From NCBI GenBank assembly GCA_040219515.1, contig JAVJSI010000012.1:124001-188000 (forward strand): 64,000 bases of DNA, in the 5' to 3' direction. The notes under the pieces are model-generated. The model saw only the letters and a list, made by a program, of their open reading frames with translations, ran no database searches and was not told the origin of the DNA. This DNA is from Acidimicrobiales bacterium (GTDB taxonomy: Bacteria > Actinomycetota > Acidimicrobiia > Acidimicrobiales > Aldehydirespiratoraceae). This document shows, in pieces, positions 1-64,000 of this stretch. Each line of letters begins with the position of its first letter. Positions within the stretch are counted from its first letter, which is position 1. A program made the position numbers and the translations under genes.

Positions 1-1
1 C

Positions 2-1645
2 GTCGTGGTCGACACCGCTCGGGTCGAAGTGGCATTCGGCTACGAGTTCGAGAACCAGACCGCAGCTGCGGCGTTTCCGGGGTTCTTCGAGTCACTCCCG
101 GTCGATGCCGTCGACGTGGTGGTCACAGACGGGTCGGGGGAACTCCTTGCCGGTCCGACCACCGAGGAGGACGGTTTCGACACGTGGTTGGTGGGTTTTC
201 GGCGTCCGCTCGAGCCGGGTGAGACGGCCACCGTCACGATCGAGTGGGCGCTCGAACACTCCGTTTCACCGTCCGGTCCGCTCGTCTTCCCGGGGGCAGC
301 GTCGTTCGACGTCTATGTCCCCGGGCCGGGAGAGTCCACGTGGGCACCCCCCGAGATCGAGTTGCCCGACGGTTTCGTCGCCGTGGGGTCGCCTGCGCCA
401 CCGGAGATCGCGGCGCCCTATGAGATCGTGCGGGTGTCCTACGTCGACCCCGATGCGTTCTTCTCGCGGACGGTGGTGCTGCCGCCCGAGATCACCGTGC
501 AGGACTGGGACTCCCGCGGCGCGTGGACCATCGACGTGGTCGATCGGGCCGAGGCCGTGGTGGCGTCGCTCGACAGCTGGTTCGGACCACGCGTCGACCC
601 GCTCGAGCTCTGGCGGGCCTTTGCGACGTCCGAGCATCCGATGGTGGGCCCGGACCAGCTCGGGTTGGTCGGCGACGACGCCGAGTCGGTCGATCACCAG
701 CTGGCCCACGCGTGGCTGAGCGATGTGGACGTCGACGAGCCGTGGTTCATCGAGGGGCTCGCGTCGGCATTCGCGGGAAACCAGCCCGATCCGTCGGGGC
801 CGGCAGACGTCGTCCCCGTGGTCGTGAACGAGATCGGCGCGGCGGGGGTGCGATCCGTGGTCGATGCGCTGCGGGACGGCACGATCACCTACCCCGGCCC
901 GGTTGCCGAACCCCAGCCGTTGCCGCCCGATTGGCGCACGCTGCTCGATCATCTCGAGGGGGTGGCCGGGGCCGACGGCGTGGACGATCTGTTGCGGGCG
1001 ACGACCCTGCTCGACGAGGCCGAACTGGTACTGCTCGATCAGCGGGCCATCGCCCGGGTCGACCATGACGCGCTCGAGTTTCGGGCCGGCGGCTGGACGT
1101 TGCCGCCCTATCTACGTCATGCGATGGCGGCGTGGGAGTTCGACGACTTCACCGCCGCGCAGGCGGCGGTGAGCGACGTGATCGTTCGTCGCGACGGGCT
1201 GCTCGCCTGGGCCGAGTCGCTGGATCTGCCGCCCCGTGACGACGGCAAGGTGCTGTTCGAGTCGGCCGAGACGGACATGGCCGAGGTCAACGATCTGCTC
1301 GACGCACAGGAGGCTGCGCTGGAGGCCTTCGACGAGGCGGAGCGGATGGTGAACGGCGACCGGGGACTGCTCGCCGGTGTGGGGCTCATCGGCCAGGACG
1401 TCGAGGCCGACCTCGAGTCCCTTCGAGTGGCCTGGATCGACGGCGACTACGACCGGGTCGAGCACGACAGCCATGCGTTGGCTTCGCGGGTCGAAGGCGC
1501 GGTCGGCGACGGCACGATCCGCTTGCTGATCCCGGCGCTGGGCCTGATCGCCGTGTGGCAGCTCGTCCGCATGGTTCGCCGTGGCACGGCTGCCGATGTC
1601 ACCGGGGCGGCCGACGATCAGTCCACGGAGAACACGTCGGCGTAG
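2..1645 (+). CDS. Membrane-anchored protein with degenerate M1-like (gluzincin) motif, 5' truncated
   Basis: The frame is open to the left window edge, so the start is probably outside; the first start codon inside is GTG at 5, giving 546 residues. An acidic N-terminal beta-rich half (about 1-170) precedes a helical half holding HQLAH (residues 231-235 from that GTG) and WFIEG with a Glu at 250. This is the order of an M1 aminopeptidase-type HExxH...E site, but the catalytic Glu of HExxH is Gln. A hydrophobic helix (LIPALGLIAVWQL, about 508-520) followed by RRG suggests a C-terminal membrane anchor with a short cytoplasmic tail. The 3' end overlaps the convergent acyl-CoA ligase gene by 28 bp. 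I read it as a catalytically dead gluzincin relative exposed outside the cell; the exact family is not recognised. Confidence 0.7.
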   Translation, partial: VVVDTARVEVAFGYEFENQTAAAAFPGFFESLPVDAVDVVVTDGSGELLAGPTTEEDGFDTWLVGFRRPLEPGETATVTIEWALEHSVSPSGPLVFPGAASFDVYVPGPGESTWAPPEIELPDGFVAVGSPAPPEIAAPYEIVRVSYVDPDAFFSRTVVLPPEITVQDWDSRGAWTIDVVDRAEAVVASLDSWFGPRVDPLELWRAFATSEHPMVGPDQLGLVGDDAESVDHQLAHAWLSDVDVDEPWFIEGLASAFAGNQPDPSGPADVVPVVVNEIGAAGVRSVVDALRDGTITYPGPVAEPQPLPPDWRTLLDHLEGVAGADGVDDLLRATTLLDEAELVLLDQRAIARVDHDALEFRAGGWTLPPYLRHAMAAWEFDDFTAAQAAVSDVIVRRDGLLAWAESLDLPPRDDGKVLFESAETDMAEVNDLLDAQEAALEAFDEAERMVNGDRGLLAGVGLIGQDVEADLESLRVAWIDGDYDRVEHDSHALASRVEGAVGDGTIRLLIPALGLIAVWQLVRMVRRGTAADVTGAADDQSTENTSA

Positions 1646-3033
1646 TCCGCCCGCAGCACGTTCTTCTGGATCTTGCCCATCGCGTTGCGGGGTAGTGCGT
1701 CGACGACGATCCGGATCTTCGGGTGCTTGAAACGGGCCAGTTTCTGTTGCAGCGCGGTCGTGGCTGTGGCGGGCTCGAAGTCCGGCTCGACCACGAGCAC
1801 GGCCACGACGCCCTCACCGAAGTCGGGGTGGGGAACCCCGATCACCGCGGACTCCCGGATGCCGTCGACCCCGTCGAGCACGAGTTCGATCTCCTTGGGA
1901 TAGATGTTCTCGCCGCCACTGATGATCATGTCGCCGGCCCGGCCTTGCAGCGTCAGGCGGCCCTCGGCATCGAGGCTGCCCACGTCGCCGGTCGCGAACC
2001 ATCCGTCGGGCGTGAACGCATCGGCAGTCGCCTCGGGTCGTCGCCAGTAGCCCTGGAACAGGTGCGGCCCGCGGACTTCGACGATGCCACGATCGCTCAC
2101 CCGCAGTGCCACATCTCGCAGAGCGAAGCCGACGGTGCCCGCCACCCGGTCCCCGTCATACGGGTTCGAGGTCATGATGCCGGCCTCACTCATGCCGTAG
2201 CGCTCACAGATGCGGTGCCCGGTGCGCTCGGTGAACGCGGCGAACACGCTGTCGGGCAGGGGCGCCGACCCGCAGGTGAAAAGGCGGATGCCGGCAGTGA
2301 GTGTGGCGTCGAAGCGGTCGTCGTCGAGGAGGCGGTGGTAGTGGGTCGGCACGCCCATCAGCACGGTCGCATCGGGGAGGGCGTCGACGACCTGATCGGT
2401 ATCGAAGCGGTCGAGGAGCTCGACCGGGATCGCCGAGAGCATCGCGCAGTGCAGTGCCACGAACAGTCCGTGCACGTGGAACAGGGGCAGCGTGTGGAGC
2501 AGCCGGTCGTCGGGGGTGAAGTGCCAGGCATCGTGCAGCCCCCAGGCGTTGTGCCAAAGGTTCGCGTGGGTCAGCGCCGCGCCCTTGGGCCGGCCGGTGG
2601 TGCCCGAGGTGTAGAGCAGGGCGGCCAGGTCGTCGGGCTGTCGTGTCACCAGGGGTGCCGGCTCGGCGGTCTCGGCCTGTTCGATGAGTTCGGCGAGGTC
2701 GGCGTCCACCACGACGAGGGCCGGGTCGGCGTCGTCGACGTAGTAGGCCAGTTCGTCGGCGGTGAACGCCGGGTTGAGCGGCACGTGGACCGCACCGGCA
2801 TGCAGGCAGCCGAGGTAGAGCACGACCGCATCGGGCGACTTGGCGATGCAGGAGACGATTCGGTCGCCCGCGGTGACGCCGCGTTCATGGAGCACCGTGG
2901 CGAGCCGCGCGGCGCGCTCGAACACCTCCCGGTAGCTGATCGCGGGCTGGCCGGGTGGGCGAAGGAAGTCTGCGTCGAGCCGGTCGGCGGCGGCCCGCTG
3001 CAACGTCGAGAGCAGATTGCCCTCGGGGGGCAC
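1618..3033 (-). CDS. Acyl-CoA synthetase of the malonyl-CoA synthetase (MatB) type
   Basis: An ANL-superfamily adenylating enzyme of 471 residues: it activates a carboxylic acid with ATP and loads it on CoA in the cytoplasm. The P-loop-like motif YTSGTTGRPKG is at 141-151. It also has YGMSEAG, the TGD hinge region (ATGDVGSLD), SGGENIYPKEIE and the C-terminal lysine motif NAMGKIQK. The run RVAGTVGF, EVRGPHLFQGYW and VIGVPHPDFGEGV resembles malonyl-CoA synthetases more than long-chain ligases, so malonate or methylmalonate is the likely substrate (inference). The start is GTG, 3 nt after the stop of the MaoC gene, so the two are co-transcribed behind the hydroxyacid dehydrogenase gene. Confidence 0.9.
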   Translation of the reverse strand: MPPEGNLLSTLQRAAADRLDADFLRPPGQPAISYREVFERAARLATVLHERGVTAGDRIVSCIAKSPDAVVLYLGCLHAGAVHVPLNPAFTADELAYYVDDADPALVVVDADLAELIEQAETAEPAPLVTRQPDDLAALLYTSGTTGRPKGAALTHANLWHNAWGLHDAWHFTPDDRLLHTLPLFHVHGLFVALHCAMLSAIPVELLDRFDTDQVVDALPDATVLMGVPTHYHRLLDDDRFDATLTAGIRLFTCGSAPLPDSVFAAFTERTGHRICERYGMSEAGIMTSNPYDGDRVAGTVGFALRDVALRVSDRGIVEVRGPHLFQGYWRRPEATADAFTPDGWFATGDVGSLDAEGRLTLQGRAGDMIISGGENIYPKEIELVLDGVDGIRESAVIGVPHPDFGEGVVAVLVVEPDFEPATATTALQQKLARFKHPKIRIVVDALPRNAMGKIQKNVLRADYADVFSVD

Positions 3034-3036
3034 GTT

Positions 3037-3498
3037 TCAGCCCTGGTAGAGGATCTGCGACGTGTAGACGAGCGAGGGCTTCTCGGCGCCCTTGACATGG
3101 GTGGCCGACTCGAAGCTCAACAGCGTCCCGGCTCGGTGCGTCTCCGCGCCGATCAGGCGGGAACGCGCGTGGATCGTCGATCCGGCGGGCACCGGCGACA
3201 GGAAGCGGGCGCCGCCACAGCCGAAGTTCACTGCGTTCTTCACGCCCGAGAGTTCGACGGGGACCTTGATCAGCATCGGCATCAGGCTCATCGTGAGGTA
3301 GCCGTGGGCGATCGGACCGCCGAACGGGCTCTCCGCGACACAGCGCTCGACATCGATGTGGATCCACTGACGGTCGCCGGTGAGTTCTGCGAAGTCGTTG
3401 ATCATCTCCTGAGTGACCTCGATCTCCTTGCCCCAGTCGCCGTACTCCTCGGAGGCGTGGGCGTTGATGGCGTCGATGTCGTCAAAGGCGATGCTCAT
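3037..3498 (-). CDS. MaoC-family (R)-specific enoyl-CoA hydratase-like protein
   Basis: A single hot-dog-fold domain of 153 residues. It has the hydratase-2 motif GDRQWIHID (catalytic pair Asp42 and His47) and the following GGPIAHGYLTMSL segment typical of MaoC/NodN-like hydratases. It probably adds water to a 2-enoyl-CoA, but the substrate cannot be read from sequence. The ATG has an AGGA-type ribosome site about 9 nt upstream. It lies between the 2-hydroxyacid dehydrogenase gene (31-bp gap upstream) and the acyl-CoA ligase gene (3-bp gap downstream), which suggests a small operon for modification of an organic acid or acyl-CoA. Confidence 0.92.
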   Translation of the reverse strand: MSIAFDDIDAINAHASEEYGDWGKEIEVTQEMINDFAELTGDRQWIHIDVERCVAESPFGGPIAHGYLTMSLMPMLIKVPVELSGVKNAVNFGCGGARFLSPVPAGSTIHARSRLIGAETHRAGTLLSFESATHVKGAEKPSLVYTSQILYQG

Positions 3499-3529
3499 GA
3501 ATTCGGTCCTGTTCTCGAGACGTTGGTCG

Positions 3530-4537
3530 CTACGCGATCCGGTCGATCATCTCACGGGTGATCCGGTTGCGTTGTGGTCGGCCGCCGACGAAGCGCTCGA
3601 CCTCGTCGCAGACCCAGTCACTCATCCGCTCGAGCTCCGTGCCCTGCGACCCGGCGATGTGCGGCGTGGAGATCGCGTTGGGCAGGGTGCGCACCGGGTG
3701 GTCCTCGGGGAGCGGTTCGATCGGGTCGGTGACGTCGATGATCGCGAACAGGCGTCCGGTCTCGAGTTCGGCGACGAGCGCGTCGAGATCGAGGCAATGG
3801 CCCCGCGCGGTGTTGATCACCGTGGCGCCGTCGGGCAACGCAGCCAGGTGGTCGGCCGCGATCAGGTTGTGGGTGGTCGGCAGTGCCGGCGCGTGGAGCG
3901 ACAACACGTCGGCGTTGCGGCAGAGTTCGATGAGATCGTCGACCTTGGTCGCGCCGAGAGCGGCGATCTCGGCGGCATCGAGGAACGGGTCGTAGATCTG
4001 CACCTGGAGGCTGGGGAAGGGAGCGAGGAGTTCGGCGACGCGACGTCCGATGAGTGAGGCCGACACCAGACCGATCGTCTTGTCCCAGTTGCCGTGGGCT
4101 GAAGCTGTGGTCGGTGGTCTCCACGCGGGGCGGCCGGCCTGCTGGTCGATCGCGGGGAACACGCGCTTGTTGGCCAGCAGGATCATGGCGAGCGTGTACT
4201 CGGCGACCGGCTCGGCGTTGGCCCCCGCGCCCGAGGTGACGACGATGTCGCGGTCCCAGATCTCGTCGATCGCGTACCACTTCACCGTGCCGGCGGCGTA
4301 GGCGAACAGGCGGAGTTTGGGCGCCTTCGCCAGTGTCGCGGCGTCGAACAACGGCGTACCCCAGTGGCCGACGATGATCTCGGCCTCGGCCAGCAGGTCC
4401 TCGGCGCGTGGGTCGTCCCACGAGGCCAGCGGCACCCGGTCGAGCACCCGGCCGATCTGATCGAGACGGTCGATCGCGGCCTCGTCGAACGGGGTGATGC
4501 CGTCCATGTGGGCGATCACGATTCCGGGCCGATCCAT
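3530..4537 (-). CDS. D-isomer-specific 2-hydroxyacid dehydrogenase
   Basis: A predicted NAD(P)-dependent oxidoreductase of about 335 residues that interconverts 2-keto and D-2-hydroxy acids. The catalytic elements are present: Arg in NTARGHCLDLDAL, Glu/Asp in DVTDPIEPLPEDHPV and His in STPHIAGS. The nucleotide loop is unusual: where GxGxxG is expected it reads GLVSASLIGRRVAEL, so the glycine pattern is partly replaced. That variant occurs in a distinct actinobacterial branch of the family (from memory, not searched). Start chosen at ATG 4537 (MDRPGIVIAH); an ATG at 4549 is also possible. It diverges from the crotonase gene and is first in the operon with maoC and the ligase. Confidence 0.9.
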   Translation of the reverse strand: MDRPGIVIAHMDGITPFDEAAIDRLDQIGRVLDRVPLASWDDPRAEDLLAEAEIIVGHWGTPLFDAATLAKAPKLRLFAYAAGTVKWYAIDEIWDRDIVVTSGAGANAEPVAEYTLAMILLANKRVFPAIDQQAGRPAWRPPTTASAHGNWDKTIGLVSASLIGRRVAELLAPFPSLQVQIYDPFLDAAEIAALGATKVDDLIELCRNADVLSLHAPALPTTHNLIAADHLAALPDGATVINTARGHCLDLDALVAELETGRLFAIIDVTDPIEPLPEDHPVRTLPNAISTPHIAGSQGTELERMSDWVCDEVERFVGGRPQRNRITREMIDRIA

Positions 4538-4580
4538 GGCCGCGATCATCGCCCCCGCTCGAAGGGCTGGCAAACGGGGC

Positions 4581-4586
4581 TAACGT
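4581..4586 (+). promoter_or_regulatory. -10 box TAACGT for a leaderless mRNA
   Basis: TAACGT lies 7 nt before the crotonase ATG at 4594, with no ribosome-binding site between. A transcript starting at or next to the ATG is expected. Confidence 0.55.
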
Positions 4587-4593
4587 CCGGCCC

Positions 4594-5259
4594 ATGAGCG
4601 AACCGACACTCACCCGAGACGGCGAACTGTTCGTGGTCAGCTTCGGCGACGACCTGAACACCACCGACCACGCCTGGGTCGCGGGCATGAACGAGATCCT
4701 CGATGAGGTGGCCACCGCCGACGGTCCGAAGGTGCTGGTCACAACGGGTGCCGGCAAGCACTATTCGAACGGGCTCGACGTCGACTGGATGGCGGGAAAG
4801 AGCTCCGAGGACGTGATCGCCTACGTCAACTCGGTGGAGTTGGTGCTCGGCCGCATCCTGACGTTTCCCGCACCGACGGTGGCAGCGATCAACGGCCACG
4901 CGTTCGGGGCCGGCGCGTTCTCCGTGATCGCCCACGATCACGCGGTCATGCGTGACGACCGCGGGTTCGTGTGTTGGCCTGAAGTGCACCTGGGCATGGG
5001 GTTCAGCGCCGGGCTGCTGTCGATGATCCGCAACCTGCTCCCTCCCGCAATCGCCCGCGAGACGATCGTGACCGGCCGGCGCTACGGCGCCGCCGACGCC
5101 GTCGCCGCCGGCTTCGTCGATCGCTCGGTGCCGCTCGACGGGTTGATGGCCGCGGCGGCGGAGATCGGTCTGCCCCACGCGCCGACCGCCGAGGGTTCGA
5201 TCGGGCAGATCAAGAAGCAGCTGCATCGCGAGATCACGGCGGCATTGGGCACGGGGTGA
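4594..5259 (+). CDS. Enoyl-CoA hydratase/isomerase (crotonase) family protein
   Basis: A 221-residue crotonase-fold protein. The oxyanion-hole regions KHYSNGLDVDWM and NGHAFGAGAFSVIAHD are conserved, followed by CWPEVHLGMGFSAG. The protein is shorter than typical 255-residue hydratases and resembles the delta3,delta2-enoyl-CoA isomerase branch: the first hydratase Glu position is not obvious, while the Glu of WPEVHLG is present. It probably isomerises or hydrates enoyl-CoA in beta-oxidation. Its 3' end faces the acyl-CoA dehydrogenase gene (12-bp gap), which fits fatty-acid degradation. Confidence 0.9.
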   Translation: MSEPTLTRDGELFVVSFGDDLNTTDHAWVAGMNEILDEVATADGPKVLVTTGAGKHYSNGLDVDWMAGKSSEDVIAYVNSVELVLGRILTFPAPTVAAINGHAFGAGAFSVIAHDHAVMRDDRGFVCWPEVHLGMGFSAGLLSMIRNLLPPAIARETIVTGRRYGAADAVAAGFVDRSVPLDGLMAAAAEIGLPHAPTAEGSIGQIKKQLHREITAALGTG

Positions 5260-5271
5260 TCCCGCGCCCGG

Positions 5272-6513
5272 TCAGTTCTTCGCCACCTCGCTCCACGGGA
5301 TGCCCTTGTCGACGCGGGGCTCGCCGGGAAGACCGAGCATCTGCTCGCCCATGATGTTGCGCAGGACCTCGGAGGTGCCGCCCTCGATGGAGTTGGCCCG
5401 CACCCGCAGGAATGCGTGGCCGATGCCGTTGTCGGCACCGTCGAGGTCGACCGCGCCGGGCCGGCGGAACGTGTAGTCGTAGCCGACCTGGCCGCCCATG
5501 CCGATGAGGTCGAGGGCCTTGCTGTAGAGCTCCTTGTTGAGTTCGGCACCGGCCAGCTTGGCGACCGAACCCTCGGGACCGGGCTGGCCCATCTTGGCCG
5601 CTTCGATGGCTCGCATGTTCGTGAGCCGCAGGATCTCGGCCCGGATCCAGAGTTTCATGACCTCATCGCGCTCGGCCGCTCCCTTGCGCTCGTCGGCGAG
5701 GTTCTCCCAGACCTTCACGAGATGGGAGATCGCGCCGCTACCCCGCTTGGGTGCGCCGCCGCCCCCGCCACCACCGATGGCGGTGCGCTCGTTCATGAGT
5801 GTCGTCAGCGAGGCGCGCCAGCCTTCGCCGCGGTCACCGATGCGGCAGTCGTCGGGCACCCGCACGTCGGTCATGTAGACCTCGTTGAACTCGGCCTCAC
5901 CGGTGATCTGGCGCAGCGGACGCACCTCGACACCCTCGAGGTGCATGTCGAGCGCGAAGTAGGTCATGCCCTTGTGCTTGGGCATGTCGGGATCGGTGCG
6001 GGTGACGAGCATGCCCCAGTCGGCGATGTGGGCGAGCGTGTTCCACACCTTCTGGCCGTTGACGATCCACTCGTCGCCGTCGAGTACGGCCTTGGTGGCG
6101 AGACCCGCGAAATCGGAGCCGGCGCCGGGCTCGGAGAACAGCTGACACCACTTCTCCTCGCCGGTGAACATCGGACGCAGGAAGCGGTCGTACTGCTCCT
6201 GGTTGCCGTGGGCGAGGATGGTCGGCCCGGCCAGGGCCTGGAAGAACTGGGCGGGATTCATGGGCGCGGCACCGGCCTCGGCCAGCCGCTTGTTCACGTC
6301 GCGTTGGAGTTGGGGCCGCACACCCAGACCCCCGGCCCGTTCGGGATGGTGGACCCACGCCAGGCCCGCGTCGTACTGGTGACCCCGGAACTCCTCGTAG
6401 CTCTCCTTGGTCGGATCGTGGGCGGCGAGAAGCGCGTCGAGCGCGTCGTTGACCATCCTCGCTTCCGTGTCGGAGGTGGCTTCGGTGTCACTTGTCCTTG
6501 CGGTGTCACTCAT
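5272..6513 (-). CDS. Acyl-CoA dehydrogenase (FadE-like)
   Basis: A 413-residue flavoprotein that oxidises acyl-CoA to enoyl-CoA with FAD. Signature regions are LFSEPGAGSDFAGLATKA (FAD/substrate loop), QKVWNTLAHIADWGML, and SIEGGTSEVLRNIMGEQML near the C-terminus with the catalytic-base region. The frame continues upstream across the divergent DsbA-like gene, but the start is set at ATG 6513 (MSDTARTSD); an alternative internal Met opens MVNDALDAL. An insertion of seven consecutive glycines occurs in ERTAIGGGGGGGAPK, probably a flexible surface loop. It converges on the crotonase gene. Confidence 0.93.
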   Translation of the reverse strand: MSDTARTSDTEATSDTEARMVNDALDALLAAHDPTKESYEEFRGHQYDAGLAWVHHPERAGGLGVRPQLQRDVNKRLAEAGAAPMNPAQFFQALAGPTILAHGNQEQYDRFLRPMFTGEEKWCQLFSEPGAGSDFAGLATKAVLDGDEWIVNGQKVWNTLAHIADWGMLVTRTDPDMPKHKGMTYFALDMHLEGVEVRPLRQITGEAEFNEVYMTDVRVPDDCRIGDRGEGWRASLTTLMNERTAIGGGGGGGAPKRGSGAISHLVKVWENLADERKGAAERDEVMKLWIRAEILRLTNMRAIEAAKMGQPGPEGSVAKLAGAELNKELYSKALDLIGMGGQVGYDYTFRRPGAVDLDGADNGIGHAFLRVRANSIEGGTSEVLRNIMGEQMLGLPGEPRVDKGIPWSEVAKN

Positions 6514-6558
6514 ATGTGGCAGTTTGCCTGACAGTTTCTCTCGCGGGCAAGCCCCGGC

Positions 6559-6564
6559 TACCGT
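6559..6564 (+). promoter_or_regulatory. -10 box TACCGT for a leaderless mRNA
   Basis: TACCGT ends 6 nt before the ATG at 6571. A TTGCC element about 25 nt further upstream could be the -35. Confidence 0.55.
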
Positions 6565-6570
6565 CGGAGC

Positions 6571-7245
6571 ATGGAGATCGCGTTCCACTTCGATGTGATG
6601 TGTCCCTGGGCCTACCAGACCTCGAAGTGGATCCGTACCGTCCGCGAGATGCGGTCCGACACCGAACCGATCGAGATCGACTGGCGGTTCTTCTCGCTCG
6701 AGGAGATCAATCGGGAAGAGGGCAAGAAGCATCCGTGGGAGCGCGAGTGGTCCTACGGCTGGGGCATGCTGCGGGTCGCTGCCATGCTGCGCCGCACGTC
6801 GATGGACGACTGCGACCGCTTCTACGAGGCGGCCGGCCGTGCGCTGCACGAGGAGGGCCGCAAGCCTCACCGGCCCGAGGTGGCCGAGGAGATCTGTCGT
6901 GAGATCGGCGTCGATCCCTCGGTGGTGGCGGCGGCGATCGCCGATGCGACCACCCACGACGACGTGAAGGCCGATCACGACGCGGTCGTCGAATCGGGCG
7001 GCTTCGGTGTGCCGACGATCATCTTCCCCGGCGAGCGCCACGTCTACGGCCCGGTGGTCGTGCCCGCGCCGATCGGGCAGCAGGCGATCGACCTCTGGGA
7101 TCTCACCGTCGCCTACGCGAAGGTCGACCATCTCTACGAGTTGAAGACCCCGAAGACCGACGACGACATGCGCCACATCGCCAACGTGTTCCAGCCGTAT
7201 TTCGAAGCCCGCGAATGGGAGAGCAAGGAGAAGCCCGCCCGATGA
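6571..7245 (+). CDS. DsbA/FrnE-family thioredoxin-fold protein with CPWA active site
   Basis: A 224-residue protein with the DsbA-like fold. The N-terminal strand and helix DVMCPWAYQTSKW carry the active-site position, and GGFGVPTIIF provides the cis-Pro loop. The usual CPWC/CPFC motif is CPWA here, so the resolving cysteine is missing. That favours a monothiol or thiol-transferase (2-hydroxychromene-2-carboxylate isomerase-like) role over disulfide formation. No signal peptide is present, so it is cytoplasmic. Its stop overlaps the start of the next gene (ATGA), which encodes a mycothiol-type isomerase; both may use a low-molecular-weight thiol (inference). Confidence 0.85.
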   Translation: MEIAFHFDVMCPWAYQTSKWIRTVREMRSDTEPIEIDWRFFSLEEINREEGKKHPWEREWSYGWGMLRVAAMLRRTSMDDCDRFYEAAGRALHEEGRKPHRPEVAEEICREIGVDPSVVAAAIADATTHDDVKADHDAVVESGGFGVPTIIFPGERHVYGPVVVPAPIGQQAIDLWDLTVAYAKVDHLYELKTPKTDDDMRHIANVFQPYFEAREWESKEKPAR

Positions 7246-8030
7246 ACTTCACCCTCCAGGACTACATTGCCGCGCACGAGCAGCTGTTCGCGTTCTACAA
7301 CGACCTCACCGGCCGCCTCACCGACGACGAGATGGCCGTGCAGTCGTTGTGCCCCGATTGGAATGTCCGTGACGTCATCGCTCACGCCATCGGCATCGAG
7401 GCCGTGCTGACCGGCTGGGCACCGTCGGCGGAGACCGGGCCACCGTTCGAGCGGATGGGTGAGCTGAGTGCGGCGGCCGAGTCGATGAGCCGAAGTGAGT
7501 TCGCCATTCGGGTGCAGGAGATCACCTCGAGTCGAATGGCCGACCTCGACCGTCTCGCGCCGAGCGTGGTCGACACGCCGTCGCTGACCCCGGTGGGGGT
7601 CGCCACGTACGGCCGCTTTCTCCAGGTGCGCGTGTTCGATCTGTGGATTCACGCGCGGGACATCGCCATCCCGTTGGGCGAATCGCTCGACGATGGTGGC
7701 GTGGCCGCCGAGATGTCACTCGAAGAGGTCGACACCGCCATCGGCTACATCGTGGGCAAGAACATCGGCCTGCCCGAGGGCAAGTCGATCGTCTTCGACA
7801 TCGTCGGGCCGGTCGACCGGACGATCGCGGTCGCCGTCGACGGCCGCGCCACACGAGTGGATTCGGTCGACGACCCCGACGCCGTGGTCACCACCGATGT
7901 CGGCACCTTCGTGATGCTCGCCGCCGGCCGTATCGATCCCCAGACCCAGATCGACACCGGCAAGGTCACCCTGTCCGGCGACCAGGAATGGGCCACCCGA
8001 GCCGCCGAGAACCTCGCCTACACCCGCTGA
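7242..8030 (+). CDS. Maleylpyruvate isomerase family / mycothiol-dependent DinB-fold protein
   Basis: A 262-residue protein of the actinobacterial maleylpyruvate-isomerase-like family. The N-terminal DinB four-helix bundle contains CPDWNVRDVIAHAIGIE, whose His is one expected metal ligand. RVFDLWIHARDIAIPLG follows, and then a C-terminal SCP2-like domain. Relatives use mycothiol as cofactor for cis-trans isomerisation. ATG 7242 overlaps the upstream stop by 4 nt, so the two genes are translationally coupled. The true substrate is unknown. A link to the homogentisate operon 42 kb away, which has no maleylacetoacetate isomerase, is possible but speculative. Confidence 0.85.
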   Translation: MNFTLQDYIAAHEQLFAFYNDLTGRLTDDEMAVQSLCPDWNVRDVIAHAIGIEAVLTGWAPSAETGPPFERMGELSAAAESMSRSEFAIRVQEITSSRMADLDRLAPSVVDTPSLTPVGVATYGRFLQVRVFDLWIHARDIAIPLGESLDDGGVAAEMSLEEVDTAIGYIVGKNIGLPEGKSIVFDIVGPVDRTIAVAVDGRATRVDSVDDPDAVVTTDVGTFVMLAAGRIDPQTQIDTGKVTLSGDQEWATRAAENLAYTR

Positions 8031-8065
8031 CCCGTCCCCCCGGTGTCTGACACCGGCGGGACGGG
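8031..8065. terminator. Bidirectional hairpin, GGTGTC-T-GACACC core
   Basis: A near-perfect inverted repeat with 17-nt arms (one mismatch) around a central T48: outer arms CCCGTCCC/GGGACGGG and inner arms CGGTGTC/GACACCG. It fills the 37-bp gap between two convergent genes. There is no U-tract, as is usual for actinobacterial hairpin terminators. It shares the GTC-W-GAC centre with the other palindromes of this window. Confidence 0.7.
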
Positions 8066-8067
8066 TG

Positions 8068-10323
8068 CTATTGGCGGGAGAGTTCGGTGCGCATGTCGGA
8101 CTCGCGGGATTCGGCGTCCTGGCGGGAGAGCAGTTGGATCTCGACCTGGCGCAGGGTGGCGCCGTAGGGATTGGCATCGGCGTAGGCCCGGCTGACCGGC
8201 GAACCGAGGTCGCGGCCGACCGATGCGCCGACCGACGAGATCGTGCCCATCACCCAGGGGATCTCGCCGCCGCCGACGGGGAGGCCGTCGACCGACAGCT
8301 GGGCGAGAGCGCGACGACCGGCGACGCGGATGAATTCGACACCGAGCCGCGTGGCGCCGGGGGGTAGGCCGACGCTCGAGCGGATCACGGTGTGGTCGTC
8401 GAAGGCGTTGTAGTCGAGCACCAGTTCGCCGCGATCGACGAAGAACGAGATGCCACTGTTCTCGGTGCCGGTCGCGAACAACACCCCGTCGGCGATGCCG
8501 TCGACGGTTGCCGTCATCGACCAGCTCCGTCCGCCGAGCGGCACGCCGGCCTGCATCGGCAGCATCGACATCGGCGGCTTGTAGACGTAGCGCATGTCGG
8601 TCGGGTGGGGCGAGTGTTCGCGGAACCGCGCACCGAAGAGTTCGAGCATGCGGTCGTCGAGCGGGAGAACGCCGTGGGTGTCGGCCTCCTCGAACCAGAG
8701 AGCGACCATCTCGCTGATCTTGTCGGGCATCTCGGCGGCGAGGTCGTGGCACTCCGAGGGATCCGCGTCGACGTGGTAGAGCTCCCAGACGTCGTCGTCG
8801 AACGACGTGCCGGCGACGTGACGGGTGACGGCCTTCCAGCCGTCGTGCCACAGCCCCCGGTGGCCGGCCATCTCGAAGTACTGGATCTCCTTGCGGGTGG
8901 GAGCGTCGGCATCGGTGAACGTGTAGGTCATCGGCACACCGCTGACCGGAATCTGTTCGAGGCCACGGCGTTGCGCGGGCGCCTCGATCCCGAGCAGGTC
9001 ATAGAGGGTCGCGGCGACGTCGTTGACGTGGTGGAACTGCCCGCGCAGTCCGCCGGCGTCGGACACACCGTCGGGATAGTGGACGATCAGCGGCACATGC
9101 ACACCACCTTCGTGGGTGTTCTGCTTGTACCACTTGAACGGGGTGTTGCCGACCTGGGCCCATCCCCACGGGTAGTTGGTGTGCGAGTGGGGGCCACCGA
9201 TCTCGTCGAGGTGGGCGACGGCGTCGTCGGGCGTCTCGAGGATGCCGTTGAAGAACTTCATCTCGTGGAGTACTCCGAACGGGCCGCCCTCCTGTGACGC
9301 GCCGTTGTCCCCCAGCACCATGATGACGGTGTTGTCGAGCTCGCCGAGGTCGCGGAGGTCGTCGACCAGTCGACCGATCTGCACGTCGGTGTGGTCGAGG
9401 AAAGCGGCGAACGCTTCCTGGAGTCGGCAGGCCAGGACCCGCTGGTTGTCGGGAAGGTCGTCCCAGGCGTCGACACCGGGGTTGCGGGGCGCCAGCTCGG
9501 TGTCGGGCGCGGTGACGCCCAGCTCGATCTGGCGTTCGAACCAGCGCTGGCGGACGACGTCCCAACCCTCGTCGTAGCGGCCGCGGTACTTCTCGAGGAA
9601 CGCGGCGGGTGCCTGGTGGGGGGCGTGGGTGGCGCCGAACGCGCAATAGAGGAAGAACGGCTTGTCGGGCCGAATCGACTTGGTGTCGTGGACGAAAGCG
9701 ATCGCGTGGTCGATCATGTCGACGCTGAAGTGGTAGTCGTCGTCGGGCGACGTCGTCGGCGGGTCGATGTGGTGGTTGTCGTAGGTGAGCGACGGGTTGA
9801 ACTGGTCGGTCTCACCGTCGAGGAAACCGTAGAACCGGTCGAAGCCGCGCTGGAGCGGCCATTGGTCGAACGGCCCTGCGGCCGAGCACTGGTCCATCGG
9901 GGCGAGATGCCATTTGCCCACCGCGAGCGTGGCGTAGCCTTCGTCGTGGAGGACCTCGGCGACCGTCGCGGCGTGGTTCGAGATGTGCCCGGTCATGTGG
10001 GGGAAGCCGGTGTCGAAGTTCGACACGGCCCGCATCCCGACGGTGTGGTGGTTGCGCCCGGTGAGCAGGGCGGCCCGCGTCGGTGAGCACAGCGGGGTGA
10101 CGTGGAAGTTGGTGTAGCGGAGACCACCCGCGGCGAGCGCATCGATGTTGGGCGTGTCGATGTCGGACCCGTAGCAGCCGAACTGGGAGAAGCCGAGATC
10201 GTCGAGCAGCACGATCACGACGTTCGGTGCGTCGTCACCGGGGTGGGCCGCAACTGCGAAGTCGGGTGTCGAATCGGCGATCGTCGTCCCGATCGTGCCG
10301 TTCCACTCGCCGTAGTTCCTCAT
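8068..10323 (-). CDS. Arylsulfatase (formylglycine-dependent, type I sulfatase)
   Basis: A 751-residue hydrolase of sulfate esters. The sulfatase signature CSPTRAALLTGRN puts the Cys to be converted to formylglycine at residue 79. Calcium-ligand aspartates sit in VIVLLDDLGFSQFGCYG (Asp41-Asp42), and the second metal pair is in MVLGDNGASQEGG. There is also HLAPMDQ and a C-terminal beta-sandwich domain of about 200 residues. No signal peptide is seen, so it is probably cytoplasmic, like many long actinobacterial sulfatases. No formylglycine-generating enzyme gene is in the window. The TAGGGT box 6 nt from the ATG suggests leaderless expression. The 3' end is limited by the hairpin at 8031-8065. 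Confidence 0.93.
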   Translation of the reverse strand: MRNYGEWNGTIGTTIADSTPDFAVAAHPGDDAPNVVIVLLDDLGFSQFGCYGSDIDTPNIDALAAGGLRYTNFHVTPLCSPTRAALLTGRNHHTVGMRAVSNFDTGFPHMTGHISNHAATVAEVLHDEGYATLAVGKWHLAPMDQCSAAGPFDQWPLQRGFDRFYGFLDGETDQFNPSLTYDNHHIDPPTTSPDDDYHFSVDMIDHAIAFVHDTKSIRPDKPFFLYCAFGATHAPHQAPAAFLEKYRGRYDEGWDVVRQRWFERQIELGVTAPDTELAPRNPGVDAWDDLPDNQRVLACRLQEAFAAFLDHTDVQIGRLVDDLRDLGELDNTVIMVLGDNGASQEGGPFGVLHEMKFFNGILETPDDAVAHLDEIGGPHSHTNYPWGWAQVGNTPFKWYKQNTHEGGVHVPLIVHYPDGVSDAGGLRGQFHHVNDVAATLYDLLGIEAPAQRRGLEQIPVSGVPMTYTFTDADAPTRKEIQYFEMAGHRGLWHDGWKAVTRHVAGTSFDDDVWELYHVDADPSECHDLAAEMPDKISEMVALWFEEADTHGVLPLDDRMLELFGARFREHSPHPTDMRYVYKPPMSMLPMQAGVPLGGRSWSMTATVDGIADGVLFATGTENSGISFFVDRGELVLDYNAFDDHTVIRSSVGLPPGATRLGVEFIRVAGRRALAQLSVDGLPVGGGEIPWVMGTISSVGASVGRDLGSPVSRAYADANPYGATLRQVEIQLLSRQDAESRESDMRTELSRQ

Positions 10324-10329
10324 GCTCGG

Positions 10330-10335
10330 ACCCTA
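10330..10335 (-). promoter_or_regulatory. -10 box TAGGGT of the arylsulfatase gene
   Basis: On the minus strand TAGGGT is followed by 6 nt and the ATG at 10323, with no ribosome-binding site, consistent with a leaderless transcript. Confidence 0.5.
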
Positions 10336-11595
10336 GGATGGCAAAGTATTGTCTGCAAGAGTGACAGAAGATTCCGCGATGATCCGTCCGGCCATTGCCC
10401 GCAGGGGCTCGATGGGCCCGGGGAGCCCCCGCCGCAGCGTCTCGGATTCGAGCAGGCGCAGCGTGCGCAGCAGCGTGATGGCGACGAGCGGTTCGTCGAC
10501 CCCGTGATGGCGGATCGGATCGAGTGCGGCATCGAGGTGGTCCTCGTGGACGAACCGGCGTTGGATCAGTCGTCGACCGTCCAGTTCCGTGACGTCGGCG
10601 GCCAGCGGCGACTCCCACAGGGAGAGGAGAACGGCACCGAGGTGGACGACGATGTCGTTGGCGGTGTTGGGATCGTTGACGCCGGGGGAGAGGGCCCGCA
10701 GGGCGATGTCGACCATCTGGAGCACGCCGAAGCCGACGTCGGACTGCATCGTCCGGGTGTCCCCGAGCGCGAAGTGCTCCCGCATCGCGACGCACCGGTC
10801 CTCGTCATCGGGCGGCGGTGAGATCCACGCAAGAGGTGCGTTTGCCGGGACGAACTCGCCGACCGACGCGGGAAGGTAGATCGTCGAACCCTTCGGCGCG
10901 CTGCGCAACAGCGAACCCGTGTCGATCTGCTGGATCCATCCCATCTGGCGAGCCTCGATGGCGAACGCGTCGGTGGGCGGCGCCAAATCCTCCTTCGTGA
11001 GCGGTACCGGCGTGTCGCCGACCGACTCGGCCGCCGACTCGTTCGAGCGATGGATCAGCTCGATCGTCTCGTTGGACAGTTTGGTGGCGATCGAACCGAC
11101 GCGGAGCTTGTCGGTCAGATGGTCGACCGACCGGACCACGGCGATCAGCGAGACGATTCCGAGGATCACGGCGAGGATCACCGAGAAGTGCGGGGTGAGG
11201 GCGTCGCCCTCGCTGAGGCTCCGGGTCTCGCGCAGGACGAGCAGGCAGTAGACCGTGGTGCCGAGCACGACCCCGATCGACCGTTGCTGCGTGCGATCGC
11301 CGATCCAGTTGCGCACCGTGCGAGGCGAGAACTGGCTGCTGGCCAACTGCACGGCCACCATCGTGAGCGACAACAGCAGGGTGATGGATGCGATGAGACC
11401 GCCGGCGATGGCCGAGAGGATCGCTCGCCCGCTGTCGACCGTGGTCTGCAGCGTCCGCGGGAGGTCCTCGTCGCCGAGGGCGGCGTCGAGTTGCAACATC
11501 ACCTGGGCGAGGGCGACTGCACCGAGGGTGAAGAGGGCGGGGACGAACAGGAGTCGGTGCCGCACCTGGTCGAGCACTTGGCGAAGACGGACCAT
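10333..11595 (-). CDS. DUF2254 family integral membrane protein
   Basis: 420 residues. Four N-terminal hydrophobic segments (about 15-35, 57-80, 105-120 and 140-160) flank the conserved LTMVAVQLASSQFSPRTV and WIGDRTQQ motifs of DUF2254. A large soluble C-terminal domain contains DIALRALSPGVNDPNTA, the most conserved signature of the family. Function is unknown; a channel- or transporter-like role has been proposed for relatives but nothing here proves it. The 3' end overlaps the sulfatase -10 region, and the 5' end has TACGCT 5 nt before the ATG. Confidence 0.88.
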   Translation of the reverse strand: MVRLRQVLDQVRHRLLFVPALFTLGAVALAQVMLQLDAALGDEDLPRTLQTTVDSGRAILSAIAGGLIASITLLLSLTMVAVQLASSQFSPRTVRNWIGDRTQQRSIGVVLGTTVYCLLVLRETRSLSEGDALTPHFSVILAVILGIVSLIAVVRSVDHLTDKLRVGSIATKLSNETIELIHRSNESAAESVGDTPVPLTKEDLAPPTDAFAIEARQMGWIQQIDTGSLLRSAPKGSTIYLPASVGEFVPANAPLAWISPPPDDEDRCVAMREHFALGDTRTMQSDVGFGVLQMVDIALRALSPGVNDPNTANDIVVHLGAVLLSLWESPLAADVTELDGRRLIQRRFVHEDHLDAALDPIRHHGVDEPLVAITLLRTLRLLESETLRRGLPGPIEPLRAMAGRIIAESSVTLADNTLPS

Positions 11596-11600
11596 GCCGC

Positions 11601-11606
11601 AGCGTA
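11601..11606 (-). promoter_or_regulatory. -10 box TACGCT of the DUF2254 gene
   Basis: On the minus strand TACGCT precedes the ATG at 11595 by 5 nt, consistent with a leaderless mRNA. Confidence 0.5.
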
Positions 11607-11654
11607 GGCCGGACTCGGGTGGCGAGCCGCAAGGGTGGCGGGCATGCTGGGGCG

Positions 11655-12695
11655 ATGAAGCTCTCGATGACCCTCAACTACTCCGGCGACCCACGGGCCG
11701 CGGCGGAAGAAGCCGCGCAGCTCGAACGGGCCGGCGTCGACGTCGGCTGGGTCGCCGAGCTCTACAGCTTCGATGCCGTGTCGATCCTGGGCTATCTGGC
11801 GGCGAAGACCGAGACGATGGAACTCGGCTCGGCCATTCTCCCGATCTACTCGCGCACCCCCACGCTGACGGCGATGACGGCGGCCGGTCTCGATGCGGTG
11901 TCTGACGGGCGCTTCATCCTCGGCATCGGCGCGTCGGGCCCGCAGGTCATCGAGGGCTGGCATGGCGTGCCCTACGACAAGCCGATCGGTCGTCAACGCG
12001 AGCTCATCGAGATCTGTCGCAAGGTGTGGCGCCGCGAAGTAGTGGTCCACGACGGGCCGAGCTATCAGCTTCCCCTCCCCGAGGATCAGGGCACCGGTCT
12101 CGGCAAGCCGCTCAAGCTGATCAACCATCCCAAGCGGGCCGACATCCCCATCTACATCGCGTCGCTCGGCCCGAAGAACGTGGAAGTCACCGCCGAGATC
12201 GCCGACGGCTGGATCCCCGTGTTCTTCCATCCCGACAAGGCCGAGTCCGTGTGGGGCGACGATCTGGCCAAGGGGCTGGCCAAGCGCGACCCGTCGTTGC
12301 CGCCGCTCAACATCGTGGCCGGCGGCACTGTCGCCATCGTCGACGACGAGGTGAAGGCCCGGGAGATCCGCGATGGCGGTCGCTTCATGACCGCGCTCTA
12401 TGTCGGTGGCATGGGGTCCAAGGACAAGAATTTCTACAACAACATCTTCCAGAAGTACGGCTACGAGGAAGAGGCCGAGAAGATCCAGGATCTCTACCTC
12501 GCCGGCCGCAAGGAAGAGGCCATGGCCGCGGTGCCGCAGGACTTCCTCGACGCCACCGCCATGGTCGGGTCCGAGAGCCAGGTCCGCGAGCGCATCGAGG
12601 CCTACCAGGCCGCCGGCGTCACCCACCTCCAGGTCACCCCCGCCGGCGGTGATCGCCTCGGCCTCATCGAGAAGATCAAGACCTGGATCAGCTAG
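11655..12695 (+). CDS. LLM-class F420-dependent oxidoreductase
   Basis: A 346-residue luciferase-like TIM-barrel protein. It begins MKLSMTLNYSG and contains GVDVGWVAELYSFDAVS, GSAILPIYSRTPTLTAMTA, LDAVSDGRFILGIGASGPQ and the C-terminal GESQVRERIEAYQAAGVTH-like segment (here GSESQVRERIEAYQAAG) seen in F420-dependent members. It probably reduces or oxidises an organic substrate with F420 as hydride carrier; the substrate is unknown. The start is ATG 11655, since upstream in-frame codons lack coding character. Its stop lies inside the 3' end of the convergent SRPBCC gene, next to a palindromic element. Confidence 0.9.
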   Translation: MKLSMTLNYSGDPRAAAEEAAQLERAGVDVGWVAELYSFDAVSILGYLAAKTETMELGSAILPIYSRTPTLTAMTAAGLDAVSDGRFILGIGASGPQVIEGWHGVPYDKPIGRQRELIEICRKVWRREVVVHDGPSYQLPLPEDQGTGLGKPLKLINHPKRADIPIYIASLGPKNVEVTAEIADGWIPVFFHPDKAESVWGDDLAKGLAKRDPSLPPLNIVAGGTVAIVDDEVKAREIRDGGRFMTALYVGGMGSKDKNFYNNIFQKYGYEEEAEKIQDLYLAGRKEEAMAAVPQDFLDATAMVGSESQVRERIEAYQAAGVTHLQVTPAGGDRLGLIEKIKTWIS

Positions 12696-13197
12696 GTGGG
12701 ACGCTGGGGTCAGACCCCCGTCCCAACTTGCGTCCGAGGTTGTCGAGAGCGGCGCCGAGGTTCTTCGCCATGGGACCTACGGCGCGCTTCAGAAGGAATG
12801 ACAGCGGAAACTTCGCGTCGATCCCCATCTTGTAGGTGACCGAGCTGGAGCCGTCGCCCAGATCCTCGATGGTGACCAGTTCGCTCATCGAGTCGAGGCC
12901 GGGGAGCGTGGTCCGGAGCACGACGAAGCCCCAGCGTTCGCCTGGTTCCCAGACGTTGAACTCCTCGTCGATCGACACTCGCTTGTTCAGGAACACTCGC
13001 CGGTTCGACCCGACGCCCTCGGGCGTTTCGCCATAGCGCTCGACCTCGCTGATTGCATCGAACCACTCCGGCCAGGACTCGTGGTCGGCGAGTGCCTCGA
13101 AGACCCGGTCGGGTCGTGCGGGGAGCACACGGCTGGCACTGGTCTGGAACGGGGCCGAATGGATCCACTCGGGTGGCTGTGGACTGAGCTTGGGCAT
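12688..13197 (-). CDS. SRPBCC (START/Bet v1-like) family protein
   Basis: About 169 residues from ATG 13197 (MPKLSPQPPEW). SASRVLPARPDRVFEALADHESWPEWFDAI is the classic first strand and helix of polyketide-cyclase/START-like lipid-binding domains, and YKMGIDAKFPLSFLLKRAVG forms the C-terminal helix. Such proteins bind hydrophobic ligands in the cytoplasm; no specific role is visible. The last eleven codons are supplied by the palindromic repeat at 12696-12727, so the natural C-terminus was probably altered by repeat insertion. It is convergent with the F420 oxidoreductase gene, overlapping it by 8 bp. Confidence 0.82.
   Translation of the reverse strand: MPKLSPQPPEWIHSAPFQTSASRVLPARPDRVFEALADHESWPEWFDAISEVERYGETPEGVGSNRRVFLNKRVSIDEEFNVWEPGERWGFVVLRTTLPGLDSMSELVTIEDLGDGSSSVTYKMGIDAKFPLSFLLKRAVGPMAKNLGAALDNLGRKLGRGSDPSVPPS
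12696..12727. terminator. Palindromic repeat, GGGGTC-A-GACCCC core (copy 1)
   Basis: Inner arms GGGGTC/GACCCC surround A12712. Outer arms GGGAC (12698-12702) and GTCCC (12720-12724) pair across a small asymmetric loop. It sits at the junction of two convergent genes, so it can stop transcription from both sides. It also encodes the C-terminus of the SRPBCC protein. Confidence 0.65.
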
Positions 13198-13288
13198 GGC
13201 GCACTGTCGCACGCGGCCTACGGTCGGGTCCATGCACGAGTTCAGCGACCGCCAGCGGACCACCGCGATCGGCGGGGTCGGACAGAAG

Positions 13289-13320
13289 GTGGGACGGGGG
13301 TCTGACCCCGGTGTCCCAAC
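13289..13320. terminator. Palindromic repeat, GGGGTC-T-GACCCC core (copy 2)
   Basis: Inner arms GGGGTC (13297-13302) and GACCCC (13304-13309), with outer arms GGGAC and GTCCC. It is inverted relative to copy 1, about 590 bp away, so the two bracket the SRPBCC gene. It lies immediately downstream of the superoxide dismutase stop codon, where a terminator is expected. Confidence 0.65.
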
Positions 13321-13905
13321 TCAGGACTGGTAGTTGGTGGCGACGAAGTCCCAGTTGAGGAGGTGCTCGATGAACGCGTCGACATAGGCCGGGCGGGCGT
13401 TCTGGTAGTCGAGGTAGTAGGCGTGTTCCCACACATCGATCGTGAGCAGGGCCGTCTGGCCGTGGGCCAGAGGGGTGTCGGCATCGTCGGTCTTCACGAT
13501 GGCGAGACCGTCGCCCTCGCGCACCAGCCAGGTCCAGCCGGAGCCGAAGTTGCCGGTCGCGTCGGTCTTGAACTGCTCCTTGAAGTCATCGACCGATCCG
13601 AAGCTCGACTCGATCGCGGCCGCGAGTTCACCGCTCGGGTCGCCGCCACCGTCGGGCGACATGCAGTTCCAGTAGAACGTGTGGTTCCAGACCTGGGCCG
13701 CGTTGTTGAAGAGTCCGCCCGGCTCGGCGGTGCGGATGATGTCCTCGAGCGGCGTGTCGGCCTTGTCGGTGCCCTCGATCGCGTCGTTGAGCTTGTCCAC
13801 GTAGCCGGCATGGTGCTTGCCGTAGTGGAACGAGATCGTGCGTTCGCTGATGTGGGGGTCGAGTGCATTCTCGGCGTAGGGCAGCGGGGGGAGTTCGATG
13901 GCCAT
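13321..13905 (-). CDS. sodB: Iron superoxide dismutase
   Basis: 194 residues; converts superoxide to hydrogen peroxide and oxygen in the cytoplasm. Metal ligands and signatures: HYGKHHAGYVDKLN, FNNAAQVWNHTFYWNCM, GSGWTWLV and DVWEHAYYLDYQN. The Gln in AAQVWNH is the position that marks Fe-type enzymes. Start set at ATG 13905 (MAIELPPLPY), which has a strong AAGGAG site 7 nt upstream; an in-frame extension upstream lacks family similarity. A DtxR/IdeR-like sequence lies 29-46 bp upstream, so iron-dependent regulation is plausible. A palindrome just after the stop probably terminates the message. Confidence 0.94.
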   Translation of the reverse strand: MAIELPPLPYAENALDPHISERTISFHYGKHHAGYVDKLNDAIEGTDKADTPLEDIIRTAEPGGLFNNAAQVWNHTFYWNCMSPDGGGDPSGELAAAIESSFGSVDDFKEQFKTDATGNFGSGWTWLVREGDGLAIVKTDDADTPLAHGQTALLTIDVWEHAYYLDYQNARPAYVDAFIEHLLNWDFVATNYQS

Positions 13906-13933
13906 GACAGGCTCCTTGGAGGGGGGAATTTCC

Positions 13934-13951
13934 TCAGGATAGCCTGTCGTA
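13934..13951. promoter_or_regulatory. Candidate DtxR/IdeR-type iron box upstream of sodB
   Basis: TCAGGATAGCCTGTCGTA matches the DtxR-family consensus TTAGGTTAGSCTAACCTAA at about 13 of 18 aligned positions, with the central AGG-TAGCCT well kept. It overlaps a possible minus-strand TATCCT -10, where a bound repressor would block transcription. The consensus is recalled and the match was counted by eye. Confidence 0.35.
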
Positions 13952-13984
13952 TTTCCCATGCCGAGTCGGCGACGAGAAAGTGCG

Positions 13985-14890
13985 TCAGGCCGCCCGCTGC
14001 CACGGGGCCAACACCTCGGTCAGTGCCGACGGAGTGAGGTCGAGCGGCGCCCGTACGACGATCATGGCCCGGGTGTCGACGTCGCCGACCCACAGATTGG
14101 TCGTGTCGTCGGTGGCCAGCAGCCAGAGCCGCAACCCCACATCGGGGGCGTACTGCGAGAGCGCGGTGCCGGTGTCCCAGCGAGCGCGAGCCGCGGCGAG
14201 GTAGTCGTCCCCGGCCGGGCTCCCGCTCGAGGCGATGAGCCAGAGCTCGCCCGCCGCCGTGCCGTCGGCGAGGATCAGGGTTCGGACCGCGAACGGCTGT
14301 GTGGTCTCGATCAGTTCGATGTCGACCGCACCGCCGAAGGTGGCCAGCTGGGGTGGGTCCAGGGAAGCGAGCGTGAACTGCCCGGGGAACGCGGTGAGGA
14401 GTTCGTCGACCCGTCCGATGTCGGTCGTGAAGTCGAGCGACGGATCGAGGAGGCCACCCCCCACGAGGTCGAGCGGCGGCGGGCTCTCCCACGGCGAGAG
14501 GCCCTGGCCGACCTCACGGGGCGCGCCAGGGACGAACCCGCTGGCCGGCCGGGCACCGCCGGCAACCGAGGGGGCGGGCTCGGATGTGGTCGGTCGCGGT
14601 GCCACGGTGGTGGTCGACGCCGGTGGCGGGAGTGGGTTCGCGTGGGGAGCCGGATCGGATCGGTTGAGGGCGAAGCCGATCGCGGCAACCAGCGCGAGGA
14701 TCACGACGGCACCGACCGCCACTTGGCGGACTTCCTCGTGGGCGAAGAACTCGGCGCGCGATCGTTTCGGTGCGGGTGGTGGCGCGATGACCGCGTCGAA
14801 GGTCGACTTGCCGCAGATCGAACAGACCGAGGTCTGCACGATGGCCCGGCAATGGGGACAGATCTGGAGCGCCGCGGAACTCACAACCAT
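13985..14890 (-). CDS. Zinc-ribbon single-pass membrane protein
   Basis: 301 residues of unknown function. The N-terminus has a CPHC...CSIC zinc ribbon (Cys11, Cys14, Cys23 and Cys26). A basic stretch and one transmembrane helix (VAVGAVVILALVAAIGFAL, about 58-76) follow, then a Pro/Thr-rich linker and an extracytoplasmic domain of about 200 residues. The topology is a cytoplasmic metal-binding head with an external sensor-like domain. The exported domain (PGQFTLASLDPPQLATFGG, VDTRAMIVVRAP) matches no family I recognise. It lies between sodB and the glutamine-synthetase-like gene, all on the minus strand. Confidence 0.75.
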   Translation of the reverse strand: MVVSSAALQICPHCRAIVQTSVCSICGKSTFDAVIAPPPAPKRSRAEFFAHEEVRQVAVGAVVILALVAAIGFALNRSDPAPHANPLPPPASTTTVAPRPTTSEPAPSVAGGARPASGFVPGAPREVGQGLSPWESPPPLDLVGGGLLDPSLDFTTDIGRVDELLTAFPGQFTLASLDPPQLATFGGAVDIELIETTQPFAVRTLILADGTAAGELWLIASSGSPAGDDYLAAARARWDTGTALSQYAPDVGLRLWLLATDDTTNLWVGDVDTRAMIVVRAPLDLTPSALTEVLAPWQRAA

Positions 14891-14946
14891 CCGATCGGCG
14901 CGATCTCAGTCGAGTGTGAGGAAGTCGTGTCCCTCGGATGCGTGCG

Positions 14947-16332
14947 TCAGATGCGTTCGAAGTAGCGCCGCATCTCCCAATCGGTGACGGCGGCGTCGGC
15001 TGCGGCGATCTCCTGGGCGAAATGATGGCCGTAGTGCGCCACCACCTCGTCGCCGAGCAGCCGGCGGGCATCGGCGCTGTTGACGAAACGGTCGTGGGCG
15101 GCATGCAGGGTCGACGGCACGGTGGGCGCGATCGCGTCGCGGTACGCATCGCCGGCGAGCTCGGCCGGCGGCTCGATCTGATTGCGGATGCCGTCGAGTC
15201 CGCTGGCGATCGCGGCCGCATACGCGAGGTAGGGGTTCACGTCGGCCCCGGGGATGCGATTCTCGATGCGCAGCCCGTTGCCCGTGCCGACGATGCGGAA
15301 GCCGGCCGTGCGATTGTCGGTCGACCACGCGATGCGGGTCGGCGCCCAGGACTGGGCCTGATAGCGCTTGTAGCTGTTGACCGTGGGTGCGTAGCAGACC
15401 ATCAGGTCGGCGGCGTGACGCATCCAGCCACCCAGGAACCAGCGGAACAGGTCGGAGTGGGGGTCCCCGACGAAGGCATTGCGGCGCTCGTCGTCGTCAT
15501 TGGTTTCGCCAGCACTGACTTCATCAGCGCCGCTCTCCCACAGCGACAGGTGGATGTGGCACGAGCTCCCCGGCTGGGCTGCGTCGGGTTTGGCCATGAA
15601 CGTCACGCTCACGCCCTGGGCATCAGCGAGCTCCTTCATCGCCTGCTTCATCACGACATGACGGTCGGCCATCGTGAGGGCATCGGCGTAGCGCACGTTG
15701 AGTTCGTGCTGTCCGATCGCTGCCTCGCCCTTGGAGTTCTCGACCGGGATCTCGCTGTCGCGTAGCGCCCGCCGGGCCGCTCCCACATAGTCCTCGACCC
15801 GTGACGCCTGCAGCAGGTGGTAGTCCTCGACATACCAGCCCGCCGCCTCGAGGTCCCGATAGCCCTTGCCGTGCGCGTCGCGATAGCTGTCGCGGAAGAT
15901 GAAGAACTCGAGCTCGGACGCGGCTGCCGCGGTGAACCCGGCGTCGCTCAGCTCGGCGAGCTGGCGGCGAAGAATCGAACGGGGTGCGACGGCGACGGGT
16001 TCGTGGGTGGTGGTGTCGACGACATCGCAGAGAACGAACGCGGTGCCTGTCGTCCAGCCGGCCCGCCGCAGCGTCGTGAGGTCGGGCACGAGATGGAAGT
16101 CGCCGTAGCCGCGCTCCCAGTTGCTGTAGGCGAAGCCCTCGACCGGTTCCATCTCCATGTCGACGGTCAGCAGGTAGTCGCAGGCGTGGGTCCCGTCGTC
16201 GACGCCGCTGTCGAGGAAGAAGTCGGCATCGAAGCGCTTTCCCAGCGTGCGGCCGTAGTGGTCGGTGAAGCCGACGACCACCGAGTCGATGGCGCCGTCG
16301 TGCACCTCCTGACGGAGTTCATCGAGCTGCAT
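14947..16332 (-). CDS. Glutamine-synthetase family ligase (GlnA3/GlnA4-like)
   Basis: A 461-residue GS-fold enzyme: ATP-dependent ligation of an amine to glutamate-type carboxylates. Catalytic-domain signatures are ASELEFFIF, GQHELNVRYADAL, QPGSSCHIHLSLW (the family HVHQS-type motif), RIVGTGNGLRIENRIPGADVNPYLAY and a C-terminal YGHHFAQEI. It lacks the length and adenylylation features of nitrogen-assimilating GlnA and looks like the gamma-glutamyl-polyamine or gamma-glutamyl-ethanolamide branch. It overlaps the iron alcohol dehydrogenase gene by 14 bp; an alcohol/aldehyde plus amine-ligation pathway such as amino-alcohol use is an inference. A 15-bp palindrome covers its ribosome-binding region. 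Confidence 0.88.
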   Translation of the reverse strand: MQLDELRQEVHDGAIDSVVVGFTDHYGRTLGKRFDADFFLDSGVDDGTHACDYLLTVDMEMEPVEGFAYSNWERGYGDFHLVPDLTTLRRAGWTTGTAFVLCDVVDTTTHEPVAVAPRSILRRQLAELSDAGFTAAAASELEFFIFRDSYRDAHGKGYRDLEAAGWYVEDYHLLQASRVEDYVGAARRALRDSEIPVENSKGEAAIGQHELNVRYADALTMADRHVVMKQAMKELADAQGVSVTFMAKPDAAQPGSSCHIHLSLWESGADEVSAGETNDDDERRNAFVGDPHSDLFRWFLGGWMRHAADLMVCYAPTVNSYKRYQAQSWAPTRIAWSTDNRTAGFRIVGTGNGLRIENRIPGADVNPYLAYAAAIASGLDGIRNQIEPPAELAGDAYRDAIAPTVPSTLHAAHDRFVNSADARRLLGDEVVAHYGHHFAQEIAAADAAVTDWEMRRYFERI

Positions 16333-17500
16333 GAAGGGTCCCTTCACAGGCTGCCGAGAACACAGCCTCGGCGAATGGTCGGTCGAACAGGAGTGGGTTG
16401 CCGCCGGCCGACGGGTCGACGATCGCGGCGGCGACGATGTCGTCGGCTGCTCCCGGGTCGACCCCGAGGGCGACGAGTGTGGGCGGTACGTCCATTGCGT
16501 CCCGCAGGGCCAGCAGGTGGTCGAGGAAGCCGTCGAATCCACCGGCGATGCCGGCATACGCGGCGAGACGGTCGATGGTCGGCTCGATGGCGACCCGGTT
16601 GGCGTCGAGCACGTAGGGCATCACCACCGCGTTGGTCATGCCGTGGTGGGTGTCGAACCGGGCGCCGATCGGATGGGACAAGGCGTGCATGCCACCGAGA
16701 CCCTTCTGGAACGCCACGGCGCCCATCGCCGCGGCGACCAGCATCTGGCCCCGGCTCTCGACGTCGGTCGGGTCCGCAACCACGAGCGGCAGGTGTTCGA
16801 GGACCAGCCGACAGCCCTCCATACCGATGCCGTGCGACATCGGGTGAAAGCCGGGTGCGCAGATGGCCTCGAGTGAATGCGACAGGGCATCGAGGCCGGT
16901 GCCGACGGTGAGCACGCGGGGCAGCCCCAGCGTGAGCTCCGGATCACAGATCACGGCCTTCGGGAGCATCGCCGGGTGAAAGACGATCACCTTGCGATGT
17001 GCCGCTTCGTCGATGACCACGCCGGCCCGGCCGACCTCGCTGCCGGTCCCGGCGGTGGTGGGCACGGTGATGACCGGCGCGATCGCTGCCGTGTCGGCGC
17101 GGGTCCAGTTGTCACCCACGTCCTCGAAGTCCCAGACCGGCCGCGTCTGCCCGGCCATGAAGGCGACGACCTTGCCGACGTCGAGGGCCGAGCCCCCGCC
17201 GACGGCGACGACGCCATCGTGATCGCCGGCCCGGTACGCGGCGACCCCTGCGTCGATGTCGCGGCCGACGGGGTTGGGCCGCAGGTCGTGGAAGGTGGCG
17301 TGAACCAGGCTTCCGAGCGCATGGCGGACGGTGTCGATCACCGGCAGCGCGGCGAGACCGGGATCGGTGACGATCAGGGGCCGGGTGATGCCGGTCTCGC
17401 TGCACAGGTCACCGAGTTCGGTGACGCGGCCGGCGCCGAAGCGGATCGGTGTCGGGTAACCCCAGTTCGCGCCGACGGGCGTTCGTTGCGGCGGCGGCAT
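16319..17500 (-). CDS. Iron-containing alcohol dehydrogenase
   Basis: 393 residues of the Fe-ADH family: NAD(P)-dependent oxidation of alcohols or reduction of aldehydes. The nucleotide-binding GGGSALDVGKVVAF and the metal region GLGGMHALSHPIGARFDTHHGMTNAVVMPYV, with its histidine ligands, are intact. PTTAGTGSEVGRAGVV provides the conserved Thr/Gly loop. It is first in the operon, preceded by TAACGT 6 nt before the ATG, and its stop overlaps the start of the GS-like gene, so the two products should act together. Confidence 0.92.
   Translation of the reverse strand: MPPPQRTPVGANWGYPTPIRFGAGRVTELGDLCSETGITRPLIVTDPGLAALPVIDTVRHALGSLVHATFHDLRPNPVGRDIDAGVAAYRAGDHDGVVAVGGGSALDVGKVVAFMAGQTRPVWDFEDVGDNWTRADTAAIAPVITVPTTAGTGSEVGRAGVVIDEAAHRKVIVFHPAMLPKAVICDPELTLGLPRVLTVGTGLDALSHSLEAICAPGFHPMSHGIGMEGCRLVLEHLPLVVADPTDVESRGQMLVAAAMGAVAFQKGLGGMHALSHPIGARFDTHHGMTNAVVMPYVLDANRVAIEPTIDRLAAYAGIAGGFDGFLDHLLALRDAMDVPPTLVALGVDPGAADDIVAAAIVDPSAGGNPLLFDRPFAEAVFSAACEGTLHAAR
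16332..16346. promoter_or_regulatory. 15-bp palindrome over the ribosome-binding region of the GS-like gene
   Basis: TGAAGGG-T-CCCTTCA is a perfect palindrome ending at the start codon. The minus-strand AGGGA ribosome site lies inside it, so either an operator or an mRNA hairpin hiding the site could control translation of the second gene of the operon. Confidence 0.45.
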
Positions 17501-17506
17501 GGGCCG

Positions 17507-17512
17507 ACGTTA
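17507..17512 (-). promoter_or_regulatory. -10 box TAACGT of the alcohol dehydrogenase operon
   Basis: Minus-strand TAACGT is 6 nt upstream of the ATG at 17500, consistent with a leaderless transcript. It is identical to the box of the crotonase gene. Confidence 0.5.
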
Positions 17513-17520
17513 GATGCCGG

Positions 17521-19200
17521 TCACTCCAGCGTCGATCCACTGACGATCGGCGCGCCGCGCCCGAGGTAGAAGATGCCGGGGTAGCCACGGGTCTCGAATC
17601 CCCGGCTCTCGTTGCGGGCCAGGGTGGAATCGGTGATCACGAGATTGCCGGTCCGGTTGTTGCTCACGTAGAACACGCCGCCCCCACCCTCGTTGGCCGC
17701 GTTGTCCTCGATGACCGTGTCGATGAGCGTCAGCGTGTAGGTGTTGCCGTCGTTGGCGATGGCGCCGCCGTTGCCGCCACCCGGCGTGCCGGCCCGCTGC
17801 GGGTTGGCGCCCCACCCCGTGGCGGCGTTGTGGGTGAGCAGGCTGTTGATGAAGGTCATCGACACACCGATGCTGCCGATGGCGCCGCCGTTGGAGCAGT
17901 CGTTGGCTTGGGCGGCACCCCCGCCGAATGTCGTGTTCGTGATGTAGACGGGCTGGGTGTCGTACTGGCTGAACACCCGCACGGCGCCGCCGGCGACGTC
18001 CGGACCGGTCTGCGCACACGTGTTGCCGAAGAAGCGCGAGTTGACGATCCTGAACCGACCCCCGCGCACCCAGATGGCCCCGCCGCCGCCGTCGAGATCG
18101 ATGCCGTGGGTGGTGGCGTCACCGTCGACGAACGTCAGGTTCTGGACCGTCAGCCGGGGGTGATCCTGGTTCTGGCAGTGCGACGTGGTCCAGACCTGGG
18201 CCGGGTCGCAGGTGTTCATGTAGAGGATGCGGCGCTCGCCGCCACCGCTCAGGGTCACGAGTCCGCCGCCGTCGATCACGATCTCGGGGCCGGTGTCGTT
18301 GACCACCTTGGCGGTGGCCTGCATCTCGATTGTGATGGGGTCGGGCCCGCAGTCGAAGGTGATGAGGCCACCCTGGGCGACCGCACTCACCACCGCGGCC
18401 GAGGTGCAACCGGCCGGCGACCCGTTGCCGATCACGACATCGGGCGACGTGGTGTCGACCGCCGCCGCGGCGGCGGGCACCGGTGCCGTGCCGGCCGGAT
18501 TGCCGGTGTTCGGGAGGGGTCGGGGTGGCACGTCGACGATCTCGAGTTGGAGGGCGCGGGTGAGGAAGGTGGCCATTTCGGCGCGGGTGACGGGTCGGTC
18601 GGGGCTGTAGGTGGTGGGGGTGGTGCCGGTGGTGATGTTGGCGGCCTTGAGGCGTTCGATGTCGTCGTGGAAGGTGCCTGCGGTGTCGGTGAACCCCGAG
18701 GGTGCGGTGGCGGCGGGTAGTGAGAGGGCGCGGTTGAGGAAGGCGGCCATTTGTCCGCGGGTGACGGGTTGGTTGGTGCAGTAGAGGGTTGGTTGGCAGC
18801 CGGTGGTGATGTTGGCGGCCTTGAGGCGTTCGATGTCGTCGTGGAAGGTGCCTGCGGTGTCGGTGAACCCCGAGGGTGCGGTGGCGGCGGGTAGTGAGAG
18901 GGCGCGGTTGAGGAAGGCAGCCATTTGTCCGCGGGTGACGGGTTCGTCGGGGCAGTAGCGGGTGGGGGCGCAGCCGGTGGTGATGCTTGCGGCTTTGATG
19001 GCTTCGATGGCGTCTTCGTGGATGTTGCCGTCGTCGTCGGTGAACGTTCCGCCGGGTGGGACTGTGTCGGCCGCCCCGGACGGGCCCGCCACACCCAGAA
19101 GCGACGCGAGCATCGCGAGTACGAGCAGAGGGGGACGGAGGTGAGCGCGCATCCGACTCCAAGCATCGACCACCCGCCGGGACGACTTTATTCGAGTCAT
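17521..19200 (-). CDS. Secreted SLH-like / right-handed beta-helix surface protein
   Basis: 559 residues from ATG 19200, which overlaps the upstream stop as TGATG. A signal peptide (about 1-43, ending PSGAA) is followed by three SLH-like repeats (about 50-226) of the type ITTGC-PT-YCP-PVTRGQMAAFLNRAL. A right-handed beta-helix domain (about 260-550) comes next, with Asn/Gly-rich turns such as ITNTTFGGGAAQAND and VIEDNAANEGGGGVFY, as in polymorphic outer-membrane and pectate-lyase-like proteins. The repeats probably anchor the protein to the cell wall, and the helix displays it. The frame is open far upstream but that part belongs to the glycosyltransferase gene. Two of the repeats are nearly identical at DNA level. 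Confidence 0.85.
   Translation of the reverse strand: MTRIKSSRRVVDAWSRMRAHLRPPLLVLAMLASLLGVAGPSGAADTVPPGGTFTDDDGNIHEDAIEAIKAASITTGCAPTRYCPDEPVTRGQMAAFLNRALSLPAATAPSGFTDTAGTFHDDIERLKAANITTGCQPTLYCTNQPVTRGQMAAFLNRALSLPAATAPSGFTDTAGTFHDDIERLKAANITTGTTPTTYSPDRPVTRAEMATFLTRALQLEIVDVPPRPLPNTGNPAGTAPVPAAAAAVDTTSPDVVIGNGSPAGCTSAAVVSAVAQGGLITFDCGPDPITIEMQATAKVVNDTGPEIVIDGGGLVTLSGGGERRILYMNTCDPAQVWTTSHCQNQDHPRLTVQNLTFVDGDATTHGIDLDGGGGAIWVRGGRFRIVNSRFFGNTCAQTGPDVAGGAVRVFSQYDTQPVYITNTTFGGGAAQANDCSNGGAIGSIGVSMTFINSLLTHNAATGWGANPQRAGTPGGGNGGAIANDGNTYTLTLIDTVIEDNAANEGGGGVFYVSNNRTGNLVITDSTLARNESRGFETRGYPGIFYLGRGAPIVSGSTLE
18632..18950. repeat. 174-bp tandem repeat encoding SLH-like modules
   Basis: Two units with a 174-bp period (58 codons; anchors at 18641 and 18815) are identical over about 130 bp except for one visible substitution (GGCGGCC versus GGCAGCC). 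A third, diverged module follows. Recent duplication or gene conversion is implied. Confidence 0.8.
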
Positions 19201-20768
19201 CACGGCTCGGAGGGCGATGTCGGTTGGTCCAGCGGAGCCCGCACGGTGGTGACCTCGATGTCGGGTTCGAAGCCGGGTCGATCCGTCCATCGATCGATGT
19301 CGACCCGCAGGACCCAGCGGTCGGGGTATCGGGTGGCGATGCGCTCGTCGCGGGTCGGCGCACCCTGGAGTGCGAAAACGACCGACCCGTCGATCGACGG
19401 CGTGTTGCGAAGAAAGCCCCAGGGGTTCAGCAGGAACTCGCCGTAGATCGGCGGGAGAAAGACGAGTGTCGGACCGTCGAGGTCGGTCGTCGCCCCCGCG
19501 ACGACCGCGGCCAACTCGGACCGCTGGGATGAGCGGTCGCCTTGTTCGGCCAGGCGCGGCACCCCCACCGCAAGGGTGAGAACCGCGGCCGCAGCGGCCG
19601 CCGCCCACCGCAGAGATCGGTTCTCGCGCCCGAACTCGGCGATGCCGGCTCCCCCGGCGAGGGCGAATCCTGCGACCATCGGGAGGAAGTAGTACGGGCC
19701 GAGGAAGAGTCCGCCGTCCCACACGAACACGGTGAGATAGCTGCCCCAGAAGATCGAGTAGCCGATGGGCCAGACCACTAGGAGCGCGCCGATCGCTGCC
19801 CAACCGGTTCCTCGTCGCCAGAGGTGGTGCACACCGAAGCCGACCCCCACGAGTCCGCCGCCCCCCCAGCCGAGTACGAGCAACAGGTTTCGTCCGGTGG
19901 CCGCGAGGCCACGGGCGGGAGTGAAGTCGATGGTCGGATCGGTGGGGAGAGCACGGCGGGGACCGAAGCCGAGTTTGTCCATTGGTTCGAGGAGGTTGAA
20001 CGGCAACTGGAGGAGCTCACCGGTCACCGCGAGGTTGAAGGCCAGTAGCAGACCGATCGGCAACGCCGCCCCGAGGATGGCGGGGGGCGCCAGCGACCGC
20101 ATGCGCTCACCGAGGTCCTCACGGTGGTCGATGCCGAGTCCGATGAGGATCGCCGCGCCCCACAGCACGGCGTCGTAGGGGCGGGCGAACAGCGCCAGTC
20201 CCCACAGCAGACCGGCGAGGGCGGCGAGTCGGGCCGATCCTCGACGTGCGGCGTACACAGCAGCGGCCGCGCTGAACAGTGCCAACGAGAGACTGGTGCC
20301 GTAGGGCAGGTAGGTGATCGACAGCTGGATGAACAATGGCGACGCGGCCATGAGTGCCGCCGTGGCCGCCACGCCGTTGCGTTCGAAGCCCAGGGCACGG
20401 GCCAGCGCCGCGATCCCGAGTATCTGTGCGGCGGCAATGGCGCCGAGAGCGAGACGGGCGGAGCCGGCCGCTTGGCCGAGGGCGAGGACACCGGCGTGCG
20501 CCGGTGTGTACTTGAGGATGTACCGGCCGTCGTCGATCACGGAGAACCACGGGACGAAGGCCTCCGGGTCCTCGGCCGGGGCGGGCAGCGTCAGCCGACC
20601 TTCGCGGAGCGCGTCGGCCTGGAGCAGGTAGATGCCCTCGTCGGAGTTGGACGAGAGCTCAGGGAAGAGCCAGGCCGATCCGAACATCGCCCACAGCGCG
20701 GCGAGCGTCGCCACCGCGAGCGGAAGTCCGAAGAAGCGAACCCGAGGGTCGGTCAGCGTCGCACCCAC
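19200..20768 (-). CDS. Polytopic membrane glycosyltransferase-like protein (GT39/ArnT fold)
   Basis: About 522 residues with roughly ten transmembrane segments. An N-terminal helix is followed by a first extracytoplasmic loop with SSNSDEGIYLLQADAL, matching the acidic (D/E)-E motif of polyprenol-phosphate-dependent GT-C enzymes; then SPLFIQLSITYLPYG and GLALFARPYDAVLWG. It probably transfers a sugar from a lipid carrier to an extracytoplasmic acceptor, perhaps the surface proteins encoded on both sides (inference). GTG 20768 is chosen because AGGG lies about 8 nt upstream; GTG 20795 or the CTG overlapping the previous stop are alternatives. Confidence 0.75.
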   Translation of the reverse strand: MGATLTDPRVRFFGLPLAVATLAALWAMFGSAWLFPELSSNSDEGIYLLQADALREGRLTLPAPAEDPEAFVPWFSVIDDGRYILKYTPAHAGVLALGQAAGSARLALGAIAAAQILGIAALARALGFERNGVAATAALMAASPLFIQLSITYLPYGTSLSLALFSAAAAVYAARRGSARLAALAGLLWGLALFARPYDAVLWGAAILIGLGIDHREDLGERMRSLAPPAILGAALPIGLLLAFNLAVTGELLQLPFNLLEPMDKLGFGPRRALPTDPTIDFTPARGLAATGRNLLLVLGWGGGGLVGVGFGVHHLWRRGTGWAAIGALLVVWPIGYSIFWGSYLTVFVWDGGLFLGPYYFLPMVAGFALAGGAGIAEFGRENRSLRWAAAAAAAVLTLAVGVPRLAEQGDRSSQRSELAAVVAGATTDLDGPTLVFLPPIYGEFLLNPWGFLRNTPSIDGSVVFALQGAPTRDERIATRYPDRWVLRVDIDRWTDRPGFEPDIEVTTVRAPLDQPTSPSEP

Positions 20769-22561
20769 ACGAGCGCGCCCTGCTGATCGAACCACGCATA
20801 GGTGATGTAGCCGTCGGCGACCGCGCCGGCGTCGATCGATCGGGCCACCGGCAGGGTGACGTCGTCGTCGAACATGGCCGCCGGGGGTCCGGCCGTTGTC
20901 GTCGTGGTGGTCGTGGTGAGCTGCGGGTAGGTGACGGTCGGATACGTCGGCGGTTCCCAGTCGTCATCGATGGTGTAGCCGTTGGCATACGCGCTGACGC
21001 CCGCGATGCCCCACGAGAGCGGACGGTCCCACTCGACATCGAATTCCAGCGTCCCGTCGCATTCCTCGTAGAGATAGGCGTAGGTGTCGCGGATCACCCG
21101 TCGGTCGTACTGCTGGGCCGACAACTGGAGATCGACGGTGACGGGCTCCTCGCACTCGACGGTGCCGCGGATGCCGGCACGGGTGACGGTGTCGAACGTG
21201 ATCCGGGAGTCGGGGTTCCGGTCGACGTCCTGGAGCGGTGCCCACAGCCACCCGCGGAGCCGGATCTTTTCGGCCGCGCCGGCCTGGTCGTAGTAGTACT
21301 CGCCGATGTCGCCGTCGTACGCCTGCACGTTGGCGGACACGTGTAGTTGGGCGTTGCCGGTGTGGAGCCGTCCGTTCGCGGCCCGCAGGGGCACCGACAT
21401 CACCGTGCGACCGTCACACTCGGTGATCTCGATGTCGCCGTAGCCGTAGATGCTGTCGAGGCCGGCCCACTGGGTCACCTGCACCGCGAGCGAGGCGTAT
21501 TCCGGGGGGTCGTCGGCGGTGATGGGCCGGTCGCAGGTGAGAGCCACGCGGACCTTCTGGCTCCGGCCGTAGCCGGTGATGCCCAGAACCTCGATGCGGA
21601 GATCGCTGCCGGGTTCGTTCGCGTCGATGTAGGTGGGCACCGGGGTGCGGCGAACGCGGAACTCGCCTTCCTCGATCGTCGAGACGCTCTCGAAGCCATC
21701 GCTCGTGTAGCCGAAGACGTAGTAGGTGACGTCACCACGTCCGATCCGACGCGAGCCGGGCTCGAGCGTGACCTCGAACTCGGTCGGGCCATCGCTGCAC
21801 GGTGGACTCTCCTGGTAGAAGCTCACGTAGCCGTAGGCAGATCCGTACAGCCCGTCGATCTCCTGTTGGAGCTGCACATCGATCGACAGGTCGACGGCAT
21901 TGGTGCAATCGACGAGCAGGGTGGCGGTGTCGGCGCCGATCTCGACGACGTCGATGGTGAGCGTCGGGGGTGGGACAGGCGGGGCGTCGGGATCGAAGGT
22001 GATGGACGCGTAGGCCGCTTCGGTGGTGGACATGCCGTCGGCGCCGAGCACGCCGCCGGCGATCACGCAGGCGGCGTCGGGCTCGGCGCAGTCGACCTCG
22101 CCGGCGTCGGGAGTGGTGATGATTCTTCGCACCCGCAAGTCGGTGCTCAACGAGCCGGTGCCGTCGGTGGAGCCAAACGCCACCGTCGAGAGGTCACAGG
22201 CGTCGACGCCGCTGGGCGTGTCGGGGAGGCTGAAGGCGACGCCGGAGCACTGGACGATCCCGAACGAGCGGTTGGCCTCGAAGAGGAAGCCGTCGATGTG
22301 GACGATCTGGCGGTCGACGAGATCGTCGGTCCGGTCGACCTCGAAGTAGGCGTCGCCGAGCAGGGGATTGCAGCCGTAGCCGCCCGGGCCACCGCCGTAG
22401 GCGTAGGCGTAGCATTCGTCGGGTTCGGTCTCGAGCGCGCCGATGGCATCGACGACGAACAGTCCGCCGAGGAGCAACATCGCCACCCAGAGCAGCCCGA
22501 CGACCGCCTTGCTTCCGGGACTGTGTCCCTCTTGGGTCGTCGCAGCCGCCGCAGCACTCAT
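20753..22561 (-). CDS. Exported Tyr-rich beta-domain protein, unknown function
   Basis: 602 residues from ATG 22561, which has GGGGG about 8 nt upstream. One N-terminal transmembrane segment (VVGLLWVAMLLLGGLFVVDAI) is followed by a long extracytoplasmic region. That region has repeated beta-sandwich-like units with paired cysteines (VLLVDCTNAVDL, VALTCDRPI, GTVECEEPVTV) and many Tyr-Gly/Tyr-x-Tyr clusters (YGSAYGYVSFY, DSIYGYGD, DTYAYLYEECDG). There is a threonine run near the C-terminus. The units recall Ig-like folds but no family is recognised. It is first in the operon with the glycosyltransferase and the SLH beta-helix protein, which suggests a glycosylated surface structure. Confidence 0.7.
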   Translation of the reverse strand: MSAAAAATTQEGHSPGSKAVVGLLWVAMLLLGGLFVVDAIGALETEPDECYAYAYGGGPGGYGCNPLLGDAYFEVDRTDDLVDRQIVHIDGFLFEANRSFGIVQCSGVAFSLPDTPSGVDACDLSTVAFGSTDGTGSLSTDLRVRRIITTPDAGEVDCAEPDAACVIAGGVLGADGMSTTEAAYASITFDPDAPPVPPPTLTIDVVEIGADTATLLVDCTNAVDLSIDVQLQQEIDGLYGSAYGYVSFYQESPPCSDGPTEFEVTLEPGSRRIGRGDVTYYVFGYTSDGFESVSTIEEGEFRVRRTPVPTYIDANEPGSDLRIEVLGITGYGRSQKVRVALTCDRPITADDPPEYASLAVQVTQWAGLDSIYGYGDIEITECDGRTVMSVPLRAANGRLHTGNAQLHVSANVQAYDGDIGEYYYDQAGAAEKIRLRGWLWAPLQDVDRNPDSRITFDTVTRAGIRGTVECEEPVTVDLQLSAQQYDRRVIRDTYAYLYEECDGTLEFDVEWDRPLSWGIAGVSAYANGYTIDDDWEPPTYPTVTYPQLTTTTTTTTAGPPAAMFDDDVTLPVARSIDAGAVADGYITYAWFDQQGALVWVRR

Positions 22562-22600
22562 TGCCAAACCCCCATCTGGTTGGAACGACTCTCGCACAAG

Positions 22601-22618
22601 CGGTGACGGCTGTCACCG
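22601..22618. promoter_or_regulatory. Palindrome upstream of the Tyr-rich protein gene
   Basis: CGGTGAC-GGCT-GTCACCG has perfect 7-bp arms and lies 40-57 bp before the start codon at 22561, a position suited to an operator. Confidence 0.35.
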
Positions 22619-22637
22619 GACCGGGCTGAAACGCGAA

Positions 22638-22677
22638 CGATCCCGGGACGACGGGCGAGCCGTCGATCCCGGGATCG
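22638..22677. terminator. Strong hairpin downstream of the HtrA-like gene
   Basis: The arms are CGATCCCGGGA plus CGACGG and their complements, a 17-bp stem with a single-A bulge and a 5-nt loop. It starts 18 bp past the protease stop codon. A U-tract is absent. Confidence 0.7.
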
Positions 22678-22695
22678 TGCCGGTCTTCGGGGAGA

Positions 22696-23769
22696 TCAGC
22701 CCCGCTCGATGACGAACGCCGACTCGGTGTTGTCGAGATGGATCACCTCGACCCGCAGCGGCTCGTCGGCGGCACGGCTGCGCAGCACGTCGCAGTATCC
22801 GGCCTTCGTGCCGTCGACACCCACGGGGAGATCCTCGAGCTCGACGATCAGGTCACCGGCCCGGACACCCGCCCGAGCGGCAGGCGAGTCGGTTTCGACG
22901 GCCAGGACCAGGATGCCCGCACCCTGAATGGCCACACTGTTGAGACCGAGCCACTCGACGTCGTTTCCGGCCACGAGTTCGGTGATGATCGCCTTCGCCT
23001 CGGCGGCGCTGATGGCGAAGTTCTGGCCGGCGTCGTTGCCGGCGTAGTTGACGCCGACGACTCGGCCGCCCGGATCGACGATCGGGCCACCGCTGTTTCC
23101 CGGGGTCGTGAAGGCGGTGTGCTCGATCGCGTTGTCGACGGAGGCGAAGTCGGACTCACCGGCGGCTCGGGCCTTGGACACGACGCCTTCGGTCACGGTC
23201 ACCTCGGGATCGCCGAGGGGGAAGCCCACGGCAAAGATGTCGTCGGGAACCTCGGCGGACCGACTCGCCCAGTCGAGGAAGGGGACGTCGGCGCCGCCGA
23301 CCTCCACCACGGCCAGGTCGGAGCACTCCGATGCCGCCACCACCCGGCCGTTGCGGGGGCTGGCCTCGCCGGCCACGTGGACCTCGACGGTTGCGGCGCC
23401 GACCACCACGTGGTTGTTGGTCACCAGGAGGCCGTCACGGCTGATGAAGAAGCCCGACCCCGAGCCGGCGAAGGGAGTGTCGAAATCGAAGGCGTCGGGA
23501 TCGAGGATCCCCCCGGTGGTCTCGATGCGAACGACGGCGGAATCGACGTCGTCCCACTCGGAGACCTGACCGACCGCAGGACTCTCGGCGCCGGCCTCGG
23601 GGTCGGGTGCGGGATCGTCGGCCTGCTGATCGATCTCGGCCATCTCGATGAGACCCCCGGCGTCGAGTTCCTGCACGGCGGTGTCGTCGCCGCAGGCGCT
23701 GACGATGAGTGCGGCGCCGACCAGTACGGCGAGTGTGCGGGTGGCGATTCTGGGGTTGTTCGTGGTCAT
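22696..23769 (-). CDS. HtrA/DegP-like trypsin-PDZ serine protease, lipoprotein
   Basis: 357 residues. The lipobox LIVSAC puts the lipidated Cys at 26, so the protease is tethered outside the membrane. The catalytic triad is intact: His120 (VTNNHVVVGA), Asp151 (ECSDLAVVEV) and Ser226 (TPGNSGGPIVD). A PDZ domain (about 268-340; GAGILVLAVETDSPAARAGVRAGDLIVEL) follows. Such proteases degrade misfolded exported proteins and can cut anti-sigma factors. The frame is open upstream but ATG 23769 with a GGAAGG-like site is chosen because the signal peptide begins there. A GGGAACC-N16-CATC element lies 32-58 bp upstream. Confidence 0.92.
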   Translation of the reverse strand: MTTNNPRIATRTLAVLVGAALIVSACGDDTAVQELDAGGLIEMAEIDQQADDPAPDPEAGAESPAVGQVSEWDDVDSAVVRIETTGGILDPDAFDFDTPFAGSGSGFFISRDGLLVTNNHVVVGAATVEVHVAGEASPRNGRVVAASECSDLAVVEVGGADVPFLDWASRSAEVPDDIFAVGFPLGDPEVTVTEGVVSKARAAGESDFASVDNAIEHTAFTTPGNSGGPIVDPGGRVVGVNYAGNDAGQNFAISAAEAKAIITELVAGNDVEWLGLNSVAIQGAGILVLAVETDSPAARAGVRAGDLIVELEDLPVGVDGTKAGYCDVLRSRAADEPLRVEVIHLDNTESAFVIERG

Positions 23770-23800
23770 TTTCTCGGCCCTTCCATTCAGTCGGCCATTC

Positions 23801-23827
23801 GATGCCTCGTCCGGTGGTTTGGTTCCC
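23801..23827 (-). promoter_or_regulatory. ECF-type promoter element of the HtrA-like gene
   Basis: On the minus strand GGGAACC (23827-23821), a 16-nt spacer and CATC (23804-23801). The same arrangement stands before both arms of the signalling island. Confidence 0.6.
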
Positions 23828-23873
23828 GGATTGCTGAACTTCTTCCCGGTGGCGCTCGGTGGAAGCGCAACGC

Positions 23874-23879
23874 TACGAT
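23874..23879 (+). promoter_or_regulatory. -10 box TACGAT for a leaderless mRNA
   Basis: TACGAT lies 6 nt before the GTG at 23886 and supports that start over an upstream in-frame ATG at 23859. Confidence 0.5.
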
Positions 23880-23885
23880 CACGGC

Positions 23886-24710
23886 GTGGGCGAGACCAAT
23901 TGGTGGGAGGACCCGGTGGTGGGTAATCCCACGCCGACCGATGGGGCCGACGACCCCCCGCCGGAGGATCCCCCCGAAGCCGCTCCGAAGGACGCTGCGC
24001 ACACCGTTGCCCCGGGGCTCCTCCCCCCTCCGGTGCCGGCCGGCCCGCCGCCCGCGGTCGATGCGGGTCCGCCGCCGTCGCCCGTCGTCCCTGCGACGTC
24101 GGGTGGTGCACCACCGGCCCCGCAGGTCTCGTCGTCCGGTGGTTCGACGGGCGTGCTGCGCATCGTCGTGGGTGTGCTCGTCGTGGTCGTCCTGGTCGGG
24201 GCGTTCATCGTGCTCGCCAGCGATGATGCAGGGAGCCCGGCGTCGACCGACCTCGAGGAACTCGCGGCCGGTTTCGACCGCATCGGTGACGAGCTGGGTG
24301 TGGCCGAGCTGACCGGTGAGGAGCGACCGTCGCCGGGCGATCTCGGACTCGATGATCGCTTCACCGAACCGCGGACCTGGCGTACCGCCGACGGCACCCT
24401 GGTGGTTGCCTATGCGCGATCCGGCGATGACGACGATCGGGTCCGTATCGAACAGTCGGGTGCCATTGCCGGCGACCAGGTCGCCGCCGCCGGCGACGGC
24501 GCAAGTGTCGTCGCCGACGAACTGATCGAGACCTCGCCCCCCATCCGTCTCACCGAAGTCGAGACACCGGGGACGCCGTCGATCCGTTCGGCGACGGGGT
24601 ACGCGGCCACCGGTGCCGTCGTCGTGGTCGGCGCGATCGATGATGCCGACGGGCGGGTCGACCTGCCCGGCCTGGTCGCTGGCGTGATCGAGGCGATCGA
24701 CGCGACCTGA
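23886..24710 (+). CDS. Single-pass membrane protein with Pro-rich cytoplasmic region
   Basis: 274 residues, function unknown. A Pro/Asp-rich N-terminal half (about 1-85) includes ETNWWEDPVV, a tryptophan motif also seen at the N-terminus of other actinobacterial membrane proteins. One transmembrane helix (IVVGVLVVVVLVGAFIVLA) and an acidic extracytoplasmic domain of about 165 residues (LDDRFTEPRTWRTADGTLVV, SGYAATGAVVVVG-type strands) follow. GTG 23886 is preferred for its promoter spacing. It diverges from the HtrA-like protease gene and converges on the FHA gene with a 1-bp gap. Confidence 0.75.
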   Translation: MGETNWWEDPVVGNPTPTDGADDPPPEDPPEAAPKDAAHTVAPGLLPPPVPAGPPPAVDAGPPPSPVVPATSGGAPPAPQVSSSGGSTGVLRIVVGVLVVVVLVGAFIVLASDDAGSPASTDLEELAAGFDRIGDELGVAELTGEERPSPGDLGLDDRFTEPRTWRTADGTLVVAYARSGDDDDRVRIEQSGAIAGDQVAAAGDGASVVADELIETSPPIRLTEVETPGTPSIRSATGYAATGAVVVVGAIDDADGRVDLPGLVAGVIEAIDAT

Positions 24711-24711
24711 G

Positions 24712-25722
24712 TCAGCGGATGTCGAACCGGGCCAGTCGCAGCTCGGTGTTGCCGACCCTGATGTAGGCCCCATCGGTGAGTTCGTGGTCCTCTCCTTCGC
24801 CGACGGGGATCCACGGGGCTCCGGAACCGGATCGCACGAAGGTGCCCAGGCGCGATCCGAGGTCGCTCACCGACAGGCGCCAGTCCTCGACGCGGATGAG
24901 TGCGTGCCGACGGGAGATGACGGCGGCCGGGTCGGGGATCGCCACCGGGATGGCCGAACCGTCGATCACCCGCGGGTCCTCCTCAGGGGCTCGACCGATG
25001 ACCGCGCTGCGGGTGAGGACGTGTTGGGCGGACCCCAGCGCGAGCGAGGCGAACGGAAGTCGGGGCCCGCTGGTGAGTATCCGGCTGATGTTCTCGAGCG
25101 AGAGCCCGTCGATGTGGCAGAAGCGGGCCACGGGGTTGACGAGATGACCGCGTGGACACAGCACGCCCTGCACGATGGGCAGCCCTTCCTCGGGCGGCGC
25201 GTCGGACGGCGACGCGATCGTGATCGGCATCGGATCCCGTTCCTTCCGGGCCGGCTCGGCCAGGTCGATGCTGGTCGGTCGGTCGTCCAGCTCGGCCCAC
25301 CACGGACGGTCCGATGGCGTTGCGGCGGCCCCGACCTCGAGACCGGCCGCAGCCCAAACCCCCGGCGCGGCGGCAGTCGGGTCACCGCTCGCGCCGATGG
25401 TGTGGTGTCGGTCGAGGGGGAGCGGAACGGTGGGTGTGTCGGTCGAGGGACCCCCGGTCGAGACGACCTGCAGACCGTCGTAGCGGTGGATCACGGGACC
25501 GTCGTCGCCGGCGAGGATGACCCCACGAGGGCCATCGAGCCCGCGCATCACGGTGTCGGCGTCGCCGGGGCCGACCGGTGCGTCCACGAGCTCGAGCAGC
25601 TGACGCATGTAGCCGTCGGGAATCGCGTCCGGCCCGGCCAGGAACACCACGCCGTGATGGCCGACGACGGCGATGCCGCGTCCGGGTACGAGGCGGATCT
25701 GGTGGAGATCGAGTTCGGTCAT
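24712..25722 (-). CDS. FHA-domain protein
   Basis: 336 residues. A C-terminal forkhead-associated domain (about 240-330) has the phosphothreonine-binding pattern: IGRAPEEDP, ISRRHALIRVEDWRLSVSDLGSRLGTFV and ELTDGAYIRVGNTELRLARF. The N-terminal 90 residues (VGHHGVVFLAGPDAIPDGYMRQLLEL) form a separate beta-rich domain resembling the phosphatase-like sensor part of related FHA proteins. A central zinc-knuckle-like segment (VLCPRGHLVNPVARFCHIDG) is present. ATG 25722 overlaps the kinase stop (TGATG), so the two are translationally coupled. It is the probable phospho-reader of that kinase. Confidence 0.88.
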   Translation of the reverse strand: MTELDLHQIRLVPGRGIAVVGHHGVVFLAGPDAIPDGYMRQLLELVDAPVGPGDADTVMRGLDGPRGVILAGDDGPVIHRYDGLQVVSTGGPSTDTPTVPLPLDRHHTIGASGDPTAAAPGVWAAAGLEVGAAATPSDRPWWAELDDRPTSIDLAEPARKERDPMPITIASPSDAPPEEGLPIVQGVLCPRGHLVNPVARFCHIDGLSLENISRILTSGPRLPFASLALGSAQHVLTRSAVIGRAPEEDPRVIDGSAIPVAIPDPAAVISRRHALIRVEDWRLSVSDLGSRLGTFVRSGSGAPWIPVGEGEDHELTDGAYIRVGNTELRLARFDIR

Positions 25723-26510
25723 CACGTCAGCTCCTCGGCTGTCGAGTCGAGCGCATCGGCGAGCGATGCAGCGGTCGGATGGCGCGACGCGGGATCGTCG
25801 GCCACGCAGCGTTCGATGATCGCACGGACCTCGCCGGGGAGCGCCGGGTCGATCACCGGCGGATGGTTGACGACATGACGAAGACGGTCGAGCACGCCGG
25901 TCGAGGCGAGCGGCGGCCGCAGACTCGCCGTCGACAGCACCGCGTGAAGGGTGAGTCCCAGTGACCAGACATCAGAGGCCCGGGAGGCGGCGCCACCCAT
26001 CGCGACCTCGGGGGCCACGAAGTCCGGTGTGCCCCGGGGGCCATAGGCCGACGCATCGCCGCCGGGCAACACCTGGGCCAACCCGAGGTCCATGAGACGA
26101 CCGCGGTGACCGTCGCGTGCGATGGTCGCGGGCCGGATGTCTCGATGGGCGACCCCGAGGCCGTGGAGCGCGTCGGCGCCTCGCGCCGCGTCGGCCACGA
26201 TCCGCAGCGTCGTGGCGGTGTCGAACGTTCCATCGGCAAGCGTGCCGTCGTAGCGACGCATCGCGTAGTAGAGGACGCCGTCGGAGTATCCGGCGTCGAC
26301 GATCTCGGCCAAGCCGGGGTCGTCGAGCTGCGCGTAGAGCCTGATCTCGTTCGACAGGCGCCGGAACTCGTAGTCGCTCGCCGACCGATCGAGGATCTTG
26401 ACGACGAGTTCGTCACCGGCGCCCGAGTCGGACGTGGCGGTGTAGAGCGTGCCGTAGTTCGCAGGGCCCAGCTCGGCAACGATGGTGTAGCCGGCGATTC
26501 GCGTGGTCAT
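25722..26510 (-). CDS. Soluble Ser/Thr protein kinase, divergent active site
   Basis: A 262-residue kinase domain without transmembrane segment. Visible motifs: a glycine loop AELGPANYGTLYTA, the ATP-binding Lys in LVVKIL, HRDIRPATI for the catalytic loop and MDLGLAQVL in place of DFG, then GTPDFVAPEVAMGG and DVWSLGLTLHAVL. Catalytic Asp and Lys remain, but the Mg-binding Asn of HRDxKPxN is Thr and DFG is DLG, so activity may be weak. It overlaps the permease gene (ATGA, 4 nt) and the FHA gene (TGATG), giving a writer/reader pair in the left arm of the island. Confidence 0.9.
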   Translation of the reverse strand: MTTRIAGYTIVAELGPANYGTLYTATSDSGAGDELVVKILDRSASDYEFRRLSNEIRLYAQLDDPGLAEIVDAGYSDGVLYYAMRRYDGTLADGTFDTATTLRIVADAARGADALHGLGVAHRDIRPATIARDGHRGRLMDLGLAQVLPGGDASAYGPRGTPDFVAPEVAMGGAASRASDVWSLGLTLHAVLSTASLRPPLASTGVLDRLRHVVNHPPVIDPALPGEVRAIIERCVADDPASRHPTAASLADALDSTAEELT

Positions 26511-27778
26511 TTCTGGTCGCCCTCGGTGGGGTTCGTCGGAGTCTTGCGTTTGAGCGCTTCGGCCAGTGAGTCGTCGACATCGATGCGATCACCTCCGACC
26601 ACGTCGACGGGGCCGTCGGTGAGTGAGGCCCGGCGCTTGCGAGCCATCGCCAGCAATGCGGTCACGAGGAGCACGCCGAGCGCACCGGACACGGCGAGCA
26701 CCGCGTCGCTACGGAGTTCTTCGAGGAAGATGATCGTGGAGAGGACTTCGAGCGAGGCCAGGGCCACGACCAGTCGAACGAGATGACGGTCCCGCATACG
26801 CGACGCGAGCCAGGCGCCGAGCGGCGCGCCCCACGCCACGACGGGCACGGCGGCCAACCACAGACCGAACAGATCGAACCTCGTTGCCTCGAGCAGATCC
26901 CCTTGATCGGCGAAGACCGTCTTACCGTCGACGCTGCGGACGGCGTCGCCGCCGAGCTCGGTCACCGACGAGCCGTCGAGGGTGGTTGCCAGCTGGCCGT
27001 CGTACAAACCGAGCACGAGCAGGCCGACAATCGAGACCGCGGCCATCGCCATGACGCTGGTCGGTACGGCCACCTGGGGGCTGACGCCGAGCACCACGGC
27101 GACCAGTACGTAGAGGACCACATCGGTGCCGGAACCGGTCAGCGACGAGATCACCCCACCGACGAACAACGCGGTGACCAGCAGGATCCTGACTCGCATC
27201 GTGGAGGCGAGCGAGAACCGACGTTCGATCAAGGGCGCCCGGTATTCGAGCCACAAGGCGGCGGCCATCGACGCGATGAGGACTGTGAAGAGGACCTTGA
27301 CCCACGGACCGGGAACCCGGCTCGGCCAGTAGGGCAGGTCGGGGTCGCCGAGCACGTAGAGGCCGAAGAGAAAGCCGATCACGGCGGCCGGGATCCCCCA
27401 CATGAGGGCCCGTCGTTCGACCGGCTTGCTTCGGGCGGCGATCGCCAGCGACGCCGTACCCATACCGATGGTCTGGATCGACAGGGAGAAGGTGCGCGCC
27501 ACTTCGGCCGGGATCTCGAGGCCCTTCGTGAACACGGGGAAGGCCACCGCGCCGCCGCCCTGGGGTGTCGATCCGGCGACGAACGAACCGAAGATCATCG
27601 TGACGGACGCGATCAGGTTGTCGCCGACCCGATCGATGTGGCCGGCGGCAAGCACGTAGACCAACCATCCGAGTGTGACGGTCACGGAGATGGCCCATGC
27701 CCGGCGATTCCCCCGTCGGGCGCGCTGGTCGCGATCTGCGGCCGCGGTGTCGACCGCACGATTCAGGGCGTCGTTCAA
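26507..27778 (-). CDS. Sulfite exporter TauE/SafE family permease
   Basis: About 423 residues with eight or more transmembrane helices. FVAGSTPQGGGAVAFPVFTKGL is the first conserved half and SSLTGSGTDVVLYVLVAVVLG the second half of the TauE/SafE inverted repeat. A long extracytoplasmic loop (LYDGQLATTLDGSSVTELGG to FADQGDLLEATRF) and a charged 60-residue cytoplasmic tail are additions to the family. It probably exports an organosulfur or other anion. TTG 27778 is chosen because TTGA overlaps the previous stop by 4 nt; no ATG occurs before the first helix. Coupling to a kinase and FHA protein suggests phospho-control of the tail (inference). Confidence 0.88.
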   Translation of the reverse strand: MNDALNRAVDTAAADRDQRARRGNRRAWAISVTVTLGWLVYVLAAGHIDRVGDNLIASVTMIFGSFVAGSTPQGGGAVAFPVFTKGLEIPAEVARTFSLSIQTIGMGTASLAIAARSKPVERRALMWGIPAAVIGFLFGLYVLGDPDLPYWPSRVPGPWVKVLFTVLIASMAAALWLEYRAPLIERRFSLASTMRVRILLVTALFVGGVISSLTGSGTDVVLYVLVAVVLGVSPQVAVPTSVMAMAAVSIVGLLVLGLYDGQLATTLDGSSVTELGGDAVRSVDGKTVFADQGDLLEATRFDLFGLWLAAVPVVAWGAPLGAWLASRMRDRHLVRLVVALASLEVLSTIIFLEELRSDAVLAVSGALGVLLVTALLAMARKRRASLTDGPVDVVGGDRIDVDDSLAEALKRKTPTNPTEGDQK

Positions 27779-28209
27779 ACGAACCGGCCTCCGCGGTAGC
27801 GCCAGCGCGGCGCGATGATCACGAGCGGCCCGTTGGCGACGGCCCAGACGAGAATCCACAGCGTCGAGAAGTGCAGGAGGAACGCATCGAGGGGAACGGG
27901 GTCGCCGAGGACCGAGGCATCGAGGAGGAGGAACACGACCAGTCCCTCGTTGAGCCCGGTGAGGAGCCCGAACAGCGTCGGCCAGTCCTTCTCCCATCGG
28001 ATCTGCTGCAGGCCGTGGTAGACGAGCTCCCAACCGAGGCCGACAACGAGCGCGACCACCACGGCCCGCACGCCGGCACCGACGGCGTCGCGGTAGCTCG
28101 CGTCGGCGATCGCAGCCACCGCGGGGCCGATCACGATGCTCCAAGTGAGGCCGAGTACCGAGAGCAGGACGACCCTGGTCTGGAGCCGGCCGAACAGGGT
28201 CGGGGTCAC
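27775..28209 (-). CDS. Small integral membrane protein, unknown
   Basis: 144 residues from GTG 28209, overlapping the previous stop as GTGA. Four predicted transmembrane helices: VVLLSVLGLTWSIVIGPAVA, AVVVALVVGLGWELVYHGL, LNEGLVVFLLLDASVLG and LWILVWAVANGPLVIIA. The motif WEKDWPTLFGLLTGLNEG lies on one face. No family is recognised. The 4-nt overlaps on both sides tie it to the FAD oxidoreductase and the permease, so it is probably a partner subunit. Confidence 0.75.
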   Translation of the reverse strand: MTPTLFGRLQTRVVLLSVLGLTWSIVIGPAVAAIADASYRDAVGAGVRAVVVALVVGLGWELVYHGLQQIRWEKDWPTLFGLLTGLNEGLVVFLLLDASVLGDPVPLDAFLLHFSTLWILVWAVANGPLVIIAPRWRYRGGRFV

Positions 28210-29741
28210 GGCGCCACCCCCCTCATCCAGCGAATCCATTGTCGGATCGAGGCGCGGGTGCCGAAGCGGGGAATCGAACCGATGCGAGCGAGCTCGTCGG
28301 CGATCTGCAGCGCGACGTATTGGAGGCCCAGGAACGAGTCGACCGGGGCGTAGGGCCCGCCCAGGGTGATCGATCCGGATGCGAACATGCGACCGGGCCC
28401 GGACGCCGTGCCGACGAGCTCGAAGCAGGGTGTCACGTCGAGGCGGCCTCCGGGATTCGTCGAGGCGCCGGTGTGGTCGAGGATGTCGGCCAGGATTCGG
28501 CTCTCGCGGATGTCGCCGAGCAGGCCGGTGGCGTCGATCACGTAGTCTGCCTCGAGCGACTGGGTGCCCCCGGTGCCGAGCGCGATGTCGAGGGCCAGAC
28601 CCGTTCCCGACGGGCGGACCTCGTCGACCTGGCCGACGAGTTGCTGGTACGCGCCGGTCGACTTGGCCCGCTCGATCTGACGCTGCCAGTCACGCCGTGG
28701 CGCGGTGTTCGTCCCGCCGATCACCTTGAGGTAGTCCTGGCGGGCCGTCGGGTCCATCTCGAGCAACGTGGTGCGCAGTTGCCCGCCCCACGACGCCTTC
28801 GGGTAGTTGAAGGCCTGGTAGGCGAACCCGTCGTGCCCCGGCCGGCGGAACAGGAAGTCCCCCTGCGGACCTTCGACATAGTTGCGGAAGAGGTGCAGGA
28901 CCTGGGTGTCGGCGCCGTGCAGTTCGCGGTCGTCGAGAAGGCGTTGGAGCACCCGCGAAGCGACGATGCCCGCACCTCGCACGATGACCCGGCCGGGTCG
29001 CTGGCGCAGGTCGGCGTAGATGTGGTCGTGGTTCTCGTAGGCGTTCACCACGTGTACGGGATCGTGGTGGGTCTCGCGGTATCGCTGGAGATCAGGGAGG
29101 AACCGCAGACCGGGATAGCCCACGGAGACGTGGACGTGGCTCGCCCGGAGCACGATGCGAGGGCCGTCCTCGAGCCGGCCCTCGGGGTTGACGACGACGA
29201 AGTACCCGCCGTCGGCGCGCCGACGGATGGCCCGGACCTGGCCGGGGAGACGCATGTCGTTCCACCCGATCCTGGCGCACTCACGTTCGACCGAGGCGTA
29301 GACCTGCCCACCCTGCGGGGTGAAGTAGTCGCTCAGGATCGGTTCGGTGAGCACTCTCCACAGCGGTTCCAGCTTCGAACCGAGGCCCTTTCCGTGCCGA
29401 GCCTCGCGAAACGCATAGCTGGGAAATCCCCAGACGTTGTCGATCACCGAACCCGCGTCGCTGCGCAGCCGCTCGTGGTCGGGGATCTGGGAGTTGCGGG
29501 CCAGGTAGGCGTAGGTGTCGAACGGGCGCTCCAGCGGGCTGACCACGGTGATCGAGGATGTCGGTACACCCGATGCCCGGAGGAGGTCGACCAGTGCGAG
29601 TGAGCCGAGTCCGCCGCCCACCGAGACGATGGGAGCGTCGACCATCGTCTGTCCGGCACCGGTCAACCAGGCATCGTGCCAGACGTCGATGTCGAACAGT
29701 TCGTCCAACCCGGCCGCGCCACTCGGGGGTTCATTCGCCAT
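28206..29741 (-). CDS. FAD/NAD(P)-binding oxidoreductase-like protein
   Basis: 511 residues from ATG 29741 (MANEPPSGAAG). The dinucleotide-binding loop is VSVGGGLGSLALVDLL (about 62-77). A second Rossmann-like loop VIVRGAGIVASRVLQRLL and the late motif DYVIDATGLLGDI are typical of flavin-dependent oxidoreductases. YAYLARNSQIPDHERLRS and RMFASGSITLGGPYAPVDSFLGLQY are strongly patterned but not assigned. It is first in the five-gene operon, with GGAG about 13 nt upstream and a GGGAACC-N16-CATC promoter. It may be a redox sensor or a modifier of a substrate handled by the permease (inference). Confidence 0.78.
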   Translation of the reverse strand: MANEPPSGAAGLDELFDIDVWHDAWLTGAGQTMVDAPIVSVGGGLGSLALVDLLRASGVPTSSITVVSPLERPFDTYAYLARNSQIPDHERLRSDAGSVIDNVWGFPSYAFREARHGKGLGSKLEPLWRVLTEPILSDYFTPQGGQVYASVERECARIGWNDMRLPGQVRAIRRRADGGYFVVVNPEGRLEDGPRIVLRASHVHVSVGYPGLRFLPDLQRYRETHHDPVHVVNAYENHDHIYADLRQRPGRVIVRGAGIVASRVLQRLLDDRELHGADTQVLHLFRNYVEGPQGDFLFRRPGHDGFAYQAFNYPKASWGGQLRTTLLEMDPTARQDYLKVIGGTNTAPRRDWQRQIERAKSTGAYQQLVGQVDEVRPSGTGLALDIALGTGGTQSLEADYVIDATGLLGDIRESRILADILDHTGASTNPGGRLDVTPCFELVGTASGPGRMFASGSITLGGPYAPVDSFLGLQYVALQIADELARIGSIPRFGTRASIRQWIRWMRGVAP

Positions 29742-29779
29742 CGATCTCTGTACTCCGTGGGTCTCATCTTGTGGAACGT

Positions 29780-29808
29780 ACGATGCCGCAAGTGTCGCGC
29801 CGGTTCCC
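29780..29808 (-). promoter_or_regulatory. ECF-type promoter element, left arm of the island
   Basis: Minus-strand GGGAACC (29808-29802), 16-nt spacer and CATCGT (29785-29780). It lies 39-67 bp before the ATG at 29741. Confidence 0.6.
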
Positions 29809-29857
29809 AATTCGTCGGCGTTATTGTCGCACGGGTTTGTCGGCGGGGCGATTTTGC

Positions 29858-29886
29858 GGGAACCTTTTTGCGTGGTCGCTCATCTC
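29858..29886 (+). promoter_or_regulatory. ECF-type promoter element, right arm of the island
   Basis: GGGAACC (29858-29864), 16-nt spacer and CATCTC (29881-29886), pointing away from the left-arm element 50 bp away. The leader to the ATG at 29965 is about 70 nt. Confidence 0.6.
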
Positions 29887-29964
29887 ACTCTCCATGAGAT
29901 GGTCGCGAGGCGAACGGAGCGGAGTGATGGGTGACGGGTTGAGCGGGCGCTCGGGGACTCTCCG

Positions 29965-30768
29965 ATGAAGCGCTCCCATTTTCTCATGGTGGTCGGCGTG
30001 CTCGTCGTGGGATTCGTCGGTTTCGGGGCCGTCATCGGCGGCTACGCCACGATCGACCTCCCTGGGGGTTCGGATGGAACCGATCTTCCCGACGGTTTCG
30101 ACGAGGCCGGCATCGACCGGGTCGAGGATGACGAGGACGACGACGACGGAGCATCGGTCTCCCTGCCGGACCTGCGGGACCTGACCGTGGCCGACGCCCG
30201 GCAGGCGTTGCGCGACCTCGGCCTCTCGGTCCAGGTGAGCGATCGCACGGTGGACGACGAGGACCTCGACGGTGTGGTCCTGTCGCAGGGCCCGGGGCCG
30301 GGCGTCGTGGTGGAGGCCGGTTCCGAGGTCGACCTCTCGGTCGGGACCTACGTGGCCCTCGAACCCGAACCGACCCCTGCGCCCACGCCGGCCCCGACCC
30401 CTGCGCCCACGCCGGCCCCGACGCCCGCGCCCACCCCGGCCCCGACTCCTGCACCCACGCCGGCCCCGACTCCTGCACCGACCCCGGCTCCTACACCCGC
30501 GCCGACGCCGGCTCCCACCGTCAACATCAGCGGGCCGGGGTCGCTGCCGCCCAACGGCTCGTCGTCCTACACGGCCAATGCCACGAACGCGACGCAAGCC
30601 GTGTGGTCGCAGAGCGGCGACTGTCGCATCTCCGGATCGGGCTTCACCGTGCAGGTGACCGCACCGCAGCCGTTCGCCGGGGTGACGGAGACCTGCACCC
30701 TGACAGTGACCGTTTCGGGTCCCGGCGGCAACGCGAGCGACTCGCACACCATCGCCGTGAGCGGCTGA
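29965..30768 (+). CDS. Free-standing PASTA-domain membrane protein
   Basis: 267 residues. An N-terminal transmembrane helix ([21 protein letters not shown]) places the rest outside. A PASTA domain (about 64-130; [21 protein letters not shown] and [24 protein letters not shown]) is followed by a linker of about a dozen PTPA units and a C-terminal Ig-like domain ([21 protein letters not shown], two cysteines). PASTA modules bind peptidoglycan fragments and are normally part of a PknB-type kinase; here the sensor is separate. It stands at the head of the right arm, behind a GGGAACC-type promoter. Confidence 0.88.
30371..30523. repeat. 12-bp repeats encoding a PTPA linker
   Basis: About a dozen copies of a CCGAC(C/G)CC(T/C)GC(G/A)CCC-type unit code for alternating Pro-Thr-Pro-Ala. 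Synonymous variation between copies suggests selection for the peptide. A rigid wall-spanning spacer is the likely role. Confidence 0.85.
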
Positions 30769-30785
30769 TGACCGCCGACGCGGCG

Positions 30786-31448
30786 TCAGTCGAGACCGAG
30801 GCTGCGGACCAACCGCTCACGGCCGCGGGCGATGCGGGACTTCACCGTCCCCGGCTCCACCCCGAGCCGCTCGGCGATCTCGTCGTAGGGCAGACCGTCG
30901 ATCTCTCGGAGCTGCACCGCCGACCGGTACGGCTCCTCGAGCCCGTCGATCGCCTCGGCGATGCGAACACGATCGATGAGCACCGAACTCATGCGCCGCA
31001 TCCCGGGATCGAGTTCGACCCCGAGGTCGGCGACCGGTTGGGCCCGGCGGCCCTCCCGGCGGATGAGCTGACGCGCCTCGTTGGAGGCCACGGTGTGGAG
31101 CCACGAGGTGAAACGGCTTCGCCCCTCGAAACGGCTCACCCCACGACTCACCGCCACGAGGGTGGCCTGGGCGGCCTCCTCCACCTGGTGGCGGTCGTGG
31201 AGCATCCCGCCGATGGTGGGAATCGCGAGCTCGAGCGAATCGATGAGCCCCAGGAGCGCGGCCATCGCCGTGCGATCGCCGCTGCCCGCAGCGCGTGCGA
31301 GCGGGCGCAGCGCCGTGTCGGCCAGCCCCCAGTCGCGTGCCACCTTCGCGCGGTCGAGCGCGAGCTCCAGTTCGGGCAGCGCCCGTCGGTCGCCGTCGAC
31401 GATCCGTACCGCGAGGTCGGCAAGCGTGGGTTCCTCCGGCGTCGCCAT
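30786..31448 (-). CDS. ECF-type RNA polymerase sigma factor
   Basis: 220 residues. An N-terminal extension of about 60 residues precedes region 2 (QVEEAAQATLVAVSRGVSRFEG, RFTSWLHTVASNEARQLIRR). Region 4 has SAVQLREIDGLPYDEIAERLGVEPGTVKSRIARGRERL with the recognition helix. No anti-sigma gene is adjacent. The start ATG 31448 is 7 nt after TAGGCT, so the message is probably leaderless. It is encoded inside the signalling island opposite to its neighbours and is the best local candidate to read the GGGAACC-N16-CATC elements (inference). Confidence 0.93.
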   Translation of the reverse strand: MATPEEPTLADLAVRIVDGDRRALPELELALDRAKVARDWGLADTALRPLARAAGSGDRTAMAALLGLIDSLELAIPTIGGMLHDRHQVEEAAQATLVAVSRGVSRFEGRSRFTSWLHTVASNEARQLIRREGRRAQPVADLGVELDPGMRRMSSVLIDRVRIAEAIDGLEEPYRSAVQLREIDGLPYDEIAERLGVEPGTVKSRIARGRERLVRSLGLD

Positions 31449-31455
31449 CAGGCCG

Positions 31456-31461
31456 AGCCTA
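31456..31461 (-). promoter_or_regulatory. -10 box TAGGCT of the sigma factor gene
   Basis: Minus-strand TAGGCT is 7 nt upstream of the ATG at 31448; no ribosome-binding site intervenes. Confidence 0.5.
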
Positions 31462-31510
31462 GATCGTCGCTGCCCGCCGGTTCGCTCCGAATGAGGGCGG
31501 GAGTCGAGCG

Positions 31511-31927
31511 ATGATCGTCGTTGTCGTGGTGGCGGTCGTGGTCATCGTCGTCCTTGTCGCCGCCGTGCTGGTCTTCCGTCGCGCCGACCCGGTGTTCTCG
31601 GACCCTGTGCTCGCGGAACCCCCACGCGCCGATCCCCCGCGCGCCGAACCCCCGCCTTCCGAACCGTCGGTCGGCGCCGCTCCGGAGCCGAGGCGGGACG
31701 CAGCACCGGCGCAGCGGTCGCCCGGACGTGGTGGCACCCGAAGGCCCCGGCAGTGTCCTCGGTGCGGTGCCCACGATCCGGTGCCGAGTGGGCCGACCGG
31801 TTTCGACTGCGCCCACTGCGGCGCCGGCTGGAATGTCGACGAAGGTGAATGGCCGGACGTGCATCTCGTACTCTGGCGCAGAACCAACGAGCAGGCGGCG
31901 TCGTCCGTCGAAACGAGAGATCAGTGA
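31511..31927 (+). CDS. Membrane-anchored zinc-ribbon protein
   Basis: 138 residues. An N-terminal hydrophobic helix of almost only Val/Ile (about 2-22) is followed by an Arg/Pro/Glu-rich linker and a C-terminal CPRCGAHDP...FDCAHCGAGWNV zinc ribbon. GGGAG 7 nt before the ATG is a good ribosome site. The stop overlaps the GTG of the vWA gene (GTGA). Zinc ribbons often accompany TerY-P kinases; here the module is on its own membrane anchor. Confidence 0.8.
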   Translation: MIVVVVVAVVVIVVLVAAVLVFRRADPVFSDPVLAEPPRADPPRAEPPPSEPSVGAAPEPRRDAAPAQRSPGRGGTRRPRQCPRCGAHDPVPSGPTGFDCAHCGAGWNVDEGEWPDVHLVLWRRTNEQAASSVETRDQ

Positions 31928-32715
31928 GCTACACCCAAGAGATCAGTCGCGTCACCCCCGGGTGCATCATGTTCCTGGTGGACCAGTCCGGTTCCATGGC
32001 CGAGCCGTTCGCGGGCGACGAGACGACCACGAAGATGGATGGCGTGGCCACGGCCGTGAACCGCATCCTGTTGGAACTCATCCTGAAGTCGGTGAAGGAC
32101 CACGACGAAGGACCGCGTCACTACTTCGACATCGGTCTGATCACCTACGGCGCCGAGGTCGGCTCGGCGTTCGGCGGATCGCTCGCCGGCCGCGACCTCG
32201 TGTCGATCGCGGAACTGACCGAGAATCCGCTCGAGCCGGAGCAGCCGATCTGGCTCGCACCGAAGGCCGAGGGCCGCACCCCGATGGGGGAGGCGATCAA
32301 TCAGGCCGGACGGATCCTGGCCGGTTGGGCCAACGAGCACCTCGACAGCTTCCCTCCCATCGTCATCAACATCTCCGACGGTGCGGCCACCGACGAGGCC
32401 GACGTGTGGGTTCAGCGCCTCACCTCGATCCACACCGAGGACGGCGCGCTGCTGTTCTTCAATCTCAATGTGGGTCGATTCCGCGACGAGCCGGTGATGT
32501 TCCCCTCCAGCGTCGACGAGGTACCGAACGAGTACGCCGCCCAGCTCTTCGAGTACTCGAGCCAGCTTCCGCCGGCGATGCTGCAGGAGGCGTCGCGTTC
32601 TCGGGCAACGCCGCTGGCCGCAGGAGCCCGCGGGTTCGGCTACAACGGCGATTTCCACGCGCTCACCGACTTCCTCGTGACCGGCACGCAGGTCAGCCTC
32701 GATCGAGCGACATGA
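31924..32715 (+). CDS. TerY-like von Willebrand factor A domain protein
   Basis: 263 residues from GTG 31924, which overlaps the previous stop. The MIDAS motif is intact: FLVDQSGSM (Asp20, Ser22, Ser24), then FDIGLITYGAEVGSAFGG, TPMGEAINQAGRIL (the Thr ligand) and IVINISDGAATDEAD. This is the cytoplasmic TerY-type vWA fold, which binds a divalent metal and a protein partner. It is followed by a PP2C phosphatase and a YegI-like kinase, the arrangement known as the TerY-P triad of stress-signalling systems. No TerD-type gene is present in the window. Confidence 0.92.
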   Translation: MSYTQEISRVTPGCIMFLVDQSGSMAEPFAGDETTTKMDGVATAVNRILLELILKSVKDHDEGPRHYFDIGLITYGAEVGSAFGGSLAGRDLVSIAELTENPLEPEQPIWLAPKAEGRTPMGEAINQAGRILAGWANEHLDSFPPIVINISDGAATDEADVWVQRLTSIHTEDGALLFFNLNVGRFRDEPVMFPSSVDEVPNEYAAQLFEYSSQLPPAMLQEASRSRATPLAAGARGFGYNGDFHALTDFLVTGTQVSLDRAT

Positions 32716-32725
32716 TCAGCGCGAC

Positions 32726-33490
32726 ATGACGAGCGTGCGGCTGGACCTCGCGTCGTTCGGGCAGGCGAAAGACGGCTATCGATCCCACGAGTGGGAGGAC
32801 AGTGCCGCCCACAGCTTTCGCTCCGGCCGCTTCGCCGTGGCCGACGGCGCCACCACTGCGTTTCGGGCCCGGGCCTGGAGCCACATCCTCACCGCCGGGT
32901 GGCTGAGCGACCCCTTCGCGATCGACGACGACGACGAATGGGTCGAGTGGTTGGCTCGCCGGGCCGCGATCTGGGATGCCGATCTCGACGGACGAGAGGA
33001 CGACGCGCCGTTCTATGTCGTGGCCGCCGCGAACCGCGGCAGCTTCGCCACGTTGCTCGGTGTCGAACTCGGCGTCGACGACGGCGAGTTGTGCTGGCGG
33101 GCCCTCGCCGTGGGCGACGCCTGCCTGTTCCATGTGCGCGAGGGCGCGTTGCTGCAGTCCTTTCCGGTCACCGATGCCGCCGAGTTCGGGAGTCACCCGG
33201 CACTCGTGCACTCGGGAACCACCACGGGCCCGGGCGCTGTCCGGGGGGTCGAACGGGCGCGGGGCAGCCTCATCGAGGGTGATCGAGTGCTCCTCGCGAC
33301 CGACGCGCTGGCCGAATGGGCGCTCCTCGCCGGGAGCACCGACCCGGGCGTGTGGGAGCGTCTCGGCACCATCGACGAAGAGGGATTCGGCCGTCTCATC
33401 GCCGAACTCCGGGCCGGCGATGCCCTGCGAAACGATGATGTGACGCTGCTGCGCTGTGGCGTCTCGATCAGTTCGGCGGTCCGGCGATGA
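32726..33490 (+). CDS. PP2C-like Ser/Thr protein phosphatase
   Basis: 254 residues of the PP2C_2 type. Metal-binding positions are recognisable: FAVADGATTAF, ALAVGDACLFHV, LLATDALAEWAL and the C-terminal RNDDVTLLRC. No membrane segment. It lies 10 bp after the vWA gene, and its stop overlaps the kinase start (ATGA). It is expected to remove the phosphates added by the next kinase. Confidence 0.92.
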   Translation: MTSVRLDLASFGQAKDGYRSHEWEDSAAHSFRSGRFAVADGATTAFRARAWSHILTAGWLSDPFAIDDDDEWVEWLARRAAIWDADLDGREDDAPFYVVAAANRGSFATLLGVELGVDDGELCWRALAVGDACLFHVREGALLQSFPVTDAAEFGSHPALVHSGTTTGPGAVRGVERARGSLIEGDRVLLATDALAEWALLAGSTDPGVWERLGTIDEEGFGRLIAELRAGDALRNDDVTLLRCGVSISSAVRR

Positions 33491-34743
33491 CCGACGAGGT
33501 GCGCTGGCCCGACGCAGGCGAGTACGCCCAGGCGGCGCGTTCCCCGACCGAGTTCCTGCTCGACGACGAGCTGCGCCAGGGCAAACTCCGCACCTCGCCG
33601 TTGGGCATTCCCCTTCCCGCGACCGGTCGGAACGCGGCGGTGTTCCGGCTGTTGCTCGACGAGGGGTCCGTGGCGGTGCGCTGCTTCACGCGTCAGCCTC
33701 GCGATGGTCGCCGTCGCTACGACGCGCTGCGGGCCTACGTCGAGCGCACAGCGATCCCTGCGTTCGCGGACGCGCGGTGGCTGCCCGATGCCATCGCGGT
33801 CGGCGCGCAGCGGTTTCCGATGATCCGGATGGAGTGGGTCGACGGTCTCAACCTCGACCGCTATGTCGAGGCGCACATCGAGGACCGCAACCGGCTCGCC
33901 GACCTCGCCGAATCATGGATCGAGCTCCTCCACGCGCTCGAGGCCTCCGACGTCGCCCACGGCGACCTTCAGCACGGCAACATCCTGGTCGAGGCCGACG
34001 GCGCCATCCGCCTCGTCGACCTCGACGGGATCTGGACGCCGGCGACGACCGATCTCGTGCCCAACGAGGTCGGTCATCGCAACTATCAGCATCCGCAGCG
34101 GATCACCGGCGGCTACTGGGGGCGTTCGGTCGATGCCTTCTCCGCGCTCGTCGTCGCGGTCAGCCTCGAAGCGCTCGCGCAGGAGCCGGGGCTGTGGTTC
34201 GAGCACAACGACGGCGCCAACAACCTCCTCCTCGCCGAGGCGGACTACATGGCGCCCGGCGACACCCCGGTGTGGGCCGACCTCGACGCGTTGGCCGATC
34301 CGGTGCCGTCTCTGGCCGCCCGCCTTCGAGACGCGTGTGCGGCCGACGTGGCTCGGCTGGCGAAGCCCACGGAGATGGTCCGGGTACACGGCATGCTCAC
34401 CACCCCTGCGCCGCCTGCCTTCATCACCGAGCGCATCGGGCCCGCAACCGGCGAGACACCCGTCGTGCCGGACTCGGCCCCGGCCCCGGCCCCGGCACCG
34501 GCACCGGCGACACCGGTGCCCGTGCCTCGCGACGACCGACCCGACCTCGACCCGGTCGGCGGAGAAGCGCCCCGGCCTCCCGAGCCGACGCGGCCTGATC
34601 CCGCACCGAGCCCCGGCGCCGGTTCGAGTGGGCTCTCGGCCGGCATCGTCTTCGTCCTGTTCGCCACGATCGTCGCGATCATCGTGGTGTTCGTCGGCGT
34701 GGCGACCCTCGGGCTGACCACACCGGTGGGATGGCTGGCGTGA
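33487..34743 (+). CDS. YegI/TerY-P-type protein kinase with C-terminal membrane anchor
   Basis: 418 residues. The kinase core carries VAVRCFTRQ (Arg65 at the usual Lys), MIRMEWVDGLNLDRYV, VAHGDLQHGNILV (catalytic Asp160, Asn165) and LVDLDGIWTP (Asp178) in place of DFG. GHRNYQHPQR follows. HGDLQHGN with LVDxDG is diagnostic of the TerY-P kinase branch. A Pro/Ala-rich linker (about 330-380) leads to one transmembrane helix (IVFVLFATIVAIIVVFVGVA). The 3' end overlaps the next kinase gene. Confidence 0.92.
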   Translation: MTDEVRWPDAGEYAQAARSPTEFLLDDELRQGKLRTSPLGIPLPATGRNAAVFRLLLDEGSVAVRCFTRQPRDGRRRYDALRAYVERTAIPAFADARWLPDAIAVGAQRFPMIRMEWVDGLNLDRYVEAHIEDRNRLADLAESWIELLHALEASDVAHGDLQHGNILVEADGAIRLVDLDGIWTPATTDLVPNEVGHRNYQHPQRITGGYWGRSVDAFSALVVAVSLEALAQEPGLWFEHNDGANNLLLAEADYMAPGDTPVWADLDALADPVPSLAARLRDACAADVARLAKPTEMVRVHGMLTTPAPPAFITERIGPATGETPVVPDSAPAPAPAPAPATPVPVPRDDRPDLDPVGGEAPRPPEPTRPDPAPSPGAGSSGLSAGIVFVLFATIVAIIVVFVGVATLGLTTPVGWLA

Positions 34744-36743
34744 CCGACACGTTCGACATCGCCACGTTCGGTGCCTACGAGACCAGGGAGTTTCTCGGAA
34801 TGGGGAGCTTCGCAGAGGTGTACCGCTGCTATCACGCCGATCTCGACACCGAGGTGGCGGTGAAGGTCCTGCACCGACACCTGTCTCGTCAGCCCGATGT
34901 GCGCGAGCGGTTCCTCCAGGAGGCCCGCATCCTCTGGCGAGCCGAGCACCCCAGGGTCATCCCGGTGCATCACGTCGACGTACTGCCCTCGGGACAGCCC
35001 TACTTCGTGATGCGGCTGGCCGAGTGCGGCAGCCTCGGATCGCAGATCGAGCGACGGATGGTCGAGTCCGGGGGACCGTTCGAGTTGCCGGCGGTCGTGG
35101 GGCTGGCCGGCGAACTCGCCGAGTGTCTCGATGCCGTCCGGGCCCGAGGGGTGGTCCATCGCGACCTCAAACCGGAGAACGTGTTGGTGCGCCGGGTTCG
35201 AACCCCCGACCCCGACCGCGTCGCTCGCTGGGGTCTGCCCGCCGATGAGCGGCTCACCCTGGCCGACTTCGGACTCGCGAAGGTGTTGGCCGAGGGCACG
35301 AGCATGTTGTCGCAGTTGGGCGGGACCCCCCACTACATGGCCCCCGAGCAGATGTCGCTCACGGCTCGGCTCGACTGGCGGGCCGATCTGTTCGCCGTGG
35401 GAGTGATGACGTTCGAGCTGGCGGTGGGCGAGGTGCCCTGGCCGGAGCGAACCGTGGAGAACGCACGGGACATCGATCTCGACCTCGTCGACGCTCACGA
35501 GCGCAGCGGGGGGACTGTGCCGATCGGCTTCGACGACGTGATCCGGCGAGCCGTGATGCACGACCCCGAGGATCGCTACGAGTCGCCGTCGGCGTTCGTG
35601 GACGCGCTGACCGAGCTCGTCGTCGATGATGCCGTCGACGACGACGAGCCCATGACGCACTCGATCATCGAGAGAATTCGGATCCTCGCCGACGGACTGG
35701 ACGATTCCGTGCGTCGCGGCGACCGGCCGGTCCGCACTCTCGTGGCCGACGCACTCGACCGGCCCCGACGCCTGGTGGTGGTCGGTGGAGAGCGAACGAC
35801 GCCCGACGGGCTCACCCTGCGGATGCTCGGACGACGGGTTGAGCCGGGCCGAGGATCGCTGCTCGGCCATCGGGTCACGAGGATCCGCCAGGGGGACGAG
35901 CTGCGGCTGCTGGCCCGCACCCTCGCCGGCGACGAGGTGCTCGGCCACGTGGACCATGACGACAGCGGGCGACTGCGCCTGGAGCTGGCGGTGTCGCCAT
36001 GGTCGGTCGACACCCTCGAGCTCGAGCTGCCGGGTGACCATTTCGGCGGGGTCGAACTCGTCGACGTGCCCTGGTCGGTCGTGCGGGCCGAGGCGGGTGG
36101 CGCCGCGGCGTTCATCCGCGAGGCGGATCTGGTCGTGCTCGGACTGCCCATGTCGACGGCGGTCGCGGCCGCCAACCTCGACACGCTGCTCGGCCTCCTC
36201 CTGGAGTCGGTCGTCGGTCCGGTCGGCGTGGTCGGAGTCCAGGCCGCTGCCTCCTTCGAACAGATGCCGTTGCGCCTGCCGGGCACGCTCGAGGTCCTGT
36301 CGTCCGACGACGCCGCCGAACTGCGGGCGTTGACCGATGACGTCCTCGGCGGCGAGCGGGGGGTCTCGCTGGCGGCCAGCCGGGCGCTGGCCCTGCTGGC
36401 CCCCGAAGCCGAACGCTTCGACGACGAGCTCGACGCGATACGCCGCGACGCCCCCGAGCTCGACCGATTGATCGCCGCCCGATCCGTGGTGGTGCAGCGC
36501 TCGGTCACCGTCGACGAGCGCGACGAGCTGGTGCATCTGCTGGGTCGCCGGGCGCCCCAGACCCGGCTCGGGCTGGCGCCCGACGCGGACCCGGCGACCG
36601 TTCGCAGGGTCGCCGCCGAGCGTCGCCGACGTTGGGAGTGGGCGCGCTCGCGTGCGACCTCGGGCGGTGAGCGGGCCCGGATCCTCGATGCTGCGCTCGG
36701 CGCTCTCGGCGGGCTGATCGAACTTTCCGAAGGAGCGAACTGA
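34740..36743 (+). CDS. Ser/Thr kinase fused to a degenerate dynamin-like GTPase domain
   Basis: 667 residues from GTG 34740 (GTGA overlap; ATG 34731 is possible). Residues 12-295 are a complete kinase: GMGSFAEVY, Lys42, HRDLKPENV (140-148), DFG (176-178) and APEQ. Residues 328-667 resemble an actinobacterial dynamin-like GTPase: LDRPRRLVVVGG opens the G1 strand and GHRVTRIRQGDELRLLART matches the switch region. VELVDVPW (438-445) stands where DTPG is expected. The P-loop GxxxxGKS is replaced by GGERTTPDG, so nucleotide binding is probably lost. The tail (LLGRRAPQTRLGL, ARILDAALGALGGL) fits the helical stalk. No membrane helix is seen. The dynamin call is my reading of patterns, not a search. 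Confidence 0.88.
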   Translation: MTDTFDIATFGAYETREFLGMGSFAEVYRCYHADLDTEVAVKVLHRHLSRQPDVRERFLQEARILWRAEHPRVIPVHHVDVLPSGQPYFVMRLAECGSLGSQIERRMVESGGPFELPAVVGLAGELAECLDAVRARGVVHRDLKPENVLVRRVRTPDPDRVARWGLPADERLTLADFGLAKVLAEGTSMLSQLGGTPHYMAPEQMSLTARLDWRADLFAVGVMTFELAVGEVPWPERTVENARDIDLDLVDAHERSGGTVPIGFDDVIRRAVMHDPEDRYESPSAFVDALTELVVDDAVDDDEPMTHSIIERIRILADGLDDSVRRGDRPVRTLVADALDRPRRLVVVGGERTTPDGLTLRMLGRRVEPGRGSLLGHRVTRIRQGDELRLLARTLAGDEVLGHVDHDDSGRLRLELAVSPWSVDTLELELPGDHFGGVELVDVPWSVVRAEAGGAAAFIREADLVVLGLPMSTAVAAANLDTLLGLLLESVVGPVGVVGVQAAASFEQMPLRLPGTLEVLSSDDAAELRALTDDVLGGERGVSLAASRALALLAPEAERFDDELDAIRRDAPELDRLIAARSVVVQRSVTVDERDELVHLLGRRAPQTRLGLAPDADPATVRRVAAERRRRWEWARSRATSGGERARILDAALGALGGLIELSEGAN

Positions 36744-38965
36744 TGGCAGGCGACACATCCCTTCTCGTGGTGGTGGGCCGACGCACGCTTCACGGCGCGG
36801 TCCTCACCGGGGACGGGCCTCTCGCGGTCGCGGACCGCGAGGCATTCGACGAGATCGCGGCGCTGCGCCGTGGCGATCTGGGTCCGCTCCGCCGCTGGAT
36901 CGCGCAGACGGCGCGCGACGCCGGCTCGACGCACCCGAGCATCGACCGCATCGTCCTCGTCGCCGGCCCGTGGGCCCGACCGCCGCTCGTCGCCCTGGTC
37001 GGTGAACGAGTCGACGGTGTCGAGGTCACCGAGATACTCGACGACGGGCTCGCCTCGCTGGCCGGGGCCGCAGACCTCGTCGAGGACCGCGAGCGGTTCG
37101 TCCTCCTCGACACGGATCGTCGCCTCCTGCTGCGGGTCGCAACTGACGAGGGCATGGTCATCGAAGAACGCGTCGAGATCGCGGGCTCGGCATCCGAGGC
37201 CGAGGTCGCCGCAGCAGCCCACGTCGTCGAGCACTTCGACCCCGAGCGCGACGGGCCGACCGTGGTGGTGGTCGCCGACGCCGAGCACGACGTCGGGTCG
37301 TTGACGACCGCCCTCACGGCCGGAGGCTGGGTGATCGTCGCCGCGTCGACCGACCGGCTGACCGAGGGTGCGGCGTCGATGTTGACCGGCTTCTCGATCG
37401 CCGACCGTTCCGGTGGTCAGTCCCAGGTTCTGGGCCCCAACGAGTGGGAGTACGACACGGCGACACTCTCACCGATCGGTGCCCCTGACGTCCGTGGCGA
37501 TGTTCCGACTCTCGACCCAGCCGAATCGACCGAGGCCTCCGACCTCCTCGATCGGCCGACGACGCTCGCCGGAGAGGAGATCATCGCCGACCGGCCGACC
37601 GAGGAGGCTGTCGACCGGCCGACCGAGGAACGTGATCGGCCGACCGAGGAGGCTGTCGACCGGCCGACCGAGGAACGTGATCGGCCCACGGTGGAGAAGC
37701 GCTCCGAACTGCCGCCTCCGGTTGCTTCGCCCACGGGTGCGGCGGGGCCGCGCACCTCGAGCGATGTCGCGGCCGACCGCGTGGCGGCGGCGACGGAGGG
37801 CGGACCCGAGATTCCGGCGCTGGTCGCAGGGGCGAGCATCGGGGCCATCACCCTGGCGGGCGTGGCCGCGCTCGTGATCCTCGGGGGCCGTGAAGAGGTC
37901 CTGCCGGCCGCCGAATGCGACGCCGCCTTCGCGGCGACGATCGATGCCGACGCCGTGGTCGCGCTTCCCTCGGCCGGGCCGGACGTGACGGAGCGGTGGC
38001 AGGTCGATCTGGGTGGGCCCTCTGCCGTGGCGCCCGCCATCGTCGGCGGCATCGTGGTCGGTGTCGACGTTGGCAGCGGCGACACCCCCTCCGTCGTGCG
38101 GGCCTTCGACGCACGCAGCGGTGAACAGGTCTGGTCGCGCATGCTCAGCGGTCGTGTGTTCACTGCACCGGTGGTCCAGACGGGATCCCCCGATCTGGTG
38201 TGGATCACCGACGACTCCGGCCGTCTCACTGCGTTCGACGCATCCGGCACCGAACTGGGCGGATGCTCGATCCCGACCGCAGTGCGGTCCCTGGCCGTCG
38301 TCTCGACCGATGCGGGCCCCGCGTTGGCCGTCGTCGGCACCGAGGGCGGCGTCGTTCGCGGCCTCGCCTCGGGGCGGGAACTGTGGTCGGTGCAAACCGG
38401 GGACGCCGTCCGTTCCGTGATCTCGACCCCGGCGGGAATCGCCGCGGTGACCGACGGGGGCGAGCTGCTGATCCTCGACCCGGACAATGGCGCGATCCGG
38501 GTCCGCACCGGACTTGGTGGGTCGGCCTCGTCGCCCCTGCTCGTGCTGGGTGACGACCTGGTGTTCGCCACCGCCGATGGAGAGGTGGTCAGGGTGACGA
38601 CCGGCGGCGAGGAGGTGTGGCGCACCACGCTCGATCGCGAGGTCCGGGCCCCGCTGGCCACCGTCGACGGCGACGTCTTCGTGCCCTCCGTCGACGGTTC
38701 GCTCGTGCGGGTCGACGGTGATGACGGCACGGTCGTGGACGAATTCGATCTCGATGCCGCCGTCGACGGTGGTGTCGCGGCCCTCGACGGCGGAGTGGCG
38801 ACCGGCGACGATCTCGGACGTCTGGTGATCCGCGACCTGAGGACGGACGAGCCGTTGGCGATCGTCGAGTTGAACGGCGCGGTCAACGGGGGTCTCGGGG
38901 TCGGCGACGATCTGATCGCCGTGGTCGACTCGGGTGGGATCCTACGGGTGCTCGAGGTGCGCTGA
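36743..38965 (+). CDS. Membrane protein: actin/Hsp70-like N-terminus plus PQQ-type beta-propeller
   Basis: 740 residues; AAGGAG lies 8 nt before the ATG, which overlaps the previous stop (TGATG). Residues 1-220 resemble a reduced actin/Hsp70-type ATPase: a first strand LLVVVGRRTLHGAVL and the late segment IDRIVLVAGPWARPPLVALVGERV with GLASLAGAADLV, where phosphate loops are eroded. An acidic linker with DRPTEEAV/DRPTEER repeats (about 286-315) leads to one transmembrane helix (about 357-380). About 350 extracytoplasmic residues of PQQ-like propeller blades follow (FDARSGEQVWSRML, GREGG-like turns, GLASGRELWSVQTGDAV, VTTGGEEVWRTTLD). Last gene of the right arm; probably its envelope sensor. 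Confidence 0.82.
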   Translation: MAGDTSLLVVVGRRTLHGAVLTGDGPLAVADREAFDEIAALRRGDLGPLRRWIAQTARDAGSTHPSIDRIVLVAGPWARPPLVALVGERVDGVEVTEILDDGLASLAGAADLVEDRERFVLLDTDRRLLLRVATDEGMVIEERVEIAGSASEAEVAAAAHVVEHFDPERDGPTVVVVADAEHDVGSLTTALTAGGWVIVAASTDRLTEGAASMLTGFSIADRSGGQSQVLGPNEWEYDTATLSPIGAPDVRGDVPTLDPAESTEASDLLDRPTTLAGEEIIADRPTEEAVDRPTEERDRPTEEAVDRPTEERDRPTVEKRSELPPPVASPTGAAGPRTSSDVAADRVAAATEGGPEIPALVAGASIGAITLAGVAALVILGGREEVLPAAECDAAFAATIDADAVVALPSAGPDVTERWQVDLGGPSAVAPAIVGGIVVGVDVGSGDTPSVVRAFDARSGEQVWSRMLSGRVFTAPVVQTGSPDLVWITDDSGRLTAFDASGTELGGCSIPTAVRSLAVVSTDAGPALAVVGTEGGVVRGLASGRELWSVQTGDAVRSVISTPAGIAAVTDGGELLILDPDNGAIRVRTGLGGSASSPLLVLGDDLVFATADGEVVRVTTGGEEVWRTTLDREVRAPLATVDGDVFVPSVDGSLVRVDGDDGTVVDEFDLDAAVDGGVAALDGGVATGDDLGRLVIRDLRTDEPLAIVELNGAVNGGLGVGDDLIAVVDSGGILRVLEVR
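37597..37688. repeat. 45-bp repeat encoding DRPTEE units
   Basis: Two copies of a 45-bp unit (15 codons, DRPTEEAV plus DRPTEER) are nearly identical, within the cytoplasmic linker of the propeller protein. Confidence 0.75.
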
Positions 38966-38969
38966 ACGA

Positions 38970-38990
38970 GTCGCCGTCAGTGACGGCGAC
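38970..38990. terminator. Hairpin between convergent propeller and SLH-protease genes
   Basis: GTCGCCGTCA-G-TGACGGCGAC, a perfect 10-bp stem around one base, starts 5 bp after the propeller stop codon in a 63-bp convergent gap. Confidence 0.6.
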
Positions 38991-39028
38991 CCGTTCCCAC
39001 GGACTCGAAACGGCGCCTCGGCGGGCGT

Positions 39029-40801
39029 CTACAGGGTGCGAGCGAAGCGCTCGAGGAAGGCCGCGATCTCGGCTCGGGTCACGTCACCGTTCGGCGAGAA
39101 CGTGGCCGACCCGGCGGGCTTGCCGGTGGTGATCCCGAGTTCCTTGGCCCAGGCGACCGGGAGCTGCCACCAGCTCGGTCCCGCGACGACATCGATGAAG
39201 CCGTGGTTCGGGTCGGAGACCGTCGGTGAACCGGCGAGGCGCCACAGGAACGTGACGAACTCGGCTCGGGTGACCCGGTCATTGGGGACGAAAGTGGATG
39301 GCGTCTTGCCGGTGGTGATGTCGTAGAAGGCGAGCCACGACACCGCCCGCTGCTGCCAGCTCGCACTGACGTCGTTGAACGGGTGGGGCGGGACGGAGAT
39401 GTCCGTCACCTGGGCGAAGCGAGCCAGGAACGCCGCCGCTTCACCGCGGGTCGCAGGATCGTTCGGGGCGAAGGCCGTGGGGGACTTGCCGGTCGTGATC
39501 GCGTTGGCGGAGAGGAATCCCACGCCCTTCTGCATCCAGAGCGCGGTCACGTCGCGGAAGGGGTGCGACGTCTGGTCCGTCCAGCAGGGCACCTCGAACG
39601 AGAGGTAGAGGGACCCGTAACCGTTGTACGGACAGTCGGTGAGATCGGCCGGCGCGACCCCGGTCATCGAGTTGATCCACGGCGAGAAGCCGGCGACGTT
39701 GGTGAAGCGGGCCGGGAAGGTGGCGTTGCCACAGGTGGGCGTCTCGGGTTCGGAGGGGTCGTCGCCGAGCGTCGACGTGACACCGACGAGCAACGGCTCG
39801 GCGAAGCGGACGGCCTGGAGCGGTCCGCCGGAGTCGCCGAAGCAGGCCGAGGGCAGACCGTCGTCGAGATCGCCGGCGCAGAGATGGGCGCCACGGATGT
39901 AGCGCGTCTGGCCGCATCGGTCGACGAAGTCCTCCAGCTCGGCGACGTCCGGGAACGTGGTGAAGCTCTCCGACAGGATGGTCGTCGAGCCCGCTTGGAG
40001 GCGGTCCTGGAAGTCCGTCTGGGACGCAGAGGTGATGCCGAAACCGGCGACCTGGGCCGCCGCGTACTTGCTCGGATGGAAGAGGTCGCCGTTGTAGGCG
40101 ATCGGCTCTGCGCTTCGGGAGATGGAGTCGAGTTCGATCAACATCAGGTCCGCGTAGTTGTCCTCGAACTGACCGTCCTGGTCATAGTCGAGGATGCTGT
40201 AGTCGGGGTGTTGGGTGAGCGAGAACGGGAAGCCGAACGGTCCCCAGTCGGTGAAGTCGCCGCTGTCGATGTTGGCGGGAAGGGTCTCGAACAACAGTGT
40301 CGACAGTGGGTCGACCACGTTGCTCTGTCCGAAGATCGTCCAGTACAGGTTGTCGTTGAGGTCGTCCTCGTTTGCGTCGACGAACTCCCAGCAGTGTGCC
40401 GCGCTGATCGCCCAGAACTCACCGAGGAAGCTCGTGGTGCAGTAGTTGATCAGGGTCTCTGCGGGCCCGTTCTGGATGTAGTCGAAGATGTTGACGCTCA
40501 CGACGGCGCCGACGTGGGGGTAGTCGGCCACGTTGGCGGGCGCCCCGCCGACCACGCTGAGTGACAGATCGTCGTCGGTGGACGGAGGCTTCTCGGCGGC
40601 GACGAGGCCATCGATGTCGAGTTGTTCGAGCGTGGCGACCTGGCCGCTCGCGTCGACAGGAGCTGATGGCTCGGCGTTGCTGATGATGTCATCGCTCTGC
40701 GCGTCGGCCTCGCCCGGTGGGGTTTCCGCAGCGGCCACGGGCATCATCAGCGCCGAAATGATCGATGCGACGACGACCAGGGTTGTCAGCCGGAGTTTCA
40801 T
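39029..40801 (-). CDS. Secreted trypsin-like serine protease with C-terminal SLH-like repeats
   Basis: 590 residues from ATG 40801, with GGGAGAG 5 nt upstream. A signal peptide (1-25) ends MMPVAAA. The S1 peptidase domain has His136 (AISAAHCW), Asp218 (NYADLMLIEL) and Ser324 (CFGDSGGPLQ), with paired cysteines. Residues about 400-590 are three SLH-like modules with ITTGKSPTAFAPNDPATRGE-type signatures that attach the protein to the cell wall. It is probably an exported or wall-bound protease. A GGAACA-N16-CATC element lies 51-77 bp upstream, linking it to the HtrA gene and the signalling island. Confidence 0.92.
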   Translation of the reverse strand: MKLRLTTLVVVASIISALMMPVAAAETPPGEADAQSDDIISNAEPSAPVDASGQVATLEQLDIDGLVAAEKPPSTDDDLSLSVVGGAPANVADYPHVGAVVSVNIFDYIQNGPAETLINYCTTSFLGEFWAISAAHCWEFVDANEDDLNDNLYWTIFGQSNVVDPLSTLLFETLPANIDSGDFTDWGPFGFPFSLTQHPDYSILDYDQDGQFEDNYADLMLIELDSISRSAEPIAYNGDLFHPSKYAAAQVAGFGITSASQTDFQDRLQAGSTTILSESFTTFPDVAELEDFVDRCGQTRYIRGAHLCAGDLDDGLPSACFGDSGGPLQAVRFAEPLLVGVTSTLGDDPSEPETPTCGNATFPARFTNVAGFSPWINSMTGVAPADLTDCPYNGYGSLYLSFEVPCWTDQTSHPFRDVTALWMQKGVGFLSANAITTGKSPTAFAPNDPATRGEAAAFLARFAQVTDISVPPHPFNDVSASWQQRAVSWLAFYDITTGKTPSTFVPNDRVTRAEFVTFLWRLAGSPTVSDPNHGFIDVVAGPSWWQLPVAWAKELGITTGKPAGSATFSPNGDVTRAEIAAFLERFARTL

Positions 40802-40851
40802 GGGTCTCTCCCTCAAGAGTCGTCTGCCGACTGTCGGCGGACGCACGATGC

Positions 40852-40878
40852 GATGCATCGATGATCGGGAATGTTCCG
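40852..40878 (-). promoter_or_regulatory. ECF-type promoter element of the SLH protease
   Basis: Minus-strand CGGAACA (40878-40872), 16-nt spacer, CATC (40855-40852). It differs from the other three elements at two bases of the seven. The surrounding ATC-rich sequence makes a chance match somewhat more likely. Confidence 0.45.
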
Positions 40879-40984
40879 AGAAACTCCCTCTCGCCATCGG
40901 CGAGAGTATCGGAGTGCAGGTCGAGAGGAAAGAGGACCCCCGCGCCGCCGTTTCCCACGTTGCGTGGTCGGCGCGACGCGTGCG

Positions 40985-41761
40985 TCAGGAGGTGCGCACG
41001 AACACCGGGCGGTCGGCCTGCGAGCGTTCCTTGTCGTAGCGGTAGCCGTCTTCGGCGAAATCGAGCAGCGCCCGGGGCGACTTGATGCGGTTGCGGATGA
41101 TCCAGCCGCTCATCGCGCCCCGGGCCCGCTTGGCGAAGAAGCTGATGATCTTGGGTTCGCCGCCGGCCTTCGCGTCGAGGAAGACCGGGCTGACCAGGCG
41201 ACTCTCGAGCTTCTTCTCGTCGACCGCACCGAAGTACTCGTTGGACGCGAGGTTGATCAGCGCGTCGGAGCCGGGGCTCTCGGCCAGATCGGCGTTGAGC
41301 TGCTCGGTGATGGTGTCGCCCCAGAAGGAGTAGAGGTCCTTGCCCCGGCTGGTCGACACCGTCGACCCCATTTCGAGCCGGTACGGCTGCATGAGGTCGA
41401 GGGGCCGGAGCACGCCGTAGAGCCCCGACAGGATGCGCAGCGTCTTCTGCGCATGGGTGAAGTCGCGCTCGCTGAAGGTGCGTGCCTCCATGCCCATGTA
41501 GACGTCGCCGTTGAAGGCGAGCACCGCGGGACGGGCGTTCTCGCGGGTGAACGGGGTTTCCCAGTCGAGGAAGCGCTCGTGGTTGAGCTCGCCGAGTTCG
41601 TCGGAGATGCTCATCATCTTCGAGAGATCCGACGGCGACTTCTTCGCCATCACGTCGACCAGCTCGCGGGCCCGGTCGAGCATCCGGGGCTCGGAGTGTT
41701 TCTTCGTGGGCAGCTTCGACTCGTAGTCGAGCGACTTGGCGGGCGAGACGACGATCAGCAC
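40985..41761 (-). CDS. yaaA: Peroxide stress protein YaaA (UPF0246)
   Basis: 258 residues. LIVVSPAKSLDYES at the N-terminus, FNGDVYMGMEARTF, LRILSGLYGVLRPLDLMQPYRLEMG and the C-terminal ISFFAKRARGAMSGW are the conserved blocks of YaaA, which limits iron-driven DNA and protein damage during peroxide stress and binds DNA. The start is GTG 41761, preceded by TAGAAC with 6 nt spacing. It diverges from the Coq4-like gene. Together with Fe-SOD it marks oxidative-stress protection. Confidence 0.94.
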   Translation of the reverse strand: MLIVVSPAKSLDYESKLPTKKHSEPRMLDRARELVDVMAKKSPSDLSKMMSISDELGELNHERFLDWETPFTRENARPAVLAFNGDVYMGMEARTFSERDFTHAQKTLRILSGLYGVLRPLDLMQPYRLEMGSTVSTSRGKDLYSFWGDTITEQLNADLAESPGSDALINLASNEYFGAVDEKKLESRLVSPVFLDAKAGGEPKIISFFAKRARGAMSGWIIRNRIKSPRALLDFAEDGYRYDKERSQADRPVFVRTS

Positions 41762-41767
41762 CCTTCT

Positions 41768-41773
41768 GTTCTA
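41768..41773 (-). promoter_or_regulatory. -10 box TAGAAC of yaaA
   Basis: Minus-strand TAGAAC lies 6 nt before the GTG start, suggesting a leaderless message. Confidence 0.45.
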
Positions 41774-41823
41774 CCAGCGGATGTCCGTTCAGCCGTCGGC
41801 CGGTCGGCCGACGTCGGCTTCGG

Positions 41824-41829
41824 TATCGT
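41824..41829 (+). promoter_or_regulatory. -10 box TATCGT of the Coq4-like gene
   Basis: TATCGT precedes the ATG at 41835 by 5 nt. This supports 41835 as the original start of the frameshifted gene. Confidence 0.5.
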
Positions 41830-41834
41830 TTGCC

Positions 41835-42543
41835 ATGATCTCCGAGGAATTCGCGCCGCTCTTCCTGACCACGATCAATTCGATCGGTGACAATCCCGTG
41901 CACCTGCTCTTCAATCAGTGGTGGCAGCACCGCGCCCGATGACGTGAAGGACGAGTACGTGGCCGGGTTCGCCGACGACGAGCACTTCGCCGATCTCGTC
42001 AGTGGGCAGCAGTACGCCGACCCGATCGACCTCGACCATCTCGCCTCGCGGCCGGCTGGGTCGCTCGGATGGGCGTATCACGAGTGGATCGTCGACAACG
42101 GGCTCACCGCCGCGATCGCGACCGACTATCGGGATTTCCACGAGTTGCTCGAGGACTCGGGCCAACTCGACGGGATGCCCGAGTCGATGAAGTTCGCCGT
42201 GTTGCGCGGCTTTCAGACCCACGACTTCCAACACGTGGTGACCGGCTACGACTCGTCGGGCCTGGGTGAGATCGCCCTCCAGGCGTTCTGCCTCGCCCAG
42301 ATCCGGTTCCCCTATTTCGCGATGTGGATCTCCACGGTCACGACCCAGATGACGTATCTGCGGCCGTCGTCGATCACCCCGCTCATGGATGCGATCACCG
42401 ACGGATGGCAACTCGGCCGAACCGTCGACAACATCCAGGCCGAGCGGTGGGAGACCATGCTCGACCAGCCGCTCGACGAGGTACGTGCGAGGTATCACGT
42501 GACCCCGAGCCCGATGGTCAGGTCGTTCGCTGAGATGGGTTAG
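41835..42543 (+). pseudogene. Coq4-family protein gene with apparent frameshift near 41930
   Basis: The 3' frame (in frame from 41887, about 215 codons) encodes a Coq4-type protein: LRGFQTHDFQHVVTGYDSSGLGEIALQAF has the conserved HDxxH...E metal motif. Coq4 relatives act in quinone biosynthesis. Its first 19 codons look non-coding (TIPCTCSSISGG). In another frame, ATG 41835 opens a 35-codon stretch with good codon bias (MISEEFAPLFLTTINSIG) that stops at 41942. Removing one base near 41930 would join the two as QWWQHAPDDVKDEYV. It is either a real lesion or a sequencing error. If not frameshifted, the protein could start at GTG 41887 or GTG 41944. Confidence 0.7.
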
Positions 42544-42707
42544 TCGTCGATCAGGTCGACGCCGCCGGATCGTCGCTGCACCCGCCGGCCAACAGGTCAG
42601 CGCGAAGAGCAAGATCGACGTCCGCGGCACTGCGCGACGGCAACCCAGTTGTGGGCCCCGTTCGTTGCCGCTGTGTTTCGAGTCCGGTTGAGATGCCGCA
42701 GAGTGGG

Positions 42708-42713
42708 TATGTT
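42708..42713 (+). promoter_or_regulatory. -10 box TATGTT of the Anbu cluster
   Basis: TATGTT lies 8 nt before the ATG at 42722. No ribosome site is evident. The 178-bp gap upstream shows nothing else that I recognise. Confidence 0.4.
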
Positions 42714-42721
42714 CGTGGGCG

Positions 42722-44149
42722 ATGGATGTCCGCCCCGGCTATTTCGACGAGATGCACGGCGACGGGTCTGTGCTGCGAGCGCCCTATCGCCAGTACCAGG
42801 ACTGGTTCGCCGACGAGGACCCTCGCCGGCTGCTGAAGAAGCGCACCGACGCAGAGGCGCTCTTTCGCCGAACCGGCATCACGTTCAACGTCTACGGCGA
42901 GGAGGACGGCGATGAGCGGCTGATCCCGTTCGACATCGTTCCCCGCATCATCGCGGCCCGCGAATGGGCCCGGCTCGAACGGGGTATCGAGCAGCGGGTG
43001 CGGGCGATCAACGCCTTTCTCCACGACATCTATCACCGTCAGGAGATCCTGCGAGCCGGCCGCATTCCGGTCGAAGTGATCGCTCGAAACGATGCGTTCC
43101 TCCCGGAGATGATCGGAATGACACCGCCCGGCGGCGTCTACACCCACATCGTCGGCATCGACCTCGTGCGCACCGACGACGACGACTTCTATGTGCTCGA
43201 GGACAACGCCCGCACGCCGTCGGGCGTGTCGTACATGCTGGAGAATCGCGAGACGATGCTCCAGATGTTCCCGGAGTTGTTCACCAAGAGCCGGGTGCGT
43301 CCCGTGAGCGACTACCCGCGCGATCTCCGGACCTCGCTGGGGGCGTGTGCACCGAATGTGACCACTGGTCGACCGGTCGTGGCGGTTCTCACCCCGGGCA
43401 TCCACAACTCGGCCTATTTCGAACACGCCTTCCTCGCCGACCAGATGGGTGTCGAGCTCGTCGAAGGGCACGACCTCTCCGTGGTCGACGGACGAATCGC
43501 GATGCGCACGACCGAAGGACCCGAGCCGATCGACGTGCTGTATCGGCGCGTCGACGACGACTATCTCGATCCACTGACGTTTCGCCCCGATTCCCGACTC
43601 GGTGTGCCAGGAGCGATGGACGTGTATCGATCGGGTGGCCTCACCATCGCCAACGCTCCGGGCACGGGAATCGCCGACGACAAGGCGATCTACTCGTACA
43701 TGCCCGACATCATCGACTTCTACACCGGCGAGAAGCCGCTGCTGCGCAACGTGCCCACCTGGCGGTGCTCCGAGCCCGACTCGCTCTCCTATGTACTCGA
43801 GCACCTCACCGAACTCGTGGTCAAGGAGGTCCACGGATCGGGCGGCTACGGCATGCTGGTCGGACCGGCGGCGAGCAAGCGCGAGGTGGCCGCGTTTCGG
43901 CGCAAGCTCAAGGCCAAGCCCGCCAACTACATCGCCCAGCCCACACTCGCGCTCTCGACGGTGCCGATCCTCACCCGGGCCGGGCTCGCGCCGCGCCACG
44001 TCGACCTGCGTCCGTTCGCCCTCGTGTCGCCCAGCAACATCCGCATCACGCCCGGTGGTCTCACCCGCGTCGCGATGAAGCGCAATTCGCTCGTGGTCAA
44101 CTCGAGTCAGGGTGGCGGCACGAAGGACACCTGGGTGATGGAGGACTGA
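42722..44149 (+). CDS. Circularly permuted ATP-grasp protein
   Basis: 475 residues with conserved blocks of the permuted ATP-grasp family (former DUF404/407): FNVYGEEDGDERLIPFDIVPR, AREWARLERGIEQRVRAIN, NDAFLPEMIGMTPPGGVYTH, DFYVLEDNARTPSGVSYML and KEVHGSGGYGMLVGPAAS. Such proteins are predicted amidoligases making peptide or amide bonds. It is the first gene of a five-gene cluster; its stop overlaps the alpha-E gene (TGATG). Confidence 0.94.
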   Translation: MDVRPGYFDEMHGDGSVLRAPYRQYQDWFADEDPRRLLKKRTDAEALFRRTGITFNVYGEEDGDERLIPFDIVPRIIAAREWARLERGIEQRVRAINAFLHDIYHRQEILRAGRIPVEVIARNDAFLPEMIGMTPPGGVYTHIVGIDLVRTDDDDFYVLEDNARTPSGVSYMLENRETMLQMFPELFTKSRVRPVSDYPRDLRTSLGACAPNVTTGRPVVAVLTPGIHNSAYFEHAFLADQMGVELVEGHDLSVVDGRIAMRTTEGPEPIDVLYRRVDDDYLDPLTFRPDSRLGVPGAMDVYRSGGLTIANAPGTGIADDKAIYSYMPDIIDFYTGEKPLLRNVPTWRCSEPDSLSYVLEHLTELVVKEVHGSGGYGMLVGPAASKREVAAFRRKLKAKPANYIAQPTLALSTVPILTRAGLAPRHVDLRPFALVSPSNIRITPGGLTRVAMKRNSLVVNSSQGGGTKDTWVMED

Positions 44150-45090
44150 TGCTCGGACGCACCGCCGGCGGCCTCTACTGGATGTTCCGCAACCTCGAAC
44201 GCAGCGAGAACACCGCCCGCCTCATCGAGGCGGGCATGCGCATCGCGCTCACCCGCTCCGACGACGTGGACAAGGAATGGGAATCGGTCGTCACGACCGC
44301 AGGCCAGCGGGCCATGTACCTCGAGCAACACGACCGTTTCGAACAGTCGAAGGTGATCGACTTCCTCCTGCGCGACCGCAGCAATCCCTCGAGCGTGCGG
44401 TCGGTCGTCGAGTCGGCCCGGGCCAACGCCCGGTCGGTGCGCACCGCGCTCACTCGAGAGGTGTGGGAAGCCACCAACGACACCTGGCTCACGGTACGAA
44501 ACGCCCTCGCCCGGCCGGTGCTCGACCGCGAACTTCCCGACGTGCTCGGCGTGATCCGCCAGGAGAGCGCGATCGTGCGCGGTGCCCTCCACGGCACCAT
44601 GCTGCGCAACGACATCTACAACTTTGCTCGCATCGGCACGTTCATGGAGCGCGCCGACAACACCGCCCGCATCCTCGACGTGAAGTACTACGTGTTGTTG
44701 CCATCCGCCTCGTTCGTGGGCACCTCGCTCGACAATGTGCAGTGGGAGACGATCCTGCGGTCGGTCTCGGCACAGCGCGCCTATCGCTGGCGCAGCGCCG
44801 GTGAGCCCAGCGCCAAGGGCATCGCCGACTTCCTCATTCTCGACCAGCAGCTGCCCAGGTCGCTCGTGTTCTGCTATCGCAAGATCGACGAGAACCTGGG
44901 CTACCTCGGGGTCGACTACGGCGAGCAGCACCCGTGTCATGCCGTGTCCCGTGATCATCTCGAACGGCTGTCCCGCCACGACATCGACTCGATATTCGAC
45001 CATGGCCTCCACGAGTTCCTCCGGGAGTGCATCCAGACCACGAACCAGCTGGGCGCCTCCATCGAACACGACTATCGGTTCTCGGCGTAA
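44149..45090 (+). CDS. Alpha-E domain protein
   Basis: 313 residues, all-helical. RTAGGLYWMFRNLERSENTARLIEAGMRI is the hallmark N-terminus, with RIGTFMERADNTARILDVKYYVLLP as the repeated central block and a conserved LILDQQLPRSLVFCY. Always found beside permuted ATP-grasp proteins and thought to act as their partner; the biochemical role is unknown. ATG 44149 overlaps the preceding stop by one base. Confidence 0.94.
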   Translation: MLGRTAGGLYWMFRNLERSENTARLIEAGMRIALTRSDDVDKEWESVVTTAGQRAMYLEQHDRFEQSKVIDFLLRDRSNPSSVRSVVESARANARSVRTALTREVWEATNDTWLTVRNALARPVLDRELPDVLGVIRQESAIVRGALHGTMLRNDIYNFARIGTFMERADNTARILDVKYYVLLPSASFVGTSLDNVQWETILRSVSAQRAYRWRSAGEPSAKGIADFLILDQQLPRSLVFCYRKIDENLGYLGVDYGEQHPCHAVSRDHLERLSRHDIDSIFDHGLHEFLRECIQTTNQLGASIEHDYRFSA

Positions 45091-45093
45091 CGC

Positions 45094-45939
45094 ATGCGGC
45101 TGACGATCTCGCACTCCACCACCTACCGCTACTCGGAGCCCGTGCGCTACGGCCTCCAAGAGCTGCGCCTCCGGCCGAGCGACGAAGGAACCCAGAGCGT
45201 CGTCAGCTGGGACGTGTCGCTCGTCGGCGCCGAGCACCAGCTGTCGTTCGAGGACCACTTCGGCAACCAGGTCGAGCTGGTGGCGCTGTCACCGGGTGCC
45301 ACCGAGACCACGGTGACGGCGACCGGCGTGGTCGAGACCGTCGACACGAGCGCGGTGGGCGCGAAGCACGTGGGGCACACCCCGCTCTGGTTCTACGAAC
45401 GGTCGACCCCACGTACGACCGTCGGTCACGGCGTGCGCCAGTTCTGCGATCTCGTACGCCGTGGCGACGACGACATCGCTCGGTTCCACGATCTCTCCGC
45501 CGCGATCCGCGAGTCGGTTTCCTACGAGACTGGCGGCTCCGACATGGAGTCGACGGCCGAAAGCGCGATCGAGGCCGGCGCCGGTGTCTGCCAGGACCAC
45601 GCACACATCTTCATCGCCGCCGCCCGACACCTGGGCTACGGAGCCCGCTACGTCAGCGGGTATCTCCTGATCGACGACGTCATCGATCAGGATGCCACCC
45701 ACGCCTGGGCCGAGGTGTGGGTCAATGGCCTGGGATGGCTCGGATTCGACGTGTCCAACGGAATCTCGCCCGACGACCGATACGTTCGGGTCGCGACCGG
45801 GCTCGAGTACCGCGACGCCGCCCCGATCTCCGGGATCACATCCGGCGCGGGTGACCAATCGCTCGAAGTGGAGCTCCAGGTGCACGACGGTTCAGGACAG
45901 CAGGAAACAGGACAGCAGGGTTCGGTGGCCCAACAGTGA
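45094..45939 (+). CDS. Transglutaminase-like cysteine peptidase, first copy
   Basis: 281 residues. The N-terminal beta domain starts LTISHSTTYRYSEPVRYGLQELRLRP. The catalytic triad lies in GAGVCQDHAH (Cys), DATHAWAEVWV (His) and WLGFDVSNG (Asp). A Gln/Gly-rich tail follows. Family members cleave or form isopeptide bonds and accompany the ATP-grasp/alpha-E pair. It begins 3 nt after the alpha-E stop and overlaps the Anbu gene (GTGA). Confidence 0.93.
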   Translation: MRLTISHSTTYRYSEPVRYGLQELRLRPSDEGTQSVVSWDVSLVGAEHQLSFEDHFGNQVELVALSPGATETTVTATGVVETVDTSAVGAKHVGHTPLWFYERSTPRTTVGHGVRQFCDLVRRGDDDIARFHDLSAAIRESVSYETGGSDMESTAESAIEAGAGVCQDHAHIFIAAARHLGYGARYVSGYLLIDDVIDQDATHAWAEVWVNGLGWLGFDVSNGISPDDRYVRVATGLEYRDAAPISGITSGAGDQSLEVELQVHDGSGQQETGQQGSVAQQ

Positions 45940-46679
45940 CGTATTGCGTGGGCGTGCAGCTCGATCGTGGCCTCGTCTTCATGTCCGACACCCGAACGAA
46001 CTCCGGTGTCGACAACATCTCGGTGTTTCGCAAGATGCACCAGTGGTCGGTGCCCGGCGACCGGGTGATCACCATCTTGAGCGCGGGGAACCTGGGCACC
46101 ACACAATCGGTGATCAGCCTTCTCGAGGAACGCACCAAGGTGCCCGAGGACAGGCAACCGTCGATCCTCGAGGTGCCGACGATGTTCCAGGTGGCCGAGC
46201 TCGTCGGTGGGCTCGTGCGCGACACCATTGCCCGTCACCTCGAGGGCGGCCAGCAGGCCGAGGCGAAGTTCAACGCCACCCTGATCGTCGGCGGGCAGAT
46301 CGCGGGAATGCCGCCGCGCCTGTTCCTCGTCTACCCGGAAGGCAACTTCATCGAGGCCAGCGACGACACCCCGTTCATGCAGATCGGCGAGACCAAGTAC
46401 GGTCGCCCGATCCTGCTGCGGGCCTACGACCCGAAGATGTCGTTCGAGGACGCGGTGAAGCTCCTGCTCGTTTCGTTCGATTCCACCATCAAGGCAAACC
46501 TCTCGGTCGGCGCACCCCTCGACGTGTCGGTCTACGAAACCGACTCGCTCGAACCCCGACCGATCCTGCGCATCGACGGCGGCGACGAGTACTTCCGGTC
46601 GATCTCCGACCGTTGGGGTGACGCGCTGCGCCGGGCGTTCCAGTCGCTGCCCGACTTCGATTTCGACGGCTACCGGTGA
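45936..46679 (+). CDS. Anbu (proteasome-type) protease
   Basis: 247 residues of the bacterial Anbu/BPH branch of Ntn-hydrolases. It reads M-TYCVGVQLDRGLVFMSDTR, so removal of Met would expose the nucleophilic Thr. DRVITILSAGNLGTTQSVISLL and TLIVGGQIAGMPPRLFLVYPEGNFIEA are conserved. It forms open-ring assemblies in relatives. It starts at GTG 45936 within the transglutaminase stop. The cluster suggests synthesis and removal of a peptide tag: ATP-grasp/alpha-E to attach, transglutaminase and Anbu to process (hypothesis known from genome surveys). Confidence 0.94.
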   Translation: MTYCVGVQLDRGLVFMSDTRTNSGVDNISVFRKMHQWSVPGDRVITILSAGNLGTTQSVISLLEERTKVPEDRQPSILEVPTMFQVAELVGGLVRDTIARHLEGGQQAEAKFNATLIVGGQIAGMPPRLFLVYPEGNFIEASDDTPFMQIGETKYGRPILLRAYDPKMSFEDAVKLLLVSFDSTIKANLSVGAPLDVSVYETDSLEPRPILRIDGGDEYFRSISDRWGDALRRAFQSLPDFDFDGYR

Positions 46680-47512
46680 GCCTCCCGGTCGGCGAGGTCA
46701 CGAGCCTTCGCCCCGAGGGCCGGATCGTGAGCGCCCACATCGAGGCGACGATCGAGTCGCGTTCGACGCAGGCGCTCGCCATTGCTGTGGCCGACGGTTA
46801 TTCGTGCGACGAGCAGTTCGACGCCTCGGTCGACGGGCGGCCCCTGCCGGTCGAGGTGGTGGTCACCGCACACGACGGCCGGGTACACCTGCTGCGTGAC
46901 GCGCCCCCGGGTCGGCTGGTGGTCGACTATCAGGCCAGGGTCACAGGCGCTGCTCCCGCCGCGTCCGTCGACGACTCGCAATGGCTGCGCTATCTGCGCC
47001 CCAGCCGCTACTGCGAGTCCGATCGCATCGGGCCGTTCGCCCGATCGGAGTTCGCCGGCCTCAGCACCGAGGGGCTGATCGCGGCGGTGCCGTCGTGGGT
47101 GGCGGCCCGCACCCGCTACGTACCGGGCGCATCGCGCCCGACCGATGGCGCGGTCGCGACATTGATGGCCGGTGAGGGTGTGTGTCGCGACTTCGCCCAC
47201 CTCACCGCGGCGCTGCTTCGGGCCAACGACGTGGCCGCCCGCGTGGTGTCGGTCTACGCCCCTGGTCTGAGTCCGATGGACTTCCACGCCGTGACCGAAG
47301 CACTCGTCGCCGGCCGCTGGGTCGTGGTCGACTCGACCGGTCTGGCCCCGCGACAATCGCTGGTTCGCATCGCCACGGGTGCTGATGCGGCGGACACCGC
47401 GTTCCTCTCCACCATCGGTGGCCGGCTCGATCTGACCGGCATGGAAGTGACGGCCGTGGCCGATCCCGACCTGCCGATCGACGACCTCTCGATGGCCGAG
47501 GAACTCCGGTGA
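46676..47512 (+). CDS. Transglutaminase-like protein, second divergent copy
   Basis: 278 residues. The catalytic Cys lies in GEGVCRDFAHLTAALLRAN, the His in MDFHAVTEALVAGRWVVVDSTG and the Asp in the same VVDSTG strand. The N-terminal beta domain differs from the first copy. ALVAGRWVVVDSTGLAPRQSLVRIATG marks it as the bacterial-type family. GTG 46676 overlaps the Anbu stop, so it belongs to the cluster. A second transglutaminase after Anbu is less usual. Confidence 0.9.
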   Translation: MSLPVGEVTSLRPEGRIVSAHIEATIESRSTQALAIAVADGYSCDEQFDASVDGRPLPVEVVVTAHDGRVHLLRDAPPGRLVVDYQARVTGAAPAASVDDSQWLRYLRPSRYCESDRIGPFARSEFAGLSTEGLIAAVPSWVAARTRYVPGASRPTDGAVATLMAGEGVCRDFAHLTAALLRANDVAARVVSVYAPGLSPMDFHAVTEALVAGRWVVVDSTGLAPRQSLVRIATGADAADTAFLSTIGGRLDLTGMEVTAVADPDLPIDDLSMAEELR

Positions 47513-47517
47513 GGCTC

Positions 47518-47576
47518 GGTTCGGGCGAGATTGCCCGCCATGAACCGGGTTTGGGCAAGACTGCCCAACCATGAAC
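47518..47576. repeat. Tandem 30-bp direct repeat of a hairpin before the SDR gene
   Basis: Copy 1 (47518-47545) and copy 2 (47548-47576) share GGT-T-GGGC-AGA-TGCCC-CCATGAAC. Each holds a short hairpin: CGGGC/GCCCG in copy 1 and TTGGGCA/TGCCCAA in copy 2, with paired changes that keep the stem. They look like two operator sites or tandem mRNA hairpins. Confidence 0.6.
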
Positions 47577-47603
47577 ATCGAGCAGAGCCCGGAGACGTCG
47601 ATC

Positions 47604-48335
47604 ATGGCCGGACGGCGGGTGCTCGTCGTGGGTGCGTCCTCCGGCATCGGCGCGTCGACCGCGAAGGCCGTGATCGCGGCCGGCGGCGAGGTCACGGTCT
47701 CGGCGCGGCGTGAGGACGCGCTGCGGCGGCTGGTCGACGAGATGGGTGCCGGCCACGTCGCAGTGGGCGACGCTGCCGTGCGGGCCGATGCCGAACGGGT
47801 CGCCGCCACGGCGGCCGAGGCGATGGGCGGCATCGATCTCATGGTCTTCGTCGCCGGCTACGGGCCCCTGCAGAAGATCGCCGACTGCGATGTCGACCTG
47901 TGGGCCGACGTGTACAAGGTCAATGTCGGCGGCGCGAACCTGGCGGCCGGCGCCGCCCTGGCCCACATGGATCGCAACGGCATCTGCGCCTTCGTCTCCT
48001 CCCGCACCGTCGAAGACGCCAACCCGTTCTTCGCGGCCTACTCCGCCTCGAAGGCGGCGCTCGACCAGTGCATTCGGGTGTGGCGGCTCGAACACCCGGA
48101 TCGTCGGTTCGTCCGCATAGTGATGGGCAACACCGGTCCCACCGACTTCGCCAACAACATGGGCGACATGGAGTTGCTCGGTGAGGCCCTCGACGAATGG
48201 GGTCGGCACGCGATTCCGGGCGGGATGATGGACGTCGACGATGTCGGGACCGCCATGGTGTCGTCGTTGTCGGTGGCGCTCGCTCATCCCGAGATCGCTG
48301 CGACCGAGCTGAAGTTCGACGCCCGGCCCGTCTGA
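47604..48335 (+). CDS. Short-chain dehydrogenase/reductase
   Basis: 243 residues from ATG 47604 (MAGRRVLVVG), which has GGAG 8 nt upstream; ATG 47571 inside the repeat would add 11 residues. The cofactor motif GASSGIG, the NVGG/N-x-x-G segment (KVNVGGANLAAGAAL), Ser in FVSSRTVED and YSASKAAL (Tyr and Lys) are present. It is a classical SDR oxidoreductase of unknown substrate; the Rossmann loop continues into SARRED, which favours NADP (inference). Confidence 0.9.
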   Translation: MAGRRVLVVGASSGIGASTAKAVIAAGGEVTVSARREDALRRLVDEMGAGHVAVGDAAVRADAERVAATAAEAMGGIDLMVFVAGYGPLQKIADCDVDLWADVYKVNVGGANLAAGAALAHMDRNGICAFVSSRTVEDANPFFAAYSASKAALDQCIRVWRLEHPDRRFVRIVMGNTGPTDFANNMGDMELLGEALDEWGRHAIPGGMMDVDDVGTAMVSSLSVALAHPEIAATELKFDARPV

Positions 48336-48348
48336 CCGGCCGACGCGG

Positions 48349-49215
48349 TCAGTCGTCCACGACCAACCGCACTCCACCGTCGACCTCGCGCAGGAGGCCG
48401 GCGCTGGGTGCGCCGAAGTGCGTCCCGATCACGAGTGTGTCGGTGCCCACCGTCTCCGCGACGAATGCGCGACGCGTCGCCGTGGACCCGGCCTGGTCGG
48501 TGTCGGCCGACGAAGCGATCTCCGGGCGCGCCAGCTGGATCGGGTTGTGGGCGAGATCGCCGGTGATGATGGCTCGCTCACCCTGTGAAGTGATCTCGAC
48601 GCTGCAGTGACCGGGCGTGTGTCCGATGGTCGGAATGAGTCGGACGCCGGATGCGAGCGCACACGGGGGATCGACGAGGTCGACGAGCCCGGCCTCGATG
48701 ACCGGGCGAACCGAGTCCTGGAAGGGCATCGCGTGCATGTGGTCGCCCGCGCACTCCGCCAGCCAGTGGTCGTATTCGACCCGGGAGAACAGGTAGCGGG
48801 CTGCGGGAAACGTCGGCACCCAGGCACCGTCGACCCACCGCGTGTTCCACCCGACATGGTCCATGTGGAGATGCGTACAGGTGACGACATCGATCGTTCC
48901 CGGGTCGAGTCCTGCGGCTGCGAGGTCGGCGAGGAAGCTCGACTGGCGATGATCGAAGATGTCGAAGCCGGGACGGGACTTGTCGTTGCCGAGACAGGTG
49001 TCGACCACGACCCGGCGGCCGTCGGACTCGATCACCAGCGCTTGGAAGCGCACGTGCATGTGCTCGTCGTCGACTGCCCAGCGGGGGATCAGCCAGGTCT
49101 CTTCGCTCACGACATCTGGCGTCGCGGTGGGGAGGAGGCCGACGAACGGAATGGGCAGGTCCATCTCGACGATCGCGGTGACGGTGATGTCGCCGATCTG
49201 CCATGTGGTGGTCAT
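48349..49215 (-). CDS. MBL-fold metallo-hydrolase
   Basis: 288 residues. The two-metal motif THLHMDHVGWN, then GHTPGHCSVEI, ITGDLAHNPIQ and the last His in GTHFGAP complete the site. It resembles quorum-quenching lactonase-like and related hydrolases. The start overlaps the AsnC regulator stop (ATGA), so it is probably controlled with it. It may hydrolyse an aromatic lactone or thioester linked to the adjacent tyrosine pathway (inference only). Confidence 0.92.
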   Translation of the reverse strand: MTTTWQIGDITVTAIVEMDLPIPFVGLLPTATPDVVSEETWLIPRWAVDDEHMHVRFQALVIESDGRRVVVDTCLGNDKSRPGFDIFDHRQSSFLADLAAAGLDPGTIDVVTCTHLHMDHVGWNTRWVDGAWVPTFPAARYLFSRVEYDHWLAECAGDHMHAMPFQDSVRPVIEAGLVDLVDPPCALASGVRLIPTIGHTPGHCSVEITSQGERAIITGDLAHNPIQLARPEIASSADTDQAGSTATRRAFVAETVGTDTLVIGTHFGAPSAGLLREVDGGVRLVVDD

Positions 49216-49661
49216 CGGCGTCGCTCTCCCGGATCGATCTCATCGAGCAAGACCACGGTTTGGGCGGAACGGACTGCGGGGACGGCGTGGAGTTGCACGA
49301 GCACGACATCGCGTAGCTCGTCGAGGTCAGCACAGCGGACCCGTAGCACGATGTCGAATTGACCCGTGGCGAGGCCCACCCAATCGACGGCATCGATGGC
49401 GGCCAGGTCGGTCTGGGCTTCGCGCCACTTGTCCTGGGCGACGTCGACCATCACGAGTGCGGTCATCCGCAGCCCGAGCCGAGCCGGGTCGACCGTGGCG
49501 GCGAAGCCGCGGATCACGCCGTCGTCGACCAGGCGATCGAAGCGGGTGTAGGCGGTCGCTCTGGCGATGCCGAGGCGTTCGGCCAGGACGGGCACCGAGA
49601 CGCGACCGTCGCGACGCAGTTCGTCGATCATCTGGCGGTCGATGTCATCCAGCTCGTCCAT
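49212..49661 (-). CDS. Lrp/AsnC-family transcriptional regulator
   Basis: 149 residues. A winged HTH (DIDRQMIDELRRDGRVSVPVLAERLGIARATAYTRFDRL) is followed by a RAM ligand-binding domain (MTALVMVDV, GQFDIVLRVRCADLDELRDVV). Such proteins sense amino acids. It diverges from the phenylalanine/tyrosine degradation operon, so it is the likely regulator, with Phe or Tyr as effector (inference). The 78-96 bp between the two starts has no clear palindrome. Confidence 0.93.
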   Translation of the reverse strand: MDELDDIDRQMIDELRRDGRVSVPVLAERLGIARATAYTRFDRLVDDGVIRGFAATVDPARLGLRMTALVMVDVAQDKWREAQTDLAAIDAVDWVGLATGQFDIVLRVRCADLDELRDVVLVQLHAVPAVRSAQTVVLLDEIDPGERRR

Positions 49662-49739
49662 TGAATGATCATCTCATGTCGAGCGAGTGAGAGAGCAGAA
49701 GGTCTGGAATCAGAGGAACTTCTCCGACGCCCGCGGTGA

Positions 49740-50576
49740 ATGGCCCAGAATCGAAACATGAACGTCTCTCCCGAGTACGTCCGGCGCCGTGAGGAGATCG
49801 CGGCGCGGGCGGCCGGACCTGGTGAGCGACCCGAGGACATCGCCTACACCTCGGTGGAGGACGACGTCTGGGCGACGGTGTCGACAGCCCTTCGGGCGGG
49901 CTGGGCCGAGCACGCGGCCGCACCGGTGTTGGCCGGGATCGACACGCTCGGCCTCGACCCTCGCCGGGTGCCGCAGTTGACCGAGGTGACCGAGCGCCTC
50001 GAGCCGGTCAGCGGCTATCGGTTCGAGGCGGTGGCCGGCCTCGTCGACACCGACGTGTTCTTCGGCCACCTGGCGAAGGGCGTGTTCCTCTCGACCCAGT
50101 ACGTGCGCTGGGAGGGAAGTCCGCTCTACACGCCGGAGCCCGATGTGATCCACGAGGTGTTCGGCCACGCCCACGTGCTCACCTGTCCTCAGATCGCCGG
50201 CCTGCACCGTCGGGCGGGCGCCGCGTACTCCCGGCTCGAGAGTGCCGTCGCCCGTCAGTTCGTGGCCGACGTGTTCTGGTTCTCGGCCGAGTTCGGGGTC
50301 GTGCGCGATCGCGGTGAGTGGCGTGCCTACGGCGCCGGGCTGCTGAGCTCGATCGGCGAGCTCTCCCAGTTCGCGACGCAAGCCACCATCCGGCCCCTCG
50401 ATGTCGAGGCGATGGGCACGCTGTCCTACGACATCGACCACTACCAGCCGGTGTTGTTCGGGGCCGAGTCGCTCGACGAGGTGCAGACGGTGGTCGGCGG
50501 CTTCTTCGACGACTGCACCGACCATTCGATCCAGGCGCACCTGTCCCACTCGTCTCATCTCGGAGGACCCTCATGA
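49740..50576 (+). CDS. phhA: Phenylalanine 4-monooxygenase
   Basis: 278 residues; hydroxylates L-phenylalanine to L-tyrosine using O2 and a pterin. The iron ligands are in DVIHEVFGHAH (two His) and WFSAEFGVV (Glu). TPEPDVIHE and YGAGLLSSIGEL are conserved. It starts at ATG 49740, or at ATG 49758 (MNVSPEY); neither has a clear ribosome site. First gene of the four-gene homogentisate operon; its stop overlaps the next start. Confidence 0.94.
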   Translation: MAQNRNMNVSPEYVRRREEIAARAAGPGERPEDIAYTSVEDDVWATVSTALRAGWAEHAAAPVLAGIDTLGLDPRRVPQLTEVTERLEPVSGYRFEAVAGLVDTDVFFGHLAKGVFLSTQYVRWEGSPLYTPEPDVIHEVFGHAHVLTCPQIAGLHRRAGAAYSRLESAVARQFVADVFWFSAEFGVVRDRGEWRAYGAGLLSSIGELSQFATQATIRPLDVEAMGTLSYDIDHYQPVLFGAESLDEVQTVVGGFFDDCTDHSIQAHLSHSSHLGGPS

Positions 50577-51709
50577 CCGCGACCGCGCATCCGACCACGG
50601 CTCCGGCGGCTCGGCTCAAGGGCTGGGACTCGATCGAGATGTGGGTGGGCAACGCCCGGGCCACCGCGGGTTTTCTCAGCGCGGCCTACGGCTTCGAGAT
50701 CACCGGCTACGCCGGGCCCGAGACCGGCCTCGACGACCGAGCCTCGTATCTCCTCGAGCAGGGCCGGATCCGGCTGGTGGTGACCGCCGGCCTCGATCCC
50801 GAGTCCGAGATCTGGACGCATGTCCGCGAGCACGGCGACGGCGCCCACGATCTGGCCTTCGTGGTCGACGACACCGAAGCGACCTATACCGCTGCGGTGG
50901 CGCGCGGCGCCCGCAGTGTGCGCGAGCCCTACGAGCTCGAAGACGACCGTGGTGTCCTGCGGCTGTCCGCAGTGGCGACCTATGGCGAGACGAAGCACAC
51001 GTTCGTCGACCGCCGCGACTACTCGGGTCACTACTGCCCAGGCTTCACCGCTGATGGTCTGCCCGGGGCGTCGCCGGGCTCGCCGGTCGGGCTGGCACGA
51101 ATCGATCATGTGGTCGGCAATGTCGAGAAGGGGCGACTCGACGAATGGGTGTCGTTCTACGAGGACGTGATGGGGTTCACCCAGTTCCGCACGTTCGACG
51201 AGTCACAGATCGCAACGAAGTACTCGGCCCTGCGTTCGACAGTGGTCACCAACGGCGACCCCACACCCGGACGCAGCGTGGTGATGCCGCTCAACGAGCC
51301 GGCCGACGGCCTCAAACGAAGCCAGATCCAGGAGTATCTCGACACGTATCGCGGCCCTGGCGTGCAACACGTGGCCATGGCCACCGCCGACATCGCCGGT
51401 TCGATCGCCGCGCTGCGCGAGCGGGGCGTGCGCTTCCTCGAGGCCAACGACGACTACTTCGACGACGTGCGCACCCGGCTCGCTCACCTCGAGCTGCCGT
51501 GGGAAGAGCTGCGCCGGCTCGGAATCCTGGTCGACGACGAGCCCGACGGGCACCTGCTCCAGTTGTTCACCGAACCGGTGACCGACCGGCCGACGCTGTT
51601 CTTCGAGATCATCCAGCGCGGGGGTGCCGTCGGCTTCGGCGAAGGCAACTTCAAGGCACTGTTCGAGTCGATCGAACGGGAACAGGATCGCCGGGGCAAT
51701 CTTGACTGA
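50573..51709 (+). CDS. hppD: 4-hydroxyphenylpyruvate dioxygenase
   Basis: 378 residues; converts 4-hydroxyphenylpyruvate to homogentisate. Two VOC half-domains. The Fe(II) ligands are His in ARIDHVVGNV, His in PGVQHVAMATADI and Glu in LFFEIIQRGGAVGFGEGNFKAL. ATG 50573 has GGAGG 6 nt upstream and overlaps the phhA stop by 4 nt. The frame is open further upstream, but that is phhA sequence. Confidence 0.96.
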   Translation: MTATAHPTTAPAARLKGWDSIEMWVGNARATAGFLSAAYGFEITGYAGPETGLDDRASYLLEQGRIRLVVTAGLDPESEIWTHVREHGDGAHDLAFVVDDTEATYTAAVARGARSVREPYELEDDRGVLRLSAVATYGETKHTFVDRRDYSGHYCPGFTADGLPGASPGSPVGLARIDHVVGNVEKGRLDEWVSFYEDVMGFTQFRTFDESQIATKYSALRSTVVTNGDPTPGRSVVMPLNEPADGLKRSQIQEYLDTYRGPGVQHVAMATADIAGSIAALRERGVRFLEANDDYFDDVRTRLAHLELPWEELRRLGILVDDEPDGHLLQLFTEPVTDRPTLFFEIIQRGGAVGFGEGNFKALFESIEREQDRRGNLD

Positions 51710-52943
51710 GCCGTTCGTCATCGAGGTGCCCGACGGCTCCGATTTCTCGCGAGACAACCTTCCGCTCGGCATCGGTGCACCGGCGGGCGAACGCGACCGG
51801 GCGTGGGTTGCCGTGGGTGACCATGCGATCGATCTCGGCACAGTGCAGCGGGCCGGCCTCCTGGAAGGTCTCGGTCTTCCCGACGGATGCTTCGCCGACG
51901 ACGATCTGCACCGGTTCCTCCGGTCGGGTCCTGGGGTGTGGCACGCCACCCGGCGCCGGTTGGCCGAGCTCGCGAGGGAGCCCGTCGATGCGGGCTGGGT
52001 GCGGCTGCGCAGCGATCTCGAGATGAGCTTGCCGATCCGACCCGTGGACTTCGTCGACTTCTACTCGTCGCTGCATCACGCCACGAACCTGGGTCGGCTC
52101 TTTCGACCCGACGACGAGCCGTTGTTGCCCAACTGGCGCCACCTGCCTGTCGGCTACCACGGTCGGACCGGCACACTCGTGCCGACGGACTCCGTGATCG
52201 CCCGTCCGCATGGTCTGCGGCTGGTCGACGATTCGCCGGTCTTCGGGCCGAGCGCGGCGCTCGACATCGAACTCGAGGTCGGCACCGTCGTCGGCGTCGG
52301 GAGCGCCCTGGGCACACCGGTGGCCATCGAGGATGCCGCCGACCATCTCTACGGGATGTGTCTCGTGAACGACTGGTCGGCCCGCGACGTCCAGTCGTTC
52401 GAGTACCAGCCATTGGGCCCGTTCCTCGGCAAGAGCTTCGCCACCTCGGTCGGGCCGTGGCTGGTCAGCTTCGAGGCGCTCGAGCCCTACCGAGTGGCAT
52501 CACCCGTGCAGGACCCACCGGTCAGCGACTATCTGCGCACGAACGAACCGTGGGGGTTCGATCTGCACCTCGAGGTGTGGATCGAGACGGCGGCCATGCG
52601 CGCGGCCGGTGAACCCCCGGTGCGCCTGAGCGAAGTGGGGTTCGCCGACATGTACTGGTCGCCCGCGCAGCACGTCGCCCACATGACCGTCAACGGGGCG
52701 AGCACGTCCACCGGCGACCTGTTCGCCTCGGGCACGGTGTCGGGACCGTCGCCCGGCTCTCACGGGAGTCTGATCGAGATGACGGCCAACGGGGTCGCGC
52801 CGATCGAGCTGCCCGACGGTTCCACGCGATGCTTCCTGGAGGACGGCGACCGGATCATCCTGCGAGGATGGGCAGGTGGAGGCGACCGTCCACGCGTCGG
52901 CTTCGGCGAGCTGACGGGCACCATCGATTCGGGAGAACGCTGA
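51702..52943 (+). CDS. fahA: Fumarylacetoacetase
   Basis: 413 residues; last step of the pathway, splitting fumarylacetoacetate to fumarate and acetoacetate. Conserved: VDFVDFYSSLHHATNLGRLFRP, RHLPVGYHGRTGTLV, DIELEVGTVVG, CLVNDWSARDVQSFEYQPLGPFLGKSF and SHGSLIEMTANG. The best start is TTG 51702 (MTEPFVIEV), overlapping hppD by 8 bp; no ATG fits the family N-terminus. Confidence 0.95.
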   Translation: MTEPFVIEVPDGSDFSRDNLPLGIGAPAGERDRAWVAVGDHAIDLGTVQRAGLLEGLGLPDGCFADDDLHRFLRSGPGVWHATRRRLAELAREPVDAGWVRLRSDLEMSLPIRPVDFVDFYSSLHHATNLGRLFRPDDEPLLPNWRHLPVGYHGRTGTLVPTDSVIARPHGLRLVDDSPVFGPSAALDIELEVGTVVGVGSALGTPVAIEDAADHLYGMCLVNDWSARDVQSFEYQPLGPFLGKSFATSVGPWLVSFEALEPYRVASPVQDPPVSDYLRTNEPWGFDLHLEVWIETAAMRAAGEPPVRLSEVGFADMYWSPAQHVAHMTVNGASTSTGDLFASGTVSGPSPGSHGSLIEMTANGVAPIELPDGSTRCFLEDGDRIILRGWAGGGDRPRVGFGELTGTIDSGER

Positions 52944-52945
52944 CC

Positions 52946-54097
52946 ATGCCGCACTATCGACGGGTGGGTTCGGTGCCGCCGAAGCGCCACACCGACCATC
53001 GCTCGCCCGAGGGGGAGCGCTACGCCGAGGAACTCATGGGCCGCCGTGGATTCTCGGGCGAATCGTCGCTTCTCTACCACCGCCATTCGCCGTCTGCGGT
53101 GCACGCCATCCGCGAGGCCGACGGTGCCCCGGTCACGTCGTCCCTCGAGACGCCGCTCCGACCCCATCACCTGCGACCGGCGACCCTGCCGACGCCATCG
53201 GCCGATCCCGTGCGAGGTCGCCAGATGCTGCTGCGCAACGCCGATGTCCGCATCGGCTGGGTCTGCGCCGACACCGACAGTCCGCTGACCCGATCCGTGG
53301 TCGGCGACGAGCTCGTCTACGTGCAGTCCGGCTCGGCCACGCTGGCCTCGGTGTTCGGCACGATCACGGTCGGCTCCGGCGACTACGTGGTGGTTCCCTC
53401 GGGGGTCAACCACCAATGGACCGATGTGGTCGACCTGCGGGCCCTCGTGATCGAGACCAGCGGCGCGGTGTCGGTGCCCGACCGCTACCTCTCGGCCGGT
53501 GGCCAGTTCCTCGAACATGCTCCCTATTGCGAACGCGATCTTCGTGGTCCCGCCGAGTTCGACGCGCGCGACGAGACCGACGTCGACGTGCTCGTGCGGT
53601 CGGTCGGTGGCGCCACATGGCACACCCACGCACATCATCCATTCGACGTCGTCGGATGGGACGGCTGCGTCTATCCCTGGGTGCTCAACATCGCCGACTT
53701 CGAGCCCGTCGTCGGCAGCATCCACCAGCCGCCGCCCGTCCATCAGACGTTCGCGGCCGACGGACTCGTGGTCTGTTCCTTCGTACCCCGGCCGTTCGAT
53801 TTCCATCCCGACGCCATCAAGGTGCCCTATCACCACGCCAACGTCGACAGCGACGAGGTGCTGTTCTATTCCGACGGCGACTTCATGAGCCGACGCGGGT
53901 CGGGAGTCGAGAAGGAGTCGATCTCCTTTCATCCGGCCGGCTTCGTCCACGGGCCGCAACCCGGCAGCGTCGAGGCGTCGCTCGGTGCTTCGCGCACCGA
54001 GGAGACAGCCGTGATGATCGACACGTTCCGGCCGCTCGAGATGACCGATGCGGCGCGGTCGGTGTCCGACCCCGATTATCCGGCGAGCTGGGGCTGA
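52946..54097 (+). CDS. hmgA: Homogentisate 1,2-dioxygenase
   Basis: 383 residues; opens the ring of homogentisate to maleylacetoacetate. MPHYRRVGSVPPKRHT is typical of the bacterial enzyme. Iron-site region: FDVVGWDGCVYPW, QTFAADGLVVCSFVPRPFD, VPYHHANVDSDEVLFY and FHPAGFVHGPQPGS. ATG 52946 follows the fahA stop by 2 nt, with GGGAGA upstream. Last gene of the operon. No maleylacetoacetate isomerase gene lies in the operon or nearby. Confidence 0.95.
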   Translation: MPHYRRVGSVPPKRHTDHRSPEGERYAEELMGRRGFSGESSLLYHRHSPSAVHAIREADGAPVTSSLETPLRPHHLRPATLPTPSADPVRGRQMLLRNADVRIGWVCADTDSPLTRSVVGDELVYVQSGSATLASVFGTITVGSGDYVVVPSGVNHQWTDVVDLRALVIETSGAVSVPDRYLSAGGQFLEHAPYCERDLRGPAEFDARDETDVDVLVRSVGGATWHTHAHHPFDVVGWDGCVYPWVLNIADFEPVVGSIHQPPPVHQTFAADGLVVCSFVPRPFDFHPDAIKVPYHHANVDSDEVLFYSDGDFMSRRGSGVEKESISFHPAGFVHGPQPGSVEASLGASRTEETAVMIDTFRPLEMTDAARSVSDPDYPASWG

Positions 54098-54149
54098 CGA
54101 GAGACTGAAGGGTCGGGCGCGAAGGGTCTGCGTGTGCGACAGTTCGAGC

Positions 54150-56882
54150 ATGGCTGATTCGCCCTCCGACCACGCGCTCGACGACCTCGATGCGGCGTTG
54201 CGAAGCGACATCCGTCGGCTGGGAACCCAGCTCGGCGATGCGCTCGTGCGCCAACACGGCCAGGGCCTGCTGGACCGCGTCGAGCGAGTTCGGGCCATCG
54301 CTCGAGAGCTGCGTCGCGACCAGGCGTCCACACGAGAACTGGCCGATGCACTGGAGGACGTGGATCTCGTCGATGCGATCCACCTCGCTCGGGCCTTCAC
54401 GACCTACTTCCATCTGGCCAACACGGCCGAGCAGGTGCACCGAGTCGACGAGCTGAAGACGGCTCGGTCTCGCGACCGCCGCTTTCCCGAGACCGTGGCG
54501 CGGCTCCGGGCGATGGGCCACGACGACGACGCGATCGTGGCCGCAGCCAACTCGCTCGACCTCCGCCCCGTGTTCACCGCGCACCCCACCGAAGCCTCGC
54601 GGCGGTCGATTCTCGACAAGCTCGCCGAGATCGCCGCCCTCATCGAGGAGCGGACCGACACTCGGGCCAGCGACACCGATCGCCGTCGCATCGACCGTCG
54701 CGTCGACGAACTCGTCGACGCGATCTGGCTGACCGACGAGCTGCGCAGGGCGCAGCCCACGCCGGAGGACGAGGCCCGATCCATCCTGTATTTCCTCGGT
54801 GAGATGGTGGTCGACGGTCTTCCCCAGCTGCTCGACGACGTCGACGCGACCCTGTCCGACCTCGGTGGGTCGCTGGGTGGGCCGCTCGGCGACCATGTGC
54901 CGGTGCGCTTCGGGTCATGGGTTGGCGGCGATCGCGACGGCAATCCCAACGTCACCCCGTCGACGACACTCGAGGTTCTCGATTTCCAACGTACGAGGGC
55001 CCTGCGGATCCTCATCGCCGAGATCGAGCAGCTGTCAGCAGAGCTGTCGGTCGGTGCTGCGGTCGCGGCGGTGTCCGACGAGCTGACGGGCCAGCTCGAG
55101 GACGATCGGCGTCGCTTTCCTTCGGTCACGTCGCGATTCGCGACGTTGAGCGCAGGCGAGCCCTACCGCCAGCGCTGTGCGGTGATCCACGAGCGCCTGC
55201 TGCGGACCGTGGGTGACGCGTCCGGGCCCCACGCCTACGACCGGCCCGAAGAACTCGCCGCCGATCTCGATCAGATCGCCGACTCCCTGCGTGGCCACGG
55301 CGGGGCCCTGCTCGCCGCCGGTCGGGTGGCCCGCGTGCGGCGTCTCGTGTCGACCATCGGGTTCCATCTCGCCACGCTCGACATCCGCCAGCACGCCGTG
55401 GTGCTTCACGAGGCACTGGCGCCGTTGTTCGCCGCGCTGGACGTCGACTACGAGGGGCTCGATCGCACCGCCCGCACCCAGTTGTTGGCCGACGAGCTCG
55501 CCAACCGTCGGCCCCTCGCGCCGCCGGCAGCTTCGGAGTCACAGACGATCGAGCTCTTCTCGGTCATCCGTGAAGGACTCGATCGAGCCGGCGACGACGT
55601 GATGAAGAGCTACATCGTCTCGATGACCCAGGGTGTGGACGACGTGCTCGCCCCGGCGGTGCTCGCCAAGGAGGTCGGCCTGGTCGATGTGCCCGGCGGC
55701 GTCGCCCGTATCGGGTTCGTGCCGCTCTTCGAGACGATCGACGACCTTCGCTCCATCGGCGTGGTGTTGCGCGAGCTGCTCGCGGTGCCCGCCTACCGCC
55801 GCATCGTCGAACTGCGTGGCGACGTGCAGGAGGTGATGGTGGGGTACTCCGACTCGAACAAGGACGGCGGCATCACCACCTCCCAATGGGAGATCCACAA
55901 GGCGCTGCGCGAGATCGCCGCGGTGTCGGCGGAGACCGGTATCCACATCATGGTGTTCCACGGCCGGGGCGGCACCGTGGGTCGTGGGGGTGGGCCGACC
56001 AACTCGGCGATCCTCGGACAACCGGCCGGCTCGGTCAACGGCTCGATGAAGATCACCGAGCAGGGCGAAGTGATCGCCGACAAGTACGGGTTGCCCCGCC
56101 TCGCTCAGCGCAACCTCGATCTGGCCCTCTCCGCCGTGCTCGAGGCCACGCTGGCCCATGCGGCGCCGCGCAATGATCCGGAGACGGTGGCCGAGTGGAG
56201 CGCCGTGATGGAGTCGATGTCGGACTCGGCGTTCGCTGCGTACCGGGCCTTCCTCGAACGACCGGGCCTCGTGGAGTACTTCACCACCTCCACCCCGGTC
56301 GAGGAGTTGGGCGCCATGAACATCGGTTCGCGACCGGCCCGTCGGACCACGACCGGCGACGGTCTCGACGGACTCCGCGCCATCCCCTGGGTGTTCGGCT
56401 GGACGCAGTCCCGTCAGATCATCCCCGGTTGGTTCGGCGTGGGGACCGGACTGCGGGCGGCCCGAGACGCCGGACACGGTGAGACGCTGGCCCGGATGTT
56501 CGCCGAGTGGCAGTTCTTCGGCACGTTCCTGTCCAACGTCGAGATGACCCTGGCGAAGACCGACCTCGCCATCACCCGCAACTATGTCGACCGGCTCGTC
56601 GATCCGTCGTTGCACCACCTGTTCGATACCGTGGTCGACGAGCACGACCGCACCGTGGAAGAGCTCGGCCGTCTCACCGGTGGTGACCTGCTGGGCGACC
56701 TACCGGTGTTGAAACGCACCCTCGCGGTGCGCGACGTCTACCTCGACCCGATCAACCTGCTCCAGGTCGAACTGCTGGCCCGCAGCCGCGCCGGCGCCGA
56801 CCCCGAGGAGGCCGAACGGCTCCAGCGCGCCCTGCTCCTCACCGTCAACGGCGTCGCCGCCGGCCTCCGCAACACCGGCTGA
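54150..56882 (+). CDS. ppc: Phosphoenolpyruvate carboxylase
   Basis: 910 residues; carboxylates PEP to oxaloacetate, refilling the TCA cycle. The active-site regions are PVFTAHPTEASRRS (catalytic His), GSWVGGDRDGNPNVT, VMVGYSDSNKDGG and FHGRGGTVGRGGGPTNSAIL, with RAIPWVFGWTQSR late. The C-terminus ends GVAAGLRNTG, the usual end. Start ATG 54150 (MADSPSDHALD) is chosen because the open frame upstream covers hmgA. It stands alone after the homogentisate operon (52-bp gap). Two inverted palindromes follow the stop. Confidence 0.97.
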   Translation: MADSPSDHALDDLDAALRSDIRRLGTQLGDALVRQHGQGLLDRVERVRAIARELRRDQASTRELADALEDVDLVDAIHLARAFTTYFHLANTAEQVHRVDELKTARSRDRRFPETVARLRAMGHDDDAIVAAANSLDLRPVFTAHPTEASRRSILDKLAEIAALIEERTDTRASDTDRRRIDRRVDELVDAIWLTDELRRAQPTPEDEARSILYFLGEMVVDGLPQLLDDVDATLSDLGGSLGGPLGDHVPVRFGSWVGGDRDGNPNVTPSTTLEVLDFQRTRALRILIAEIEQLSAELSVGAAVAAVSDELTGQLEDDRRRFPSVTSRFATLSAGEPYRQRCAVIHERLLRTVGDASGPHAYDRPEELAADLDQIADSLRGHGGALLAAGRVARVRRLVSTIGFHLATLDIRQHAVVLHEALAPLFAALDVDYEGLDRTARTQLLADELANRRPLAPPAASESQTIELFSVIREGLDRAGDDVMKSYIVSMTQGVDDVLAPAVLAKEVGLVDVPGGVARIGFVPLFETIDDLRSIGVVLRELLAVPAYRRIVELRGDVQEVMVGYSDSNKDGGITTSQWEIHKALREIAAVSAETGIHIMVFHGRGGTVGRGGGPTNSAILGQPAGSVNGSMKITEQGEVIADKYGLPRLAQRNLDLALSAVLEATLAHAAPRNDPETVAEWSAVMESMSDSAFAAYRAFLERPGLVEYFTTSTPVEELGAMNIGSRPARRTTTGDGLDGLRAIPWVFGWTQSRQIIPGWFGVGTGLRAARDAGHGETLARMFAEWQFFGTFLSNVEMTLAKTDLAITRNYVDRLVDPSLHHLFDTVVDEHDRTVEELGRLTGGDLLGDLPVLKRTLAVRDVYLDPINLLQVELLARSRAGADPEEAERLQRALLLTVNGVAAGLRNTG

Positions 56883-56885
56883 CCG

Positions 56886-56969
56886 CAACGGGGGTCTGAC
56901 CCCATAAGGGCTGGTCGGCGGGGTTTCGTAGCGGCACCGTTGCAATCGGGGTCAGACCCCCGTTGCAAA
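56886..56969. terminator. Pair of GGGGTC-W-GACCCC palindromes in inverted orientation
   Basis: Arm GCAACGGGGGTCTGACCCC (56886-56904) and its exact complement (56949-56967) enclose 44 bp. Each arm contains its own 13-bp palindrome, and the second is also flanked by TTGCAA on both sides. The pair lies between the convergent ppc and nitrilase genes. Confidence 0.7.
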
Positions 56970-56983
56970 AGACCCGGTGCGGA

Positions 56984-57955
56984 TCAGGGGGCGAGGGCGG
57001 CGAACTCTTCGGCGATGAGCTTGGAGATGCCCTGTTGGTGGGTGGCGCGCCAGTCGCGCCACGGGAAGATGGGTTCCCAACGATGGAGCTTCTCGAAGCT
57101 GACGGTGGCGCTCACCATCTCCTCGCTGTCGCCGGCCTCGGCCAGCACCTGGCTGAAGCGGGGGAAGGCGGGACCGGCGATCGTCGAATGACCGAGCATG
57201 TCGGCGGCGCGGCCCTCGTCGAGGGCGCCGGCGGCGTAGCTCGAGTTCCCCACGTCTTCGCCACCCACGTGGTTCGACGAGGCGACGTAGCAGATGTTCT
57301 CCTGAGCCCGGGTGGCGGTGGTCTGGATCATGTAGTCGCGCTTGCCGGGGCCGACGAAGGTGCCGCACGAGTTGAGGATGATCCGGGCGCCCTTGAGGGC
57401 GAGCAGTCGTGACAGCTCGGGATTGAACCAGAAGTCGTAGCAGATCTGCACACCGACCGGTCCGAAGCGGGTCTCGAACACCGGCAGCGAGTCGCCGGGC
57501 GTGAACGTGACGCCCTCGGTGACCCAGGGCAGCGACCCGAGGTGGAGCTTCCGATAGGTGCCCTGGATGCCCTCAGGACCGATGAAGGCAACGGCGTTGT
57601 AGAGGATCTCGGGGTCGTCGGCGTCGCGCTCCATCATGCCGACCGACACGTAGATGTCGTACTCGGCGCACAACTCGGCGATGCGTTCGGTGGACGGACC
57701 CGGAACCGTTTCGGCGAGACCGTGGTGGTAGTCGCAGTGTTCGACCTCTTCGCGGCAAGCGGTGCAGCCGCCCAGACCGGTGAGCGCCTCCTCGGGGAAC
57801 ACGAGGATGTCGACACCCTGGGTACCGGCCTCGCGGATGTTCGCCTCGATCTTCGCCAGGGTCGCAGGTACGTCGCCGCGGACGGCCGTGAAGTTCACGA
57901 CGCCGATCGTGGCGGTGGTCTCGTAGGCCGCGTAGCGCTCGGGGATCAGGCTCAC
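56984..57955 (-). CDS. Carbon-nitrogen hydrolase (nitrilase superfamily)
   Basis: 323 residues. The Glu-Lys-Cys triad is visible: Glu in FPEEALTG, Lys in TYRKLHLGS and Cys in QICYDFWFNPE. VDILVFPEEAL and RAQENICYVASSNHVGGEDVGNSSY are conserved. It probably hydrolyses an amide or carbamoyl substrate in the cytoplasm. A cluster of four Cys/His (CTACREEVEHCDYHH) after the Glu is unusual and could bind metal. Its start overlaps the TauD-like gene (ATGA). Confidence 0.92.
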   Translation of the reverse strand: MSLIPERYAAYETTATIGVVNFTAVRGDVPATLAKIEANIREAGTQGVDILVFPEEALTGLGGCTACREEVEHCDYHHGLAETVPGPSTERIAELCAEYDIYVSVGMMERDADDPEILYNAVAFIGPEGIQGTYRKLHLGSLPWVTEGVTFTPGDSLPVFETRFGPVGVQICYDFWFNPELSRLLALKGARIILNSCGTFVGPGKRDYMIQTTATRAQENICYVASSNHVGGEDVGNSSYAAGALDEGRAADMLGHSTIAGPAFPRFSQVLAEAGDSEEMVSATVSFEKLHRWEPIFPWRDWRATHQQGISKLIAEEFAALAP

Positions 57956-58782
57956 GACGGCCCCTCGGGGCGCTCACCGGCGATCGTCAGACGGTGCATG
58001 ATCCGTCGTGAGGTGTAGTCGGGCACCGCGAAGTGCTGGACGGCCCGGTTGTCCCACATCGTCAGATCGCCCTCGCTCCAACGGTGACGGCACTGGAAAC
58101 CGGGGTAGCCGATGTGGTTCAGGAGCATCGGAAGCAGTGCCTCGGACTCGGCCGCGGTCAGCCCGTCGATCTTCGTGGTGAAGTTGCCGTTGATGAACAG
58201 TGTGGTCCGACCGGTTTCGGGATGAACCCGGGCGATCGGATGGTGCACGGGCGGGTAGGCGGCCTGCATCTCGGCGAGGTCGGCGTCGCTGTTGCCGTCG
58301 GCGATCGCTCGCGTCAGCGTCTTGGTCAGGTCGTGCGTGGCGGTGAGCCCCGACAGCAGCTCCTGCATGACCGGCGAGAGGGCGTCCCACGCCGCGTACA
58401 TGTCGGCGAAGCAGGTGTCGCCCCCAAGGTCGGGCAGCATCACCGATTGCAGGATGGTGTAGGACGGCGGGTTCGTGACATAGGTGTTGTCGGTGTGCCA
58501 CGCGTCGGCGCCCTCGCCCTTGGGCGCGAGCTGATCGAGGACGGTCATCTCGGGATGCTCGGCGTGCTTGGGACCGAATGCGGCGATGTCGAGCTCACCC
58601 ATCCGCCGGGCGAAGGCGAGATGGTCGGGTGGGCTGAGGTGCTGTTCGGCGAAGAAGAGGACCTTGTGCTCCGCCACCGCCGCCTTCACCTCGGCGATGT
58701 CGTCGTCGGTAGCGTCGCCGAGCTTCACCCCGGTCACCTGGGCGCCGATGGCGGGCGTGATCGGCCGGACAGTGATGCTCAT
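57952..58782 (-). CDS. TauD/TfdA-family Fe(II)/2-oxoglutarate dioxygenase
   Basis: 276 residues. The iron triad: His and Asp in AWHTDNTYV, distal His in DNRAVQHFAVPDY, and the 2-oxoglutarate Arg in TSRRIMHRLTIAGE. FGPKHAEHPEMTVL is typical. It oxidises an unknown small acid or alkyl compound. It is translationally coupled on both sides (ATGA) with the nitrilase and the unknown gene, so the three are expected to act in one pathway. Confidence 0.93.
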   Translation of the reverse strand: MSITVRPITPAIGAQVTGVKLGDATDDDIAEVKAAVAEHKVLFFAEQHLSPPDHLAFARRMGELDIAAFGPKHAEHPEMTVLDQLAPKGEGADAWHTDNTYVTNPPSYTILQSVMLPDLGGDTCFADMYAAWDALSPVMQELLSGLTATHDLTKTLTRAIADGNSDADLAEMQAAYPPVHHPIARVHPETGRTTLFINGNFTTKIDGLTAAESEALLPMLLNHIGYPGFQCRHRWSEGDLTMWDNRAVQHFAVPDYTSRRIMHRLTIAGERPEGPS

Positions 58783-59288
58783 GACAGTTCACCGATCTGG
58801 CGGAGATGGGCTTCGACACGGTCGGCCACGTCGGCACCGAGCTCGTCGGTGATCTCGTCGACCACCCCGGTGGCGCCGGCGTGACGCAGCATGTCGGGCA
58901 GTCGATGGCGCAGTTGCCCGAGCGCCCAGGGCGTCATCGGACCGTGGGCAACCGTGTCGAAGTGCACGATCGTGTTCGTGTCGGCCGCCTTGTCGACATA
59001 GTGGTAGTGGGGCTCGTCGACGAACAGGTCGAAGCGGACGAACTCGTGGTCGTCGGCGATGCTCATCACGTGCAATGACACGCCTTCGTCGGTGAAGCCG
59101 CCCTCGGGCGAGGTCTCGTGGAGCTCGTCGAGGTGCTCCGTGTCGGCGTAGATCGTGTCGAGGGCAGCGGGGTCGACCTTGCGGTACTCGATGCCGATGC
59201 GCAGTGGCCCGATGTCGAGCCAGTCGGTGCTCGCGGGGTCCGGTGGCGCCGGGGGAATGTTGTAGGTGGTGCCGACACGGCTCGTCAT
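58779..59288 (-). CDS. Conserved hypothetical protein, unknown
   Basis: 169 residues, acidic, no signal or membrane segment. A beta-rich core holds LDIGPLRIGIEYRKVD, GVSLHVMSIADDHEFVRFDLFVDEPHYHYVD and NTIVHFDTVAHGPMTPWALGQLRHRLPDML, then a C-terminal helix. The HYHYVD and HFD segments could bind metal, but no family is recognised. It is tightly coupled to the TauD-like gene and 3 bp after the amidohydrolase gene, so it is probably a small subunit or enzyme of that pathway. Confidence 0.8.
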   Translation of the reverse strand: MTSRVGTTYNIPPAPPDPASTDWLDIGPLRIGIEYRKVDPAALDTIYADTEHLDELHETSPEGGFTDEGVSLHVMSIADDHEFVRFDLFVDEPHYHYVDKAADTNTIVHFDTVAHGPMTPWALGQLRHRLPDMLRHAGATGVVDEITDELGADVADRVEAHLRQIGELS

Positions 59289-59291
59289 GGT

Positions 59292-60149
59292 TCAGTCTCC
59301 GACTCGGGCGGGGATACGGGTGAAAATGCGGCGGGCATTGCCCTGCCGTAGAGCTTCCTTCGTTGCGGCCGACACGTCGAGCGCGTCCAGTTGGGCCAAC
59401 ACGTGGAGGTGCCCGTTGAGCGGGTACCCGGTGCCGAAGAGCACCTTGTGCTCTCCGTCGCCATGAAGGAACTCGAGGAACTCCTCGGTCCATCGGCGGG
59501 GCGGATGGGTGGCGGTGCCGATGTGGACGTTGGCGTGCGTGGTGGCCATCTCGATGGTCTCGGTGAGCCACGGGATGCCGAGGTGGGACAGAACGAACTG
59601 CACACCGGGGAAGGCCCGCGCCGGTGCATCGATCGAGCGCGGATGGCCGAGCTCGTGGATGCGGTGACCGCCGGACCTTCCGGCCTGCATCACGAACGGC
59701 ACGGCGTGGGTTGCGGCCAGTTCGTAGTAGGGGTCGAACACCTCGGCGTCGAGCCGGTGCTCCCAGCTGTGGGTGTGGTTGTGCAACCCGACGCACCAGT
59801 CGGTGTCGAGCGCAGCCGCCGCCGCGACGACGTCGCCCGGATCGTCGGGGTTCACGCTGAACATGCCGAAGAAGCGGCCGGGATGGTCGGCCGACAGCGA
59901 GCGGATCTCGGCCGGCCGAAGGGCGTAGTGGGCGTAGTCGTCGAGCGGTGCGTCGGCGTCGAGGTCACAGACGGGCATGACGAGAGTTGCGATCCCGGCC
60001 TTGTTCATCCTCGCGACCATGCCGGAGGGTTCGGCGAAGTCGTCGCGCTCTCGCGCCCCGAGCTTGATGGTGAGCCCGTCGGCTGCGATGACGCGTTGCC
60101 ACAGCGGTTCGCGGTCGGGCGTGAACGCGTTGCACCAGTAGTCGATCAT
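59292..60149 (-). CDS. Amidohydrolase-2 family metal-dependent hydrolase
   Basis: About 285 residues of TIM-barrel type. The order of conserved parts fits the family: MIDYWCNAF at the first strand (usual HxH changed to DYWCN), GLHNHTHSW, PFVMQAGRSGGHRI, FVLSHLGIPWLTETIEMA and FGTGYPLNGHL near the end (usual GSDYP). First-strand ligands are altered, as in decarboxylase-like branches. ATG 60149 is preferred; TTG 60158 is also in frame. First gene of the four-gene operon running to the nitrilase. Confidence 0.85.
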   Translation of the reverse strand: MIDYWCNAFTPDREPLWQRVIAADGLTIKLGARERDDFAEPSGMVARMNKAGIATLVMPVCDLDADAPLDDYAHYALRPAEIRSLSADHPGRFFGMFSVNPDDPGDVVAAAAALDTDWCVGLHNHTHSWEHRLDAEVFDPYYELAATHAVPFVMQAGRSGGHRIHELGHPRSIDAPARAFPGVQFVLSHLGIPWLTETIEMATTHANVHIGTATHPPRRWTEEFLEFLHGDGEHKVLFGTGYPLNGHLHVLAQLDALDVSAATKEALRQGNARRIFTRIPARVGD

Positions 60150-60163
60150 CGCCCTCAAGGATT

Positions 60164-60192
60164 GTCTATCGCCAGATATTCTGCAAGTAGAC
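60164..60192. promoter_or_regulatory. Weak inverted repeat in the divergent amidohydrolase/GH63 region
   Basis: GTCTA (60164-60168) and TAGAC (60188-60192) are separated by 19 bp in an unusually AT-rich stretch (ATATTCTGCAAGTAG). It is the likely promoter and operator area for both genes; the repeat itself may be chance. Confidence 0.25.
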
Positions 60193-60221
60193 TAAGTGTC
60201 GAACCATTCGACCGGCAGGGC

Positions 60222-60227
60222 TAGCGT
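60222..60227 (+). promoter_or_regulatory. -10 box TAGCGT of the GH63 gene
   Basis: TAGCGT lies 8 nt before the GTG at 60236, with no ribosome site. Confidence 0.4.
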
Positions 60228-60235
60228 CGGTTCTC

Positions 60236-61417
60236 GTGGACACTCCTGCCGATCGGATCGCTGCGTTGTGCACACGTGTGCTCGAGCAGAACTGGCGGGA
60301 GGGGACCCAGGACGGTCGCTCCTACGGGTTCAGTTCACCGTCGCCGGGCCGCTACGACTGGCAGTGGTACTGGGACTCGTGCTTCCACGCGATCATCTGG
60401 CGTCGCCTCGATCCGGCCCGTTCCCGGCTCGAACTGGCAACACTGCTCGACTCCTCGGTCGACGGGTTCATCGGACACATCACGTTCCTCGGTCGTCCGC
60501 TCAATCTCGAACGGGCCATCCGCTACAACGTCGCGACCCGCCACGCGCCGAACACGAGCACGATCCAGCCGCCGCTGCTGGCGTGGGCCTGGTCGCTGGC
60601 CGTCGGGGACCCCGCGCTCGAGCCGCGCATCGTCGAGCACCACGAATGGCTGCGGGCCAACCGCGACCTCGAGGGCGACAACCTGCTCTGGCTCATCCAG
60701 CCCGACGAATCGGGTCTCGACGCGTCACCGAAGTTCGACCATGTGTGGGGCTGGCGGGCGCAGGGTCGCCGGCTGTTCCCCACGCTCATCCACGCCAACC
60801 GCCGGCGGGGCTTCGACGCTCGCCGGGTGGCCGACGACGGTCGTCCGGTGGTCTGCGAGGTGGTCACCAACGTGCTCTGGTCGCTGGCCGAACAGTCGAT
60901 GGGGAATCCGTCGCCCACGCCGGCCCTCGTCGACCGGCTGTGGGACGAGCGGCTGGGTCGGTTTCTCGACGACACCCGCAACCCGGTGCGCACGGTCGCC
61001 AAGGCCGACATCCCGTTCACCTGGGACACCCTGGCGCCGCTGGCTCTGCCGGACCTGCCGCCCGAGATCGGCCATCGACTCGTGCGGGAGACGTTGCTCC
61101 ACCCGAAGTTCTGGGACGGCGTGCCGCTGGCGTCGGTGGCGCTCGACGACCCTGCGCACACATCGCGTGACCACTACTGGGGGCTGCGGCGCTACTGGCG
61201 TGGACCGTCCTGGGTCAACGCGGCCTGGTTCGCGTGGATGGGGTTGCGGCGCCTCGGCTACGCCGACGAGGCCGACGATCTGCGCGATCGGCTGGTGGCC
61301 GTCGTGCTTCGTGAAGGTCTGCGCGAGTACTACGAGGCACGTACCGGTGAGGGCATGGGCGCGGTCGACTTCGGCTGGTCGTCGCTCGTGTGGGAGATCG
61401 CCGACCCGCTCGACTGA
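60236..61417 (+). CDS. GH63-family glucosylglycerate/mannosylglycerate hydrolase-like enzyme
   Basis: 393 residues, an (alpha/alpha)6-barrel glycoside hydrolase. YDWQWYWDSCFHAIIW contains the catalytic Asp, and REYYEARTGEGMGAVDFGWSS the second acid. TSTIQPPLLAWAW and RDHYWGLRRYWRGPSWVNAAWF build the sugar pocket. The closest characterised type I know is the mycobacterial glucosylglycerate hydrolase that recycles a compatible solute. The start is GTG 60236. It ends 5 bp before the convergent RimK-like gene. Confidence 0.85.
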   Translation: MDTPADRIAALCTRVLEQNWREGTQDGRSYGFSSPSPGRYDWQWYWDSCFHAIIWRRLDPARSRLELATLLDSSVDGFIGHITFLGRPLNLERAIRYNVATRHAPNTSTIQPPLLAWAWSLAVGDPALEPRIVEHHEWLRANRDLEGDNLLWLIQPDESGLDASPKFDHVWGWRAQGRRLFPTLIHANRRRGFDARRVADDGRPVVCEVVTNVLWSLAEQSMGNPSPTPALVDRLWDERLGRFLDDTRNPVRTVAKADIPFTWDTLAPLALPDLPPEIGHRLVRETLLHPKFWDGVPLASVALDDPAHTSRDHYWGLRRYWRGPSWVNAAWFAWMGLRRLGYADEADDLRDRLVAVVLREGLREYYEARTGEGMGAVDFGWSSLVWEIADPLD

Positions 61418-61422
61418 GGAGC

Positions 61423-62619
61423 TCAGTCGTCGGACTCGGGGATCGGTTCCTCGGGCAGCGGCTTGATGCGGGGGCGCCGACGCTTGCGGTCGGGGATCAT
61501 GTCTCGCATGGCCTCGAGTCGACCGAAGCACAGCAGGCGGTCGTCGGCTTCGAGCTCGCGGGCCTGGCGCGGATTCGGGATCACGGTGGTGCCGCGACTC
61601 AGGGTGAGGATCACGATGTCGCGGTCTTGGAGACCGGAGTCGGCGATGGTCGTGCCGACCAGACCGGCGCCTTCACGCACATGGAGTTCGGCGACGCCGT
61701 AGCCGGTGCTGACGCTCAGCCGCTGGCGCACGTCGAGCTCGGGGAAGCCGACCTGGTTGGCGACATAGTCGACGATGGCGCCGGCGATGTCGAGCGAGGT
61801 CGCTCCCTCGATGCCTTCGAGACCGGGCGAGGAGTTGACCTCCATCACCAGCGGTCCGTCGTCGCCCTCGAGCATGTCGACGCCCGCCACGCGGAGGCCC
61901 ATGATCTGCGCAGCCTGCACGGCGGTGCGCTCGTACTCGGCGCTGAGCTCGACCTGTTCGGTGCTGCCGCCGCGATGGACGTTGGAGCGGAACTCGTCGC
62001 CCTGGGCCCGCCGCCGCATCGCCGCGACGACCCGGTCGCCGACCACCAGGGCGCGGATGTCGGTGCCCTTGCTCTCGGCGATGAAGCGTTGGAGCAGCAC
62101 GTTGTGGGCGGTGCTCTGGAGGGTCTCGATCACGGCGGCGGCAACCCGATTGTCGGGGGCGAGGATGACGCCGATGCCCTGTGTGCCCTCGAGAAGCTTG
62201 ATGACCACGGGGGCCCCGCCGACCCGCTCGATGGCGGCCTCGACATCACCGCGGTTGCGCACGAACGACGTGGCGGGGATGCCGATGTCGTGGCGCGACA
62301 GGATCTGGGTGGCCCGCAGCTTGTCGCGCGAGTTCGAGATGCCGTTGGCCGTGTTCGGCGTGTAGACGTCCATCTGTTCGAACTGGCGGACGAGCGCGGT
62401 GCCGAAGAAGGTGACCGACGCACCGATGCGCGGCAGGATCGCGTCATAGTCGGAGAGCGGCTTGCCCCGGTACTGGAGTTCGGGTTCGGCCCTCGACAGG
62501 TCGATGGCGAACCGCAGGGTGTCGAGCACCCGTACGGTGTGGCCCCGTTCCTCGGCGGCGGTCCGCAGCCGTTGCGTGCTGTAGGCCTTGGGGGAACGGG
62601 ACAGAATTGCGAGCTTCAT
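61423..62619 (-). CDS. RimK-like ATP-grasp ligase with C-terminal TrkA-C (RCK_C) domain
   Basis: 398 residues. Residues 1-290 are RimK-type ATP-grasp: MKLAILSRSPKAYSTQRL, RIGASVTFFGTALVRQFEQMDVY, VIKLLEGTQGIGVIL (ATP lysine), LLQRFIAESKGTDIRALVVGD and VMEVNSSPGLEGIEGAT (metal ligands). It adds amino acids such as glutamate to protein or small-molecule ends. About 300-385 form an RCK_C/TrkA-C ligand-binding domain (GVAELHVREGAGLVGTTIADSGL), so activity is probably gated by a small ligand. It overlaps the deacylase gene (ATGA). Confidence 0.92.
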   Translation of the reverse strand: MKLAILSRSPKAYSTQRLRTAAEERGHTVRVLDTLRFAIDLSRAEPELQYRGKPLSDYDAILPRIGASVTFFGTALVRQFEQMDVYTPNTANGISNSRDKLRATQILSRHDIGIPATSFVRNRGDVEAAIERVGGAPVVIKLLEGTQGIGVILAPDNRVAAAVIETLQSTAHNVLLQRFIAESKGTDIRALVVGDRVVAAMRRRAQGDEFRSNVHRGGSTEQVELSAEYERTAVQAAQIMGLRVAGVDMLEGDDGPLVMEVNSSPGLEGIEGATSLDIAGAIVDYVANQVGFPELDVRQRLSVSTGYGVAELHVREGAGLVGTTIADSGLQDRDIVILTLSRGTTVIPNPRQARELEADDRLLCFGRLEAMRDMIPDRKRRRPRIKPLPEEPIPESDD

Positions 62620-63608
62620 GCGGACTCTCCTGCGGAGTGTTCGGCGGCGTTGTGTTCAGCAATGTGGACGAGGGCGTCGCCTCGGTGCACGACGGGGGAC
62701 TCGTTGCGGCCGATCACGACCCCGGCTCTCGGGGCTCGAATCGGGCGCTGGGTGGTGCCGATGGCGTCGGCGACGACACCGATGGTCTGGCGTTCGGTGA
62801 CCGTGTCGCCGAGTTCGACGTCGAGGCGGGCAAGCCCGGATTGTGGACTGCGAACCCACGACGACGACCCGAGGATAGTGGTTGGCACGACATCCGCACT
62901 CGCGGCGTCGGGTGAGGTGACACCCAGGTGGGACAGCACGCGGCGCACGCCCCGCACCCCGACTTCGATCGCGTCGCGTTCGAACCGCCACGCCTCGCCG
63001 GCCTCGTAGAGCAGCGCGGTGGCGCCCCTGCTGCACGCGGCCTCGCGAAGTGAACCGTCGCGCAGCCTCGAGTGCAGGGCGTAGGGCGCGGCGAACACGC
63101 GGGTGAGTTCGGCCGTCCGGGCGTCGGTCAGGTCGGCCCGGATCTGGGGCACGTTGCGGCGATGGTCCGAACCGGTGTGGAGGTCGATGCCGACATCGCA
63201 GAGTTGCACGATCTCGCTCATGAACGCGTGGGCGAAGCGGGAGGCGAGCGAGCCGCGCTTGGATCCGGGGAACGACCGGTTGAGGTCGCGACGGTCGGGC
63301 ATGTACCGGTCGCCGTTGGCGAACCCGGGCACGTTGACCACGGGGACGGCGAGCAGCGTGCCGGCCATCTCCCGAGGCCGTAGTGGCGCCAGGACCTGAC
63401 GGATGATCTCGACGCCACAGATCTCGTCACCGTGGATGGCCGCGCTCAACCACACGGTGGGACCGGGTCGGGTGCCGTGGAGCGCGACCACGGGAATGGA
63501 CATCCAGCCGCCGGAGGGGAGTTTCGCCGGCCGCAGCTCCATCTCGGTGCGGGTGCCGGGCGTCAAGGTGTGGCCGGCGACGGTGCGGGCCTCTTGCGTC
63601 GTGTCCAT
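62616..63608 (-). CDS. Succinylglutamate desuccinylase/aspartoacylase-family zinc hydrolase
   Basis: 330 residues of the M14-like AstE/AspA group. Zinc ligands are His and Glu in AAIHGDEICGVEII and His in VGIDLHTGSDHR. RRDLNRSFPGSKRGS binds substrate, and YEAGEAWRFE carries the catalytic Glu. A C-terminal biotinyl-like beta domain (RAPRAGVVIGRNESPVVHRGD) is typical. ATG 63608 overlaps the upstream stop (TGATG); GTG 63611 is an alternative. It probably removes what the RimK-like ligase adds, or releases amino acids from acyl conjugates. Confidence 0.92.
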   Translation of the reverse strand: MDTTQEARTVAGHTLTPGTRTEMELRPAKLPSGGWMSIPVVALHGTRPGPTVWLSAAIHGDEICGVEIIRQVLAPLRPREMAGTLLAVPVVNVPGFANGDRYMPDRRDLNRSFPGSKRGSLASRFAHAFMSEIVQLCDVGIDLHTGSDHRRNVPQIRADLTDARTAELTRVFAAPYALHSRLRDGSLREAACSRGATALLYEAGEAWRFERDAIEVGVRGVRRVLSHLGVTSPDAASADVVPTTILGSSSWVRSPQSGLARLDVELGDTVTERQTIGVVADAIGTTQRPIRAPRAGVVIGRNESPVVHRGDALVHIAEHNAAEHSAGESA

Positions 63609-64000
63609 CACTTGCCGCCGCAGTAGCTACGGGTGGGGTCGACGAGGAAGCGCTTCCGCAGGGCGGCGCGGCCGATCAGCATGCGAAAGCCCATCTCGTC
63701 GCGATTGGTGAGGGTGACATCGATGGGAATCCTGTGGTTGACCGCCTCGAGGGTGGTACGGATCACCGGTCGGTTCTGGACCGTGCCGTTGGAACTGCGG
63801 ATCCTGCGATGCTCGACGATCGGGGCGGTGACGATGACGGCTCCCTCGGAGGACCGCTGGTCGGGGTGGACCTCGAAGCGGACCCAGAGCGTGTCGCCCT
63901 CGACGAACTCCTCGAGCGAGAAGGCGTGCAGCGCCGATGTGCGGGCACCGGTGTCGACCTTCGCCTTGATGCGCGGCACACCGCAGTCGGGCAGACCGAC
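63608..64000 (-). CDS. RimB-like retropepsin-fold protease (ATP-dependent zinc protease family), 5' truncated
   Basis: The frame is open to the right edge of the window, so the start is missing. IKAKVDTGARTSALHAF is the DTGA aspartic-protease-like motif of the RimB family. RPVIRTTLEAVNHRIPIDVTLTNRDEMGFRMLIGRAAL and a C-terminal DPTRSYCGGK follow. In pseudomonads RimB acts with RimK on ribosomal protein S6. Here it is first of a three-gene operon with the deacylase and RimK-like ligase, coupled by TGATG and ATGA overlaps. GTG 63979 is the first start codon inside but is unlikely to be the real one. Confidence 0.9.
   Translation of the reverse strand, partial: VGLPDCGVPRIKAKVDTGARTSALHAFSLEEFVEGDTLWVRFEVHPDQRSSEGAVIVTAPIVEHRRIRSSNGTVQNRPVIRTTLEAVNHRIPIDVTLTNRDEMGFRMLIGRAALRKRFLVDPTRSYCGGK

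Follow-up and report, generated by a model that had tools for sequence, protein, structure and literature searches.

Two head-to-head phospho-signalling operons in an Acidimicrobiales genome: a TerY-P triad and a conserved kinase-FHA operon

The region at positions 24712-38965 of the window, the 64,000-nucleotide stretch of Acidimicrobiales DNA analysed here, very probably harbours two independent, translationally coupled operons, lying head-to-head in a segment of about 22 kb that is absent from close relatives. This reading rests on the gene content, the coupling of the genes, the conservation of each arm alone and the lack of linkage between the arms elsewhere. The right arm is a real TerY phosphorylation triad (TerY-P), in an actinobacterial, membrane-anchored variant. 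The left arm is apparently a conserved, undescribed operon that has no name in the libraries and papers searched. The joint claim of an undescribed Actinomycetota signalling module on the left and a new membrane-anchored TerY-P subtype on the right has, in our judgement, an even chance of being correct.

Gene content and genomic context

The region carries 13 genes, where a preliminary description had counted 12 and overlooked a gene for a protein with four transmembrane segments (4-TM) at 27775-28209. Eleven of the 13 are held in two operons, five in the left arm (24712-29741) and six in the right arm (31511-38965), separated by a gap of 1.8 kb. Adjacent genes overlap by 4 nt at all four left-arm junctions and overlap at four of the five right-arm junctions, so that the coupling originally described was confirmed, while its proportion of 11 in 12 had to be revised. 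A gene at 29965-30768 (forward strand) encodes a secreted protein, anchored in the membrane, that combines a single PASTA domain (Pfam PASTA, 9.5e-14) with a (TPAP)n linker, and another at 30786-31448 (reverse strand) encodes an ECF-type sigma factor (NCBIfam sigma70-ECF, 5.1e-22, over the cut-off; Pfam Sigma70_r4_2, 8.6e-18). These are single genes outside both operons, convergent to each other, and the ECF gene is divergent from the right arm.

The window proteins were compared with the Pfam, NCBIfam and PADLOC profile libraries, together with PDB profiles for the FAD-like protein; gene calls and transmembrane (TM) counts in relatives are the output of simple scripts. Profile search bore out the FHA, TauE/SafE, PASTA, ECF, TerY-type vWA, PP2C and PQQ/BamB propeller domains initially proposed, and all three proposed kinases gave profile matches.

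Both arms are absent from 50 genomes of the same family. In the congener G417, about 22 kb are missing at the same site, and the extra segment in the window, whose boundaries are defined solely by comparison with this congener, extends over approximately 19.2-40.9 kb and is thus larger than 24712-38965. A mobile-element signature was rejected, with no tRNA in the window and no integrase recognised among the segment genes. The flanking genes tested yielded no other complete defence system and no match to a PADLOC restriction system. A sigma-70 promoter scan was empty and a terminator scan gave results below chance. The intergenic region between the FAD-like and PASTA genes contains two GGAAC-type boxes, with loosely matched second halves, which were not taken as evidence.

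The right arm and its TerY-P relatives

TerY-P, reportedly treated by Anantharaman et al. in 2012 and Gao et al. in 2020, is represented in the right arm by a vWA protein with an intact MIDAS, a PP2C phosphatase and a TerY-P kinase, whose genes overlap or lie close together and follow the canonical order. All three PADLOC models match, which substantiates the triad core recognised in the preliminary description. The TerY-like gene (31924-32715, forward strand, as are all genes of this arm; PADLOC TerY, 8.1e-55, 184 bits) starts at a GTG at 31924, overlapping the stop of the preceding gene, and alignment and motif checks recover the MIDAS (DxSxS...T...D) as DQSGS, the T in GRTPM and the D in ISDG. 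The TerY-P-type PP2C gene (32726-33490; PADLOC PP2C, 5.7e-31, 106 bits) adjoins it across a 10-bp gap and is overlapped by 4 nt by the kinase gene (33487-34743; PADLOC STK_OB, 1.5e-59, 200 bits). The STK_OB match covers profile positions 3-285 of 562, that is, the kinase half alone, and beyond it the protein continues as a Pro-rich linker and a C-terminal TM tail (TM at 387), with no C-terminal OB fold or zinc ribbon. Because many TerY-P kinases bear a TM segment (13/13 actinobacterial and 47/61 other loci), the kinase is taken as a TerY-P variant rather than as the OB- or zinc-ribbon-fused form.

The triad is preceded by a gene (31511-31927) for a protein with one TM segment and a C-terminal zinc ribbon (QCPRCG..FDCAHCG..W....WPDV) and followed by a second Ser/Thr kinase with a canonical active site (34731-36743; Pfam Pkinase, 3.2e-36) and a protein with a TM segment at 361 and a PQQ/BamB-type beta-propeller (36743-38965; Pfam PQQ_2, 3e-17); these additions likewise distinguish the arm from TerY-P as known. 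The second kinase and the propeller protein each include an orphan domain, C-terminal in the one and N-terminal in the other: in 198 genomes, the former gave no relative beyond one match at E 4e-4, and the latter gave none. A dynamin-like and an Hsp70/actin-like identity, respectively, had been suspected by eye and were dropped, Pfam giving no support for either. AlphaFold2 run on the second-kinase C-terminal domain as a single sequence gave no usable model (pLDDT 37).

TerY neighbourhoods were surveyed in 80 loci of many phyla, in which a PP2C lies near TerY in 76 and a Ser/Thr kinase in 69, and 97 TerY-PP2C loci, also from many phyla, were compared. The window TerY is placed in a divergent actinobacterial group with moderate support (85/96) and long branches. 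In 8 of 10 members of this group the gene immediately before TerY encodes a TM protein, versus 12 of 83 loci elsewhere (p=4e-5), and the same TM and zinc-ribbon architecture is found in the TerY operons of five other actinobacterial loci (L053, L109, L114, L119 and L176). Beta-propeller kinases occur inside the TerY operon in three loci, and FHA proteins in the operons of a few actinobacterial ones (L047, L098 and L119). The distribution is patchy, with TerY-P in 4/395 genomes of the class and 4/396 of the phylum. TerY had no match in phage records and was found on plasmids in two cyanobacterial triads only; a scan of genome contigs with a single TerY protein as query gave no match.

Several described systems resemble this arm in part. 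Actinobacterial GAP1-N2 conflict systems, in which a kinase with a zinc ribbon or TM helices accompanies a PP2C and a stand-alone vWA protein (Kaur et al. 2020, PMC7159879), share the kinase-PP2C-vWA theme, but in the window a membrane protein of its own carries the zinc ribbon, and a propeller protein comes after the triad. TerY-P is also found attached to CoCoNuT Type II/III-A restriction systems (PMC11090510), the same triad serving as an accessory switch, whereas the flanking genes tested in the window match no PADLOC restriction system. Unlike a tellurite (Ter) gene cluster, the arm has no TerD to accompany it: PF02342 matches nothing across the genome, which is 99.98% complete, and its absence had been noted from the window. 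The PknB-type PASTA kinases and FhaA/FhaB of Actinobacteria also combine Ser/Thr kinases, PASTA and FHA, but the window PASTA domain lies on a separate protein and is not fused to a kinase; the best match to NCBIfam PknB_PASTA_kin reaches 142 bits against a cut-off of 450, and the FhaB model is also far below its cut-off.

The left arm as a conserved operon

The left arm, read from the reverse strand, begins with a flavoprotein-like (FAD-like) protein (28206-29741) that carries the motifs GGGxGS, RGAGIVAS and IDATG and has homologues of 40-57% in 11 loci. It had been called an FAD oxidoreductase. Its glycine-rich, Rossmann-like motifs are conserved in 10 sequences and suggest a flavoprotein at the level of motifs; profile support did not follow, as the protein matches no Pfam or NCBIfam family, Pfam gives no support in 10 members and no PDB relative was found beyond E 0.5. 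Structure prediction gave no usable model of it (pLDDT 34). The 4-TM gene comes next (27775-28209), with the motifs PT..GR.QT(R/K) and RWEKDWP; it displays the expected GC-by-codon-position pattern and has homologues in the same 11 loci, and its product matches no Pfam or NCBIfam model. The third gene, an optional member, encodes a TauE/SafE-family permease with eight TM segments by hydropathy (Pfam TauE, 5.7e-18); it starts at a TTG and truly extends over 26507-27778, the long ORF at 26507-28144 being mis-started. A small soluble Ser/Thr kinase of 262 aa (25722-26510; Pfam Pkinase, 6.9e-23) and a 337-aa protein (24712-25725) with an N-terminal domain, a zinc ribbon (CPRGH...FCHIDG) and an FHA domain (Pfam FHA, 1.3e-8) complete the operon.

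In all 11 homologous loci, the 4-TM gene directly follows the gene for the FAD-like protein, and eight contain the FAD-4TM-STK-FHA set; TauE occupies the window's position in three, with identities over the aligned stretch of 54-55% in L140 and L182 and 47% in L145. The gene order is kept in L140, L141, L142, L143, L144, L145, L146 and L182, and the 4-nt overlaps are seen in other genomes too. The FHA protein, last in the operon, was aligned with homologues from L140, L141, L143, L144 and L145 and is also present in L182, and distant FAD-like homologues retain an FHA gene nearby. A literature search for this gene combination found nothing relevant. As an undescribed module, the arm would have two families without a Pfam or NCBIfam model, the flavoprotein-like and 4-TM proteins, connected with a kinase and with an FHA protein as reader.

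Kinase orthologues at the same operon position are 34-44% identical. The catalytic loop of the window kinase, HRDIRPAT, keeps the HRD Asp and has lost the Asn. The catalytic Asp is present in 4/4 loci with TauE versus 0/5 without it, which suggests that some members may signal through a pseudokinase.

Two operons or one circuit

In the preliminary description, the region was a single two-armed island with the left arm tied to the triad. The corresponding explanation, one integrated circuit in which both arms, the PASTA protein and the ECF factor signal wall damage or redox, now appears improbable. It would account for the proximity of the arms, their shared phospho-signalling chemistry, their position within one segment absent from relatives and the FHA modules of three actinobacterial TerY operons; the left FHA protein would then read phospho-sites made by the right-arm kinases. 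The neighbourhood comparison proposed at the outset gave another result: homologues of the left-arm FAD-like, 4-TM and TauE genes lie near TerY in 0/97 loci, the left arm is kept as its own operon in loci where TerY is absent, and PASTA occurs in 0/97 TerY operons and ECF in 1/97. This is the outcome named beforehand as refuting a joint system, and one integrated island was rejected on these surveys. Of the extra modules, the TM zinc-ribbon protein, second kinase, beta-propeller and FHA do recur in actinobacterial TerY-P operons; PASTA, ECF and the FAD-like, 4-TM and TauE set do not. Phospho-signalling in both arms, their 1.8 kb spacing and their common absence from close relatives do count against two separate operons, as do the FHA proteins in the TerY operons of L047, L098 and L119, and cross-talk is possible.

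A more substantial alternative, though one we do not favour, is that the right arm is plain anti-phage TerY-P defence, with the second kinase and propeller as hitch-hikers and the left arm as an unrelated neighbour; it is compatible with two operons and differs on right-arm function. Stand-alone TerY-P is active against T7-like phages (PMC7699616) and protects Pseudomonas PAO1 (PMC10889362), and both the three PADLOC matches and the patchy distribution fit such a role. Yet the OB-fold half of the defence profile has no counterpart in the kinase, which carries a TM tail at its C-terminus, the flanking genes tested include no other complete defence system, and the recurrence of propeller kinases and TM zinc-ribbon genes in TerY operons argues that these are not mere hitch-hikers. 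That these signalling genes came together by chance in a high-GC genome and form no conserved unit at all is very improbable: the orphan domains and the non-recurring PASTA and ECF genes are in its favour, but the order of both operons is kept elsewhere and the left-arm overlaps are found in other genomes, which refutes it for the two cores. The PASTA gene, the ECF gene and the orphan domains may be there by chance.

For the two independent operons that we prefer, we infer the biochemical steps and both signals as follows, and each particular signal is proposed tentatively. TerY, as a metal-binding vWA protein, would form an on/off unit with PP2C and the tail-anchored kinase, which the one-TM zinc-ribbon protein would hold or gate at the membrane, and the second kinase and TM beta-propeller protein would probably supply an envelope or extracellular signal. 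In the left arm, the flavoprotein-like and 4-TM proteins would act as partners, joined in some loci by a TauE-family exporter, and would connect to the zinc-ribbon-FHA reader and to a kinase that is weak or in part degenerate; the arm would most likely report redox or sulphur/anion-transport state via phospho-Thr recognition.

A known defence or stress switch, TerY-P, is now separated from a second conserved operon, unnamed in the libraries and papers searched. This left-arm operon makes a compact FHA-kinase pathway accessible to experiment, with an enzyme and a membrane partner from no described family. The right arm illustrates how, in Actinobacteria, TerY-P can be attached to the membrane and to kinases that carry propellers, a point relevant to the signal that TerY-P senses.

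Two operons and a TerY-P triad

The segment carries 13 genes, checked by ORF analysis, codon-position GC and profile searches, which upheld most of the preliminary gene list; this had counted twelve, missing a small four-transmembrane (4-TM) protein. On the minus strand, a left operon of five genes encodes a flavoprotein-like protein (FAD-like, 28206-29741), the 4-TM protein (27775-28209), TauE (26507-27778), a kinase (25722-26510) and a zinc ribbon-FHA protein (24712-25725), with a 4-nt overlap at all four junctions. The right, plus-strand operon of six comprises genes for a TM zinc ribbon protein (31511-31927), TerY (31924-32715), PP2C (32726-33490), the TerY-P kinase (33487-34743), a second kinase (34731-36743) and a propeller protein (36743-38965), its sole gap being the 10 bp between TerY and PP2C. 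The proposed pair of operons, with mostly overlapping junctions, stands, while PASTA (29965-30768, plus) and ECF (30786-31448, minus) are single genes outside both.

As first described, the core is a TerY-P triad lacking TerD-type genes: the PADLOC TerY-P models match the vWA protein, PP2C and kinase with 184, 106 and 200 bits, the MIDAS residues of the vWA protein are kept, and no TerD was found in the whole genome. TerY-P triads have been proposed as metal-sensing phosphorylation switches, and they have anti-phage activity (PMC11090510, PMC7699616, PMC10889362).

The TerY neighbourhood and the right arm

TerY is scarce around this organism, being present in 4/395 genomes of the class and 4/396 of the phylum (its own included in each count) and in none of six congeners; 51 same-family genomes gave a single other match, which is marginal (E 3.3e-4). 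A TerY-alignment scan of 84,980 species genomes, a sample that, like the others used here, is uneven, yielded 80 loci in many phyla; vWA is present at all 80, PP2C at 76 and the triad kinase at 69. The preliminary description had joined the left arm, PASTA and ECF with the triad in one system, a view these loci do not bear out: by tblastn, none of the 80 has a homologue of the window FAD-like, TauE, 4-TM, FHA, PASTA or propeller protein, and ECF has one match, while a further survey, which applied profiles to 97 TerY-PP2C loci, found PASTA in none and ECF in one.

In this survey, the 29 actinobacterial operons include five with a TM zinc-ribbon gene, which is thus a recurrent part, three with FHA, three with a propeller and five with at least two kinases; the 68 others have none of the first three, and two have at least two kinases. 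The TM plus QCPRCG...C..CG..W architecture adjoins TerY in a Pseudonocardiales MAG, Pseudonocardia eucalypti, Saccharothrix, Parafrankia soli and a further genome (G931), and an actinobacterial kinase-PP2C-vWA theme that includes a zinc ribbon or TM is already in the literature (PMC7159879). In the tree, the window's TerY belongs to an actinobacterial group that is divergent and has long branches (bootstrap 85, SH-aLRT 96). In 8/10 loci of this group, the window itself left out, the gene immediately 5′ of TerY encodes a TM protein, versus 12/83 elsewhere (Fisher p=4e-5, indicative only, as the group was itself chosen from the tree and related loci do not count as independent data); a simple in-house script supplied the gene calls in relatives, and hydropathy the TM segments. 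In general, triad kinases often have TM segments.

Three loci of one actinobacterial family carry one or two kinase-propeller proteins upstream of TerY-PP2C-STK. These apparent five-gene operons (L172, 6717-14647; L173, 7406-14817; L175, 4571-12308) run from a kinase-PQQ propeller through a propeller plus degenerate kinase-like protein to the triad, an apparent extended TerY-P architecture. The window, with its second kinase and TM propeller protein encoded apart, may hold this theme in split form.

Other TerY loci show further neighbours. A caspase-domain protein near the Nocardia camponoti triad (L118:6420-7976, Pfam C14 7.3e-9) hints at conflict-system linkage, and a Parafrankia kinase-FHA-ABC transporter fusion of 1104 aa (L119:13069-16383) lies directly 3′ of a zinc-ribbon TerY-P operon. 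In an Acidimicrobiales MAG, a six-TM FHA protein overlapping TerY (L047:275-1378) carries SNWWNDD close to its N-terminus; in the window, the gene at 23886-24710, convergent with the left-arm FHA gene, encodes a one-TM protein with a similar start, ETNWWEDP, a possible common N-terminal motif.

A conserved left arm

Leaving aside the genome of the window itself, a search of 296 phylum genomes with the FAD-like protein found eight strong relatives (40-57% identity); one Nonomuraea record and two genomes add three more. The 4-TM gene adjoins in 11/11 loci, and FAD-4TM-STK-FHA occur in order in 8/11, counting two (L142, L146) in which a contig end cuts the FHA gene and its N-terminal part is assigned by position and start similarity only. 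All five genes, including TauE, are found in L140, L145 and L182; TerY and the PASTA/ECF pair are in none of the 11. Two more distant FAD-like homologues (25-30%) are each followed by a membrane protein sharing a PT..R.QTR start, missed by the 4-TM profile; FHA genes are near both and a kinase near one. Neither the FAD-like protein (10 members) nor the 4-TM protein belongs to a Pfam or NCBIfam family, and the arm is undescribed only in having no such model and no description in the open-access literature searched.

The HRD Asp of the left-arm kinase is kept in 4/4 loci with TauE, window included, and replaced by E, H or N in 5/5 without it (p=0.008), so several of these kinases may be pseudokinases. 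In the window kinase, the following Asn is lost.

Origin of the segment and roles of its arms

A congener (G417) has yaaA (window 40985-41761) immediately next to its homologue of the 17521-19152 gene, and so lacks about 22 kb of the window at this site. Synteny of the flanks with congeners speaks against contamination, and GC content is 69% in the segment versus 68% in the flanks. The segment may have been lost from G417, but gain in the window's lineage is favoured because the segment is absent from all family relatives; the FAD-like protein is missing from 50 same-family genomes. Of the minus-strand genes at the two ends of the segment that G417 lacks, 17521-19152 and 39029-40801, the latter encodes a trypsin-SLH protein, with whose SLH part the G417 homologue of the former also aligns; the segment may have been gained or lost through recombination between the two. 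An HtrA-like trypsin-PDZ gene (22696-23769) adjoins the left arm within the extra segment.

The two arms need not interact. The left would couple a flavoprotein-like enzyme, its membrane partner and an exporter to an FHA reader, and the right would be a TerY-P-type switch tied to the membrane.

What the first reader, a model, noticed from the sequence alone, without database searches (positions are those of the whole stretch)
34740..36743. Protein kinase fused to a P-loop-less dynamin-like GTPase domain
Residues 328-667 follow the order of a bacterial dynamin-like protein: DRPRRLVVVGG strand, VTRIRQGDELRLLART switch, VELVDVPW at G3 and a helical tail ending LLGRRAPQTRLGL. The GKS of the P-loop is gone (GGERTTPDG) and DTPG is DVPW. 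A complete kinase (Lys42, HRD 140-142, DFG 176-178) precedes it. A pseudo-GTPase acting as scaffold or membrane-curvature sensor for a kinase would be new to me.
Basis: partly seen in the sequence, partly recalled or inferred. Interest (0 to 1): 0.78.

Follow-up and report, generated by a model that had tools for sequence, protein, structure and literature searches.

The report
Kinase fused to dead dynamin domain
A bacterial protein kinase carries at its tail a worn-down dynamin, a membrane-shaping GTPase that has lost its GTP-binding residues; it sits in a five-gene signalling operon related to a known anti-phage module, which suggests that the dead dynamin was kept as a docking part.

Summary
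One ORF (34740-36743, +) encodes an intact Hanks-type kinase (K42, HRD 140-142, DFG 176-178) followed by about 360 residues with no Pfam or NCBIfam match. That half is homologous to IniC-type bacterial dynamins. The whole-genome BLAST hits that match its GTPase half are dynamins (E 4e-5 to 3e-4), and the reciprocal search finds only this gene. A dynamin profile scores it at E 5e-10 in two colinear segments; 0 of 5000 shuffles of either half reach its score. The register runs almost gapless through the P-loop (GKVKAGKST to GGERTTPDG), G3 (DTPG to DVPW) and G4 (SRAD to QAAA). About 125 residues of helical stalk are missing; the C-terminal tail is best conserved. It is therefore a pseudo-GTPase in sequence. 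The gene is fourth in an operon TerY (VWA)-PP2C-kinase-kinase/pseudodynamin-membrane beta-propeller. The first three genes match the TerY-P/STK_OB anti-phage triad, but the triad kinase here has a membrane anchor in place of its OB-fold. Intact dynamin pairs often neighbour an Hsp70-TM-ectodomain gene, which the fifth gene resembles in layout only. The fusion was found in one genome. Most likely it is a kinase docked by a dead dynamin scaffold; that function is inferred.

The parts
34740..36743 (+). Gene of the finding: Ser/Thr kinase fused to pseudo-dynamin, 667 aa
   Evidence: Pkinase E 3e-36; BLAST and profile hits of the C-terminal half
34776..35579 (+). Kinase domain, residues 13-280; K42, HRD 140-142, DFG 176-178
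35652..36263 (+). Pseudo-G-domain, residues 305-508, aligned strand by strand to IniC-type dynamin GTPase domains
   Evidence: alignment A4; profile 13.6 bits, 0 of 5000 shuffles reach it
35775..35810 (+). Degenerate P-loop, residues 346-357: VVVGGERTTPDG where dynamins have AIAGKVKAGKST
36060..36074 (+). Degenerate G3, residues 441-445: VDVPW for IDTPG (Asp kept, Gly lost)
36237..36251 (+). Degenerate G4, residues 500-504: VQAAA for LSRAD
36372..36692 (+). Conserved dynamin C-terminal region, residues 545-651, the best-conserved part; the last 85 residues (583-667) are modelled with block pLDDT mostly 79-97 and resemble J-domains without HPD
   Evidence: i-Evalue 1.3e-6; genome-wide profile E 1e-5, best in genome; model and structural comparison
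31849..32715 (+). TerY-like VWA protein, first gene of the operon
   Evidence: PADLOC TerY E 7e-55
32726..33490 (+). PP2C-like phosphatase
   Evidence: PADLOC PP2C E 6e-31
33487..34743 (+). TerY-P-type kinase (STK_OB family) in which a Pro-rich linker and a C-terminal transmembrane segment stand in place of the OB-fold
   Evidence: PADLOC STK_OB E 1.5e-59, matching only 3-285 of 562 profile positions; hydrophobic C-terminus seen in the sequence
36743..38965 (+). Fifth gene: cytosolic N-domain of about 222 aa (possibly actin/Hsp70-like), acidic repeat linker, transmembrane segment, PQQ-type beta-propeller
   Evidence: Pfam PQQ_2 E 3e-17; sequence; weak fold hints for the N-domain

Best explanation
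The protein is an active Hanks-type Ser/Thr kinase (activity inferred from intact motifs) whose C-terminal half is a pseudo-GTPase derived from an IniC-type bacterial dynamin. Shown: homology to that dynamin subfamily in the GTPase half and in the tail; loss of the G1 Lys and Ser, the G2 Thr, the G3 Gly and the G4 Arg-Ala-Asp; loss of about 125 residues of the helical middle; a position inside a TerY-P-like operon. Inferred: the dead dynamin half no longer binds GTP and serves as a docking scaffold that holds the kinase in a membrane-linked signalling complex, with the membrane beta-propeller protein of the next gene as the likely sensor, the membrane-anchored TerY-P kinase as the likely partner, and PP2C as the opposing phosphatase. 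The conserved tail is the most probable docking surface.
For: Homology: the G-domain half hits the intact dynamin of a same-genus genome at E 3.9e-5 and those of two other genomes at 4e-5 and 3e-4; the reciprocal search with the same-genus dynamin finds only this gene. Dynamin profile: E 5e-10, colinear segments at profile positions 18-155 and 380-489. Shuffle tests: 0 of 5000 for either half. Genome-wide profile scan: this tail is best (E 1e-5) and the next places are short matches to the P-loop region. Motif loss. Fold: Foldseek top hits IniA 2e-5, Cj-DLP 9e-5, BDLP 3e-4; structural Z up to 8.4 with mitofusins. Scaffold reading: loss of nearly all nucleotide-contact residues with retention of the core strands and tail. 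Operon: tight overlaps and TerY, PP2C and STK_OB matches. Pseudo-GTPases as scaffolds have precedents (CENP-M; review PMC10211241).
Against: No ortholog of the fusion was found, so conservation of and selection on the dead domain cannot be shown. The dynamin model was built on a dynamin alignment, so its fold match is not independent, and most of residues 149-244 of it are below pLDDT 50. The partner relations rest on gene order alone. The G-domain half scores only 13.6 bits on its own.
Confidence: 0.6

Rival explanations
1. The dynamin half is a non-functional relic: a past fusion or insertion left dynamin-derived sequence that is drifting, and only the kinase matters.
For: Found in a single genome; a large internal deletion; all GTPase motifs degraded.
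Against: The frame is intact over 360 codons, with GC3 equal to the kinase part (0.86). The tail is still recognisable at E 3e-6 and the core strands keep register and spacing. Unconstrained decay would be expected to break these.
Confidence: 0.15
2. The tail is a J-like domain and the fifth gene starts with a degenerate Hsp70/actin-like domain, so the kinase is recruited by a chaperone-like co-operation between the two rather than by the pseudo-G-domain.
For: Structural matches of residues 583-667 to Jac1 (Z 7.0), 2ys8 (7.0), Rbj (6.4) and the PFA0660w J-domain (5.4); tail-DnaJ profile comparison P 0.002 at the LG..A register; 55 of 80 fetched intact dynamin loci have an Hsp70-like gene on the same stretch; an alignment-free model of the fifth gene's N-domain draws many ASKHA-fold hits.
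Against: No HPD motif; no J-domain hit in PDB sequences; profile and dynamic-programming tests of the N-domain against Hsp70 are not significant; the ASKHA model has pLDDT 40.
Confidence: 0.15
3. The C-terminal half still binds a nucleotide or another small ligand by a non-standard site and gates the kinase.
For: The Ras-like strand order appears kept and the G3 Asp is retained.
Against: The residues that contact phosphate, Mg and nucleoside in IniA (G1 Lys/Ser, G2 Thr, G4 Lys/Asp; PMC6715688) are replaced.
Confidence: 0.06
4. The C-terminal half is an unrelated domain and the dynamin similarity is chance or composition.
For: No Pfam or NCBIfam match; identity is only 18-27%.
Against: Reciprocal and colinear hits in several genomes and 0 of 5000 shuffles for either half.
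Confidence: 0.04

Closest known systems
IniC-type bacterial dynamins (second gene of the actinobacterial IniA/IniC-like pair)
   Same: Colinear homology of the G-domain half and of the C-terminal tail
   Different: All G motifs degraded, about 125 residues of helical stalk lost, fused behind a kinase, no intact dynamin of this type found in the genome
IniA of Mycobacterium smegmatis (PDB 6j72/6j73)
   Same: Best Foldseek match of the model, E 2e-5
   Different: IniA binds and hydrolyses GTP through motifs that are absent here (PMC6715688)
TerY-P triad / TerY-P-like STK_OB anti-phage module (described in PMC11090510, which credits Anantharaman 2012 and Gao 2020)
   Same: TerY VWA, PP2C and kinase genes adjacent
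   Different: The triad kinase lacks its OB-fold region and ends in a membrane segment; two extra genes follow, a kinase/pseudodynamin and a membrane beta-propeller protein
Eukaryotic pseudo-GTPases (CENP-M, p190RhoGAP pseudo-G-domains; PMC10211241)
   Same: GTPase fold without catalytic motifs; CENP-M is used as scaffold
   Different: Not dynamins, not bacterial, not fused to a protein kinase

Membership tests
Hanks-type Ser/Thr kinase | Kinase domain with VAIK Lys, HRD and DFG | tested here: met
   Pfam 3e-36; K42, HRD 140-142, DFG 176-178
Dynamin superfamily (common descent) | Significant sequence homology to dynamin GTPase domain and C-terminal region | tested here: met
   E 5e-10, 0 of 5000 shuffles for each half, reciprocal hits
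Dynamin superfamily (functional GTPase) | G1-G4 motifs (GxxxxGKS/T, Thr, DxxG, N/T/RxxD) | tested here: not met
   GGERTTPDG, no Thr at G2, DVPW, QAAA
Dynamin superfamily (functional GTPase) | Helical stalk/trunk with membrane-contacting tip | tested here: not met
   About 125 residues between G4 and the distal helices are missing
Dynamin superfamily (functional GTPase) | GTP binding and hydrolysis | not testable with these tools
   Needs purified protein
TerY-P / STK_OB module | TerY VWA + PP2C + STK genes adjacent | tested here: met
   PADLOC 7e-55, 6e-31, 1.5e-59
TerY-P / STK_OB module | C-terminal OB-fold or zinc ribbon on the kinase | tested here: not met
   The match stops at profile position 285 of 562; Pro-rich linker and transmembrane segment instead
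J-domain (tail) | HPD motif | tested here: not met
   Absent in the query and in the dynamin tails
J-domain (tail) | J-domain fold | tested here: inconclusive
   Z 7.0 to Jac1 and 2ys8, but helical domains score such values readily; profile P 0.002
Hsp70 (N-domain of the fifth gene) | Sequence profile match to Hsp70 ATPase domain | tested here: not met
   No HMM hit; alignment score z 1.4 against shuffles

The most novel reading that the evidence does not exclude
A TerY-P-like defence or stress operon has taken over the remains of the actinobacterial Hsp70-dynamin membrane system: a catalytically dead dynamin with a J-like tail, fused to a kinase, docks on a degenerate Hsp70-like receptor that spans the membrane and ends in a beta-propeller, turning a membrane-remodelling machine into a phosphorylation sensor.
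Probability: 0.15. Interest if true: 0.85.

Novelty: new variant of a known kind. Interest (0 to 1): 0.55.

Why it matters
I found no description of a bacterial protein kinase fused to a catalytically dead dynamin, although a limited open-access search is weak evidence. If the dead domain is functional, it shows that dynamins can be reused as signalling scaffolds in bacteria, as small GTPases are in eukaryotes, and it links a TerY-P-type anti-phage module to the membrane. It also points to a common association that I did not find discussed: 55 of 80 fetched IniC-type dynamin loci carry an Hsp70-like gene, in many of those read a membrane protein with an external part.

Tried and rejected
A pattern scan of 85,000 species for close relatives of the C-terminal half found none; searches of 149, 395 and 397 genomes found no second fusion. 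A hit in G225 (L012, query 268-358) lies in a frame with a stop and was discarded as chance. Search with the fifth gene found no full-length relative. Fifth-gene N-domain as Hsp70: profile searches, hhalign, gap-tolerant dynamic programming (24 of 300 shuffles score as high or higher) and MAFFT all failed to support a by-eye alignment; the alignment-free model has pLDDT 40, so its ASKHA hits are only a hint. J-domain search of PDB sequences with the tail profile: nothing. Splitting dynamins into halves to improve the structure alignment failed. Eight genomes with the same triad have no kinase/pseudodynamin beside it in the stretches read.

Full report
Observation. The ORF at 34740-36743 (+) is as described: a kinase with K42, HRD 140-142 and DFG 176-178 (Pfam E 3e-36), then about 360 residues that match no Pfam or NCBIfam model. 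The antisense strand is also open for 837 codons, as is common at high G+C, but the sense frame has the expected third-position G+C (0.86 in both halves), and gene ends overlap or nearly touch across all five genes (32715/32726, 33490/33487, 34743/34731 or 34740, 36743/36743).

Identity of the C-terminal half. A BLAST of residues 301-667 against 149 relatives gave, besides itself, one hit: an intact dynamin in a genome of the same genus (G003, L007/L013, E 3.9e-5, query 8-149). In 395 genomes of the class it hit the intact dynamins of G357 (4.1e-5) and G239 (3.0e-4) and one discarded chance place. These proteins carry GRVKAGKST or GKVKAGKST, DTPG and SRAD(E) and score Dynamin_N at about 1e-11. 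They are the second gene of a tandem dynamin pair, like IniA/IniC. The reverse search, the G003 dynamin against the window's genome, finds only this gene (E 1.4e-4). A profile of such dynamins hits the half at E 5e-10 (nominal database 5000) in two colinear segments, with the best of 2000 shuffles at 0.076. A wider profile gives 9.9e-9 with one shuffle at 0.0024. Tested apart, the G-domain half scores 13.6 bits and the tail 25.1 bits, with 0 of 5000 shuffles reaching either. Across the whole genome the tail is the best match (1e-5), followed by short matches to the P-loop region.

Motif anatomy. Against 40 dynamin GTPase domains (alignment A4) the register is almost gapless from the N-terminal helix to G3. 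AIAGKVKAGKST is VVVGGERTTPDG, the G2 Thr of ECT is lost, IDTPG is VDVPW, ADAVVYLMRHLH is ADLVVLGLPMST with the following helix, and NAIAVLSRAD is VGVVGVQAAA. Thus the core strands keep order and spacing while the nucleotide contacts are gone except the G3 Asp. In IniA these motifs contact GTP and Mg (PMC6715688). Between G4 and the distal helices a block of about 125 residues is missing: about 225 family positions between the two matched segments face about 100 query residues. The tail 'LLGRRAPQTRLGLAPDADPATVRRVAAERRRRW' aligns to the dynamin tail.

Structure. A model built on query plus 53 dynamins has mean pLDDT 64.6; the tail reaches 79-97, while most of residues 149-244 of the model are poor because the full-length alignment misplaces G4. 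Foldseek's top PDB hits are IniA, the Campylobacter DLP pair, BDLP and mitofusins (E 2e-5 to 5e-4). VIA-align gives Z 8.4 to mitofusin-2 and 7.1 to Cj-DLP. The alignment biases the model toward dynamins, so I count this as consistent rather than independent.

Surroundings. The preceding three genes match PADLOC TerY, PP2C and STK_OB, the TerY-P-like module reported as anti-phage (PMC11090510). Eight genomes of the order hold relatives of the triad kinase, seven of them with the VWA and PP2C genes beside it (the eighth stretch ends at the contig edge); most of these kinase frames are much longer, and in the stretches read none has the kinase/pseudodynamin. In the window the triad kinase matches only the first half of STK_OB and ends in a transmembrane segment. 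The fifth gene has a cytosolic N-domain, an acidic RPTEE-type repeat linker, a transmembrane segment and a PQQ-type beta-propeller.

A wider pattern. Of 80 intact dynamin loci fetched from named genomes, 55 carry an Hsp70-like ORF on the same stretch, as do 8 of 12 fetched earlier. Three of these were scanned and have an Hsp70 domain (Pfam 5e-45 to 4e-54); those read mostly continue into a linker, a membrane segment and a variable external part, a beta-propeller-like repeat in one of the three scanned. The fifth gene has the same layout, and an alignment-free model of its N-domain, although at pLDDT 40, draws many actin/Hsp70/sugar-kinase folds. Sequence tests do not support this, so I leave it as a hypothesis. 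Likewise the dynamin tail resembles J-domains in structure and weakly in profile (P 0.002), without HPD.

Mechanism. Best supported: the dead dynamin is a docking scaffold for the kinase in a membrane-linked phospho-switch. Descent and motif loss are shown; kinase activity, docking, partner choice and a sensor role of the beta-propeller are inferred from motifs, gene order and precedent. A curvature sensor is unlikely with the stalk gone.

Limits. The fusion was found in one genome only, so selection on the dead domain cannot be measured. The organism is probably an acidimicrobial actinobacterium, inferred from the names of genomes holding similar dynamins, not tested.

Noticed in passing
L060-L139, L048-L059: 55 of 80 IniC-type dynamin loci (and 8 of 12 fetched earlier) have an Hsp70-like gene on the same stretch; those read mostly end in a membrane segment and a variable external part (beta-propeller-like repeat in L051, GH99-like domain in L048).
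   Followed up: partly
C-terminal 85 residues of IniC-type dynamins, e.g. L076:11255-11464: The conserved tail resembles a J-domain (LG(L/V)..dA...) without HPD, next to Hsp70-like genes: a possible dynamin/Hsp70 link.
   Followed up: partly
window 36743-37417: N-domain of the beta-propeller protein has no detectable relatives; its single-sequence model draws actin/Hsp70/sugar-kinase folds at low confidence.
   Followed up: partly
window 33487-34743: TerY-P-type kinase in which a transmembrane segment stands where the OB-fold would be.
   Followed up: partly
window 24712-26510 (-): Second kinase (Pfam 7e-23) next to an FHA-domain protein.
   Followed up: no
window 29965-30768 (+): PASTA-domain protein with a long PTPA repeat.
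   Followed up: no
window 42722-46679 (+): Cluster of circularly permuted ATP-grasp, alpha-E, transglutaminase and proteasome-like (Anbu-type) genes.
   Followed up: no
L007/L013 3' end: Dynamin frame in G003 runs into a DsbD_N domain, possibly an assembly join or a real fusion at the contig end.
   Followed up: no
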